A stretch of DNA of 64,000 nucleotides from Trachythela sp. YZ-2020 (taxonomy: Eukaryota; Cnidaria; Anthozoa; Malacalcyonacea; Clavulariidae). Below, piece after piece: positions 1-64,000 of the stretch. The stretch covers positions 4,273,501-4,337,500 of the forward strand of contig JADLSH010000355.1 in assembly GCA_016169945.1 (NCBI GenBank), read 5' to 3'. The notes under the pieces are model-generated. The model had not been told where the DNA came from. It saw nothing but the letters and a program-made list of their open reading frames with translations, and searched no databases. Numbering within the stretch: position 1 is the stretch's first letter; each line of letters opens with the position of its first letter. Position numbers and translations under genes: made by a program.

Positions 1-682
1 TATTTATTATATTGTCTACCTAATTAGTAACAACCTGGGTGCCAGAGCCTCTGGGGGTTTTATTGGGGATGTGAGAAGTGACGACCTCCGTAAGTCATAA
101 CTGATTTGAAAACAATTCCTGTCTATATTTTGCTCATAGATGGATTTTCCAATTTTGCTCTGGGGGTGTGCAAAAAGGTGTAACATAATTAAACTTTATT
201 TCAATCATATTACATCACTCCTGTAAATTTCTTGGGGGGGGGGATTTCTGTGGGTACACACTCATGGCCAGAAAATCCGTCTATGATGTATATCTACTGT
301 TTCATTGGTTGAGATGTGATATACAGTATCAGAGCCCAGACGCACAGAACTGTGTCACGATTATAAAAGCTGATAAAAATTGGTCATATGATTTAAGCTG
401 GCCAATAGTATTTACTTATTTGTGAAAATTATGTGGGCATGCCATGATATTTGTAAAATTTCAAGTTCTCAATTTCGCAAATGAAAGTGAACTATTTACC
501 TGTCTAATTCGTTTTTTCCCCTTTTTATTATATCAAACAAATATAATTTGTTATATAAAACGAATACATCTAGAGCTTGTAAGTGAATACATGCGTATGT
601 GTTTTTATGACGTCACAAGTACAACAACCAATCACAAAAGCTGTATCTATGTACTCGCCACAACGGCTCGTTAATTAGGCCT
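1..682. other. Intergenic, no gene seen
   Basis: No convincing exon is visible. The stretch holds a G-run near 233-243 and AT-rich sequence. The one open frame of note (444-674) has no recognisable domain or splice partner. Confidence 0.5.
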
Positions 683-1814
683 TTAAACAATCATAAGTAA
701 TGGTTGGGCATCACTTGTTGTTGGTGGTGGTGTTGGTAGGGGTGCCGAGGGTGGTGCCGAGGGTGGTGCCGATGGTGGTGCTGAGGGTGGTGCCGAGGGT
801 GGTAGTGATGGGGGTGCTGAGGGTGGTGGTGGCCTCTTATCAATCACTAGTTCTGCTAAACTGTCAGATAATGTCAAACCATAATGGATTTCAGCATCTT
901 CCAATGTTACAAACTTTTTCCTGTACACAACAGTTACTCGTGATCGCAGATGGCAATCTATATAAAAGGCATGAACACAAGAATGAAGTAACATCACATC
1001 TATGATTGAATAATATTTAAAAACATCCTTGATCTTACTCTTTTTATACTAAGGGCTTTCAAAATAAGCCGGCAGCTGCTGGGTTACTTTGAGCTTTACC
1101 GCTGGGTTACTATGAGCTTTACCGCTGGCAACTGTGACCTGTCGGTCAAATTTTAGAACAATTTCAATAACAGACAACTTAAAATCCACATTACCGCCTG
1201 CTAATTTATTATCACAACAGTCTATATTGAACTAATTCTGAAATCCCTGTATATATATATTAATGAATTAGACATCTAACAGTAGCATTAACTTACTTGA
1301 TAAGAGAATGTTGGAAGAAGTACCACATTTAATATGTTTGGCACCATTGTCCCAGAAACTGTTCTTTTTACCAAATGCTGGCCACTCTCCAACAGACATT
1401 TTTCCATATTTTGGATCTGTTTTGGCAAATTATCACTATGAACTCAACAAATGCCTTGTCTTCCTCAAAGGTCCATTGATGAAATTTTACTGGGGACTTC
1501 TTTGTAGGAGTAAGTTTCCTCCTTCTGGATATCTTTCTATAACAACAGTTGATACACTGTATTTATATTTATCTGTATATATACAGCAAGTGCTATAAAT
1601 GAGACCTTTGTATAATTTTTACCTTTGGTGACATTGCAGGACTCTGACACAAAGCTCGACTGGATGATGAATTCTCCGTACGTGCAACTCTTCGTGACTT
1701 GTTCACAGGTTTTCCCGGCGTATCTCCTTTAGAAATATATGTCCTCTTGGCAATATCATTTTCCTCATCAACAATGTCAATAATATTATAAACATCGCTG
1801 TCGTCAGATTCCAT
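683..1814 (-). CDS. Three-exon protein of unknown function, apparent frameshift in exon 2
   Basis: Seen: exon 1 is 1814-1623 (ATG at 1814; 64 codons, phase 0, acidic start MESDDSDVYN, then a Lys/Arg/Ser-rich part) with donor GTAAAA. Exon 2 ends at 1297 with donor GTAAGT, phase 1; its upstream acceptor is uncertain (1556 keeps phase). Exon 3 is 957-683, and its acceptor phase fits exon 2. Exon 2 reads WTFEEDKAFVEFI in one frame, then FAKTDPKYGKMSVGEWPAF in another, with one surplus base near 1427-1432. Exon 3 has a basic stretch, then a Pro/Ala/Ser-rich repeat tail (SAPPSAPPS) encoded by a GGTGCC-type repeat. The tryptophan/acidic start of exon 2 vaguely recalls Myb/SANT-like DNA-binding domains, but I do not recognise the family. 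It may be a pseudogene or contain an assembly error. It is divergent to histone H4. Confidence 0.5.
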
Positions 1815-2590
1815 TTTTTCCCGAATTCTATAATAAAATAGAAAAATACAGTCAGTACAGTTAAATATATATTGCAGGTATCAAAATATATAGCAACATA
1901 TATGCGTATGCTTCTAAATACAATATAAAATAGTGCATCATACACAAAGATTCCCTCGCGCCATAATGATCACAACGCGGTCTATTCCCGCCATCTGCGT
2001 TAGAATACAGCAAAAATACCCCATTTTCAAACCGCGATTACTCCTCGATTTATTGGAGCTATTTAAGGTTTTAAAGTACCAATATAAAGAACAAAACTTG
2101 CTGAATATGATGACGTGATTTTTTCCCCGTTTCTGTTTAAAAAAGCTAATTAGCTCCAGCATTGTTTGAAGGTCACTTTTGTGGCGTGCCCTCTGACCCG
2201 GAAAAAGCATAAATACAATGCGTAATTAACATAACTAAAAAGAAATATCTATACCAAACAAGTCAAAAATAACTAAATTAGATACCTAAACAAAACAATT
2301 ATTAAAACATACCTTCCAAAAAATCACATCTTTAGGGATAAAAATCGCAATATATTTCAACAATTTTTCACCTAACTTTGTTGAAAATCGCAAATGTGAA
2401 TATTAATGAGATGCAATGCATTGTGGTATACTCACCATTCCTCCTCTGGAGCTTGACAAAGCTAGAGGATCAAAATTAACATATAACGCATTCGTAACGA
2501 AAAACTAACCAATGAGCTATCGTACTTTTTAACCAATCAATAACCAGGGAATACTAATGATTTATGTCTTCTCAGACGTCCGACCCACAA
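1815..2590. other. Divergent promoter region between the unknown gene and H4
   Basis: Non-coding, AT-rich sequence between two head-to-head genes. No further exon was supported. Short open frames here have no recognisable domains. Confidence 0.5.
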
Positions 2591-2595
2591 CACAG

Positions 2596-2607
2596 CCAAT
2601 ATATAAG
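2596..2607 (+). promoter_or_regulatory. CCAAT and TATA elements of histone H4
   Basis: CCAAT at 2596-2600 runs straight into TATATAA at 2600-2606, about 85 bases before the H4 start codon. This is the spacing expected for a short-leader histone gene. Confidence 0.7.
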
Positions 2608-2684
2608 TGCGCCAGCGGATTTCAAAACCATTCGATTTCAAAACAAGCTCAAGGAAATTCAAAGGCAAACGAAGAAAATATTGA

Positions 2685-2999
<315 letters not shown>

Positions 3000-3034
3000 A
3001 TCATTATATTCTGAAAGACTAATTATAAACAAAC

Positions 3035-3050
3035 GGCTCTTTTAAGAGCC
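3035..3050 (+). terminator. Histone 3' stem-loop processing signal
   Basis: GGCTCTTTTAAGAGCC is a 6-bp stem with a 4-base loop, followed by ACCA. It is the canonical stem-loop-binding-protein site that sets the 3' end of replication-dependent histone mRNAs. Confidence 0.95.
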
Positions 3051-3730
3051 ACCAAATCTCATAAAAGAATACGAACGAAATTCCATGATTTGTATGCTGT
3101 AATTTTAAGTATTCTTCCTGAGAACAAAATTCTATATTCAACTTGCCTAAGACGACAAGAAAATGTCAATTTGAGTAATATAAAGCTGCCACCAGTCCCA
3201 TATATTATCAGCTTCGAACTATATTGCATAAGAACGAGGCACTTACAATTTTCGGGTTTTAAACTAAGGAAATTGTTGGTCCCTAATTTGTTGAAGTTCA
3301 AGTTGAACACATGTTTTGAATGTCCTTGAGAGCCTGTCTTTTGATTCCCAAGGATACTGGGAGTCTGGTACAGTAATCAATTTCAGTATTATCTGTAGTT
3401 ATTTCACTTTCCATGCAATTATGTAGAAAAATATTCCCAGGACTAAATACCATTTCCATTCATATCCTTCAAAAAGTAATATTTAATATGATGCAGTACT
3501 TAAAATAAATCTGGTTTAAGCAAATTATGCTCCAAGTAGACCATACTTATCAAAAAAAAAACCCCTCCTGGTTAGGTCTAAAAAATATATACATACAATA
3601 ACTACTAATACTTGGTCTCAATTTCCACCTACAAAACTGAAAACTCTTAAACATCCCCCTCCTAGCTAGCCTAACATTGATAGTTGGACTATCACGATTG
3701 CAGTACCAGCAGCAAGACTTTGCTACTGTC
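3051..3730. other. Intergenic, no gene seen
   Basis: Two opposite-strand frames (3059-3329) are mirror shadows without domains. A short A-run is present at 3552-3561. No exon is supported. Confidence 0.5.
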
Positions 3731-3733
3731 CTA

Positions 3734-4226
3734 GGCCCTGTTTACATGAGCTCTACATGAAGGGCTGGCCCTCCTAGGCGAGATCCTGCAAGCCAATTAA
3801 AATCCCTCTTAAAAATTGTTTTCGTTTATATGAGAGGAGGGCCAGCCCTCCTAGGCGAGATCTCGCTATTAACTATCCGAGATCTTGCCTAGTAGGGCTG
3901 GAAATTTCACATATAAATGCAACAGGAGGGCTAGCCCTCCTAGTGGGGCTGAGTTAAAAAAACTTGCCATATCTGTGTTAAACTCTGCTCTTCGAAGTCA
4001 CTTTTGATTTAAATATTTAGATCTAGAACAATATTCAATTGTCCGTAAAATATGATTTTGGACTTCGTAAGAAAGTAAATGAGTTGTAGGGAAGCCATTT
4101 AATGTTGTTTATGCAGGGAGCCAGCCCTACCCAAAAGGGCTGATTTTTATCATGTAAACGGGCTGAAAACCAGCCCTATTGGTAGGGCTAGCCCTTCATG
4201 TACTCTGGGCTCATGTAAACCGGGCC
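3734..4226. mobile_element. PIF/Harbinger-like MITE with 3-bp CTA target duplication
   Basis: The terminal inverted repeats begin GGCCCTGTTTACATGAG at the left and end CATGTAAACCGGGCC at the right. CTA flanks both ends (3731-3733, 4227-4229). Internal copies of AGGGCTGGCCCT-like motifs give subterminal repeats. No transposase is encoded. A related element is at 32510-32905. Confidence 0.75.
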
Positions 4227-4229
4227 CTA

Positions 4230-6498
4230 GTTTACTGCATATTGGCATTTACCTCCGTATCTCAAAAGGATATTATAGAACATTTGAAATTAGGGCCTTC
4301 ACTCGAAACGTCAAAGTTCTTGTTGAATTTTTCATAAAGACCCAAAGCTTATTGGATATGAGATCAACCATATTCGCATAACAGACCGAACTCTTTGACA
4401 AGACATATTTTTTAACCATATCTGTTTATCTCAATTTATCATCAAATCTTGACTTTTCCAGATTTGTTGCTCAGATCTGCAGTGAATTTGCCTACAGACA
4501 GAGTTCTTAGTCAGAGATCTTTTAAGAACAGCCCATTGTATGAACTGCAGGTCATATTTTTTTAACTCCATGTGTCCATATTTTCCCACAGCATTGTCCT
4601 ATAATGAGAAAAACAACCAATGTCTTACTGTAAAGTAGCCTGCGTGGCAGGTGTTTGATGCGGGCAGGAGAGGCAAGGCGGGTGATAAAGAAAATGGGCA
4701 AATCTTGTGTGTCAGAATTGCACAGTGGGGCAGGAACTACCCTGGCTAATGAAAATATATTTCTAAGGGCTATTTAAATGAGCCAGAATAGTATGGTTTT
4801 AAGCCTGTTTACATTGGCTTGCTATGCAAGAATGGGATGACAGCTGGAGGATTTTGATGTAGAAATATGGCACAAAAACTGATCAACAGCATTTAAAAAC
4901 CATTGATCCTTCTATGCAAGAATATGTTCTTTCTATGCAAGACAAAACAATAATGCCTTTAGTCGCAAAATACTGCTTTGACATACTAACAGTATACGAT
5001 ATGTTATAACTTTTGTAGTCTTAAGCATGAAGTAATGTAATTATGTATGTGTATTTTTATGTATGTATCCTATATGCCAATGATGGTATTTTTGTAGATT
5101 AAATATATTCTATAGGGATCGGAGGGGTCTGCATTGAAACAGGCCAAACAAACACAGCCCCCTCATCCCCTCCTATAACTGTGTCTATTACTTGCTGTTG
5201 AAAAAAAACATGTTCCTGTCTTCCTGAGAACAAGCACTTTTCTCAGCGCGTTTCATTTCGTGCAAAAATATTTCGTTATTATTTTATGCAACACAAGAAA
5301 TTATAAACAGACACCTGATGACGTCACGTCTTGCAACATTGCACCACGCGGGCACAGCAATTGCAACATTCCCACCTTCGCATATGTAATAAGCCTAAAT
5401 ATGGCAAAATTTAGGCATTTTTCTTACCTTTTTGTACGTTCTGAACATACCACATCTATACTTTCTCAAAAAAGTGATAAAATCATAAAATGTTGTGTTA
5501 AATTCTTTAAAAATGCGACAAATTTCAAAATATTCTCAAAGGAAAAACAATAGAACGCGCTAGTTTTCAGTCCCTTCGTTAATTTTGCTTCCACTTGTGC
5601 AAAGTGAATTTTCTCCAATATATGACCAACCTGCAATAATCATTCAAGCTTAATATCATAGGTTTTGCCTAAAATTAAGACATAAGGCACGGAATAACAT
5701 TATTCTGGTATCTTTATAATTTCACATAGAATTTTCTTACTTTTCACTCACAATTCTTTCAAAAAATTACCTAATTTCCGCAAGTTTCTAAAAAATTTCT
5801 CTCGCTACTTTTTCCAAAGTGGATGCTCTGCAGGCCATTTATTTCCGGTTTATTGCGTCACAAGGCAACCGGCTTCTACAAGCGAAAACAAGTTTTTTGA
5901 TCAAAAAATTTCGTTTCAGTCTTGATCACTAGCAGTGTGGCAAAGACATTCCCAAATTGTTGGGGCCTGTTTTCACAAAAGGATCTTATCTTCAATGAGC
6001 AGAGATTACTGTGTAAGTATACGAGAGATTTAGGACTTTTAATAGGATCTTTTAGGCAGCGATCGTTTGTAAAGCGAACGCGATTTACACTTAGTCGTGA
6101 GCAGTTGTGATTTCACGCTTTCAGAACAAAATTTTTATGGACTTTGTTCTGGCCATTAACTGCCGTTTTTGGTCGCCGTTTTTACACCAAAGTGAAGCTG
6201 AATTATACTAGTTTTAAGTGCCCTAAACGTTCTTTAACCAATCGTTCTCGATTTCTTTTCTAGCTCTTCGGCTTTCGGAGCAGATTTCAGAAGTTTATGG
6301 AGTACTTCCTGAAAGATAGTGGAGAATTTTGCCAAGCTCAACACGAGTGATTTTCAAACACGATTGCCCGTTTTATCTTCAACACGAATGGGCTAAGAAG
6401 AACGGGGAGGGCAGAAGTGTAACTTGATTAAACGACGGTGAAAAGCGATTAAAGTTTGGTGTAATTTTTGGTAGAAATTTTTGACATTTAATAGAAAC
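4230..6498. other. Intergenic and 5' region of PTP4A
   Basis: No coding exon is supported. At 4285-4345 there is a decayed copy of the GAAACGTCGAAGTTCTT repeat family that forms perfect fold-backs elsewhere in the window. About 5900-6498 probably holds the PTP4A promoter and 5' leader, but no clear TATA box is visible. Confidence 0.4.
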
Positions 6499-9400
6499 AT
6501 GAAGACGCCTTCAGAGACAAAAGTCGCTGGAATTGCTCCTGTAACGCGACGAAGCACCCCCAGCGTTCCGGCGGTGATAGAGTACAAAAAAATGCGATTT
6601 ATGATAATGGATAGGCCTACAAACGCGAACCTTAAAACCTACATAGAGGTACTTTTAAAGTTTTTAACCTAGTCGTGGTTTCGAAAGTTGTTGTGTGCGA
6701 ATTTCGCAATGAAATTGATTTTCGACATGCATTCTTTTGTGTCACACAGGAATTGAAAAGACGCGATGTACACGACGTTGTACGAGTCTGTGAGCCAACT
6801 TATAATGTAGAGCCACTAAAGAAAGAAGGAATTAGCGTCTTGGTAAGTTAAAATTAGATTTTGATGCGAAATAAGCGTTCAAAACTCTTAAAAGATTTCG
6901 CTTTCGCACGCCCTTCGTCACTTCGACTTCGTGTGCTCGATGAATGAAGTCGAATTGCCAATTAGATTTTATAAGCTCTTAGCTGACACTGAAATAAATT
7001 TATGAGGCAAGTATTTTAACTTGAAATATTCGTAAATGAAGCCTTTTAAGCCATCCACTATTGACAATATACCTAATCTGGCATAGAAATGATTTTCCCT
7101 TGAAAAGTTTGGGAAATATATCCGAATTCTTTTCCGGTATACTAAATTATTCGCTTTTCAGACGCTAGACATGTGACATGCCCATAAAAAATGTCTGAAA
7201 AAAATTAATAAAGGCAAACATTAATGGTTAATTTGAATGACTATAAGCATGCCCAGAAGTTTTGTTTGAAAATTTTTCCCAAGCGGAAAAAAAATGCAAT
7301 GTACATGAAATTTGAGAGTATGTCAACTTTAAATACCTAATAGTGATTAACATGTCTTGTTGTCCAAAGGGGTGGGTGTTTATTAAATAATTGGCAATGT
7401 GACATTTTACAGTCCGGCAATTATTGTGTTTTGCATCCAAGGTGGACATTTGCATATTATAAAACATTGTCAGATGAAACTTGACAGGTGTTTTGTATAT
7501 TTGAACGTTTTGATTAGCTCAGACAATCTATGCGAGGCTAGTTAAATGTTATTGGCTGATCAGATGAACCCAGTATAAATGCTTAACACTTTCCCCTTAC
7601 GAATAAAATCATCACATCTTAGACAGGGTGAAATAAAAAAGTAGTGCATCAAGCTTAATGTGAGACATCACGGGCATGGTTAACCAATTTACACGCCACA
7701 CTTTCCCCTTGACGAGTAAAATTATTTGAGTAAGAGCTTGTTCATATGATCCCGCTTACAGAGACGTCTCACCTAGCAGGACAAATATTTCTGTATGTCA
7801 TATGGAGTTTTTAATCCAACTTCCCGAGATGCAATTACAATGTGCTATAATTAGCGCTTGCAAAACTTCGACCTCACTCACCAAACTGTGCTTTTCAGGA
7901 GGGTCCTCAAAGAGGACCACGCCACAAATTTTTTAACAATTGTTGTTTTTCTTTATCTTTTTTTCATTAAAAAGCATTCAAGGTTTAGCAAGATATTCTT
8001 TATCCCTGTTTATAAAAGAAACATAAAACTACATAAACATTGTGCAATTAAGTGCAGGGTTCGTACTGGTCCTTAAAAACCATGAAAGTCCTTAATTTTC
8101 ATTTTGCTAATTAATGTGAGAATAAACAATGTTTTATTTGCAATTGTTCATCCTTTTATAGATGTAAAAAACAGTAGAAGAACTTTGAAAAATTTAATTT
8201 GATCAATTCATAAATTTAATGAGTTCACATTAAGAATTTCCTAACATCCTGTTTTTGAAAATGAAATGCACAATCAATATTGTCCTCTTGTCTACAGCTG
8301 TGTATTGCCAGTGTTGAAATAATATTCCGACTGGTACGAAAATATTTTCTGTTTACATTCATTCTGCTCCAAATCTATGTGGGCCTTATTTAGTTGGTTT
8401 AACCTAGCTGGTAGGATGACTTCAGACCAGTTTGAGCTATATTTCCACCCAATTTCATATAGAAAACAGTTACAACACTATGACCCAAATGAAACTGTAC
8501 CACTCTGACTTCAGCCAGGTCTCAGGTAAACAGCGACTGAAGACGACACTATGACTGAAACACAATTGTCCCACTCTGACTTTGTCCAAGTCTTGTGTAA
8601 ACAGAGACAACATCCTGTTTGAAACAAAATCTTTCCATTCTGCCTTCTTCCCAGTGTCATGTAAACAGTGCATGACTATAGACAAAACTTTGACTAAAAT
8701 GAAATCGAAAATGAATTTCATCCCGGTCTTCAATATGCAGCAAGTAGAAACAGCATTATCACTGAAATTAAAGGTTGTTTCCATTACGGTCACTTTGCCC
8801 ACACAGGACGAGCGAACGTTTTTTAATTAACATGTCAGGCCTTAAAATATCGGTCGGTCACAGACATTTTCCGACCCATTCGTGAAATTGTCCGACCCAG
8901 AAAGAAACGCACTGGACATTTTGTCTGACGGAAGGAAAATTGAGGTTTACCGTTTGTCCGACCCAACTGTATTGATGTCGACCAAACTTTAACTTTGTCC
9001 GACGTAAATTTACCCCGTAAATGTTTATCAGAGCTGTTATGTGGTCCGCTAAGCGTGACAGCGCTTGCTTGTCACACATGGGCAATGCAACCATAATGGA
9101 AAACGGCCTTAAATCTTCCTGATCTGACGTCGTCCAGCACCTCTATTGCTAATTTCAACTGGTGATATTTTATTTCCACTTTTTCTACCAGGACTGGGCC
9201 TTTGATGATGGTGCAGCACCACCAAAGACAGTTGTAGAAGACTGGTTGAATCTTATAAAAGTGAGATTTCACGATAAAAGTGGGTCCTGTATTGCTGTGC
9301 ATTGTGTTGCAGGATTGGGAAGGTAAATACTTATGGAGGAAATTCTATTTTTAATATGTCTTTTCAGATAACATGTGCCAAAAATTAAAACCCAAACTCC

Positions 9401-10606
9401 CAAAGTGTGACGTTTTAGCTTCTAGTATGTTGTGTGATACAGGGAAATAAATAGCATAATAGATATGACTGACAATTTCTAAGGACTTGTATAGAAAAAT
9501 GCAGTTTGTCTATCACAGCATTTTCACATATAAATCCTTAGAAAAATTTCCATGAACTACTGTTAGTGTGTTACCTTTGTGTCCTTACCCAATGTTCACT
9601 TACCCGATGTTTACTTACCCTGTCAACTATACTAATGTAAAAAGAAACCTGGGGCCGTTTAGCTTAAACGGTGGATAAGCTAAAATTAAAAAACACTTTC
9701 ACACATTTGGTGAATGACTGAACTTAAATCTTATGCCCTTAATATGTAGTTGCAAATATGATTGTTCTATTCACGTTGAAATATTTTAGCTTGGTTGTTC
9801 GATGAATGTATAGACTTGATCTATATTTTCGAGTTATCCACCGTTTAAGCTAAAAGGGCTTCGTACAACCGGCCCCAGGATTACTTGTAAGGAGAATCAA
9901 ACCCACAGTGGACCATTCAAAAATAATGACTATTTAATTATTTTGAGTTACTTATATACTACCCATGTTATAGGGCACCAGTCTTGGTTGCAATAGCATT
10001 GATAGAAGCTGGAATGAAGTTCGAGGATGCTGTTGATTTGATTAGAAGGTAAATAAATTGCTTATGAATTACCCTGCTGAATGGGGAATGGTAATCCACT
10101 AAAACCCACCACTATCTAGGATGAGGCGGTTTTTATAAAAACCCCCGAAAATAAACCCGGTTTTTTAAAAACACATTCAAAACTATACAGTTAAAAACCT
10201 AGATCATGCTACTTGCCCTTTAGTTTCATAGACAAGAAAGTTCAAAGGAGCGTATTTACAAATAGCGCACAATCATCTTATAAGTTCTCAGCCAAGAACA
10301 CAAGCTTATCCACTTTCTCAGGCTTCAGCTGTGCTCTGCCATCTAAGCTGTCACAAAAGTGCATTTGAATACAGATTTTCTCAGGGGTTTTTTTATATCG
10401 CTTTTCTGTTTTTTTAACGAAAGTAACATTGGTTGTTAAATACTGTTATACGGTTAATATTGTTGTGATCATGTAACTATTAGTTATTTTGTTTTCATAG
10501 GCAAAGGCGTGGTGCTATAAACGCAAACCAGCTATCCTATCTGGAAAAGTACAAGCCAACGAGACGACTTAAGGTGAAGGAAGCAAATGGCTGCTGTGTG
10601 CAATGA
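6499..10606 (+). CDS. PTP4A: PRL-type protein tyrosine phosphatase (PTP4A), five exons
   Basis: Exons are 6499-6648, 6750-6842, 9192-9322, 9974-10048 and 10501-10606. All introns are GT-AG, phases agree, and the product is 184 residues (vertebrate PRLs are 167-173). It is a membrane-anchored dual-specificity-type phosphatase; the family binds CNNM magnesium transporters. The P-loop [10 protein letters not shown] puts the catalytic Cys at 119 and Arg at 125, with the Ala after Arg typical of PRLs. The general-acid loop reads WAFDDG (family usually WPFDDG). Cys64 matches the regulatory disulphide cysteine of human PRLs. A basic stretch precedes the CaaX box CCVQ, a prenylation signal. The N-terminus is about 15 residues longer than in human PTP4A1. 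The start is the first ATG after an upstream non-ATG extension. The last four exons are nearly unmistakable; only the start is less certain. Confidence 0.96.
6843..9191 (+). other. Large intron 2 of PTP4A
   Basis: This 2.35-kb intron shows no coding exon. A region around 8390-8790 has repeated CATGTAAACAG-like motifs and looks like a decayed MITE. 8840-9060 has several GTCCGACCCA-like repeats. Its ends are GTAAGT and TACCAG. Confidence 0.6.
9648..9879. mobile_element. Short MITE in PTP4A intron 3
   Basis: Inverted ends CCTGGGGCCG / CGGCCCCAGG flank an inner pair of inverted arms (AGCTTAAACGGTGGATAA). It is about 230 bp, with no coding capacity. Confidence 0.7.
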
Positions 10607-11936
10607 CTATATATTTTACATGAAACAGTATAGATAAATGTATTCAAATTTATCAAAAAGAAGGCCTATTTTCTAAGATAAAATTATTTTTGACGAATAG
10701 CTGTATTTAGTAGCAGTGTGTAAAATTAATGAATTAGTCGATTTTAGTAATATTGGGTCTTGAAAGTCCTGTCAAACTCTAAGTATCTGAGGTATTATAA
10801 ATTGATGGTAGGATTGGTTTTTAGCCAGATGTATATGAATTAAGTTGAGGTATAAATTATGTACTTGAACAGAAATGATATTGTGTACACTAATTTAAAG
10901 TAGTGTAGAAAACAGTGATTTATGGGATCGTGATAACATTATTTTTAACCTGGAGTTGCCACTGCTTATATGCAAATAGTGTGGTTTATTTGTTTGCATA
11001 ATTATGGCAAATAAAGCAATACATGTCCAAATTTGAAGTCCGTTTTTCCCTATAGCAAATGTTGCTGTGTGAGAAAGGGTTTGGCAAATTAATTACAAAA
11101 AGAACTTATTTTAATTTTAATATGTGTTGCATGTGTTTAAAAACTAGGCGACCAAACTTTATATTTAGAAAAGTTATAATAAAATGTATCTAAAAGTTGG
11201 TTCATTTTTTTTTTTAACATAAGATTTGTTTTGCTATTTTTTTAACCATATGCAACATTCATACAGGATTTATATGTGGTGGCAACTTCAAATAATTTGT
11301 AAGTTTCAAGAGGGCAAAACTGTGTTATAGCTAGTACTGAAAGCACAACTTTATTATTAATTATTGAAGTACATTCATTTGTATGTATTGACTATTGGGT
11401 ACTGTTTGGTTTTCAAAGCCATGTTCCCCTAAATATATTGGTATATATGAAGAAAACCAACTGCAGTAAAAAACTAAATAAATTTTTACGGTATGCATGA
11501 ACATTAGCCGAGTTTACACTGCAAAGCCTAGGCCTGGTTACCTTTGTCTTCATTTGGCTTACGCTGATTGGCTGATTAGTCCGCCAATCCGTGAAGGCCT
11601 AGGCCTATAGTGTATACACGGCTTTACTTACTGAAACGTCTGAAACAGACGCTAGACAAAAAGTCTTTGTATAACAATAATCTGGAGAGCCTTGTGTCAT
11701 GTAAGTCCCACTGTTATCGAAATTATTTTTGGTCAGCTGCAAAGGTGTAAATTCTTGCAGAGCTAAATACCCTCGCTCGGAACAAGGTATTAAACTGTTG
11801 TCCAAATATCAATGCTTGGTAATCTGTAACTAGAATAGTTTTAACTTATTGTATTTAAACTACAAACTGGTAATAATAAATTCTGCATAAAACATGAAAC
11901 ATATGTTGTTTATTTGCATACAATATTTGTTGTTGT
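10607..11936. other. Convergent 3' regions of PTP4A and PSMF1
   Basis: This AT-rich stretch is the shared 3' flank of two genes meeting tail to tail. AATAAA at 11010-11015 (+) is a candidate poly(A) signal for PTP4A, and AATAAA on the minus strand at 11914-11909 one for PSMF1. A short inverted pair with AGGCCTAGGCC cores lies near 11527-11610. Confidence 0.6.
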
Positions 11937-14900
11937 TTACATAAACATGTCGTCTTCAAAGCCGGGAGGTCGCAAGTGATCTGGACCAGGTCTGTAACGA
12001 AAGTACGAATATTCTATTAGCACCCTTTGGACACTGTTCGCACGATCCGAAATTCCATTTGTCCGATTCTCTTCTCGACGTATGTGATTTACTGACAAGA
12101 GTCTATAGATGGTTTTTCACGTGACGTCATCAAAATTCTAAAATCTAAATTATAAATCCTATAAAGCTGGTCGTTATATATGTTTTGCAGATCGTTGTTG
12201 TGAGTTTTTGTCGAAAAGTTTAGGTTGATACGACCATTCCTTCTAGAGTTATAGAGTTTTGAATTTTGGCAATGCTGACGTCAGCGCATTTTCAAAGGTC
12301 GCGGAAAGCGATTTCTTTCACACAATTCGACGTCTTAGGCTTGGTTAAGCTTTAAATGTGATATCTAAGTCATTTTGTGTATAAATCTAACCATTTTGAT
12401 TAAAATTCGGTTTTCTTCGGGCCTTAGTATTTTGGCCGCCATGTTGGTGTACCAAAGTGGTACACCAACACAGGGATGGATCCAGCTTGATTTGATAGGG
12501 GGGGTGCTAAGCGGGCTTTGGTCATGAAGCAGGGCGTGGTCGGCGACAGAGGAAGGGTGAATCACCACTGAGGACCCCCTACAGTGTCAAGGGGGTTATC
12601 TTGTCAGAAATGTTTTGAAAAATAAGATGGCCTAGATGGTCAAAAAGGCCCATCAATGGCCCAATATTATATTTTTGTTTGATAAATGTCCTTGTTTGAT
12701 AAATGCCCTGATAAATGCCATATCAAATCCAAAATTTGGATTTGATATGGGAATTGGCACCCCTCCTGCACTCCCCTTAGCCAAGGCTAGGGGGGGGTGC
12801 GCACCCCCCCAGTAAATCCATCCCTGCACCAACATGGCGTCCCCGTACTAATCACTAGTAATCAAGCAAACATTTGACATTTTAATTTCCCCACAGTTCA
12901 GCCACCAAAAAATGCTATCGCTCCCAAATTTTGGCTCTAGGTATATTTTTGCCTGCTCTATGCAAAACATAGAAAATATTACACTAAAATAATAAGCTGG
13001 AAAAAAAGCCGTGACGTCAGTGAAAACGATCTATTGGTTCATACCTTGGCGGAAAGTGTAGTTGTCGCTGTATTGCGTGAAATCACATACGTCAGGAGGA
13101 GAATCGGACCGATCGCGGATATCCCTAGTAATAAGACTAGCTATATAGACTTGTAAATCTAAAGTCTCCCACTATATCGCAACTTATGAAATGCATGAAT
13201 AATCAATGGGGCACCCAATAAAATTTCAAAGATTAGCTCACTTGTACACACTTGTTTGCATATGAATTGAGTCATTACAATATTACTCATCAGTAGAATC
13301 ATACTAGTATACTATTGCAAATGCTGTAATTTGATTGGCTACGCTACTCGCTATCTAATCGTCGATAGATAGCGAGTAGCGAAACAGCCATCTCCTCGGC
13401 GCGATTTTTAACGAATTTATTTCAATAAATTATGAAAAACGTTTTGAAATACTGTTTTCTTGCTGATTTCAACTAAAACAATTAGATTATTCGCTCTCGA
13501 TTTCTATGAGATGATAGTTCATTCGGGCTTCGCACGACATCAACTATCACCACATAGAAATCTTGAGCTCATAATCTAATTGTTAATTAGTTCTGTCTGA
13601 GAGATTACAAAGAAACTACAATAAATGAAAAACAACAGGCTTTACATATGCCGGACCTAATTTTTTTGCATAAAGCCAGACAAAAACATGGATAATGAGT
13701 TCTAATGTATTTTCATTGAGCTTCCTAACCTTGTATTCTACTGACTATGCTTGGAGCAAGTCTAAAGTCGGTTTTCCACCAGGCGAATTCATTCGCGTGA
13801 AGCGACATTTTTCTTTGTCGGCATTGCGTATCACGTCAGCAAAAACGAAGACGCCGACAGAGGAAAAAGTAGATTCGCGCGAACAAATTCGCTTGGTCAA
13901 AAAACGGGCTTAACTATTAATAGGATCCGTAGCGCAATTTAACGAGGGAGGCTGTCCAATTTCCTCTAAGGTCAAAGCCACAAAACCTCGACTTCAAAGG
14001 AACACAACAGATCATTAGAATAATAATGGCGGTTGATTGCCATGTAGCGTCCACTCAATAACATCCGTCAGAAAGAGAAAATATGAAAAAAAACTTACCC
14101 GCTAAATCTACCAGACCGAGGATTGCCGCCCATACCACCATCTGGGGGAACTGGGCCGAATGGATCGAATCTCGCTCCGGGAGGTACCGCTCCTCTGACA
14201 ATAGAAAAGGAGAAGATTTTCTACATATTTTCACAACGGTTGTGGATATGGGTCTAAATCATCCTCGTACCCAGGTTGGGTCTATATGTCTAAACCTCGA
14301 GGAAATTAACTTTTATAACGACGCAACACCAAATGTATAACATTAGTAATAATATAGATGAAAAAATTACTCAATTCTGATTGGCTAGGAGCAGTGCAAT
14401 TATTTTTTGAAATTGCACACTGTGCAATTACAGCAGTGCAAATTAACAAAACAAGATCAGAGCCTGGAAACGAGGCAAGAAAAATCAACATGGCGGCGGA
14501 TATTAGCGATGTAAATTTTCACTTTTTGACGACTTTTTCTACACTTTCAATGGAAAATCGTATATGTGAATACAACAATTTAAGTTCAAGGAGCACATAG
14601 ACTGAAAAAGTGTGCTAACAAGCAACGAGAACAATGCTTAAACGGCGTAGGTGAGTGCACAAGTGTTATCAAAGCGTGTAATTTTTTCATGTATATTAAT
14701 AATTAACAATTAGACAACGAGGCCGAGTTGGCTATGAGCGAATAGTCAACGAGGCGAAGCCGAGTTGACTATTCGCTCATAACAAAGACAGTTAATTGTT
14801 TTAGTATAAACTATAGCATTTATTGAGAACTAGGGAACACAATACAAAAGTAAACAAAAGTATTAATATTAATTTTAAACGTGAATTTTCACCCCATTGT

Positions 14901-17900
14901 TTTGAATTTTGCTACTAGTAGACTATCACTAATAGTCTACGAGTAGCGTAGCCAATCAGAACGCAGGAAAAGTGATAGTCTATTACTAAGTTTATACTAA
15001 TAAGTAATAGTATGGTTTCTCGTGAAATTTGGAAAAACAAACACTCGTCAGTTTTCAAAGACGTCAAATTGATCGTCTTTGAAAAACTCACTCGTGCATG
15101 TTTTTTCCAAATTGCACTCGAAACCATACTATTACCTACATAACTCATATGCCTAGTTATACCTTGGTAGTCCTGGATGGCCAAAATCGCCCTCAGGCCT
15201 CCTGTGGCGCTGATTAAATGGATCCATGAACATTCCACCAGCTCTGAGAAAACGAATAATAAATGTACAATTATAGATTATAACTTTCGAACTGTTCGCC
15301 CGAGAGAACTTGATGTGCAGTTAGGGCCATTTCTTATCGGTACTCACCCTGGGTGTCCAGGCAAACGATCTGGATCTCCAAAACCGTACGGATCAATCAT
15401 TAAAGGATCCCTTAAACAGACAAAAATAGTTTAATCGAGAGGTCCGAACATGAGTCAATGAATAATGTATTTGCTGTATTGGCTTTACAGGGTTCATGAA
15501 TGCTGGTCTTGAAAAGTAGAATTCAGGAGATTTTAGGGAGCAAAATAACAATTTTGAAGAAGTATTTAGGGTGTTTTTCTTTCAAGAAATAGCAAGACAA
15601 CGAACTTCCGAAAAATATATATGCTCCCACATAATTTAGAGTAATTCACTGGCAAAAATTCAAAAAAAGGACAATTTCAATTGCGGATATTTTTGTAACA
15701 AAGAATGTTATTTTATTTCTTCAATAATAAATAAATATCTTTCAATGTCAGTTAAAATTTATTCACTATATCACTTTGTCTTTGCTCTTCTGCTGTAAAT
15801 ATATATAATTAATATTTTTTCTATATGTATAAAGCTCACTACCTGCCTCGATTAGTAAAACTATTAGCAGGCAGTATTTGTATTTGTTTTTGTATTTGTA
15901 TTTGTATTTGTAAATGTGTATTTGTATTTGTAAATGTGTATTTGCATTTGCATTTGTATTTGTATTTGTATTTGTATTTGTATTTGTAAATGTGTATTTG
16001 CATTTCCATTTGCATTTGTATTTGTATTTGTATTTGTATTTGTAAATGTGTATTTGCATTTGCATTTGCATTTGTATTTGTATTTGTATTTGTATTTGTA
16101 TTTGTATTTGTAAATGTGTATTTGCATTTGCATTTGCATTTGCATTTGTATTTGTATTTGTAAATGTGTATTTGCATTTGCATTTGCATTTGTATTTGTA
16201 TTTGCATTTGTATTTGTAAATGTGTATTTGCATTTGTATTTGTATTTGTATTTGTAAATTTGTATTAACAATTATTGAATGCGATTGTGCATGATATGAA
16301 GAATTGTCAAGGCTGTTTCAATTAAACTTCATCTTCCGCGTACTAAATATAGTTAAAGCAGCTATAATATTCATAGTACTGTACGTCAAAATATCAAATT
16401 TTAAATACTTTTCACCAAAAATGTGTAATAGCGAACTATCGTTTCTAATATCATTTTGTGAAGAAATACTAACCGCCCGCCTCGTGATGTTTGAGGAAAT
16501 CGTGGTGGAATTCTTAGAGGATCGTCAGGATAAACAACAGGTCTTGAGGTGGAGCTAAATATATTTACAAACGAATACATAATCACGTTTAGTTACTCAG
16601 GTTGTGCACTTTCATACAGGTATATAGAGTAACATTCATAAAGGTGCACCATTCATAACGCAATTAGAAAGAAACGGTTCTGAAAATGTTACACATTTGA
16701 TAAGTTGGTTTAGTTGGGGCACTAGACTTCCTCTAGAGAATTTTGAAATGTGGAGTCTCTGAAATGGCATATCCTGCGTTCTGAAGAGATTTGACATGCA
16801 GAAACGATGTCATTTTGTTCATCTGGCATCTTCGTATTAAGTTCTCCAACTCTTAAGTTCTCCGACCGCCCCTGTTTCAAATAGACAGAAAGTGAAGAAA
16901 TTATACGCGCTGATAAATGTCTGCTTGAGAAAGCTCGAAAAAAATCAAACCCATTGGACATTGATTTTCCATTGGAGATCAATTGCGGTTTACCGAAAAA
17001 ATCATGGCATAATGGTTTTGTCCCATAAATCAAATAGACTGATATTTGTTAGTCTTGTTACTTACCGAACAAAGAATAATCATGTGTTTGTGCTTCGTAA
17101 ACTGCTTTCAACTTCGGCATTGTTTATAAATTTCGACGCCATTTTGAAAATAGTGAATTTTGCCAAATATTTTGAGAGAAAATTAATAAAAAAAGCCACT
17201 AGTAATGTAATTAGCCAATGAAATTGCTTATCGCAGGTGAACATCAAAAGTAAACATCAAATCTAGCAGGTAAGCATCAATTCATTCCAGCAGTCCGTCG
17301 ACCAATCAAAACAGTTCTTATATCTCATTTATGGGACAATACATATATAAACCCTGACCTGGTTGGTTCATTTCGAGTGGGCTGTGCTTCTGTTTTCTTT
17401 TCCTTCTCTGCGTTCAGTTTACTTGTGATGTCTGATTTAAAGATCTGTTCAAGTTGTTCAAATTTCTTTACAACTCTAAACAAACATCACATAAATAAGA
17501 TGTTAAACTTTAGTAACATTAAGTGATAATTTATTAATGATGATGCGCAATTTATTACCAATTCTATTACTAATTTATTACCAATGATGCGCAAAACTAA
17601 AACCAAAAGCACACTCGTGTGTTTACTCTTGTAGTAGGGAGCTTAAGATCTACAACGCCAACGTCGACGACGCGGCCCTTCTAACAATGAAGTTTTTCGC
17701 TTGTAATAAAGCAATGGGAAAAATTGTAGTCCCAAGAAAATTCTCGACGTCGTCTCTGTCTTGTTCACGACGCCAACTACAACGACGACGGCAAGTCAGA
17801 AGGATGAATAGCTACATTTCACGTTTGTTTTTACAGCCTGCATTGTAGTCGATAACTGCAGTTGAAATGTTTTCAAAGTCATGAATAAAAAGCTGTGAGC

Positions 17901-20900
17901 TAAAACAAGAACGTTGTTCAATCACGGTCTCTTTATACTCTCATATTTATATGGCGTTGTCGACTGCCGCGTCGTCGTAGATCTTAACTTAAGGTCCCTA
18001 ATATTTATCTACAACGCGTCAAGTAAGTTTTACTAAGCAAATTATACACAATTCTAGTAAGATGGCGTTTGTGGATGGAATACTCGAACGAAAATTTACA
18101 TAATATCGAATATTCATCCACAAACACCATCAACTATATTATTTCCATCGAAGGAGATGCCGAGAAAAATTAGTATTTACCCATATACAATATACTGGCA
18201 TCCCTCCCATATATATACCGAACTTGCGGTTAATGTTCAGCAACTGGACTCTGTAGCTCAGTTGGTTCAAGCGCTGCATCAGAATCGCAGGGCCGCAGGT
18301 TCGATTCCTGCCAGAGGACCTAAGGTTGCATTTTTCGCAACTGCTCCTGGCTAGGTCTCAAAATTGATATAAATTTGTCAACTATTATTCCCATCGAACG
18401 AGATGCCGAGAAAAATCTTTGCTGTTTACACCACTTTAACAAAAGACACTGGCAGATAGTATTGTTAACCCATTAACTGGCAGTACCCTAGCTGCAAGCT
18501 AATGGGTTAACTTATTGTATGTGCGGTGCCAGTGTGGGTAGAGTGTAGCAAATATTCGGCGGTTGACTGTTGTGTAATACTACCTGAAAAATAAAATAAG
18601 AACTTCGACGTTTCGAGCGAAGGCCCTTCGCTCGAAACGTCGAAGTTCTTATTGTATTTTTCAGGTAGTTTTACACAACAGTCAACCGCCGAATAACTTA
18701 CTGTACATTGCAAGAATCAAACCAGCCACCATGACTAGTACACTCAACTTACTGTGGATAGTCATAGAGGTTCCGTAAGAGTTGCTCGTTGTCTGCAGTA
18801 ACATAATCAGTCGTGTCAATGGTCAGATCATAACTTGCCTCCTTTTCTATATCCTGATAATAGATAGTTACCATAATTTACAATGCTCCCAATTTGAAGG
18901 TTCGACTGTACACGTTTTACATAATTGTATTGGTTATTGCACTAGCTTAACTAAATATACAATTTAGTCCAAAAAGATCAAATAGAGGTTTGGCAGATGG
19001 TAGATGGATGCCACTATGCCACTATATACTGATTTTAAAATCCAACCTAAGTTTTTCGTGTTAAATTTGGAAAACACGTAGGTTTTAACGACATTTGAAA
19101 ATAACGCTGACGTCAGCAAAAATTGTATCGACTTGAAATTTGTTATGAATACTTGTTATAATGACATGTTAACAGCCAGTTTTATAGGTTGCATGTTAAA
19201 GATCTTAGAATTTAATCATATAGTCAGATAATGGCCACAACATCAGTGGCGTAGGAACCAGGGGGGCAGGGGGCATGCCCCCCCCCCAAGTTTTCTTCAA
19301 AGTGCCCTTTTCTCCAGCTAAAACAATGGAAAAAGTGCCCTTTTCTAATAGAAGAGGTGCCCTTAAGAAAAGTGCCCCTCCCCCAACTTGAAGTTGCTTC
19401 CTACGCCTATGCACAACATACTGCACACCATACAATTTCTGTTCACCATTATTGAATTTGCTAATTGGAGTGGACATCCATTCATTATGAACATCCAAAC
19501 CTGACAAACAGAGTGACACAAGCTGAGTTTTTAAGAGACACTATTGAGAAATGCAAGCATCAATTGTCAATTAGTATTCCTTTTAAAAACAGCATATAGG
19601 CCACAGACAATTCAGGCTTGCTTTGGAGGGTACTGATAATGTACAAGGCCAAAAATCTTGGGGAGCGGGTAATTTTGAATCAGTGTTCCTGACAAAATAT
19701 CTTTTGGGTCTTATGGATCAACAAGAACTTCAACATGACTAACTACAGTGCAGCTTCCACTAACTTCCAGACGAAGGGCCTTCGCTTGAAACGTCGAAGT
19801 TCTTGTTGAATATTTCAGGTAGTTTGAACCTAAAGACCCGGAGCTTATTGCATACATGCTACCTACACTGGCACCGTGCATTTTTGAAAAAAATGCTGAA
19901 ACGTTTCTTGTGAACAACAACGTCAAGTAGTTTGCCAAGAATATAGAGTATTACAAGATGTAACTAACCAGTAGATGAACGGCAAGCCTAGTTTCCAGGC
20001 GTAAAATTTTAAGCAGAAACTTTCTCTGATATGAACTTGGTTGTTTGTACTGTATAGCGTAAAAGTCTGGTGAGCCATTCCATCCTTGAGGTAAACCTTC
20101 AGTTGAAATATTGCCGGCAGACTCAGAGACCTAAAAACAGATAAATATGAGGATATATCAGACATTATGAGGCATTTTCTTTCGAAGCAGAAGAGTATGT
20201 AGTAAAGGGCGATTAAGGAGTGATAGACCCAAAAAAATCATTAAATATTTATTTAAATATTGACTGGTTAGTTTTCAACCAACAAGCCAAGGCGAACTGT
20301 CCCAAAGTCCCCAGAATTACCCAAAGTCACCACCAATGAGAATGACTCACTGACAATAACATGCAAGTAGTAATTAAAGCTCTGTTCAAATGAGGCTAAT
20401 ATCATCCAACATTGTTGGTCCAGACAATTTGCACAATGTTGGATGAAAATTTTAAACAAAGTCAAACCCGATCCAACATCTTCCAACATTAGCCAACAGC
20501 ATATCCAACAATGTTCGATGATGTTGGACCAAAATTGCTCAACTAGTTTGAAGGGGCTGACTAGTTTGAAGGGTCCCATCCAGTGGCGTAACGTTATATC
20601 AGGGTGCCCCCCCTAGTATGGCCCCTCTAGTACGAATGCCGAAGGCACAAGCTCGGGGGCATGCCCTAGAGTCTCTGAAATTCCATTTCCTGGCCTTTGG
20701 GGGAAGATTTTACAGAATTCTGATGGTCAGAAAATGACATTTTAACATAACAAAATTTACAATTTGTTTTGGCCCCCGGACAACTCAGGTCAGAGTGCCC
20801 CCCTGGAAACCCAATCACCTAGGTGCCCCCGGCTCTTACCGGGTAGAGCTCATAGGAGTTACGCCACTGGCCCCAACCACAAGCATGTATCCGGATTCGT

Positions 20901-22309
20901 TTGTATCTGCAAATATTTTGTTGAGGATTCAAAAAGTTACACGTCCACACCTTCGATACAAATACTTTAGAAATGCTTACAGAGCATGCGCTATCAAACT
21001 CAGTTTGGACTGAAAGTATACTGTTATGATTCTTTTTTAAAGAAAAATAGGAAACACTATTTACAAATTAATTGCGTACATTGACTTTCACACAAACAAT
21101 ATTAAATTCAAGTTAGGAAAAGCGATTAGACTCTATAATGAGTCAGTTAGATTGGAAAGAAAGAGCTGGATTCCCATATAAAAACCATTGCAAACTAGAC
21201 TGTCTTGATACATTAACCATCTTACACCAAGTGTCCGTGCAGGAAAAGCAAGAAGAGTAATACGCGATGCAGAAAATTGGTCACAATCAAACAAGTAAAT
21301 AATGTGCAAGTTCAGTCTCTTTTGCAAAGCCACAAGAGCAAGCTGGAATGGTACACAATTCATCTTAAACAAATGATAATTAAGTGCACTATTACCTACT
21401 ACCTAGTTGTAATCTAGTCTGAAGTACAGCAGCTTGGCGATTTCCAACAAAATAGAGTCTATTTGAATCTGGATTGTTGCGCCAAGCTAAAACATTTCTT
21501 TTGAAGGAGTCAGATAATCGAACATCATTAGGCAAATTGTTCCAAAGCTTAGTAGATGATACAATAAAATAATTTTTATAATGTTCAGTTCGTACATGAT
21601 TTATTTATAGCGTGAGTGGATCTCAAATCTCATTCAGTTTAGGTCATTGTTTTCAAAAAGTTCCGGTTACAGTGTGTCCACATGTGTCTGGATACATTGC
21701 ATTTTCAAAAGTTTCCACTCTCAAAAGTTTCCACTCTGGAGACCATTTTCAAAAGTCTGCAGTTACATTTGTATGTGAACGGAGGGCATATATGCGACAA
21801 AATGTTCGCAGACACGAACTTATTCGGATACTTGTGGAGTGTGGATGGGACTTTAATGGCTTATACATCGATATGGTTAGTTTTATATCCCTAAGCTGCA
21901 ATATCGAGATAAATCAGGGTTAACTTTCAGTTTCACTTTTAATACCACGACTCCACAATTCATTAAGAACCTGCCATAAATTCTGTTTGTAAATTATAGA
22001 GCATTTAAAATTTCAAATGCTTAGTTCGTTCCGACACTGAAGAGTATAAAACAAATTCATAGCGTGTACAATGCAGTACAAATGCCAGTATAATAATTTA
22101 CACAAATCATACAAAAATATTCAAGTATAAAAACAGCTTATTTATACGGACACTGTAAAAATTACAGACGTAAAGCAAACCTCTTCTCCAATTCCTATAC
22201 ATTTATACCCAGCCTCTATCAAGAATGAATGAATGGCAACAACAAGAGCATCGTGTCCGTCTTTTACACCACAAAATGGCAAGGTATTTGCAAATCTTTC
22301 TTTCGTCAT
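11937..22309 (-). CDS. PSMF1: Proteasome inhibitor/adaptor PI31, nine exons
   Basis: Exons in transcription order: 22309-22181, 20130-19969, 18853-18753, 17475-17359, 16554-16474, 15410-15348, 15243-15163, 14194-14099 and 11991-11937. All have GT-AG ends, all phases agree, and they give 294 residues (human 271). PI31 binds the 20S proteasome and the Fbxo7 adaptor. The N-terminal FP domain (about 1-140) includes DGHDALVVAIHSF, LPQGWNGSPDFYAIQY and YDLTIDTTDYV. The C-terminal half is Pro/Gly-rich with DPLRIPPRFPQTSR, PPGARFDPFGP and PDHLRPPGFEDDMFM. The C-terminal HbYX tail that enters proteasome pockets reads MFM, with Phe where vertebrates have Tyr. The start is the first ATG in frame with the FP domain. 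It is preceded by, and overlaps, a three-codon upstream ORF (ATG GCG TCA TGA). Introns carry many mobile elements. Confidence 0.95.
12104..13035. mobile_element. MITE with GACGTCA termini, carrying a nested hAT element
   Basis: Inverted ends (ATAGATGGTTTTTCACGTGA at the left; the right end inverted reads ATAGATCGTTTTCACTGACG) bound a roughly 930-bp element in the last PSMF1 intron. It is interrupted by the hAT-like insertion at 12471-12826. No transposase is encoded. Confidence 0.7.
12471..12826 (-). mobile_element. hAT-like MITE with 8-bp target duplication
   Basis: The element runs CAGGGATGGAT...CCATCCCTG and is flanked on both sides by CACCAACA (12463-12470 and 12827-12834), an exact 8-bp duplication typical of the hAT superfamily. 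It belongs to the same family as the copies at 22606-22924 and 25723-26028, in reverse orientation. Its internal open frame (IYWGGA...) is shared by the family but has no recognised domain. Confidence 0.88.
13330..13590. mobile_element. MITE family copy (also at 27143-27410 and 29208-29475)
   Basis: About 260 bp starting near ATTGGCTACGCTACTCGC and ending near the AATCTAATTGTTAA border. It has an internal hairpin (TCGCTATCTA / TAGATAGCGA) and a second inverted pair (AACTATCA motifs). Reverse-oriented copies lie in both units of the tandem duplication at 26-30 kb. Confidence 0.7.
14690..15134. mobile_element. Cluster of fold-back MITEs in PSMF1 intron 7
   Basis: At 14700-14800 an inverted pair (GAGCGAATAGTCAACGAGGC and its complement) forms a hairpin. 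A second independent fold-back spans 15005-15134, with arms TAATAGTATGGTTTC... repeated inversely at the far end. Neither codes for a protein. Exon 7 of PSMF1 begins just beyond. Confidence 0.65.
15872..16264. repeat. Hexanucleotide (TATTTG)n array with variant units
   Basis: About 390 bp of 6-mers (TATTTG, CATTTG), periodically broken by TAAATGTG. The order of variants gives a higher-order pattern. All three reverse frames stay open over the array, giving false Gln/Ile/Thr-rich reading frames. It lies in PSMF1 intron 5. Confidence 0.95.
17635..18000. mobile_element. MITE with long GC-rich inverted ends in PSMF1 intron 3
   Basis: The left end TAGGGAGCTTAAGATCTACA and the inverted right end TAGGGACCTTAAGTTAAGAT continue as imperfect arms of about 45 bp with CGACGACGCGG motifs. 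The element is about 366 bp with no coding sequence. Confidence 0.75.
18240..18390 (+). mobile_element. tRNA-derived SINE
   Basis: The head GGACTCTGTAGCTCAGTTGG carries an A-box, and GGTTCGATTCC carries a B-box (18298-18308). The tail reads TTGCATTTTTCGCAACTGCT, then TCCTGGCTAGGTCT. Related copies are at 27866-28000 (+) and 63835-63994 (-), with tail-only fragments elsewhere. The anticodon arm lacks U33, so it is not a functional tRNA gene. Near-identical GAGATGCCGAGAAAAAT blocks flank it (ends near 18173 and 18417). Confidence 0.85.
18553..18694. repeat. Near-perfect 142-bp fold-back hairpin
   Basis: The two arms of about 68-70 bp are almost exact inverse copies meeting at CGAAGGCCCTTCG. 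The outer ends are ATTCGGCGGTTGACTGTTGT and its complement. The inner part is the GAAACGTCGAAGTTCTT family, also seen at 4290, 19770, 36240 and 55560-55700. Confidence 0.9.
19770..19850. repeat. Single-arm copy of the GAAACGTCGAAG repeat family
   Basis: It contains GAAGGGCCTTCG, GAAACGTCGAAGTTCTTG and the AAAGACCCGGAGCTTATTG border. It lies in PSMF1 intron 2, just 3' (on the gene strand) of exon 2. Confidence 0.6.
20395..20560. repeat. TGTTGGA-rich MITE
   Basis: It contains repeated, mutually inverted ATCCAACATTG / AATGTTGGA motifs, bordered by CTCTGTTCAAATGAGGC and TAGTTTGAAGGG. A related element is at 53755-53925. Confidence 0.6.
21130..21560 (-). mobile_element. 3' end of a degenerate LINE (non-LTR retrotransposon)
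   Basis: The minus-strand translation shows KLWNNLPNDVRLSDSFKRNV followed by RQAAVLQTRLQLG. After frame changes it shows PACSCGFAKETELAHYLL, a C-x-C...H pattern. This is the conserved tail downstream of reverse transcriptase in many LINEs. Several stops and shifts make it inactive. Confidence 0.65.
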
Positions 22310-22605
22310 GACGCCATGTTTTATTTTTATTTTGCACTCGAAACTTCATATAAGCGCCATGAACGGGTCATAAACTGAAGTACCGTGACGTACCGGTGAT
22401 GTCACTGTGGTGACATTCTCTTTCAGGAAAACTTGAAGCCAAGATGGCGGCAATTGGCGTACATGTCCTTGTAGACAGATATGAACTATTTTTCTGATTG
22501 GCTGATAAATTTAGGTGTCTCTCGTCCCGCTAGCTACTCATGTTGCAATCTCGTTCCCAGAGTATGCCCGTTCGCAGGTTAGGTAGTGGCATGCCCACTA
22601 CCCAA
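22310..22605. promoter_or_regulatory. 5' flank of PSMF1 with a palindrome
   Basis: This is the upstream region of PSMF1 (minus strand), with no TATA box. 22545-22604 holds TATGCCCGTTCGCAGGTTAG and GTAGTGGCATGCCCACTAC. This palindrome marks the axis of an inverted duplication whose other arm starts at 26037 with CCTGCGAACGGGCATACTCT. The axis is split by the insertion of 22606-26036. Confidence 0.55.
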
Positions 22606-22924
22606 CAGGGATGGATTTACTGGGGGGGTGCAGGGGGGTGCGCACCCCTCCTAGCCTTGGCCAAGGGGGGTGCAGGAGGGGTGCCAATTCCCATATCAAA
22701 TCCAAATTTTGGATTTGACAGGGCATTTATCAAACAAAAATATAACATTGGACCATTAATGGGCCTTTTTGACCATCTAGGCAGTCTTATTTTTCAAAAA
22801 CTTTCTGGCAAGATAACTCCCTTGACCCTATAAGGGGTCCTCAGTGGTGATTCACCCTTCCTCGGTCACCAACCACGCCCTGCTTAGCGCCTCCCCCTAT
22901 CAAATCAAGCTGGATCCATCCCTG
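22606..22924 (+). mobile_element. hAT-like MITE, left copy flanking the inserted segment
   Basis: It starts CAGGGATGGATTTACTGGGG and ends GGATCCATCCCTG. Left flank is CTACCCAA (22598-22605) and right flank is TGTTTAAA (22925-22932), so its own flanks do not match. They match those of the partner copy at 25723-26028 in reverse order. Confidence 0.88.
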
Positions 22925-22979
22925 TGTTTAAAAGCAGCGCTTTAGCTTCATTCATTCAAATATTTTGATGACAACAATT

Positions 22980-23110
22980 GAAGACAATTGGTCGCCAAGA
23001 AGCAGCTGGATCCTTCGACTTGAAAAGATTGGGTTGGATATGTGATGGCCACAAAATGGAAATATAGTTGATTATGGTGTAATCTGTTTGTTTTAGAGTG
23101 GCGATAATCG
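22980..23110 (+). pseudogene. Fragment of a second copy of the small membrane-protein gene (intron 2/exon 3 border)
   Basis: CTTGAAAAGATTGGGTTGGA, then GTAATCTGTTTGTTTTAGAG, matches 24297-24375, the sequence leading into exon 3 of the intact gene (24373). Similarity stops just inside the exon, so it is a broken relic. Confidence 0.65.
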
Positions 23111-23469
23111 GCATGCCAGTCAAGTGGGCATTATAAGCTCATTATATATATATATCAGGGTTTGTACAGGCATGTAATATGTGTGATATTTTAGTAGAAG
23201 TTTACGTTTGTTCTGTCTGGAGAATGTGGTAAAAACAAAATACTCATTGTTTGGTCTTGTGCTAAACATTGATGTTTTTAATTTCTACTAAAATTTTTAT
23301 GTCAGATACGAAGATGTTGTTTTCCTGCTACTGAAAATGAGACCGACTTAAACCGTTTTGTAAATCGGTGAGAAAATAATGACGTAATCTCATCACAGTG
23401 GCTTGGGGCGAGAGATACTTAATTAAGACGTCATCGCTAATTAAATCATAGTCAATTGTTCGAAGAACA

Positions 23470-24827
23470 ATGAAGTCGTGCGAGTTTTTGCTCGCGATCG
23501 TGGTCGTTTTAGCTATATTTGATGGATGTGTGGGTAAGGCAATGAATTTGACCAATATACAGGGAAACAACAAATAGAAAAATAGATTAATAGTAAAGAA
23601 AACAAAAATGAATATTCTTTTTAATAGCTGTGTCAGTGAAAGACAATACGAAGTCCTCAGACGAAACTGAAGACGAATGCACCGTCTGGTATAAATGTAC
23701 CGGTAAGTCGATAATTGTTTTGTGGAAAACACGGCGTTTTCAATTTGGCAAAGCATTCAATTCTTAATTCCGGATCTGTTTCAGTGCAAATGATATCGCA
23801 TTCCTCTTTATTACTGGTAATGTTCTGCGCATATGTTTTGCGCACCTGTGACTTGCGCACCAATGGTCTGCGGGTCTGCCAGTGCGCGGATTCTAATATC
23901 GCGCGAATTCTAATACTTGGGCGAATTTAAATATAAGTATAAGGTAACAGCATTCCTATGTCCCTACGGCAGCACTTCCCTATCGAGGGTAACTCCTGTT
24001 CGCGTCATTAGAAAGATAATTAGTTAGAAAGTTAATTAGACCGCTAATTAGAAATTTAATTGGATTAGTTACGTCATTATGCAGTTCTAATTAACGTGCG
24101 CAAGAAATTGACTTTCTTGACTTGACTGGATATTACCACGCGTACCGCTCAAACGAGTCAAAACTCTCATCAACTCTCATCAAAATTGGAACCAGCTCGA
24201 TATTGATGAGAGTTGATGAGAGTTGGAAATCAAACGCGAGCGAGAGTCGCAACCTGGGCTTTAAGCAAGATAAAGTTTAGGTATCAAAAGCAGACTTGAA
24301 AAGCTTGGGTTGGATATGTGACGGCGACAGAACCAAAATATGGTTGATTATGTTGTAATCTGCTTGTTTTAGAGCGGTGGTTCGTAAAGTTTTTCAGAGG
24401 TTTTCAGAAACCAACATTCTCACATGGTATTTTTCTTGGCGTTCCAGTTGGAATGATGAGCACGTTTATTATTCGTGTGATTATTAATATCATTGTCAGG
24501 TGAGATATTGTTTGCTGTTTTCAACTTTTTGTTTGTTTTTCTCCCTCCCTCCCTGCCTCCCCCCCTCCACTAAACCCCAACCTTCACTAAACCCCAACCT
24601 GTTTTTTTTCTCAATACTATAGGGTCTGCTGCATTCATTGTTTTAAAAGAAAAAGCGTGAAAAAACCCGACGATGTTAAGTGCTCGCCCAGGAACAGCTG
24701 GGTCCACGTGGATATACCAACCATTAACAAGAACGAAATCCGCAAATCATTGAGTGAAGGATCAGTGTGCATCACTGTCAATGACATTCCAGAAGTCAAT
24801 GCTTCTAGGAGTTGTTCCTGGCCATAA
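23470..24827 (+). CDS. Small single-pass membrane protein, four exons, family unknown
   Basis: Exons are 23470-23533, 23628-23702, 24373-24499 and 24623-24827. All are GT-AG with phases 1, 1 and 2 that agree, giving 156 residues. Residues 1-21 form a signal peptide (MKSCEFLLAIVVVLAIFDGC). A short acidic ectodomain follows, with a CTVWYKC motif and Asp/Glu/Lys/Ser. A transmembrane helix (GIFLGVPVGMMSTFIIRVII, about residues 65-87) is followed by a Cys/Lys-rich juxtamembrane part (RVCCIHCFKRKSVKK) and a roughly 55-residue cytoplasmic tail. The topology is type I (ectodomain outside) if the signal peptide is cleaved. I recognise no family. Fragments of a second copy flank it, and the whole segment sits between two hAT-like elements. 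Confidence 0.8.
24120..24250. repeat. TGAGAGTTGATGAGAGTT repeat
   Basis: Inverted ACTCTCATCAACTCTCATCA and TTGATGAGAGTTGATGAGAG flank a short spacer in intron 2. Related sequence is at 40880-41060 and 60355-60560, each in an intron of another gene. Confidence 0.65.
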
Positions 24828-25160
24828 CTACATGAACAAACACTATCACTGTATATTTTCCTCTAATTTCCATATCGTACATTATAAGTATTACCGTAAT
24901 CTCATATTAATCCCCCCTCTCCAATAAGCCCCGTCTGTATTAAGTCCTCACTCCCCAATAAGCCCCCTCAAATAAGTATCCTTCGAATAGGTATGCATGT
25001 CCCCCCCCCGGGTGACTTTATATAAGATTTACGGTATGTCGAAAAATATAAATAACTCTATGTGTAAACTATGTATTACAATGTTTTACTTCAATACGCA
25101 CATCGCGTATAACAAACCTCGCGTGTATTATTTTTCGTATCAAGCTTTTGGCCAGCAAAT

Positions 25161-25320
25161 TAGTGTCAAACCGTCCAGAACGTATTATAGATCAGTTGGA
25201 AAACAATGACGTAATCTCATCGAAGTGGACCGGGGCGAGAGATACCGAATTACGTCACTAATTAAGTCATGCTTAATGAAGTCGTGCGTGTTTCTTCGAA
25301 ACTCTTCGTGATCTTGACAC
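25161..25320 (+). pseudogene. Promoter and exon 1 relic of a second membrane-protein gene copy
   Basis: GTAATCTCATCGAAGTGGAC, GAGATACCGAATTACGTCAC and then ATGAAGTCGTGCGTGTTTCT (from 25278) match the upstream region and first codons of the intact gene at 23380-23490. The reading frame is lost within a few codons. Confidence 0.7.
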
Positions 25321-25395
25321 AGATTAGATATATTAAATATAATATAATCTGTGTTCTTGGTGTTTTTAATGCCAGAGAGGGCAGTGTCCGCATTA

Positions 25396-25607
25396 AGGTC
25401 TGATTCTACGAGTGTTTTTTCTCAGCGAAATGCGAAAAATTTCGCACGAAATGAATTCGCGAGAAAAAATTTCGCTTCGCCAGTGAGTAAAAGTTAGTTC
25501 TACTCACTGCGAAAAAAGTGGAGAAATTGAATAAAATCACTGATGTGCAGCCATCCGTATTCTGCAGACACAATTTCTCGCGAATAATTTCGCCGTGGAA
25601 TCAGGCC
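25396..25607. mobile_element. MITE with GGCCTGATTCCACG-type ends
   Basis: The left end GGTCTGATTCTACGAG mirrors the right end CGTGGAATCAGGCC. Internal AAATTTCGC motifs are inverted. It is about 210 bp and non-coding. Confidence 0.7.
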
Positions 25608-25722
25608 TTGATGGCTTGTGTTTCAATAGCCATTGCCTTCACCGGGTAAGGGTGTGTGTCTGCTTTGAAAACTGTGAATTTAAAGGTAATAAGATGAATC
25701 TAAACTATTGCTCTTGTTTAAA

Positions 25723-26028
25723 CCGGGATGGATTTACTGGGGGGTGCGTACCCCTTCTAGCCTTGGCCAAGGGGGGTGCAGGAGGGGTGCCAATTCCCAT
25801 ATCAAATCCAAATTTTGGATTTGACAGGGCATTTATCAAACAAAAATATAATATTGGGCCATTGATGGGCCTTTTTGACCATCTAGGCAGTCTTATTTTT
25901 CTAAACATTTCTGGCAAGATAACTCCCTTGACCCTATAGGAGGTGCTCAGTGGTGATTCACCCTTCCTCGGTCACCGACCACGCCGTGCTTAGCACCCCC
26001 CTTTCAAATCAAGCTGGATCCATTCCTA
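25723..26028 (+). mobile_element. hAT-like MITE, right copy flanking the inserted segment
   Basis: This is the same family and orientation as 22606-22924. Left flank is TGTTTAAA (25715-25722) and right flank is CTACCCAA (26029-26036), the exact reverse arrangement of the left copy. The terminal bases are slightly mutated (CCGGGATGG...CCATTCCTA). Confidence 0.88.
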
Positions 26029-26375
26029 CTACCCAACCTGCGAACGGGCATACTCTGGGAACGAGATTGCTCATGGTGTTGAATATATCAAAGATATCAA
26101 ATATCCCGAACAGAATAAAAATTGCATATATTAACTTATTTAACTATTATTTATTCACGAAATGTTTTGTAAATTTCAGGAAATATTAATGTTTGAAACT
26201 GAAACAGAGTATCAAAACGAGTCTTCCCAAGAACGAATTGGAAGAGTTATCAATCTGAAGACTGAAATGTTAAAGCTATTTCGCGCTCATGCAAATTTTG
26301 GAAGCTTTTGAACGCATGGTTTAACACTGTCGCTTCTTTCCGAGTTTATGGAATGTGCAAAATCATCACAAGGCG

Positions 26376-26498
26376 AAAGAAAGATTTGCAAATACCTTGC
26401 CATTTTGTGGTGTAAAAGACGGACACGATGCACTTGTTGTTGCCATTCATTCATTCTTGATAGAGGCTGGGTATAAATGTATAGGAATTGGGGAAAAG
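26376..26498 (+). pseudogene. Duplicated PSMF1 exon 1, copy 1
   Basis: It encodes KERFANTLPFCGVKDGHDAL and onward to GIGEK, followed by the same GTTTGCTTTACGTCTGTAAT intron start as real exon 1 (22309-22181). It is on the opposite strand. The original ATGACG is changed to AGGCG, so the PSMF1 start codon is lost. No exon 2 follows. It is a genomic duplication, not a retrocopy. Confidence 0.88.
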
Positions 26499-27142
26499 GT
26501 TTGCTTTACGTCTGTAATATAAAACAGGACGTAAATCTATAATTATGGTTATAGTCGATCCTATTACAGAATCATCATCAGACCAACGGTTTTACATATA
26601 GATATAAGCGCTCATTATATATGTATAAGAAAAGCTAAAAATTGACAGATGTATTACACAGATTACAAGGGTGAAGTAAATCTAAGATATATATACTCTA
26701 CCCACACTGGCACCGCACGTTATAAGATATATCAGTATGATTGATGTCAGTGCAAGGCCCATATCTGATTTGAGCGAGCATATATTCTTTTTATACCGGT
26801 ACATTTAATCATAGGCATAGCTAGTCATATGGATTCCTCTTCACTTGCGCAATCTTATTCGGTCAGTGTTTGAACTGATCTTCACTCTTGCCTCCAGTCA
26901 GCTCTTCATCAATTAATTAACCTCTGAAATCAGTGCTAATTGGGAATAATTGCCACAAGAATTAATTATATACTACAGTATTAACAGAACAAATAGAGTT
27001 GGATTTCGAAGAATATAAACATAAGTATTAATTCCCACGATTATTCAAACGAATATTTAAAATTTACAATCATTATCCTTAAGTCACGGCCACTGAACTT
27101 AACGCCGGTTTTGTATGTCTTCAAGTCAGTTTTATCCGACTA

Positions 27143-27410
27143 TTTAACAATTAGATTATGAGCTCAAGATTACTATGAGGTGATAGTTGATGAGGGCGAA
27201 GCCCGAATGAACTATCAACTCATAGAAATCGAGAGCGAATAATCTAATTGTTTTAGTAGAAACCAGAAAGAAAACAGTATTTCAAAACGTTTTTCATAAT
27301 TTATTGAAATAAATTCGTTAAAAATCGCGCCGAGGAGATGGCTGTTTCGCTACCCGCTATCTATCGACAATTAGATAGCGAGTAGCGTAGCCAATCAAAT
27401 TACAGCATTT
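27143..27410. mobile_element. Reverse copy of the 13330 MITE family
   Basis: It matches 13330-13590 in inverse orientation, including GCGCCGAGGAGATGGCTGTT. The duplicate at 29208-29475 came with the tandem duplication. Confidence 0.7.
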
Positions 27411-27865
27411 GCAATAGTATACTAGTATGATTCTACTAACACGAAATAGAAAGAATTCACCCAGTATAGAACCTTCGACGCGTGAGTTAACTTCGAGCCA
27501 AGTAGTTATAAACTTAAGTGCAAACACTTGCTGGACGTCAGTGAACAGTGACGTGCATATATGCAATGAATGACGGAAAATAACGGTAAAAATATCACGG
27601 AAATTTTTGTGCAATACTCAAATTTCGCGACGTTATACCAATTATAAATTTTCATACCGTCGTTGGCATCTAAAGATATTAAACAGTCACAGATTAAAAT
27701 CATTGTACATGCCAAAGCATTGGTCCAACATGGCAACATCATCCAACAATGTTGAAGTACTTGGTTCAACGCTGGAGCACACTACATATATTGAATCTGC
27801 GGCCCTACAACAACCCGCAGTACCCGCATCTATATATATACATGAACTTGTGGTTAACGCTTGGC

Positions 27866-28000
27866 AACTGGACTCTGTAGCTCAGTGGTCAGAGCGCTGC
27901 ACCGGAATCGCAGGGCCGCAGATTCAATTCCTGTCGGAGGACTTAGAGTTGCATTTTTCGCAGCCGTTCCCGTTCAGGTCTAAAATATTGTATATAATAT
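27866..28000 (+). mobile_element. tRNA-derived SINE, second copy
   Basis: GGACTCTGTAGCTCAGTGGT with a B-box-like GATTCAATTCC, then TTGCATTTTTCGCAGCCGTT and the CAGGTCT tail. It lies between the two tandem units. Confidence 0.8.
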
Positions 28001-28099
28001 TTCACTCGAAATGTCCATCCACTTAAACCTTCTACATCAATTTCAATCGAGTGAGATGCAGAAAAAAACAACTTATAGTTTGCAAGTGGCATGCCCACT

Positions 28100-29830
28100 A
28101 CCTAACCTGCGAACGGGCATACTCTGGGAACGAGATTGCTCATGGTGTTGAATATATCAAAGATATCAAATATCCCGAACAGAATAAAAATTGCATATAT
28201 TAACTTATTTAACTATTATCTATTCACGAAATGTTTTGTAAATTTCAGGAAATATTAATGTTTGAAACTGAAACAGAGTATCAAAACGAGTCTTCCAAAG
28301 AACGAATTGGAAGAGTTATCAATCTGAAGACTGAAATGTTAAAGCTATTTCGCGCTCATGCAAATTTTGGAAGCTTTTGAACGCATGGTTTATCGCTTCT
28401 TTCCGAGTTTATGGAATGTGCAAAATCATCACAAGGCGAAAGAAAGATTTGCAAATACCTTGCCATTTTGTGGTGTAAAAGACGGACACGATGCACTTGT
28501 TGTTGCCATTCATTCATTCTTGATAGAGGCTGGGTATAAATGTATAGGAATTGGGGAAAAGGTTTGCTTTACATCTGTAATATAAAACAGGACGTAAATC
28601 TATAATTATGGTTATAGTCGATCCTATTACAGAATCATCATCAGACCAACGGTTTTACATATATCAGATATAAGCGCTCATTATATATGTATAAGAAAAG
28701 CTAAAAATTGACAGATGTATTACACAGATTACAAGGGTGAAGTAAATCTAAGATATATATACTCTACCCACACTGGCACCGCACGTTCTAAGATATATCA
28801 GTATGATAGATGTCAGTGCAAGACCCATATCTGATTTGAGCGAGCATATATTCTTTTTATACCGGTACATTTAATCATAGACATAGCTAGTCATATGGAT
28901 TCCTCTTCACTTGCGCAATCTTATTCGGTCAGTGTTTGAACTGATCATCACTCTTGCCTCCAGCCAGCTCTTCATCAATTAATTAACCTCTGAAATCAGT
29001 GCTAATTGGGAATAATTGCTATAAGAATTAATTATATACTACAGTATTAACATAACAAATAGAATTGGATTCCGAAGAACATAAATATAAGTATTAATTC
29101 CCACGATTATTCAAACGATTATTTAAAATTTACAATCATTATCCTTAAGTCACGGCCACTGAACTTAATTGACGCCGGTTTGGTATGTCTTCAAGTCAGC
29201 TTTATCCGACTATTTAACAATTAGATTATGAGCTCAAGATTACTATGAGGTGATAGTTGATGAGGGCGAAGCCCGAATGAACTATCAACTCATAGAAATC
29301 GAGAGCGAATAATCTAATTGTTTTAGTAGAAACCAGAAAGAAAACAGTATTTCAAAACGTTTTTCATAATTTATTGAAATAAATTCGTTAAAAATCGCGC
29401 CGAGGAGATGGCTGTTTCGCTACCCGCTATCTATCGACAATTAGATAGCGAGTAGCGTAGCCAATCAAACCACAGCATTTGCAATAGTATACTAGTATGA
29501 TTCTACTAACACGAAATAGAAAGAATTCACCCAGTATAGAACCTTCGACGCGTGAGTTAACTTCGAGCCAAGTAGTTATAAACTTAAGTGCACACACTTG
29601 CTGGAGGTAAGTGAACAGTGACGTGCATGCAATATCACGGAAATTTTTGTGCAATACTCAAATTTCGCGACGTTATACCAATTATAGATTTTCATACCGT
29701 CGTTGGCATCTAAAGATATTAAACAGTCACAGATTAAAATAATTGTACATGCCAAAGCATTGGTCCAACATGGCAACATCATCCAACAATGTTGAAGTAC
29801 TTGGTTCAACGCTGGAGCACACTACATATA
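28100..29830. repeat. Tandem duplication, unit 2
   Basis: This is the direct repeat of 26037-27835. Its final part (29030-29830) is also homologous to 44180-44640, so this block is present three times in the window. Confidence 0.85.
28439..28561 (+). pseudogene. Duplicated PSMF1 exon 1, copy 2
   Basis: This is a second tandem copy of the FP-domain exon, nearly identical to the one at 26376-26498 and again without the ATG. Here the frame stays open back to an ATG at 28358, so a short 75-residue product is formally possible, but no downstream PSMF1 exon is present. Confidence 0.88.
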
Positions 29831-30905
29831 GACTTTGCAATTGACCTGTTTTTGTCTCGGACGGCAAATCGTCGAAAACATAGCTGCATGCACGCACATC
29901 ATTATACATCAATGCCGTTTTGTAAGCAACCACTTGCCAAACGATCCAATATTAACTGAGTATCTGACGTTATTGAAGGCCTTCTTCCGCCAAGAATACG
30001 ATGTCTGTTTCATTGTTAAAAGAATCGGGCCACGTTTTGGTTTTTAGGGTCCGGTTTATGTTTTGTCGTTTTGGATTAAGAACGATTTTAGAGTATTATC
30101 TTAGGAGATCCTCTTCTAGGTAAATAGATTTAAGTTTCATACAATATAGATAGTCATAATCTGATCTGCACTCATATCCATCCTTCACACCATCTAACAA
30201 TTATTTTGCAAATGTCTTAATTATATAGTTAAAGACCAGAATTTCAATTTGGAGAGATTTAAAAAATTAGCAATTTAGCCAACTGTATCAACATGGTATT
30301 TCAGATGCTGATAGTATAGTCTAGATGGTGTTTCGTAGATGGAATACTCGAACGAAAATTTATATACATTTTTATAGACCTAACCAGGAGCATGCAGTGA
30401 CCGCAATATTGTTGTGTTTGTTTACGGGCCTTAGGATATATATTTTATCTCTGACTGTTCATTCTTAGATCCCCACGACGGTAGGAAGCTTACAGAAATC
30501 TATAAGGGAGCTCGCACAATATCCACTTGTCTATGTGCATATTTGCTCCTATAGGCTATAACCATATTTTTTTCCAATATTGTAACCATAAAATAATGTG
30601 AAATGAAATGTGAAGTACAAGTGCATCCATCCTACTTTATATATATTGACTATTGTGTTGTTTTCGGCATATATATATATAACGATTCGAAGGTTGTTAA
30701 TTGTAGCTTCACCTTCGGCTGGGAGGGTTCTACGCCATCATACAAACATAGACCCGTCTGGTTGTGCATGCGGGCTCCTGTGGTTACACCGCAACGTATA
30801 TTAGAATCTTGCACGAACATTTACATACATGATATTTTTGGGGATTTTACCGATATTTTCCGTTAAAAATATACGTCACTGTTCAGTTAACTCGTGCGTT
30901 TAAAA
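29550..30905. mobile_element. Long-inverted-repeat element, first arm of the large duplication
   Basis: The left end has GTGAGTTAACTTCGAGCCAA, GTGAACAGTGACGT, CGGAAATTTTTGTGCAA and ATACCGTCGTTGG. The right end has CCACGACGGTAGG, TTGCACGAACATTTAC, CGTCACTGTTCAG and TTAACTCGTGCG in inverse order. Arms are a few hundred bp, and no transposase frame is visible. The counterpart is at 44347-46240. Confidence 0.55.
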
Positions 30906-32506
30906 GCCGCGGCTACAAGGTTAATTACTATGCGCGATAGACCTCTAGACTATAATAGACAAAACCGTTGAGTTCAGTGACCGTGACTTATTATGGGATT
31001 ATAAGACCATGTTACGAGTCACGAATATTTCTCTTTGATCTTGACCCCAATCCCGACCCAATTCCTAACCCTATTCTGTGCGTGGCATGAACTTAGAGCC
31101 TATTATGGATAATGATTGTACAGTCAGGTGTATTATATTGGTGTTATAAGGCAATAACGAAAACGTTGACGAGTGATGTAAAATTGTCCGTAAAGTTGTC
31201 CTTATGTCCATGGCATAGGATGGAAAATATGAGACGACAGAGGGAAATTAAAATTCGGCCCAGAAAATCAGACTGCTGTTTGCTGCTATGAAACTATAAA
31301 TAGTAGCCCATGCTAAGTAAAATTGTACCCACAAATGCCAGGAACTAATAACGAACGTACTACAGCAAATCAACAACAGTGAAATTGGGCTTAATATATT
31401 TCGATTTTAATTCACACGAGTGAGATAAGCAGCATAAGGAAATACAAAAGGTAAAAAAAAGGGATGCAGTGAAGTGCAGTGCCAATTAATTTACAAATCC
31501 TTATATAGTTGTTAGTACTAGCTCATAGCCATGTATTCGTTATTCACCTTTGTGACCGCGGGGTTTGAATGTCGCTTCTTCGCAGAACAGACCCAACATT
31601 GTTGGCTTGACACCATCTAACAATTTTCAAAAAGTCTAAATCTAAGTAAGGACATGTACTGTCCATATATAAGGGTTTATCGCCCCATGGTCAGGTTAAG
31701 GACGGTCCATAGGGGTTTAGTCTCATTGGTCAGGTTAAGGATCGTCCGCCGGAGTGTTTCTTAGCCGTTCAGGTTCGTCAGGGACTGGCTATATACCCTT
31801 GGCAAGGCTCTGCAACATGGTACAGAGCATTCAGTTCAGAATCAGTGCTGCAGCTTAGAGTGTATGATGTTTGTCATAATATATAGTTTTCACACCCCAG
31901 AACCCCTTCTCCCACCAATATATGTTGTGTTTGAATTGTGTTTTATGAAAATGATTTTATATCAACAGCTAGGGTAATTAATAAATCTTATCAAATTATT
32001 AGAGAGATTTGAAAAATTAATAGTTAAGTCATGCATGCAATATTTCAACGACAACATTGTTAGATAGTGTTGGACCAATATTGTTGCGTCTGTTTACGGA
32101 GTTTAAGCATATATATACATGCAATGATTTTTCAGTATCTGTGATTGTTCATTCTTAGATCTTAACGACGGTATGAAACGTATAAATTTTAATCTTGCAC
32201 AAACATTTACAATGATATTTTTAGTGAATATTTTACCGTTATTTTCCGTTAAACATGGGCGTAACTCTTCACTGAGAGACAAGTGTTTACACTTAAGATG
32301 AAAGCTACTTGGTTGAAAATTAACCCGTGCGTTCAAAACCAAGCTACATGGTTAACCCTGTAGTTAGTAATGAAAGCAAAATTACAATGGCTCTTTATTC
32401 ATAACCAGCGCACTAACCGCCCTCACATCCTGTTCTTGAAATTGCCGTTGATATGTTGATTAATCTAAGTGACAATGTCACTTTACGTCACGCACAAGTC
32501 CACAGC
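30905..32506. other. Intergenic repeat-derived sequence, no gene
   Basis: This is homologous in blocks to 46.2-49.1 kb. 32100-32350 holds another end of the long-inverted-repeat family (AACGACGGTATGAAAC, TTTTCCGTTAAAC). Open frames here are not conserved between the two duplication arms. Confidence 0.55.
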
Positions 32507-32509
32507 TAA

Positions 32510-32905
32510 GGCCCCGTCACATGAGACCGGGACGAAGTCAAACCGGGACGATTTCGTTTCGGTCATAGTATTATTTATAATAGATGTTTACATGAGACCG
32601 GGACGAAAAATTGCTCAGACCGGTCTGAAGTCATCCCGCTCGCTGGACCGAACCGACTATCTTCAGACCGGGACGAATTCAGAGTGGGATGAATGTAAAC
32701 ACAAATTATTTTCAGACCGGTCTGAATTTTGATACAATGCTGATAATAAACAACGGTGGACAATTAACAGCATCAATTGTGGAATGCACATTTGATAGAC
32801 GCAATAAAGTGTGTAATGCTTTTCGTACCGGTCTCATGTAAACCTACTGACAATTTCAATTTTCATCCCGTTCTGACTTCATCCTGGTCTCATGTAAACG
32901 GGGCC
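32510..32905. mobile_element. PIF/Harbinger-like MITE with TAA target duplication and an empty site
   Basis: The ends are GGCCCCGTCACATGAGACC and CATGTAAACGGGGCC, flanked by TAA on both sides (32507-32509, 32906-32908). The other duplication arm has the uninterrupted site with one TAA (near 49090: CCGCAGGTAACACGC). Internal copies of GACCGGGACGAA form subterminal repeats. Confidence 0.9.
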
Positions 32906-33289
32906 TAACACGCAATTAAAATGCAAAGCCTAGTGCTTTTATCCACGGACAATCGATATCAGATGAATATCGATTTACAGAGGAAGCGTGCACATGTTTC
33001 CCACGGTTGTTCAACATTAATTAAAAGTTTGTTTAAAGAGTAATTGAGTCTTGTCAGTTTTGTAAGAAAACAGAGAGTACTTAATACTTATTACAGACAA
33101 TATGGGCTGTAATAATTTTTTCACTGATGCATGCAACTTGTGACTGACCAGACAGCGGAATAATTATAAGAAATAGTAATACATTGACACACACAGTAAT
33201 AAGCAGACGGAATGCATCGTGTGTAGTTCATTGTTATCCCAATGTTCTGAATAGACAATTTCTGAAGATAACTTCACAACCTCGTTCCA

Positions 33290-33640
33290 AAGCGAACGTC
33301 CTTCCACTAGAATTCCGCCGAGAGATCTCCGACCTGCTGCTAATTTTCAAATCCAACACCGGACTAATATCCGTATGGATGTCAAACCTATGATCCAGGC
33401 TATAAATCACGACGCAATTGACGATGAAAACAATTTCAACTTTCTGATAAAACATAAACATGACTACTTTAGGAATTCGTTTTACATAAGGTCGGCAAAT
33501 CTGTGGAACAGTCTTCCATCTGACCTGAAATCTCAGAACGACTCTAGTATATCCATATTCAGAACCAGTCTGCATAAATTATATAATGCTAAATTACCAT
33601 CATACAGCCCTCCTGGCTGTACTTAACTTTATACTATATA
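33290..33640 (+). mobile_element. 3' end of a LINE
   Basis: The frame from 33375 reads HDYFRNSFYIRSANLWNSLP then SISIFRTSLHKLYNAKL and stop. This is the conserved C-terminus found after reverse transcriptase in many LINEs. Upstream RT is missing (5' truncation). It is absent from the corresponding site of the other duplication arm, so it inserted after, or was lost following, the duplication. Confidence 0.7.
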
Positions 33641-34032
33641 GTTTATAGCTATTAGTTTAAATATTTGTACTAATTGATAGGGGCATAGGGGTAAGGTGTC
33701 AATTGCACGCAAGTCCTGTTCCTTCCTCCAGTCATGTCCACAGTGTTGCTTGTTTGAACATGTGTAAATTGTGACAAATTATTATTAAGCCTTTTCTGCG
33801 CGGTTTTCCCGCCCCTCATCTTGACTCCGACAGCCTCTTACATGTTTGTGCAAAAAATCTCGAATGCCACTTTAGCATATTGATTAATTCGAGTGGCTTC
33901 TCCGCGTCAACAAGTACGTACATCCGCAGCGCACAATTAGAAATGTCAACAGAAAATAACGGTAAAGTTTCAACGGTCTTGCTTGTCAAGCGTGGGTTAG
34001 CAACAAACATGCATTTTGAATCTAGCGAACAG

Positions 34033-34039
34033 TATAAAA
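34033..34039 (+). promoter_or_regulatory. TATA box of vWA-HYR gene A
   Basis: TATAAAA lies about 130 bases before the start codon, in a block nearly identical to the gene B promoter. Confidence 0.7.
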
Positions 34040-34169
34040 GCAGGGTGACTGCAGTCGTTTGTCATTCGACGAGAGAAGAGCTGGAAAACAGATCTCTTTC
34101 AAGAAGCAAGAGAAGTCGGTGAAATACTCAAGTGAAATATTGAAGACTGAAGTGAAATACTGCATGAAG

Positions 34170-37100
34170 ATGCTGCGGTGGTTGATACTTTTGACGCTGT
34201 TTGTTCATAACAGTTTAGCTTTCAGTCTATATGATGAGATAGATGGTATGTGTTATACTGATAATTATAGATTAATACCTTTGTTTATCTTTCTATTTTG
34301 GCACAAAATTATGGTCAGTGCCTCTTCGGCAGGGGTTCTATTCACTGATCTGAAAACAAGGACTGGATAGTGCATCTGCTATGCATAAATGAAGCCAATG
34401 GCGGCCATATTGGTATGACCATCACAAATCTACTGTGGTGTTGGAGACATGTTAATGGAGAGTGTCTCTGTTCTCGGTTTCTGCTTGTATTGTATTGTAC
34501 TTTGTGTGATGTTTCAGTACTAATCTACTGATGTTTTTGTTCTGTGAGGCAAATCTTGTAAAATAGAATAATATAGGTAAAATCAGAAAATAAATAATAT
34601 AATATTTGCATGGTGTATTCTTTCCCATAACAGATTACAATCTTTGGCAACGCGACGAACCGTCCTCAGAAGAAACGAAACATGAAGATACGAAACCAGG
34701 TATAATATACGTCCGCACACTTAATAACGTCACAACTCCTAATACGTTCCACCATTTTCTTGAATAAATTCAAGCTAACCATACACAGTATACTGAAATG
34801 CAGTGCGGCAGTCAATAGTTTAGCACAAGAGTAAATAGTCGTTTTCCATCAGTGTATGTGTATTTAAATTCATACTATGTATCTCAGCATCGCTTAGTTA
34901 GTTCGCCTCAAACATCAATATTTCGTTTTTATATCATGCTTTTAGTAAGTTTGGGCATCGCGCGCAATTATCGGAATGACAGAATATTGGCAACATTGGA
35001 AGGCATTAGGCGTCAGTGACTAGCTATATATTACGCATCAGTGACCAGCTATATATATCCGGCAGTCGATTATAGATATAGCTATATAGGGCTGACTTTT
35101 CCGCATATAATCTATTATTGTATACAAGAAGTATTTTTGTAAAAGTTTACAATGAGTTTGTTCGTGGATTGCAGATACAGTAATGCCCCGCATAAAAGAA
35201 CCAGTGAATTTTGACTTCAGGCTGAAGTGGTTCTTATAGAACGGGTAGTAAGAAAGAAATCAGGCTGAAGTGGTTCTTAACTGGTTGTTATTTCCAGTCA
35301 AAAACAATTGTTCCTGGTTTGAGAAGTTTAAACCTCTTATTGTATACAATGAAACTATAGTAAATGAACTGTAATTTAACTGTTAATTATATAAACTTTA
35401 TACCCATCAAGTATACTGAGTGAACAGGGCCATCATGATGTAAGTTTTTTTAATATAGTTATGCAAGTTGAATTATGTTGTGAGTTGATTGCTGTTAGCA
35501 AGATTATAGTATTTTGTTTTCTTCCTAGTACCTGCTTACTAATTCAGCTAAAAGTTTAATAAGGTTTCTTAAGAACCAGTTTAATTTGTCAGCCTGAAGT
35601 GGTTCTTGTATTTTGGATGCTTAATTGCCCAAATTTCAGGCTGGTGGTTCTTAACCCATTGGTTCTTTTATGCGGGGCTATACTGTATCTATGACCGCAA
35701 TCAGTAAATTAAAATGCAATGTGCCAAGTTTCCTAAATAACGCGAGTTCTAGACGTACTCCTTGTTGTTCAAGGATTCTAGCGCGATGTAGCTTGTCTTA
35801 TAACTTTTAGTTTTTTTGCGAGATATAACCGAAATAAAATAGGAGCACTTTGATGAAATTCACGATAATGCGGTGAAAAATAGGGAAAATTTAGCATGAC
35901 GAACGCTGTGGTGCCAGTGTATAGGTACCCTTACAAAAATGTCACATATGATGATCTCACAAATGTCACATGTGAGATGTTCCAATTCCACATAATTATG
36001 AAATATATCTTTCACGTGTGGAATATATTTTCACATAATTATGAACCTTTACTTTCACGTGTGAAAGTATATGTGAAACTCGAATTTCACATGTGAAAAT
36101 TCTGAATTTCACATGTGAAATGTGCATTTTCACATGTGAAATGTTCCAATTCCACAAATAATTTCACATGTGAAAATTATATGAGAAATTTTCGTAGTGC
36201 ATGTCTATATACGAAATACTGCGGGACCCACGCTACTAAATTCCAGACGAATGGCTTCGCTCGAAACGTCGAAGTTCTTAATATAATATTGAATATATGT
36301 CAGGTAGATTGATCCAAAAGACCCGTAAAATTTAGCATGACTGAATATTCTCGCGTGACTTCACGAGCCGAATACTGGCTAAAGCAAAATTGATCATACA
36401 GAAATACAATAGACTTTTGTAAATCAAATTAGATAAACTGATAAAAAATTTTATATATAAAGATTTTTATATAAAGTTTCCTATTTGTGAAGCTCATTCC
36501 TGCATCAAATTTAAAAAATTAAATCACATATTCACCATTGTAAATCGTATATACGAACGACTATTGAATGAGAATGCTTATTATAGTTAGAATACACCAA
36601 TACGCTTTCCACTGGTATGAGTCTTATACTTACACTGATATTGCACGAAATATATTGTATTATTATATCAGATGGTCGCATTTACCTTAAAATAATTTGT
36701 TTAGATATTAAGATTAATCACGATCATAATTATACCTGCAAGGTCCCATAACGCCAAATTCATAGTTCAAATGTATGCGATTCTACACTCTCAGTTGGCA
36801 TTTAATATATAGGATATATAGGTATCCAGTAGCCTCATCCGCAGGCAACTCTGTGTTCAACTAATATTTCATAATAACGAAAGATTTCATACAACTGAAA
36901 ACCCGATAAAATACAATGATATAAGACACAATCTCTGTTTCACATTATCTTTCCGGTATTGATCTATTATAGTGTAAATAACATGACGTATACGTAATCC
37001 CTTTTTCACATTTACGACAACAACATTTATAAGAGTATTTTACAGCATATCATTGTATTTTATCGGGTTTTTTGTATGAAATCTTTCGCTATTATAAAAT

Positions 37101-40100
37101 ATTAGTTGAACACACAGTTGCCTGCGGAGGAGGCTATAGGTATCCAGTATCATAATTCCCTCGCAAATAATTAATGAGTTTGAGATATATTATAATGATC
37201 TTTCAACCATGATGATAAACAAATACATCGTATATAATTTAGAATGCAAAAAAGATATCCTCGTGCTGTGGGACAATTCTAATTCCATTGGCCGCAAATA
37301 TTTCCCTAAGGTGAAAGAATTCCTAAAGAAGCTTATCAATAATAAAACGTTGAACGTGAGGGAAAAGGGCACGCGTCTTGGTTTCATCACCTTCTCAACT
37401 AAGGACCAAACTAGAGAATTGTTGAAAGTTGGGGCGAAAACAGAGCCAGGAGAGTTGACAGAGTGGCTGGATGAGTTTGACTATGACTTGGATCTATCGG
37501 GCGTAGATACCTACACGGGTAAAGCACTCAAGCTTGCAAACGATGTAAGTCAATCCTGTATAACGTTTCTGTAATAAATAGCCATTTTGGGCGACCAGTG
37601 TTTAAAGAAATCAAAGTTCAGTTATTTATACCCAATATACACACGCAAAAACCTCGTGTGTTTCCAACTTAAAGAGTGGGTATCATGCAAGTCATCCTTT
37701 GCGCACTTGGCGTCCCACAACTAAATGACTGCCTTTTAAAACATTTATGAGTAATCTCGGAGATTTAATTTGTATCGGTTCATTTATCCCAGTCGTATTG
37801 AAAAACAACTTCAAGCCTGGCTTTCATATGTCGCCGATGCTTTCGCAGTACCATTGTCTTAGATCATTGATAAGTAAAATCCTTCGTCTACCTTAAGTCA
37901 TTTTCTCCTTCAATGATCACTAACAATGGGCAATGAGTGCATTGCCGACCTTTGGCGTCATATGAAAACCAGGCTTATTTTCACTTCTAAGCAATAATTA
38001 TACCTTGTGAAATTTTGTGTTTTTTACGTGGCAAAACGTTCATATATAATGTTTAAATGTCGTTTATAATTTCGCTTCCGAATCGGACTTGCAGGCAATT
38101 ATAACACATGTGAATGACTTCAATTCTGTATATTGGAAGAAGTGTAAATGCTGCACACTTCATGAAATAGATCTTTGGACATATTTGGGAAAAAACTCTG
38201 CGTGAAACTGAGTCAACTTCGTCTATAAAATTTTTCATCAGATTATTTTATCAAAAACTGAATGGTCAATCAATCAAGCAATCTATCAATCAATGATTAA
38301 GCAAGTCAAACTACAAGCTCATTCGTTTATCAATTAACCGATAAGTTAATCAATCATTTTACTAATTTTACTCATTTAATTATCCATCAACCAATCAGTT
38401 AGTTGGCAAACTATTTAATTAATGGCCAATCAGGAATTTTAACCAAACAGTCAATCAGGTAATCGATTTATCAACTTGTTTTTAAAGGTGTTTAAAGAGC
38501 CCAGTCCGAGAAATTTCCGTCGTAACGTAGGCGACGTTATTTTGTTGTTCACCGACGGAAAACCAGAACCCGAATATCCTGGGTCAACAATCCCGTATCG
38601 AATCGCAAAAGATCAAAGAAAAATTGCTGATAGATATTCGAAGATATTGAAGGAGGACAAGAATGTTACTATTATCGGCTTGGCAGGTGGCAATCCAGAG
38701 CGGGTTCAAGCTTTCAAACCTTACATTGAACGCTGGTCATCGTCACCAGATCTTGTGTTTGCAGCAAAGTTGGACGAGTTAGACAAAGTCGTGGATAAAT
38801 TAGTTGATGCTTCGTGCAGGCCAACTAGTAAGTACTGATATAAGAGTTTAGGTAACTGAATTTGAGGCATTTATTGGAACATTCTTGTGCATTATAGCTC
38901 GATAAATGCATGCGAATCGTTTTCTATTTCTTACATTATAGTATTCTATTATCATAACCTCCACCAGGAAGTCGTGCTTACACCTTAGTTTGTTTGTTTG
39001 TTAGTTTGTTTGTTTGAAATACGAAAATTTGTGGAGCTAACGGCCGTTGGCCAAGGACCATTCTTTGGTGCAAGGATTGGATGAGAGATATGTTCAAATC
39101 CGATGAGAAATATCGAGGGGGACGTCCACACAATAAAACGTCATTTTTACCGCAGCAAGCAAATTTGATTGCATTTCCGGGATTCCAAGAGGCGTCAGAT
39201 GTCAAAATTTTCCTGGCGATCGCTAGTCAACCCTTTCCTAACAATCTCTTGATAATATCAGAAATTGCGGTCCTCCCCCCCCCCCCCCTACTTCTGTTTT
39301 GCTGGCTACGCCACTCTTCCCGCATGAACATAAGACTTGTTGTCTATCTCTTAAAAATGGTAGTATTCTGTCATAATACTAAAATGTTAACATGAACATC
39401 ATTTTACTTTTTAGTTAATCCAGCCGAAGTATGTAAATGCGACGGCGATATTTCAACAGACCCGCAGTATATTAAGCCAGGTGAAAACAAGCTTTTGTTC
39501 AAATGGATTGAACCAAAATTGACGTGCGACCCGCACGTTGATCCGCAGAAGACGGTAGACCCAGCTGATGCCAAGTCTAATGGTCAAGAATATGGCATTG
39601 GGCTACACAAAATTACGTACACGTTCTCGTATAATGATAGCAATAAAAAGCTTGTCAAACACGATTGTGTTGTCAGTGTGGATGTTGCAGGCGGTAAGTG
39701 AATGTGATTTCACATCTGCTAACATATATTTCTCAAATCAAATTGATCATGGTGACGTGTTTGTAACACACTGCCAAAAGCCTTATTCGGTGAAAATTTA
39801 ATGGAAAATCGTCCTGGCTCATCAAATTTTACTCATTCCACTTAAGGCCTTGTTACACGAGGCAATTTTTGCTATAATTTCGGACACAGAGCGATGTTAG
39901 GTAAAACATATATTCGAAAAGAAATTGTGAGCATGAATTTCGTTTTACTTTCTGATATCTTTCTTACTAAACATGTCTCATATAGAAGACAACAAAATAA
40001 TTTATGAATGATAATATCGGTAAAGTGAAACGCGGGCAATGTTCACAGTTTTTTCTGCGCGTACTTTTCAGTCTACATAACATGGCTTTGTGCTGAAATT

Positions 40101-41839
40101 GCGTTACAAGATCCAGCGAAAACTGCTCCGTGTAACATGGCTTTTACACAACGTATTTGATGAAGATTAATTATTTAGACATTTTCTTTGTGCACAAGCA
40201 ACAGCCTGAATTCTCGTGCAATCAATTGAGTTTTTCAATGATCTCAAATTTAACTTATTTATCAGACTATTACCTTTACCCATCAATATACATAATAATC
40301 AAAGTGCTTTCAAAAGTTATCCAAACTACAAAACATCATGATTTTCATATTTTGAATGGCGTTATTATCCACATTTGGGTTGGTCTTTGCAGTAAATAAG
40401 TTCATTTCTTCATTTTGCATTGTTACTTTTTTCTCGATTGGTTAATACCACCTACCAGTTATTATTCAAACTGTCAAATTGTTGACAGATCGAATCGTTT
40501 GCTTTTTAAATATGTCTTACGAGCCAAAGGTTTGGTGGGTTATAATTATTTTTATTTCTCCATTTAGCCTGCGAATGTCCTAGTACCCAAACAGTGAATG
40601 CCCAAGTTAAACCCGGTCATACGCAAGCTTCTGTCAGTTGGTCGGAACCTACTCCCACTTGCCCGACCACGTCAAGCTCAAACAATCCGAAAAGTACCAC
40701 TGAATCGTTCTCTGTTGGTAAATACACGCGTACATACAAGTACACGCACAAGACCAACCTACACAGTTTTGATATACAATGTCATGTAAACATTGTTGTC
40801 ACAGGTATGTTAGCACTCATAGATATGCTCCAAGTCTAACCTTTCTCGTTCTGTATCACCCTACTAATAGTTCCGCAGTTGGTTAAGAGGATGAGAGTTA
40901 GCAAGCGAGAGTTTGCATAAGAGTTTCATCAACTCTAATGCCCCGGTGAAACGAGCACAAAGGTTGCATGACCCGCGTGTACCGGTCAACGAGGGAAAAC
41001 TCTCATCAACTTTCATCAAAATTTGAACCAGCTCAATTTTCCATCAAGGAAAAGAGATGTAACAAGGAAGTGGTAAACTGGAGGTGCGCGAACCTGTAGG
41101 GGGTCTGGGGTTTCTCCCTCATATTCTTCAACCTCATGGGTCTTGATTTTCAGCAACAATTTTTTATCTCATCTAGACGGACTGGACTTTCAGTATAAAA
41201 GAAAGGTTTTGCTATGGGAATATTATAACACTCTTCTGAACCAAGTCATTCTTCCCTCCTTTAGTTTATATTTTACCCAAAACGAGGGGGTAGGAGGGAG
41301 AGGGGGGCGGATGGGGTGCTCATTATAGACGCTTTCAGAGAAGCCTAGTTTCCAGACCATATCCAGATTGACTACGTTATAAGTCAACACGACTACACGT
41401 TTGCTATCACGAAATCTCCGAGGTTTGGTTCTGAATTACTACTTGGAAAATATTTCATAATAATTATAATAAACATTTCGGACGTTTCAAACCCAGGCCA
41501 TCCGTCAGATGTTAACGTATGATAGCAACTAATTGGGCGTGCTATCCTCTTAATACGAAGGGTCTGTGTTAGATCAGACACAGCTTATTGTAGAATACTG
41601 CCTGTACTGGACCATATATGCCTGATTGCTATCATATGTCTTATCGCGTTCTATGCCTGCATTTAGGAAAATATTGCGGTGGAACGGCTTATAACTCAGC
41701 CACTCATGTTTGCTGCTGTGGCCAAGCTCATCCGAAGAGATTTGGCTACGAGTGTTGTGGAAAAGAATACTATAATCCCAGAAGGAATATATGTTGTCAA
41801 GATACCAGTCTCGTGTCTCTTGAAGGACACTGTCCTTGA
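34170..41839 (+). CDS. Secreted vWA-HYR protein with galaxin-like tail (gene A), seven exons
   Basis: Exons are 34170-34245, 34634-34699, 37243-37544, 38488-38827, 39415-39693, 40568-40804 and 41667-41839. Phases agree and give 490 residues. Residues 1-18 are a signal peptide (MLRWLILLTLFVHNSLA), 26-47 an acidic linker (DYNLWQRDEPSSEE) and about 52-255 a vWA domain. The metal site is visible: DNSNS (58-62), the Thr in DTYTGKAL and FTDGKP. Two HYR-like beta-sandwich domains follow (262-354 and 355-433; pattern TV...W.EP...C...F..G..T.TY). The C-terminal cysteine-rich part (434-490; YCGGTAYNSATHVCC, ECCGKEYYNPRRNICC) resembles galaxin repeats of coral skeletal matrix. It probably acts in extracellular matrix. 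A second in-frame ATG lies 6 bases upstream (34164); I chose 34170 because gene B shares it. AATAAA at 42010-42015 is a likely poly(A) signal. Confidence 0.9.
35178..35685. mobile_element. Tc1/mariner-type MITE with TA duplication and an empty site
   Basis: The ends are CAGTAATGCCCCGCATAAAA and TTTTATGCGGGGCTATACTG, with TA on each side (35176-35177, 35686-35687). The other duplication arm has the intact site GCAGATATCTATGACCGC (about 52720-52737) with a single TA. Internal GGCTGAAGTGGTTCTTA repeats are present. It lies in intron 2 of gene A. Confidence 0.92.
35930..36200. repeat. Cluster of TTTCACATGTGAAA palindromes
   Basis: At least eight copies or near-copies of the 14-bp palindrome TTTCACATGTGAAA or its core CACATGTG/CACGTGTG occur within 260 bp in gene A intron 2. 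They are spaced by short AT-rich links. CANNTG cores match E-boxes, but this may simply be a MITE interior. Confidence 0.8.
36230..36335. repeat. Single-arm copy of the GAAACGTCGAAG repeat
   Basis: TGGCTTCGCTCGAAACGTCG through GGTAGATTGATCCAAAAGAC. The same border occurs at 55676-55700. Confidence 0.65.
39846..40142. mobile_element. MITE in gene A intron 5
   Basis: The left end GGCCTTGTTACACGAGGCAA mirrors the right end CTCCGTGTAACATGGC. It is about 300 bp and non-coding. Confidence 0.7.
40880..41060. repeat. GATGAGAGTT repeat, second copy
   Basis: It shares GATGAGAGTTAGCAAGCGAG, AAACTCTCATCAACTTTCAT and AATTTGAACCAGCTC with the copy at 60355-60560 in gene B. Confidence 0.65.
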
Positions 41840-44180
41840 AACTACGAAAAGCTTTTTTTTACTTTGCAATGAACTTTTGTACACTTAAACTTGTAGATAA
41901 TAACAACAGTATGTTATTTGTATGCATTGCACCTGGCACGAATATTTTACATTAATTAGTATATAATGGATGTTGTATAGAATGGATTTTTTTCCATTCA
42001 CTTAAACGAAATAAATTCATAAAAATGCTACATTGTTGTATGATTGTTTTATTATCTATTTATTGTTGATTGCTGTACTAGGGGTAATGGTGACGCAGTT
42101 GTTTATGCATGTTGCCTTTCACTTCTACATACAACAGTGCTTCGATTACAGTTTTATGATATTACGCATAAATTTTTCCGTGTAATCCGCTTTCCTCCTG
42201 TTGTAACACTAGACCTCTACTGCTCTTTCATAAATATATTTATATAGTTATCTAACGCATAATTTTGACGTTTTGACTTTAAAATTTATTGCCTTCTTCA
42301 ATTAAAGATTAATACCCAACTAAGTAAGGATAACCTAATATGCAAACAATTGTTGATATAATAATAATTATGTTTGAAATACCACACATTTTCTATACAT
42401 TCTCCATATTTAGTATAATTTCAGTCGTAAATAATGCCTTAATTTCAAGTGTTTTGATTGGTTGGCTGAGCAGTAAATCTGGGGCATTATTTACTAGCCG
42501 GGTAGTAAATAATGCTTTGCTTTCATGAAATTAAAGAGATAAAGAATAATGCAGTTCCACAAAACTAGCAACAAAATATGGGGTTAAGCTTTTTAAAGGT
42601 AAGAAATGTTTTTCCAATTAATTTTTTAACAATTTGTTTGACAAATTTAAAACTTACGAGTGACAAGCAAAGAGCGGCAAATTACACTTGCCAAGGACGT
42701 TCATTCACATTTAACATGAATATGACAACAATTCACTTTTCCTCAACGTTTTAAATTGTTTGTTTTATATCCTGCATGATTTTTCTTGTAAATTTTAAGC
42801 ATTTTCAGCGCCATTCGGCCACAGACTTTGTTGTTTTAACGAACTTCCCGAGTATTTTAGTTGACATTACGTATTTAAAAAGGACATAAATTATATTCAT
42901 AACGGAAGCGCATGTTGTTGTATTTAACTTTATGCATATTCAACTACTGAAATTATACTGAAACAATTATTTACCTCGGTCTCGGTGACTATCGGTGAAT
43001 ATTCACCTCGACGATATTCACCAATAATCACCTAGACTTCGGTAAATAATTGTTAAATTTTACTGATTTGGTGCTGCTCGTTTCTAGGTAATAGTGGTTG
43101 AGTTTTGTTATATCCGGCTTGCGCAAGTGACGTCACAATGTTTCATATTTTGAAGAAAAAGAAATAATTACAAAATATATTATCATATGCTAGATTACCA
43201 ATGTTTACAAGAAGCGGGCTAGGGATCTACTAGTAATACTAGAAACATAATTGTATTATGTCAATGTATTCATAATGCTAGACTACTCAATTTTGAAACC
43301 TTACACCTAACAATAAACACTTCGGTAAACATTAACAATTTCGGCAAAATATGTCATCTCTTCTTCGTTCTTCAAAACCACTTGTTAAACCACTTTGCAA
43401 TTGCATCTTTAAACTTTATGTTGAAACTGTTTTAAGATGATTCCCGTGTTTCTTTGTGTGTTTTAAACCAACTAAAATTAATACGGTCGGATATAATTAA
43501 TAATTTGTCGGGTATGGACACATAGTGTGGACACAACGAATTTCCTTCCAAAACGTACAAATATCTCAATAATAGCACAAAATACCAGTATTTTATATAT
43601 TGCGTAGGAAACAGGAACAATAGTGTCGTAAATATAGCCTGGCAAAGTCCGTTTACGGACACGTAAGTATTGTCAGTATTGTCAACGAAACATATGACGC
43701 CGCAACTTCGTCGCAGACGAGTTTGGCAAAGTGATAAATTTCCCATTGACATTTCTAATTCGTCACAGGAATCCGCCCAGAAGCTCTCTAAAGCCTGCCT
43801 AGGCCCGCTTGCGTCCAAAGATTTATCCATTTCTCAGAAACTCGAAATATATCCATTGCCAAGATGTCGACTATTTTGCCAACTTTTCGACACGCGATTC
43901 CACAGTCCTCGCAATTTCCGGCCATCATTCACCACCTAACCTGCGAACGGGCATATAGCGAGGGATTGTGGAAGAGTCAGCACGTGCACCAAGAACATGC
44001 GGAATTGATTTTTATATCACTTCCAGAGCGGAATGATTTTTGGCGGTGGCACGTACCGGATTGCCATGGTGTCGTGTAACCAAAACCCGCATCTGATATG
44101 GAAAGTGATCCGCTCCGATAGTGTATAACAAAAACCGAAAAATGAAAAATATTCAAAATACAATAATTGGAATTTGAAGA
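41840..44180. other. Spacer between gene A and the second duplication arm
   Basis: AATAAA at 42010-42015 is the likely poly(A) signal of gene A. Fold-backs lie at about 42430-42525 (GTAAATAATGC arms) and 42955-43057 (AACAATTATTTACC arms around GTGAATATTCAC). A CCTAACCTGCGAACGGGCAT block at 43937 is shared with the tandem unit starts at 26037 and 28100. Confidence 0.6.
43642..43830 (-). CDS. Possible 5' exon of an unidentified gene
   Basis: An ATG at 43830 opens a frame (MDKSLDASGPRQALESFWAD, then LSLCQTRLRR) with balanced codons, unlike the AT-rich surroundings. A candidate donor GTAAAC follows NTYVS near 43645. No downstream exon could be identified on the minus strand before gene A. It may be a chance frame or a gene fragment. 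Confidence 0.22.
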
Positions 44181-44346
44181 AAACTATAAAATATTAAATA
44201 GTATTAATTCCCACGATTATTCAAAAGATTATTTAAAATTTACGATGCATTATCCTTAAGTCACGGCCACTGAACTTAACGGTTTTGTATTTGTCTTCTA
44301 GCCAGTTCTATCCGACTATCACGAAATAGAAATAATTAACCCAGTA

Positions 44347-46240
44347 GAACCTTCGACGCACGAGTTAACTTCGAGCCAAGTAGTTATCAACTTAAGTGCA
44401 CACACTTGCTGGTCAGTGAACAGTGACGTGCATGCAATGTATGACGGAAAATAACGGCCGGTAAAAATATCACGGCAATTTTTGTGCAATACTCAAAAAT
44501 TTCGCGACGTTATACCAATTATAAATTTTCATACCGTCGTTCGCATCTAAAGATAAACAGTCACAGATTAAAATCATTGTATATGCCAAAGCATTGGTCC
44601 AACATCATCGAACAATGGTTCGCTGGAGCACTATTAATATAGACTTTCTAATTGACTTGTTTTGTCCGGGACAAATCGTCGAAAACATAGCTGCACGTAC
44701 ATCATTATACATCAATGCCGTTTGGCAAGCAACCACTTGCCAAACGATCCAATATAAACTGAATATCTGACGTTATTGAAGGCCTTCTTCGGCCAAGAAT
44801 ACGATGTTTGTTTCATTGTTAAAAGAATCGACTCTTTCCCAATATATGCGAAACCGAAATGGAGCTAGGGTCACGTTTTGGTTTTTAGGGTTCGGTTTAA
44901 GCTTTGCCGTTTTGGATTAAGAACGATTTTAGGGTACTAAATATTAATTACATATTCGAAGAGTTTTTCTTAGGAGATCCTCTTCTAGGTAAATAGATTT
45001 AAGTTTCATGCAATATATATAGTCATAATCTGATCTTGCTCATATTCATCCTTCACACCATCTAACAATTATTTTGCAAATGTCTTAATGGACCATTTGC
45101 ATTATAGACTAAATTTTGTTGTAGGCAAGGTGAAGGGAATCAATCACTACAGCTAGAAAGAACATACTAAAATTAGTATAATTGCAAAGTTTGGTTGCGA
45201 AATGTTGTAAAATGCAGAAAATATATATAGCCTTACAAATTTGCACATTTTGTATACTTTTGTATTACGTGCGGATATTTCTACCATTTTCGGCTCAATT
45301 AATGTGGTAGCGATTTCCGCACGTAATACAAAATTATAAAGTATACAAAATTTGCAAACTTTGCAAGGCTATATTTTCCGCATTTTACAACATTAACCAA
45401 ACTTTGCTATTTTACTAATTTTAGTATGTTCTTTCCGGGAATATACTTTTTTTCCCGGAGATAAAAAATTAGTCTATAATGCAAATTGTCTATTGTATAG
45501 TTAAAGACCAGAATTTCAATTTGGATAAATGTTAAAATTAGCAATTAAGCCAACTGTTTCAACATTGTATTTCTGATGCTGATGGCATAGTCTAGATGGT
45601 GTTTTGTAGATGGAATACTCGAACGAAAATTTATCACTGATACATTTTATAGACCTAACCAGGAGCAGTGATCAATTAATTGTTGTGTTTGTTTACGGGC
45701 CTTATAGGATATATCTTTTATCTCTGACTGTTCATTCTTAGATCCCCACGACGGTATGAAACTTACAGAAATCTATAAGGGAGCTCGCACTCAATATCCA
45801 CTTGTCTATGTGCATACTTGTTCCTATAACCATATTTTTTCCAATATTGTAACCATAAATGTGAAATGAAATCATGTGTAGTACAAGTGCATCCATCCTA
45901 CTTTATATAATTATTGACAATTGTGTTGTTTTCTTGTCAAAATGTATCTGTTTCGGCATATATATATATATAACGAAGGTTGTTAATTGTAGCTTCGCCT
46001 TCGGCTGGGAGGGTTATACGCCATCATATAACATAGACCAGTGGATTGTGTATGCGGACTCCTGTGGTTACACCGCAACGTATATTTGAACTCTTGCACG
46101 AACATTTACATGATATTTTTAAACATTTTGCCGATATTGTCCGTTAAAAATGTACGTCACTGTTCACTGAGAAACACGTGTTTACCCTTCTGATATAACG
46201 ACTACTTGGCTCACAGTTAACTCGTACGTGCGTTCAAAAG
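44347..46240. mobile_element. Long-inverted-repeat element, right-arm copy
   Basis: The left end GTTAACTTCGAGCCAAGTAG is mirrored at the right end by CTACTTGGCTCACAGTTAAC, and CCGTCGTTCGC by CCACGACGGTATG. No transposase was found. It contains a nested palindromic MITE. Confidence 0.55.
45090..45495. mobile_element. Palindromic MITE present only in the right duplication arm
   Basis: Long inverted arms start CATTTGCATTATAGACTAAA and end TTAGTCTATAATGCAAATTG, with an inner pair TTGTATTACGTGCGGATAT / ATTTCCGCACGTAATACAAA. The left arm reads straight through (TGTCTTAATTATATAGTTAA, about 30214-30233), giving the empty site. Confidence 0.88.
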
Positions 46241-46919
46241 GGGGCTACATGGTTGTATAATTACTATGCGCGATAGATTATGTAGACAAAACCTTTGAGT
46301 TCAGTGACCGTGACTTATTATGGATAATGATTGTACAGTCAGGTGTATTATATTGCTGTTATAAGGCAATAACGAGTAATGTAAAATTGCCCTTTTTGGC
46401 ATAGGATGGAAACTGAGGCGGCAAAGGGAAATTAAAATTCTGCCCAGAAAATCAAGACTGCTGTTTGCCGCTATGACACTATAAATACTAGCCCGAACCC
46501 ATGCTAAGTAAACTTGTACACACAAATGCCAGAAACGATATAACGAACGTTCTACAGCAAATCAACAACAGGGTTAGCAAAAACAGGTTTAAGTCGAATA
46601 CCACACAAGACTCCGATAAATAAAGCAATGAAAAATGGCGGGAACAGCTATAGATTGCAGACTCAGACGATGAAATTGCGAACGTTATAGAATACAAAGA
46701 CTCTAATTAGGCATACAAAACCTTCAATAAACTTAAACAAATAAACTTTAAAATTGTTTTGAGTTCATTTCAGCAACGTTTTGCACATTCAAGTTACACC
46801 ATTGCAGTATTGTATTGCGACTACAGTTATTCGTAAAATACAGATGATGATTGACTAGCTATTGCTTTATTACTATAATTATAATAATAATAATAATTAT
46901 TATTATTAGAAGCCCTTCA

Positions 46920-47284
46920 ATAATAACTGGTGATATATATCGGCCAGATTTACTACTAATCATTCCTAATGAATCTCTCTATATCGTCGAACTTACTGTT
47001 GGATTTGAAACTAACCTACACTGACAACAACGTTGAACGCAAGTAAGCCAAATACACATATTTGATTGAAGAACAACGCGAATTTGTAAACTTGTCAATC
47101 AGCTCTCTCGGTGTCTTCGATAAAGAATGCTTTAGCTTTATAAAAATGTTAGACAATCTAGGCTTGGATAAAAAACACCAACAATATTGCATGAAAAAGA
47201 TAATGTCCATCGCAATTAGAACGACATATTATGTTTTCTGCTGTAGAAACAAGGAGTGGACCAATCCTGAACTGCTTAACTTTT
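46920..47284 (+). mobile_element. C-terminal remnant of a retroelement
   Basis: With one frameshift, it reads RPDLLLIIPNESLYIVELTV, FETNL, then (from 47062) EEQREFVNLSISSLGVFDKE and KIMSIAIRTTYYVFCCRN. The PD...(I/V)E.T pattern resembles a degenerate nuclease-like C-terminus of cnidarian retroelement polyproteins. That family link is from memory and should be checked. Only the right duplication arm has it. Confidence 0.5.
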
Positions 47285-50200
47285 AATATGTATATAATCA
47301 TTTGTCTATAATTCTTTTGTGATTGTAAATAGTCATATAGTAACGTATAATAGTAATCTGCTATCGTGTAGCCAATTGTAAATTACCTAATATAGTGAGA
47401 TTTACAATTGTATGTAATGTTAAAAAATTTGTTTCAATAAAATTTTCATTCATATTATAATTATTATTTATTTATTACTATAGTGACTAGGTCTATGTAA
47501 ACTGCTCATTAATTCGGAACAGATAATTTGTACGGGAAATATTACTTATAAAACATAGCGAATTGGTTTTCACAAGAAATTAATATTTACTTCCCACGAT
47601 TTTATACTCCCCACGATTTTTACAACCATTTATTCAAAGTTTATTTGCAGAATGTTTAAGTCTATATGTATAGTGTGCTCGTTACACCATCTACATATAT
47701 AGCTATAGCTACCTGAGTGTTTATCTGTCTACGCCATCGTGCACTCAATCAGTTGTAACGGCTACGTGTTATTACCACACACAATCAATATGGACATGTG
47801 TTTGTCTGAAACTGATAGCACATCATTACATAATGTTTGGCAAGCAACCACTTGGCACCGATCCAATAATAACTGAATTAGTATCTGACGACATTATATT
47901 GAAGGCCTTTTTCTGCCAGGAATTAATATGATGTCTGTTCCAGTGTTAAAAAATTTGACTTCTCGATATTTGCACAACCGAAATAGCATCCAAATATATT
48001 AAAACATTTGTTATTGTAGAGTTAGAGATAGATTTTGTTTGGCGTTAGGCTTAGGGTAGGGGTTAGGTCTAGGGTTAGATTTTGGATTAGTAGTGGTTTA
48101 AGCGTATTAAAATAAATTATAGTTCACGTTCTCGCAAAGCGCAACAAGTTGATAAACAATTTAGGTGTTAGTGCGATTCTTAGTGAATTTGCTTTTCATT
48201 TTCTTTTCCTCAGGGCTTCTAGCTTATGCATTGCTATTTGCAATTAAATTCACCTCTTTCTTTCTTTATTATACAGGGTTCCCAAAAAAATGCCCCCCTT
48301 TATAATACTTTGTGGTATAACTTCGTTACCGTTAACCAAAGATTCAAAACGTTAAGGACTGTCCAAGTGTTTCTTGGTTCAGGTTCGTCAGGGACTGGCT
48401 ATACCCTTGGCAAGGCTCTGCAACATGGTACAGAGCATTCAGTTCAGAATCAGTGCTGCTGTTTAGGGTGCGAGGGATGATGTTTGTTATAATATGCGTC
48501 TTCACCCCCCAGAATCCCTTCTCCCACAAAAATATGTTGTGTCTGAATTGTTTTTATTAAAATGATTTTATATCAACAGCTAGGATCATTAATACATCTT
48601 TAACAGTTAAGCCATGCAATATTTCAACATTGTTAGATAGTGTTGGAATATTGTTGCGTCTGTTTACGGAGCTTAAGCATATATACATGCAATGATTTTT
48701 CAGTATTTGTGACTGTTTATCCTTAGATTTTAACGACGGTATGAAACGTATTGATTTCAATTTTGCACAAAGATTTACAATGATATTTTTATTGAATATT
48801 TTATCGTTATTTTCCGTTAAACACTGATGGGCGTTACTCTTCACTGAGAAACAAGTGTTTACACTTAAGATGAAAACTACTTGGTTGAAAGTGAACACGT
48901 GCGTTCAAAACCAAGCTACGTGGTTAATCCTGTAGTTAGTAATGAAAGCAAAATTACAATGGCTCTTTATTCATAACCAGCGCACTATAACCGCCCTCAC
49001 ATCCTGTCCTTGAAATTTCTATTGATATCTTGATTAATCTACGTGACAATGTCACTTTGCCTCACGCACAAGTCCGCAGGTAACACGCAATTAAAGTGCA
49101 AAGCTACTGCTTTTATCCACGGACAATATAGATATTTGCAGAGGAAGCTACAGTTTCCCACGGTTGTTCAACATTAATTCAAAGTTTGTTTAAAGAGTAA
49201 TTGAGTCTTGTCAGTTTTGTAAGAAAACCGAGAGTACTTATTGCAGACAATATGCATGGGGCTGCAATCATCTCTGCACCAATGCATGTAATGTATGGAA
49301 TATATATATGAAATAGTAATTGAAAAAATAATATAGCTCTATTTATACTGGATAGCTTCTGAGCTTCTCAACTGTTCTTCCTAGAGGTCCAGTAAAGGCC
49401 ATCCAATGGCGAAACTAGGCATTGCAACTATGCATGCAAATTGCCTTTTAGTATGAGCAGTTGTCATGGCTAGCTACAATCCCTGCAAAAATTATTGTGG
49501 GCAGCGCGTGCGTAAATAATTATAACTGTCTTTCCGATCATTTCTCTAACAGTTTAACTGTTTGGCCGAGCATCCACAGAACTCGGAGAAAATTGACGTG
49601 CGATAGTTGTTGATAGAAGCATCATCTTTGCCAAGTACTCGATCATCTCATATGCTAATACAGAGCCAGACGAAACTGAAATCAGATAACTGTACATTCA
49701 AGGAATCGAATCCCGGTTGCGGCTCCTTTTCGAGATATGTACAACCGAAATAGCGTCCATATAAATCAATACACATTAAATTTAGGGTTAAAGTAAATGT
49801 TAGGTTGGCGGGGAAGTTTGTTCAGCCACATTCACTCGTGCGCGCGTGGTTTCTGCTGAGAATTTTACCTCGCGACAATCTATCAAAAAATCTATCATGT
49901 TTGATATGAGAGTAACTTGCTGAGCTACGACCTCTCGTGGTAGTGAGCTCAGCCAAGGGCTCTATTGTTTGGCAGGCTTTTCATGCATGATCCTGTATGG
50001 CCAGGACGGAATGCATGGCGGGAAAATGTTTGCCACCCATCGTGTGTCCATCGTGTGTAGTTCATTGTCTTCCCACTATAGTAAGGCTGATATGGCAAAA
50101 TTTTCAACATGAGATAGGCCTGACCATTTCCTAAGATCGCTTCACAACCACGTTCCCAAGATTAATTCGAGTGGCTTTTCCGCGTCAACAATTGCGTAGA

Positions 50201-50311
50201 TCCGCAGCGCACAATTAGAAATGTCAACGGAAAATAACGGTAAAATTTCCAACGGTCTTGTTTGTCAAGCGTCGGTTAGCGACAAACATGCATTTTGAAT
50301 CTGGCGAACAG
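47285..50311. other. Intergenic, repeat-derived, upstream of gene B
   Basis: Blocks correspond to 31.7-34.0 kb. No exon is supported. A stretch near 48040-48085 has degenerate TTAGGG-like words. The last 150 bp form the gene B promoter. Confidence 0.5.
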
Positions 50312-50320
50312 TATATAAAA
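50312..50320 (+). promoter_or_regulatory. TATA box of vWA-HYR gene B
   Basis: TATATAAAA lies about 130 bases before the gene B start codon, in a block nearly identical to that of gene A (34033-34039). Confidence 0.7.
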
Positions 50321-50446
50321 GCAGGGTGACTGCAGTCGTTTGTCAGTCGACGAGAGAAGAGCTCGAGAACAGATCTCTTTCAAGAAGCAAGAGAAGTCGG
50401 TGAAATACTCAAGTGAAATATTGAAGACTGAAGTGAAATACTGAAG

Positions 50447-53400
50447 ATGCTGCGGTGGTTGATACTTTTGACGCTGTTTGTTCATAACAGTTTAGCTTTC
50501 AGTCTATATGATGAGATAGATGGTATGTGTTATTATAGATTAACACCTATATTTATGTTTCTGTTTTGGCGTACCATGGCCATGCAGTGCCTTTTCGATA
50601 GGGGTTCTATTCCAGCAGTATGAAAATTCTCGATTTTGTCATAAATATTTTAGAGCTGCACAAATGTATTTATAGAACTGCACGTTTGGTGTAGAACTGC
50701 AGGTTAATTAGAAACCCCTCAAATTCCTTGCTACATCCGAGACACGTCATGAACTTTACCTTACTCTAAGGTTACATCACATCATAAATACGCTTTTGTC
50801 ATAAAAATTCTTATTGCGGAGTCAGTTTTGGAGATTATTCCATCCTAAGCAGGAACAGGGCTAACTAAATAGTTATAGACGAAAATGATGTAACAAAACA
50901 TTCGCTAGCTCTATATGTTACGAATCCTCTCGTGGTTTTTACTTACGAACTTTCAAAATAACTTATTTTGCATTTATAGTAAGTAAATAAGTAAGTAAGT
51001 CACATGGGAGTGTGCTAATCATCCTTACTTGTAGCTGAGAGCTGAGCTGAATTTCGCAGCTCGATTTTATCAAGTCGAAGGCTTATTATGGAAAAGTTAA
51101 GTTACAAAACCGTGTTCGCATATTTCAATATAGGTTTTGGATTCGTTTGGATATATAAACCAGAGAAATACACGAACCTGTTGTTGTGGAGAGCAGTTAG
51201 AAAAGTGCACATATATACGCGTATATTTGATTGTATATAACTTGAATATGGACGCGGTCCCTTGAATTGCCAAGTGTTGTCAATGTCATTGACAATTTTC
51301 GCGGCAAAACATTTGGCAGTTCTAATATTGTTGCCTATTTCTCCTTTGCGTTTGTAAATTTCCAGAAAAAGATTGCAGAATCCGAAAGATCTCCATATAT
51401 CATTTTATCTCAATATTAGTAGATAAAATATAATATTCAGATCGTGTTTTTTACCGTAACAGATTACAATCTTTGGCGACGCCAGGAACCTACAGTTGAT
51501 GAAAATACGAACTCAGGTATATTAAAAACGTCCGCAAAAATTAATTAGTAATTCATAGGGCTCGTAATACGTTCCATCATTTTCTTGGACAAATTAAAGC
51601 TTACCAGACCAAGTACTGAAATGCAGTGCCCCGTCCAGTCTAGCCCAAGAGTAAATAATCATTCTCCACGCCATCAGTGTATGTGTATTTAAATTTATAC
51701 TATAGCTACAAATACTATGGCGCACAATTATGGTCAGTGCCTCTTCGACAGGGGTTCTATTCACTGATCTGAAAACAAGGACTGGATAGTGCATCTGCTA
51801 TGCATAAATGAAGCCAATGGCGGCCGTATTGGTATGACCACCACAAAATTACTGTGGTGTTGGAGACATGTTAATGAGAGTGTCTCTGTGCTCGGTTTCT
51901 GCTTGTATTGTATTGTACTTTGTGTGATGTTTCAGTACTAATCTACTGATGTTTTTGTTCTGTGAGGCAAATCTTGTAAAATAGAATAATCTAGTATAGG
52001 TAAAATTAGAAAATAAATAATATAATATTTGCATGGTGTGTTCTTTCCCATAACAGATTACAATCTTTGGCCACCCGACGAACCGTCCTCAGAAGAAACG
52101 AAACATGAAGATACGAAACCAGGTATAATATACGTCCGCAAACTTAATAACGTCACAACTCCTAATACGTTCCACCATTTTCTTGAACAAATTCAAGCTA
52201 ACCAGACACAGTATACTGAAATGCAGTGCCCCGTCTACAGTTTAGCACAAGAGTAAATAGTCGTTTTCCATCAGTGTATGTGTTTTTAAATTCATACTAT
52301 GTATCTCAGCATCGCTTAGCTATAGTTCGCCTAAAACAACAATATTTCGTTTTTATATTATGCTTCTACTTCTAGTATGTTTGGGTATACCGCAATTATC
52401 GAGAATGACAGAATACTGGCAACATTTTAAGGCATTAAGCGCATCAGTGTAGTGACTAGCTATATATATCCGGCAGTCGATTATAGATAGAGCTAACTTT
52501 TTATATAATTTATTTTTGTACAAGAAGTATTTTGAGGGTTCAAATCCCCGTCCAAACACTATATTAAAACTTTCCAAAAAATTTTCGACTTGTCAGCTCT
52601 CAAATAATGTTTAGACAAATCTAAATCGTGACGGTCGGTCAATATGAATACAGATGGTTATATAATATCTTACGATCGGCACCATCTGCGGTTGGATGGT
52701 GAGGTCCGTCAATACGATTGCAGATATCTATGACCGCAATTAAGAACTTCAATATGGCTGACATTAATCGTACGCCAAGTTTCCTTAATAACTCGATTTC
52801 TAGACATGTTAAAACAGCAAACTATACACCTAGATACTCCTTGTTGTTCACGAATTCTAGTTATATATAGCTTGTCTTATAACTCTTAGTTTTTTCGCAA
52901 GATATAAGCGAAATAAAATAGCGGCATTGATCGGTTGTGCAAAATATCGTGATTTGTTAATGGCGAGCAGATTAATTATTTGTCTGAAAGCCACCGACAA
53001 ATCACGTTATTTTGCGATAATCGAGTTCAATAGTTGTTTTATCATGAAAACTCAACAAGTAAAAAGTTTATATAAAGCTTATCGTTGTTTTTGTTCGCCT
53101 TTGTCCACGTAAAATGTTTCTTGTTCAGTTGTCAAACATTTTCCGTCGCAACCATGTCATTTCCCTCGTAGCGAAATGGGTTTTCTGCAACTTCGGCTTC
53201 TTTTTACACGTTTTTAATTCAAGGAAACACAAAACGCTAATTTGGAAAAGTTCGGCAAAATAAGCAAGCTGTCGTTTCCCTTGTCGTTTCAATGTTTGCA
53301 AAAACGAAGCTATAATACACATGAGCAGATCATTATTTGCACCAGCTATTTGCAACAGTTATTTGCAGGAAAATTAGCCAATACTATTGACAATAGTTAT

Positions 53401-56400
53401 GTGAATGATAATATAACTACTTATTAAACGAAAGTGAGGTCTTTACGGTAAAATATTAAACCGAGGTCTTGCCGTATTGACCGAGCAATAGTGAGGTCAA
53501 TACGGCAAGACCGAGGTTTAATATTTGACCGTAAAGACCGAACGTTTGAGGTCAATAAGTAGTTTATTATATGGCACAACCATGCATAAGTGGTAAAATA
53601 AGTAGTTTATTATATGGTTTGTTTTTGTTGTAGAACATTAAAAATTTCGTAATGCCCCGCGGGGCATCACGTTATTTTACGGACCGCTGATTAGCCAATC
53701 ATATCGCGTGAACTACAGGAACTAGCGCTTCCCATATGATAATAAATTATCCATAACAGTCCAACATGTTGGTCCGACATTGCTGGATGCAACAAGTTTG
53801 CCCTGTTTGAGCATTATGTTTGATAATGTTGGCTGATGTTGGATCAGATTTGACTTTATCATCCAACATCGTCCAATTACAATGTTGCTGGACCAACAAT
53901 GTTGAACTGTGTTAAACTGGTTTGAACGGGCTTTACACTGACCAAACTGACTGACTGAGATCCAAATAACATGATGCACCGCGGGAATTATGATTGAAGT
54001 GAACTTGGCCATCGATGATTTAGTTTATCACCAAAACCTCATCCGATATAATTGTTTCAAATTGTGTTTTCAGATTGTATCAAAGATATTCTTATCGTCT
54101 GGGATAACTCGTATTCCATTGGCAGATCACCCTTTCTCCATCAAGTCAGGCCTTTCATCAGAAAACTTATAGAAAGTCCACGATTAAACGTGGGAGAAGA
54201 CGGTACCAATATCGGCATTATTTCGTTCAGTACCCAGGCTGAAACCAGAGTATTGTGGAACGTTACGGGATACCCAAACCAAACAGATCTTTTGGCTGAG
54301 GTCAATGCGTTGAACTACGATGCTCTCAAAGGAGATGGTACAAGAACGGGCATTGCTTTAAAGATGGCAAATGAGGTGATTATAACTAGAATTTAACCCT
54401 TTATGTTGGCACTGCAAATTCCATTTGAGTTTGGCACGCCTATAGTTTTATCGTAATGTTTCGACGTTGGGGGTGAATCCATTGTCAAAGATGGATGGGA
54501 TGTGTTTCAACTATATGTGATTATACGCTACCTCTAATGCCTACCTCTCTCCTAGATATGTATTACCAGTATATAGGCCGAGTCCCATTTTGAATTTGAG
54601 GAGAGGTAGTGGCATGTGTCGTAGGCTATGCTGTCGGAGCTGTCACTACGTTGTCAAAGCCTTTTATGGATGTTATGCTAAAGTTGTCCTCAGTATACAA
54701 ACCTCACACCTTTTGTTGTTAAATATATATATTTAATAATCAAAATAAAAGGAAAACAAGATGTCCGTCTCTCTCTCGCTAAAAAACTACGTCTTCTATA
54801 ATAAGTTAACAACTTTCAAAAAAACAACAATTACGCATATAAGGTTATGAAAATGCCCGACTATATTTAGGATTTCGCTTACGTAATGGTAATGTTCTGA
54901 CAACATCTATAAAAGGCTTTGACAGCGTAGTGACAACGCCCCTGACAGCATAGTCCGCGTTACAATGCCTACCTCTCACACGCGGGATATCTCCAAAACC
55001 TGGCTCGGCCCATAGTAATAGGCATTAGAGAGGTAGTATAAGCATTATAGTTGACAACACATCCCATCCATCTTCGACAATAATGGGTTCGCCCCCCTCC
55101 AAATATTTCTCCACTCTTTACAGCATTCAACATAATATTATTCATTTTCCAGCTGTTTTCTGACAAAAACCCGTACAACTACCGAAAAAACGTCGGGGAT
55201 GTGGTGTTTCTACTCACGGATGGGCAACCTGTTAGGCGACTTCGATACCCGTTTTATGAATCCAAATTCGGCTTCCGATCGGAAACTGCAATGGCTGCTC
55301 ACTATGCCGAAGAACTAAGGAAAAAGAATATCACAGTGGTTGGGTTTGCGGTTGGAAAGGATATCTCTGACACGTTTTATAATAACCTTGAACTTTGGTC
55401 GAACTACGTGTTTAGAACGCAGTTAACTGAACTCGATACAGTACTGGACAAAATTGTCAATGCATCTTGCACCATTGCAGGTAACAAGACTGTATTACTG
55501 TAATAATATCTCGAACGTATGGTGCAAGCACGAAATACTGTGAGTCTTTAGGGTCAATCTACTTGAAAAATACAATAATAACTTCGACATTTTGAGCGAA
55601 GGCCCTTCGTCTGGAAGTTAGTAGCGACGAAGGGCCTTCGCTCGAAACGTCGAAGTTCTTATTGACGTATATTTCAGGTAGATTGATCCAAAAGACCCGC
55701 TGTATGACAGTAACCTACTATTGCCTACGAATATAAATAATTTGAGGGTTATTACCGTCTATGCATCAACGCCTGTTTTCTTGTTCTTAGCGCGTCACCG
55801 TCCGCAATGATCCAGGCACAGATTGTGATTGGTGAAATATATAATTATGTTCTCTGATTGTATGAATGGATGTTACCATATAAATTATATCTAACGTAAC
55901 CCCTTCTTTCAATCAACGCTTAGCGCATTAGCGGAATTCCTAATTGCAGTCAATCTTCTTTGCAGGGGAATGTGGCTGCGATACGGTGAATCCGGACGTA
56001 TACACCAAGCAAGGAAGAGATGCTATTGCGGAGTGGGTACCACCTACTCTTAAATGTACAACTCGTCAACCAACCTTCTTTGAAACCGAGATTACCCCTA
56101 AAGGATCGACGTCTGGCCAGAGATTTGCAGAAGGCCGACACAACGTTATATATAACTTTACATTTAAAGATGGCGGCAAGCTAAGGACCCAAAATTGCAA
56201 CGTGTCCATAACAGTTTTTGGTAAGTCAATGTGCATGTACACTACCAAATAGCTTGAGCTCCGCCAAGCGAAATTGCAGCCAAAATTGACACCTAAGTCA
56301 GACTGACCTCGTTTAGTGAGCATACGTACAATATACAAGTTACTTTGTCGAGTTCTTAAGTTGTTTCAAGTCAATCAAGATATAGATTATAGTAATTAGT

Positions 56401-59400
56401 AAGCAAAGCTTTCTATTTATTGGTAAAAATTCAAGGTAAAGGACAGCGTATCACGCTTTTAGCCTATCAAAGCTTTCCTGGTTGTAAAAACCATTGCTAC
56501 AGCTGAGTTACACAGTTAATCAGCTATCATTCAAAGGCTTTTTGAAATTATTGGGGGAGGCGGCTAACCCCACTCGCCCCACTAGTGTCCATCGTTGACT
56601 TTATGCTAAATTTTCATGGTTGAAAAAGATTGTTGCAGCTCAGTGATTCGTTTATTTAGCTCAGCTGTTATCTTTTAGTGATTTTAAGGGGCAGTTGTCC
56701 CCTTTGGCCCCTTCTGGTGTGGTACTGGAGTACGTTGAGTCCATAGATATTGGAGATATAGATTGCTGACTCGGCAAGCGCCGACATGAAGAATTCAAGA
56801 TGGCGTCTGAAACTGGCAAAACGTTAAGCGACTTAGTCAACGTACGTCGCTTTGGGCAACGTTAAAGAAAAGATACATCTTTTAATATGTTTATTGCCCT
56901 TGTGGACTTTATAAAAACATCAATTTGACGGGGAAAATATTACAAATTACCTTCGATTTATGTCGATTTCAAGTTCGGCGAAATCACATATTTAAGCCGC
57001 CAGCTCGTAATACACAAGTTTTCGCCTTGAATTCCCATTATTTTGTTTAGAAATTATTCAGGAATAACTCTTTCAACTTTCTATTAGACATCATTACTCC
57101 AAAGGGCAAAAATATTGCAAAACGTCAATCCGTCAGCTCACTGATACCAAATGTTTGTTATTCCAAAGAAAAACCGTCCACAACACTTCTATATTGAATA
57201 CACTCCACGGTAATGTGGAAATAATGCTGTGGTTATCCAGCAAATGCTCCCATTAAGCTTCGTTCATCGAGTCACTTGAGGCACCATCATACAAAATGGC
57301 TGCTCAATCGGGGAAATTTTGTTTGAATTTTGGCGCATTTGTCAATATAGTGACGTATTACGAGTCAGCAATCTACGACTCCTATATCTATGGTCGTGAG
57401 TCATGTCTATCCGTAATATGCCCTTCATTACTCGTGCCAAGCCGTTGGCCGTGACAACGAGTCTTAAAATGCAAAGCCTTTTTACTTTGTTTTCTTTTTA
57501 TCTTTCATATTCATTTTAGGATGCGAGTGCCCTGCTCAACAAACCGTTAATGGGGTAATTGGACCTTATGAAACTACAGGTCTAGCGAAATGGGAAATAC
57601 CAGTACCCACATGTGAAGCAGAACTAAAGTATCCAGTCGACGAAGTACCCAAGCCAGAAGGATCGTTTACTGAAGGAGAACACACAGTGGAATATGTGTA
57701 CACTCACAAGGGTCCCAGCAATACCTTTGATATAGCATGTGATGTAAAGATCAATATGAAAGGTATGTGTTTAAGGCGTCAGATGCCCTTGCAAGCTCTG
57801 GCACCATTAAAATTTGGCTTTTCTTCAATAAATCATTTCGCAATATCGACTACGCATCCAAATGACGCGTTCAACGTCGGGATAAAATTGCAGTTGAATC
57901 ATAACATGTAGCTGCCTGAGACTTGAGGGAGAAAAACAGTTAGTTTCCGCACGATTGACTCTCCTACAAGAATATATTCTCTTAAGTGTACCTTTCTCCA
58001 TTTTCCTTTACACGGCAGACAAATATGCTAGTATAAAAGTTAGTAGTAAATGATGTTGGTAGATGGAATAGCCGAACGGAATTATATATACATTTTGTAG
58101 ACCTAGCCAGGAGCAGTTGCGAAAAATGCAATTTAGGCCCTCTGGCAGGAATTGCGATATTCATACATCTGTGGGTACTGGAGTACGTTGAGTCCATAGA
58201 TATAGGAGGTATAGATTGCTGACTCGAGAACGGCATGCGCCAACATGAAGAATTCAAGATTGCGTCTGAAACGGGTAAAACGTTAGGCGACTTAGTCAAC
58301 GTACGTCGCTTTGGGCAACGTTAAAGAAAAGATACATCTTTTAATATGTTTATTGCCCTCCTGGACTTTATAGAAACATCAATTCGACAGGGAAAATATT
58401 ACAAATTACCTTCGTTTATGCCGATTTTAAGTTCGGCGAAATCACATATTTAAGCCGCCAGCTCGTAATACACAAGTTTTCGCCTTGAATCCCCATTATT
58501 TTGTTTAGAAATTATCAAGGAATAACTCTTTCAACTTTCTATCAGACATCATTACTCCAAAGGGCAAAAATATTGCAAAACGTCAATCCGTCAGCTCACT
58601 GGTACCAAATGTTTGTTATTCCAAAGAAAAACCGTCCACAACACTACTATATTGAATACACTCCACGGTAACGTGGAATTAATGCTGTGGTTATCCAGCA
58701 AATGCTCCCATTAAGCTTCGTTCATCGAGTCACTTGAGGCACATGGCTGCCAAATCGGGGAAATTTTGTTTGAATTTTGGCGCATTTGTCAATATAGTGA
58801 CGTATTACGAGTCAGCAATCTACGACTCCTATATCTATGGTTGAGTCATGTCTATCCGTAATATGTCCCTCATTACTCGTTCCAAGCCGTTGGCCGTGAC
58901 AACAAGTCTTAAAATGCAAAGCCTTTTTCCTTTGTTTTCTTTTTATCTTTCATATTCATTTTAGAATGCGAGTGCCCTGCTCAACAAACCGTTAATGGGG
59001 CAATTGGACCTTATGAAACTACAGGTCTAGCGAAATGGAAAATACCAGTACCCACATGTGAAGCAGATCTAAAGTATCCAGTCGACAAGCCAGAAGGATC
59101 GTTTACTGAAGGAGAGCACACAGTGGAATATGTGTACACTAACAAGGGTGCCAGCAATACCTTTGATATAGCATGTGACGTAAAGATCAACATGAAAGGT
59201 ATGTGTTTAAGGCGTCAGATGCCCTTGCAAGCTCTGGCACCATTAAAATTTGGCTTTTCTTCAATAAATCATTTCGCAATATCGACTACGCATCCAAATG
59301 ACGCGTTCAACGTCGGGATAAAATTGCAGTTGAATCATAACATGTAGCTGCCTGAGACTTGAGGGAGAAAAACAGTTAGTTTTCGCACGATTGATAAGTT

Positions 59401-62400
59401 TGTCCCATTTGTAAGAGACATTCAATTATTGCAAAACCAATACAGATTTTTTTCTGTATTGTTCTGGGTATAAAGAATATTCCACTTGACTTCATATCAT
59501 CAAAAATAATTGTGCATTCCGCCATCTTGGATATGCATATCCGTCTTCGGATATGCGTGACATCACAACAGGGTAAAACTATTTTGTAAATATATTGAGC
59601 AATTCTTGTGTCATTATCATGCTAAATTCTATTATTTTTGTACTCGTCTATATTTAAATTAACCACCAGCTCTGTAGAAGCGCTTTCCTCTGGTATTTAG
59701 GCTATTGTTATAAGTCTTGTAACCTCTATCACTGTTGTGATGTCATTTAATTAGGTCTAAATATAAAACAAGATGGCGGATGACAGTATGTCCATGGTCA
59801 AAAGGTCATAGTAATTATTCTCAACGTTCTTTTAAATCAGACAAACAAAATTTTTGTTGTCATTTCCTTTTAATTATTTTCAATAATTATTGAATATTTC
59901 ATTTTCAATAATTGAAGCTGTCAAATTATTGACAGCTCGAATTGTTTGCTCTTTAATTTTGTTTTATGGCCCAAAAACTTGGTGGGTCATAATTATTTTG
60001 AATTCTCTATTTAGAGTGCAAATGTCCCAGTCCCTCGCAGACGGTGAATGCCCGAGTTGAACCAGGTGATATGAAAGCCTCTGTCAATTGGACGGAACCT
60101 GTACCCACTTGTCCGACCACGGCAAGCTCAAACAATACGAACGGAAACAATGGATGGTTCTCTGTTGGTGAACACACGCTCACCTACAAGTACACATACA
60201 GCACCGAAATACACAGTTTTGATATGCAATGTCATGTAAAAATTGTTGTTACAGGTACAGTATGTTAGTAGACTTGCTCCAAGTGTCTCTCTTGTTCTGT
60301 ATCACCCTACTTATACTAGACAGGCAAACTCTGCAGTGGATTAAAACCCGGGTCAAATGAGGATGAGAGTTGATGAGAGTTAGCAAGCGAGAGTTTGCAT
60401 GAGAGTTTCATCAACCCTTAAGGCCCAGTCAAACCAGAACAAAGGTTGCATGAGATTTGACTGGATATTACCGAGCGTACCGTTCAACGAGGAAACATTT
60501 TCATTAATTTTCATCAAAATTTGAACCAGCTCAAATTTCCATAAAGGAAAAGGGATGTAACAAGGTGGTGGTGAACTGGAGGTGTACAAACCTGTAGGGT
60601 GTATGGGGTTCTTCCCATCAAAATCTTCATTTTCTTGAACCTCTGAGAGTTGATTTTCATGATCAGCAACAATCTTTTGATATATCCATCTAAACTTTTA
60701 GTATAAAAGAAGGGTTTGTTATGGATTATAGTAATTAGTAAGCAAAGCTATTGGTAAAAATTCAAGGTGAAGGACAGCGTATCAAGCTTTTAGCCTATCT
60801 AAGCTTTCCTGGTTGTAAAACCATTGCTACAGCTGATCGAGTTACACAGTTAACCAGCTATCATTCAAGGGCTTTCTTAAATTATTGGGGGAGGCGGCTA
60901 ACCCCACTCGCCCTACTAGTGTCGATCATTGACTTTATGCTAAATTTTCATGGTTGAAAAAGATTGTTGCAGCTTAGGGATTCGTTTATTTAGCTCAGCT
61001 GTTATCTTTTAGTGATTTTAAGGGGCAGTTGTCCCCTTTGGCCCCTTCTGGTGTGGCACTGGAGTACGTTGAGTCCATAGATATAGGAGGTATAGATTGC
61101 TGACTCGAGAACGGCATGCGCCAACATGAAGAATTCAAGATTGCGGCTGAACAGGGTAAAACGTTAGGCGACTTAGTCAACGTACGTCGCTTTGGGCAAC
61201 GTTAAAGAAAAGATACATCTTTTAATATGTTTATTGCCCTCCTGGACTTTATAGAAACATCAATTTGACGGGGAAAATATTACAAATTACCTTCGATTTA
61301 TGTCGATTTCAAGTTCGGCGAAATCACATATTTAAGCCGCCAGCTCGTAATACACAAGTTTTCGCCTTGAATTCCCATTATTTTGTTTAGAAATTATTCA
61401 GGAATAACTCTTTCAACTTTCTATTAGACATCATTACTCCAAAGGGCAAAAATATTGCAAAACGTCAATCCGTCAGCTCACTGATACCAAATGTTTGTTA
61501 TTCCAAAGAAAAACCGTCCACAACACTTCTATATTGAATACACTCCACGGTAATGTGGAAATAATGCTGTGGTTATCCAGCAAATGCTCCCATTAAGCTT
61601 CGTTCATCGAGTCACTTGAGGCACCATCATACAAAATGGCTGCTCAATCGGGGAAATTTTGTTTGAATTTTGGCGCATTTGTCAATATAGTGACGTATTA
61701 CGAGTCAGCAATCTACGACTCCTATATCTATGGTCGTGAGTCATGTCTATCCGTAATATGCCCTTCATTACTCGTGCCAAGCCGTTGGCCGTGACAACGA
61801 GTCTTAAAATGCAAAGCCTTTTTACTTTGTTTTCTTTTTATCTTTCATATTCATTTTAGGATGCGAGTGCCCTGCTCAACAAACCGTTAATGGGGTAATT
61901 GGACCTTATGAAACTACAGGTCTAGCGAAATGGGAAATACCAGTACCCACATGTGAAGCAGAACTAAAGTATCCAGTCGACGAAGTACCCAAGCCAGAAG
62001 GATCGTTTACTGAAGGAGAACACACAGTGGAATATGTGTACACTCACAAGGGTCCCAGCAATACCTTTGATATAGCATGTGATGTAAAGATCAATATGAA
62101 AGGTATGTGTTTAAGGCGTCAGATGCCCTTGCAAGCTCTGGCACCATTAAAATTTGGCTTTTCTTCAATAAATCATTTCGCAATATCGACTACGCATCCA
62201 AATGACGCGTTCAACGTCGGGATAAAATTGCAGTTGAATCATAACATGTAGCTGCCTGAGACTTGAGGGAGAAAAACAGTTAGTTTCCGCACGATTGACT
62301 CTCCTACAAGAATATATTCTCTTAAGTGTACCTTTCTCCATTTTCCTTTACACGGCAGACAAATATGCTAGTATAAAAGTTAGTAGTAAATGATGTTGGT

Positions 62401-63549
62401 AGATGGAATAGCCGAACGGAATTATATATACATTTTTGTAGACCTAGCCAGGAGCAGTTGCGAAAAATGCAATTTAGGCCCTCTGGCAGGAATTGCGATA
62501 TTCATACATCTGTGGGTACTGGAGTACGTTGAGTCCATAGATATAGGAGGTATAGATTGCTGACTCGAGAACGGCATGCGCCAACATGAAGAATTCAAGA
62601 TTGCGTCTGAAACGGGTAAAACGTTAGGCGACTTAGTCAACGTACGTCGCTTTGGGCAACGTTAAAGAAAAGATACATCTTTTAATATGTTTATTGCCCT
62701 CCTGGACTTTATAGAAACATCAATTTGACGTGGAAAATATTACAAATTACCTTCGTTTATGCCGATTTTAAGTTCGGCGAAATCACATATTTAAGCCGCC
62801 AGCTCGTAATACACAAGTTTTCGCCTTGAATCCCCATTATTTTGTTTAGAAATTATCAAGGAATAACTCTTTCAACTTTCTATTAGACATCATTACTCCA
62901 AAGGGCAAAAATATTGCAAAACGTCAATCCGTCAGCTCACTGATACCAAATGTTTGTTATTCCAAAGAAAAACCGTCCACAACACTACTATATTGAATAC
63001 ACTCCACGGTAATGTGGAATTAATGCTGTGGTTATCCAGCAAATGCTCCCATTAAGCTTCGTTCATCGAGTCACTTGAGGCACATGGCTGCCAAATCGGG
63101 AAATTTTGTTTGAATTTTGGCGCATTTGTCAATATAGCGACGTATTACGAGTCAGCAATCTACGACTCCTATATCTATGGTCGTGAGTCATGTCTATCCG
63201 TAATATGTCCCTCATTACTCGTTCCAAGCCGTTGGCCGTGACAACGAGTCTTAAAATGCAAAGCCTTTTTCCTTTGTTTTCTTTTTATCTTTCATATTCA
63301 TTTTAGAATGCGAGTGCCCTGCTCAACAAACCGTTAATGGGGTAATTGGACCTTATGAAACTACAGGTCTAGCGAAATGGGAAATACCAGTACCCACATG
63401 TGAAGCAGATCTAAAGTCTCCAGTCGACGAAGTACCCAAGCCAGAAGGATCGTTTACTGAAGGAGAACACACAGTGAAATATTTGTACACTCACAAGGGT
63501 GCCAGCAATACCTTTGATATAGCATGTGATGTAAAGATCAACATGAAAG
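50447..63549 (+). CDS. Secreted vWA-multi-HYR protein (gene B), 11 exons seen, 3' end beyond window
   Basis: Exons: 50447-50522 (signal peptide, identical to gene A), 51463-51516 and 52057-52122 (two alternative-looking DYNLW linker exons), 54074-54375 and 55153-55480 (vWA), then HYR-like exons 55966-56220, 57520-57762, 58965-59198, 60015-60254, 61860-62102 and 63307-63549. Phases agree throughout, giving 761 residues so far. MIDAS residues are present: DNSYSIG, the Thr in GTRTGIAL and LTDGQP. Each HYR exon is 78-85 residues, starts with a CxC(P) motif, carries a W.(I/E)P.P(T)C core and is phase 1-1, so exons can be added or skipped without breaking frame. Exons 57520 and 61860 encode the same protein sequence. 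A galaxin-like tail as in gene A is expected downstream. It is probably an extracellular matrix or adhesion protein. Confidence 0.88.
53413..53575. repeat. Fold-back hairpin in gene B intron 3
   Basis: The arms meet near 53490. Left arm: GAGGTCTTTACGGTAAAATA and CCGAGGTCTTGCCGTATTGA. Right arm: TCAATACGGCAAGACCGAGG and TAAAGACCGAACG. The AATAAGTAGTTTATTATATG end repeats 30 bp further on. Confidence 0.85.
53755..53925. repeat. TGTTGGA-rich MITE, second copy
   Basis: Alternating CCAACAT / ATGTTGG motifs with the CTGGTTTGAACGGGCTTTAC border. It is related to 20395-20560. Confidence 0.6.
55555..55700. repeat. GAAACGTCGAAG fold-back family copy
   Basis: Opposed AACTTCGACATTTTGAGCGA and GAAACGTCGAAGTTCTTATT are separated by CTGGAAGTTAGTAGCGACG. 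It lies in gene B intron 5. Confidence 0.75.
56742..57391. mobile_element. MITE in the HYR intron, copy 1 of 4
   Basis: Left CCATAGATATTGGAGATATA...GATTGCTGACTCG mirrors right CGAGTCAGCAATCTACGACT...TATATCTATGG. Copies travel with the HYR duplications at about 58190-58840, 61074-61732 and 62530-63181. Confidence 0.8.
58057..58162 (-). mobile_element. SINE tail fragment
   Basis: GATGGAATAGCCGAACGGAA to CTCTGGCAGGAATTG in reverse orientation, with the tRNA-like head missing. The identical truncation recurs at 62399-62502, a duplicate. Confidence 0.75.
60355..60560. repeat. GATGAGAGTT repeat, third copy
   Basis: It is the counterpart of 40880-41060. It follows HYR exon 60015 just as the other follows gene A exon 40568, so it predates the split of the two genes. 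Confidence 0.65.
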
Positions 63550-64000
63550 GTACGTGTTTAAGGCGTCAGATGCCCTTGCAAGCTCTGGCACCATTAAAAT
63601 TTGGCTTTTCTTCAATAAATCATTTCGCAATATCGAATACGCATCCAAATGACGCGTTCAACGTCGGGATAAAATTGCAGTTTAATCATAACATGTAGCT
63701 GAGACTTGAGGAGAAAAACAGTTAGTTTCCGCACGATTGACTCTCCTACAAGAATATATTCTCTTAAGTGTACCTTTCTCCATTTTCCTTTACACGGCAG
63801 ACAAATATGCTAGTATAAAGTTAGTAGTAAATGGTTGGTAGATGGAATACTCGAACGGAATTATATATACATTTTTGTAGACCTAGCCAGGAGCAGTTGC
63901 GAAAAATGCAACTTAGGCCCTCTGGCAGGAATTGAACCTGCGGCCCTGCGATTCCGGTGCAGCGCTCTAACCAACTGAGCTACAGAGTCCAGTTGCTGAG
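60725..64000. repeat. 4.34-kb HYR-exon duplication, unit 2 (cut by window end)
   Basis: This is the direct repeat of 56385-60724. After exon 63307 the sequence follows the pattern seen after exon 57520 (with a SINE), not that after 58965. This predicts a further sub-unit beyond the window. Confidence 0.85.
63835..63994 (-). mobile_element. tRNA-derived SINE, complete head
   Basis: Reverse-oriented, with B-box complement GGAATTGAACC (63929-63939) and A-box region CCAACTGAGCTACAGAGTCC. It has the fuller tRNA-like structure lost from the duplicate sites at 58057 and 62399. Confidence 0.85.

Follow-up and report, generated by a model that had tools for sequence, protein, structure and literature searches.

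Exchanged target duplications at two hAT-like miniatures point to the one-step acquisition of a gene-bearing block in Trachythela

How does a small gene come to lie between two copies of a transposable element whose target duplications appear to have been exchanged? This question is raised by a locus of Trachythela sp. YZ-2020 that we analyzed within 64,000 nucleotides of contig JADLSH010000355.1 (assembly GCA_016169945.1, positions 4,273,501 to 4,337,500), a stretch that we call the window and to which all coordinates refer. Two hAT-like miniatures, named L and R, both lie on the plus strand and bracket a cargo of 2,798 bp (Table 1). The joints follow the exact order CTACCCAA-L-TGTTTAAA ... 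TGTTTAAA-R-CTACCCAA, and all four 8-mers abut the element ends, with 0 extra bases at any of the 4 joints. The exchange of 8-mers between two hAT-like copies, as described in the original prediction, was thus confirmed, both pairs being exact and placed at exact element ends. The probability that two random 8-mers of the window are identical is 3.9e-5, and that of two such matches at fixed positions is about 1.5e-9. Over both strands of the window, CTACCYAA occurs 6 times and TGTTTAAA 12 times, approximately as often as in shuffled sequence.

Table 1. Positions of the block, its flanks, and the third miniature copy within the window
Feature	Position	Strand	Remarks
Third miniature copy	12471-12826	-	Simple insertion, TGTTGGTG on both sides; internal control
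Left flank	22545-22605	+	Target palindrome: left arm, center, and part of right arm; ends in CTACCCAA
Outer target duplication CTACCCAA, copy 1	22598-22605	+	End of left flank
Miniature L	22606-22924	+	319 bp; ends CAGGGATGG...CCATCCCTG
Inner 8-mer TGTTTAAA, copy 1	22925-22932	+	Exact
85-nt repeat	23017-23101	+	87% identity to 24293-24377; "exon-3 relic" of the original prediction
Intact predicted four-exon gene	23470-24827	+	Exons 23470-23533, 23628-23702, 24373-24499, 24623-24827
Promoter and exon-1 relic of a second gene copy	25157-25334	+	Aligns with 23335-23519; ATG at 25276
Possible nested foldback element	25391-25613	+	Ends AAGG(T/C)CTGATTC...; relic side of cargo; weak inverted alignment
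Inner 8-mer TGTTTAAA, copy 2	25715-25722	+	Exact
Miniature R	25723-26028	+	306 bp; altered ends CCGGGATGG...CCATTCCTA
Outer target duplication CTACCCAA, copy 2	26029-26036	+	Exact
Right flank, unit 1 of a tandem duplication	26037-27800	+	Has PI31_Prot_N-like exon
Flank duplication, unit 2	about 28084-29840	+	Uninterrupted paralogous target CTACCTAA at 28098-28105

Terminal inverted repeats of hAT miniatures begin with the consensus CAGGG, and the hAT target consensus is nTnnnnAn. Judged by its ends and its 8-bp duplications, the element is a putative hAT-like miniature (MITE). L and the third copy each have the terminal CAGGGATGGAT at their two ends, and R carries altered versions of it at both of its own, the outer right one, TAGGAATGG, being two changes away from the canonical end. 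The 8-bp duplication is exact for the outer pair and for the third copy. One of the three targets fits the consensus in full, since CTACCCAA agrees with both positions, TGTTTAAA with one, and TGTTGGTG with neither. L and R differ by 18 substitutions over 306 aligned sites, plus indels, whereas the third copy is more distant from both (25/309 from L and 28/306 from R). Three changes in R fall within its 18 terminal bases versus 8 in the other 288 (p 0.02, with a split chosen after the data had been seen), which hints at relaxed constraint or faster change at the ends. No transposase was recognized by eye among the 20 ORFs of at least 120 aa in the window, part of which were scanned against Pfam. 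Words of the miniatures had no match in viral and genome contig collections, nor did L against phages, these collections not being animal genomes.

When the outer flanks are joined, they form a near-perfect palindrome with 29 of 30 arm pairs matched (the test stops at 30), a score equalled by 0.075% of 4,000 random window positions. Each of the two outer 8-mers has a C (CTACCCAA), whereas the opposite palindrome arm (22579-22586, minus strand) and the empty paralogous site both carry a T (CTACCTAA). That the palindrome is restored, and that the C is common to both outer copies against T elsewhere, supports the outer pair as a real target duplication. Likewise, the rejoining of the outer flanks as a palindrome and the emptiness of the paralogous site at 28098 place the whole block at a single target. 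By parsimony, the flank was duplicated first, the T-to-C change then arose in the target of unit 1, and the insertion came last, copying the C to both sides; this order would fall if the other target copies had instead reverted from C to T. An earlier absence of the block from the target is supported by these data, with which an intermediate carrying a single resident miniature at the target stays compatible.

The contiguity of the outer flanks, together with the improbability of the 8-mer matches, also led us to reject two independent insertions of L and R, which are as good as ruled out, in agreement with the original prediction. We therefore conclude with high confidence that the 3.4-kb block (22606-26028) is a single acquisition that came as one unit. 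The existence of two distinct pairs of 8-mers, inner and outer, suggests that one element family inserted on two occasions and, short of chance, the matching inner pair means that the ends of the cargo once flanked one insertion or its duplicates. Such a pair may arise by three routes, namely from a circle with one miniature, from a tandem duplication of miniature and gene, or from re-replication of both flanks of a miniature in the course of alternative transposition. The marks at the joints are compatible both with a jump into the site and with splicing from a DNA circle, the circle route being possible without being the only one.

Two of the three miniature targets, the outer target and that of the third copy (12400-12900), lie within long palindrome arms. 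Of 4,000 random positions, 0.1% do as well as the third-copy site and 9.45% as well as the joined donor site, where the palindrome is weak. It is possible that the miniature prefers hairpin-forming targets. Around the block lie three copies of a PI31_Prot_N-like exon, one inverted (22161-22305, minus strand) and two in tandem (26374-26518 and 28437-28581, plus strand), with boundaries near the same palindrome center, GGCATGCC. The two right copies were scanned and gave a Pfam PF11566 match just above the cut-off.

Other duplications and repeats were seen in the window. A 3-kb tandem duplication (56381-59394 and 60720-63740, 97% identity) has internal repeats and four copies of an ORF, one of which was scanned and showed an HYR match below the Pfam cut-off; a search with the neighboring HYR-like ORF returned no homologs. 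Segments 30207-35137 and 45480-52533 are largely colinear, at 74-90% identity, and the window also has vWA ORFs, one of them resembling collagen VI. Dispersed repeats with tRNA-like heads (18209-18376, 27832-28002, and 63838-63999) were called tRNA by Rfam in all three cases and tRNA-Ser by ARAGORN in two, and they are probably a tRNA-derived SINE family. A match to the histone 3' UTR stem-loop (Rfam RF00032) at 3030-3074 suggests a histone gene near the left end of the window.

The cargo was said to hold a complete membrane-protein gene and the split pieces of a second copy. The first statement agrees with our prediction of an intact gene, in which three introns, all GT-AG, separate the exons. 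Its 156-aa product, predicted to be a membrane protein, has a hydrophobic start, a second hydrophobic stretch at about residues 65-97, and then a basic tail. A single search with a slightly different version of the protein gave no homologs at E 0.001, a likewise slightly different version matched no Pfam family at E 0.1, and tblastn found no further coding copies of the gene in the window.

The second statement held only in part. The exon-1 relic at the right end of the cargo is supported and reads MKSCVFLRNSS* from 25276, with a stop at codon 12. At the left end, what had been taken for an exon-3 relic consists of 80 nt from the 3' end of intron 2 followed by 5 nt of exon 3. When 23102-23330 was compared with exon 3 onward, 3 of 200 shuffles scored as high, which favors a relic; against it, window tiles do as well in 55 of 544 cases, and in 585 of 2,104 when exon 3 is compared by itself, so that an exon-3 relic at this end is not borne out. 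A possible exon-4 relic at 22986-23013 was discarded, as another place in the window matches better (score 23 versus 19). The sequence lying between the relics does not resemble the intact gene (141 of 200 shuffles did as well). The view of the two relics as halves of one second copy is thus only half supported. Since gene pieces repeat within the cargo, a tandem-array donor is suggested, and it is fair to infer that the donor site had a tandem gene family.

The divergence of the two miniatures was then set against that of the duplicated flank, whose units (26037-27800 and 28106-29840) differ by 37 substitutions over 1,728 sites. Per site, L and R have diverged by 0.0588 and the flank units by 0.0214, a 2.7-fold difference (18/306 versus 37/1,728; Fisher p 0.0008) that is also seen outside CpG (14/292 versus 35/1,606; p 0.015). 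The divergence of the flank is uneven, with 7/794 in the first 800 bp and 30/934 in the rest, and against this more diverged part the L-R difference reaches only p 0.04. The inferred order of events places the insertion after the split of the flank units, although gene conversion between these units may make the insertion look too young. As the L-R divergence exceeds that of the older flank duplication, L and R probably differed before they came together here and were already separate copies when they were joined at this site. This argues against both copies having been made here in one step, and it fits circle recombination between two family copies and an old tandem donor alike.

We favor macrotransposition of an older tandem or composite donor, to which we assign a probability of roughly 0.45. 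By parsimony, the inner pair TGTTTAAA would mark an earlier insertion of the same element family at the donor site, where a miniature would have lain in or beside a small tandem gene family. Duplication of the miniature with its neighbor gene would have yielded two miniatures in the same orientation around the gene, with TGTTTAAA facing inwards. A hAT transposase provided in trans could have acted on L at its left end and on R at its right end, and the whole unit would have moved as a macrotransposon in one step to the palindromic site, duplicating CTACCCAA. The donor sequence would be expected to read ...ATTGCTCT-TGTTTAAA-AGCAGCGC..., with or without the miniature. We favor macrotransposition because of the exact nested 8-mers, the palindromic outer flanks, and the C private to both outer copies, and because 8-bp duplication by the family is seen in the third copy, there too in a long palindrome. 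It is also favored because both macrotransposons and composite insertions are known from the hAT element Ac (PMC4270019, PMC9910405). Tandem duplication followed by macrotransposition requires neither a circle nor a resident copy. The block has two elements, compatible outer ends, and a single 8-bp duplication around the unit, the outer end of R being altered; counting against macrotransposition, this altered end may suit the transposase poorly unless its changes came later. No tandem array of MITE and gene that could be the donor was found within the window.

A second reading, possible rather than probable in our judgment, is that a circle carrying the gene and one TGTTTAAA-flanked miniature recombined, through miniature homology, into a resident miniature at CTACCCAA. 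Such an event yields all four 8-mers exactly, and L and R look like different copies of the family rather than fresh duplicates (see the L-R and flank divergence above). Reinsertion of circles has been reported in cattle and yeast and argued for human (PMC7188851). Both the resident copy and the circle are nonetheless unseen, recombination across about 300 bp at about 94% identity is needed, and the L- and R-specific changes do not cluster significantly, as they might in a mosaic (7 runs; permutation p 0.15 against one outgroup copy). The original prediction of a circle was right that a circle explains all four 8-mers, but a tandem or re-replicated donor yields the same four. The fuller account, by which a circle with the small membrane-protein gene and a hAT miniature was captured through a resident miniature inside the palindrome and left the exchanged duplications as its scar, seems unlikely to us.

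A composite insertion made on the spot is much less probable. Here the left end of a miniature and the right end of its sister-chromatid copy would be joined to the target during replication, with the re-replicated flanks (right, then left) fused inside; this single-element sister-chromatid form is an extension of the published model. It gives identical inner duplications from one single element, and in the maize Ac cases donor flanks are switched and fused within an 8-bp outer duplication (PMC4270019). However, L and R would be expected to be identical at insertion, yet they show 2.7 times the divergence of the older flank duplication, and the maize cases begin with a pair of nearby elements. 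Equally little weight goes to the remaining routes: copying of a tandem donor into a broken resident miniature (ectopic gene conversion) gives the same joints at the price of both a tandem donor and a resident copy, and an assembly error is an unlikely source of the C private to the two outer 8-mers and of four element ends joined exactly.

Known systems resemble the block in part. Huang and Dooner reportedly described Ac macrotransposons in maize in 2008, and Durkin is said to have described in 2012 a circle-mediated duplication underlying cattle color-sidedness. Like the maize macrotransposons, the block has two hAT elements in direct orientation, host DNA between them, and an 8-bp duplication outside; it differs in its miniature ends, its animal genome, and its identical inner 8-mers, and it is known from sequence alone. 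Ac composite insertions (PMC4270019) likewise have termini around donor flanks, an outer 8-bp duplication, and a macrotransposon structure. They derive from an Ac/fAc pair, and two of them measure 23,238 and 19,341 bp, whereas the block measures 3.4 kb and has one donor 8-mer; no fusion joint of their kind was identified in the block. Sister chromatid transposition employs directly oriented ends (PMC3744419). With the cattle circle-mediated duplications, the block shares a possible circular permutation of gene content, but its integration would go through homology between miniatures, and its donor order is unseen. No animal case of exchanged hAT duplications was recognizable in the literature searched, although one may be in print.

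Target duplications that are nested and exchanged form a scar for which any genome can be searched, and this scar tells a gene block acquired in one step from one that repeats flank by chance. In the present case it surrounds a small gene that non-coding miniatures carry between them. If the pattern is found again, one could count from it how often genes are moved by miniatures, and subfamily markers in the two copies could distinguish circle capture from macrotransposition. Should the circle reading prove true, high-copy miniatures would be landing pads for gene circles in the animal germline.
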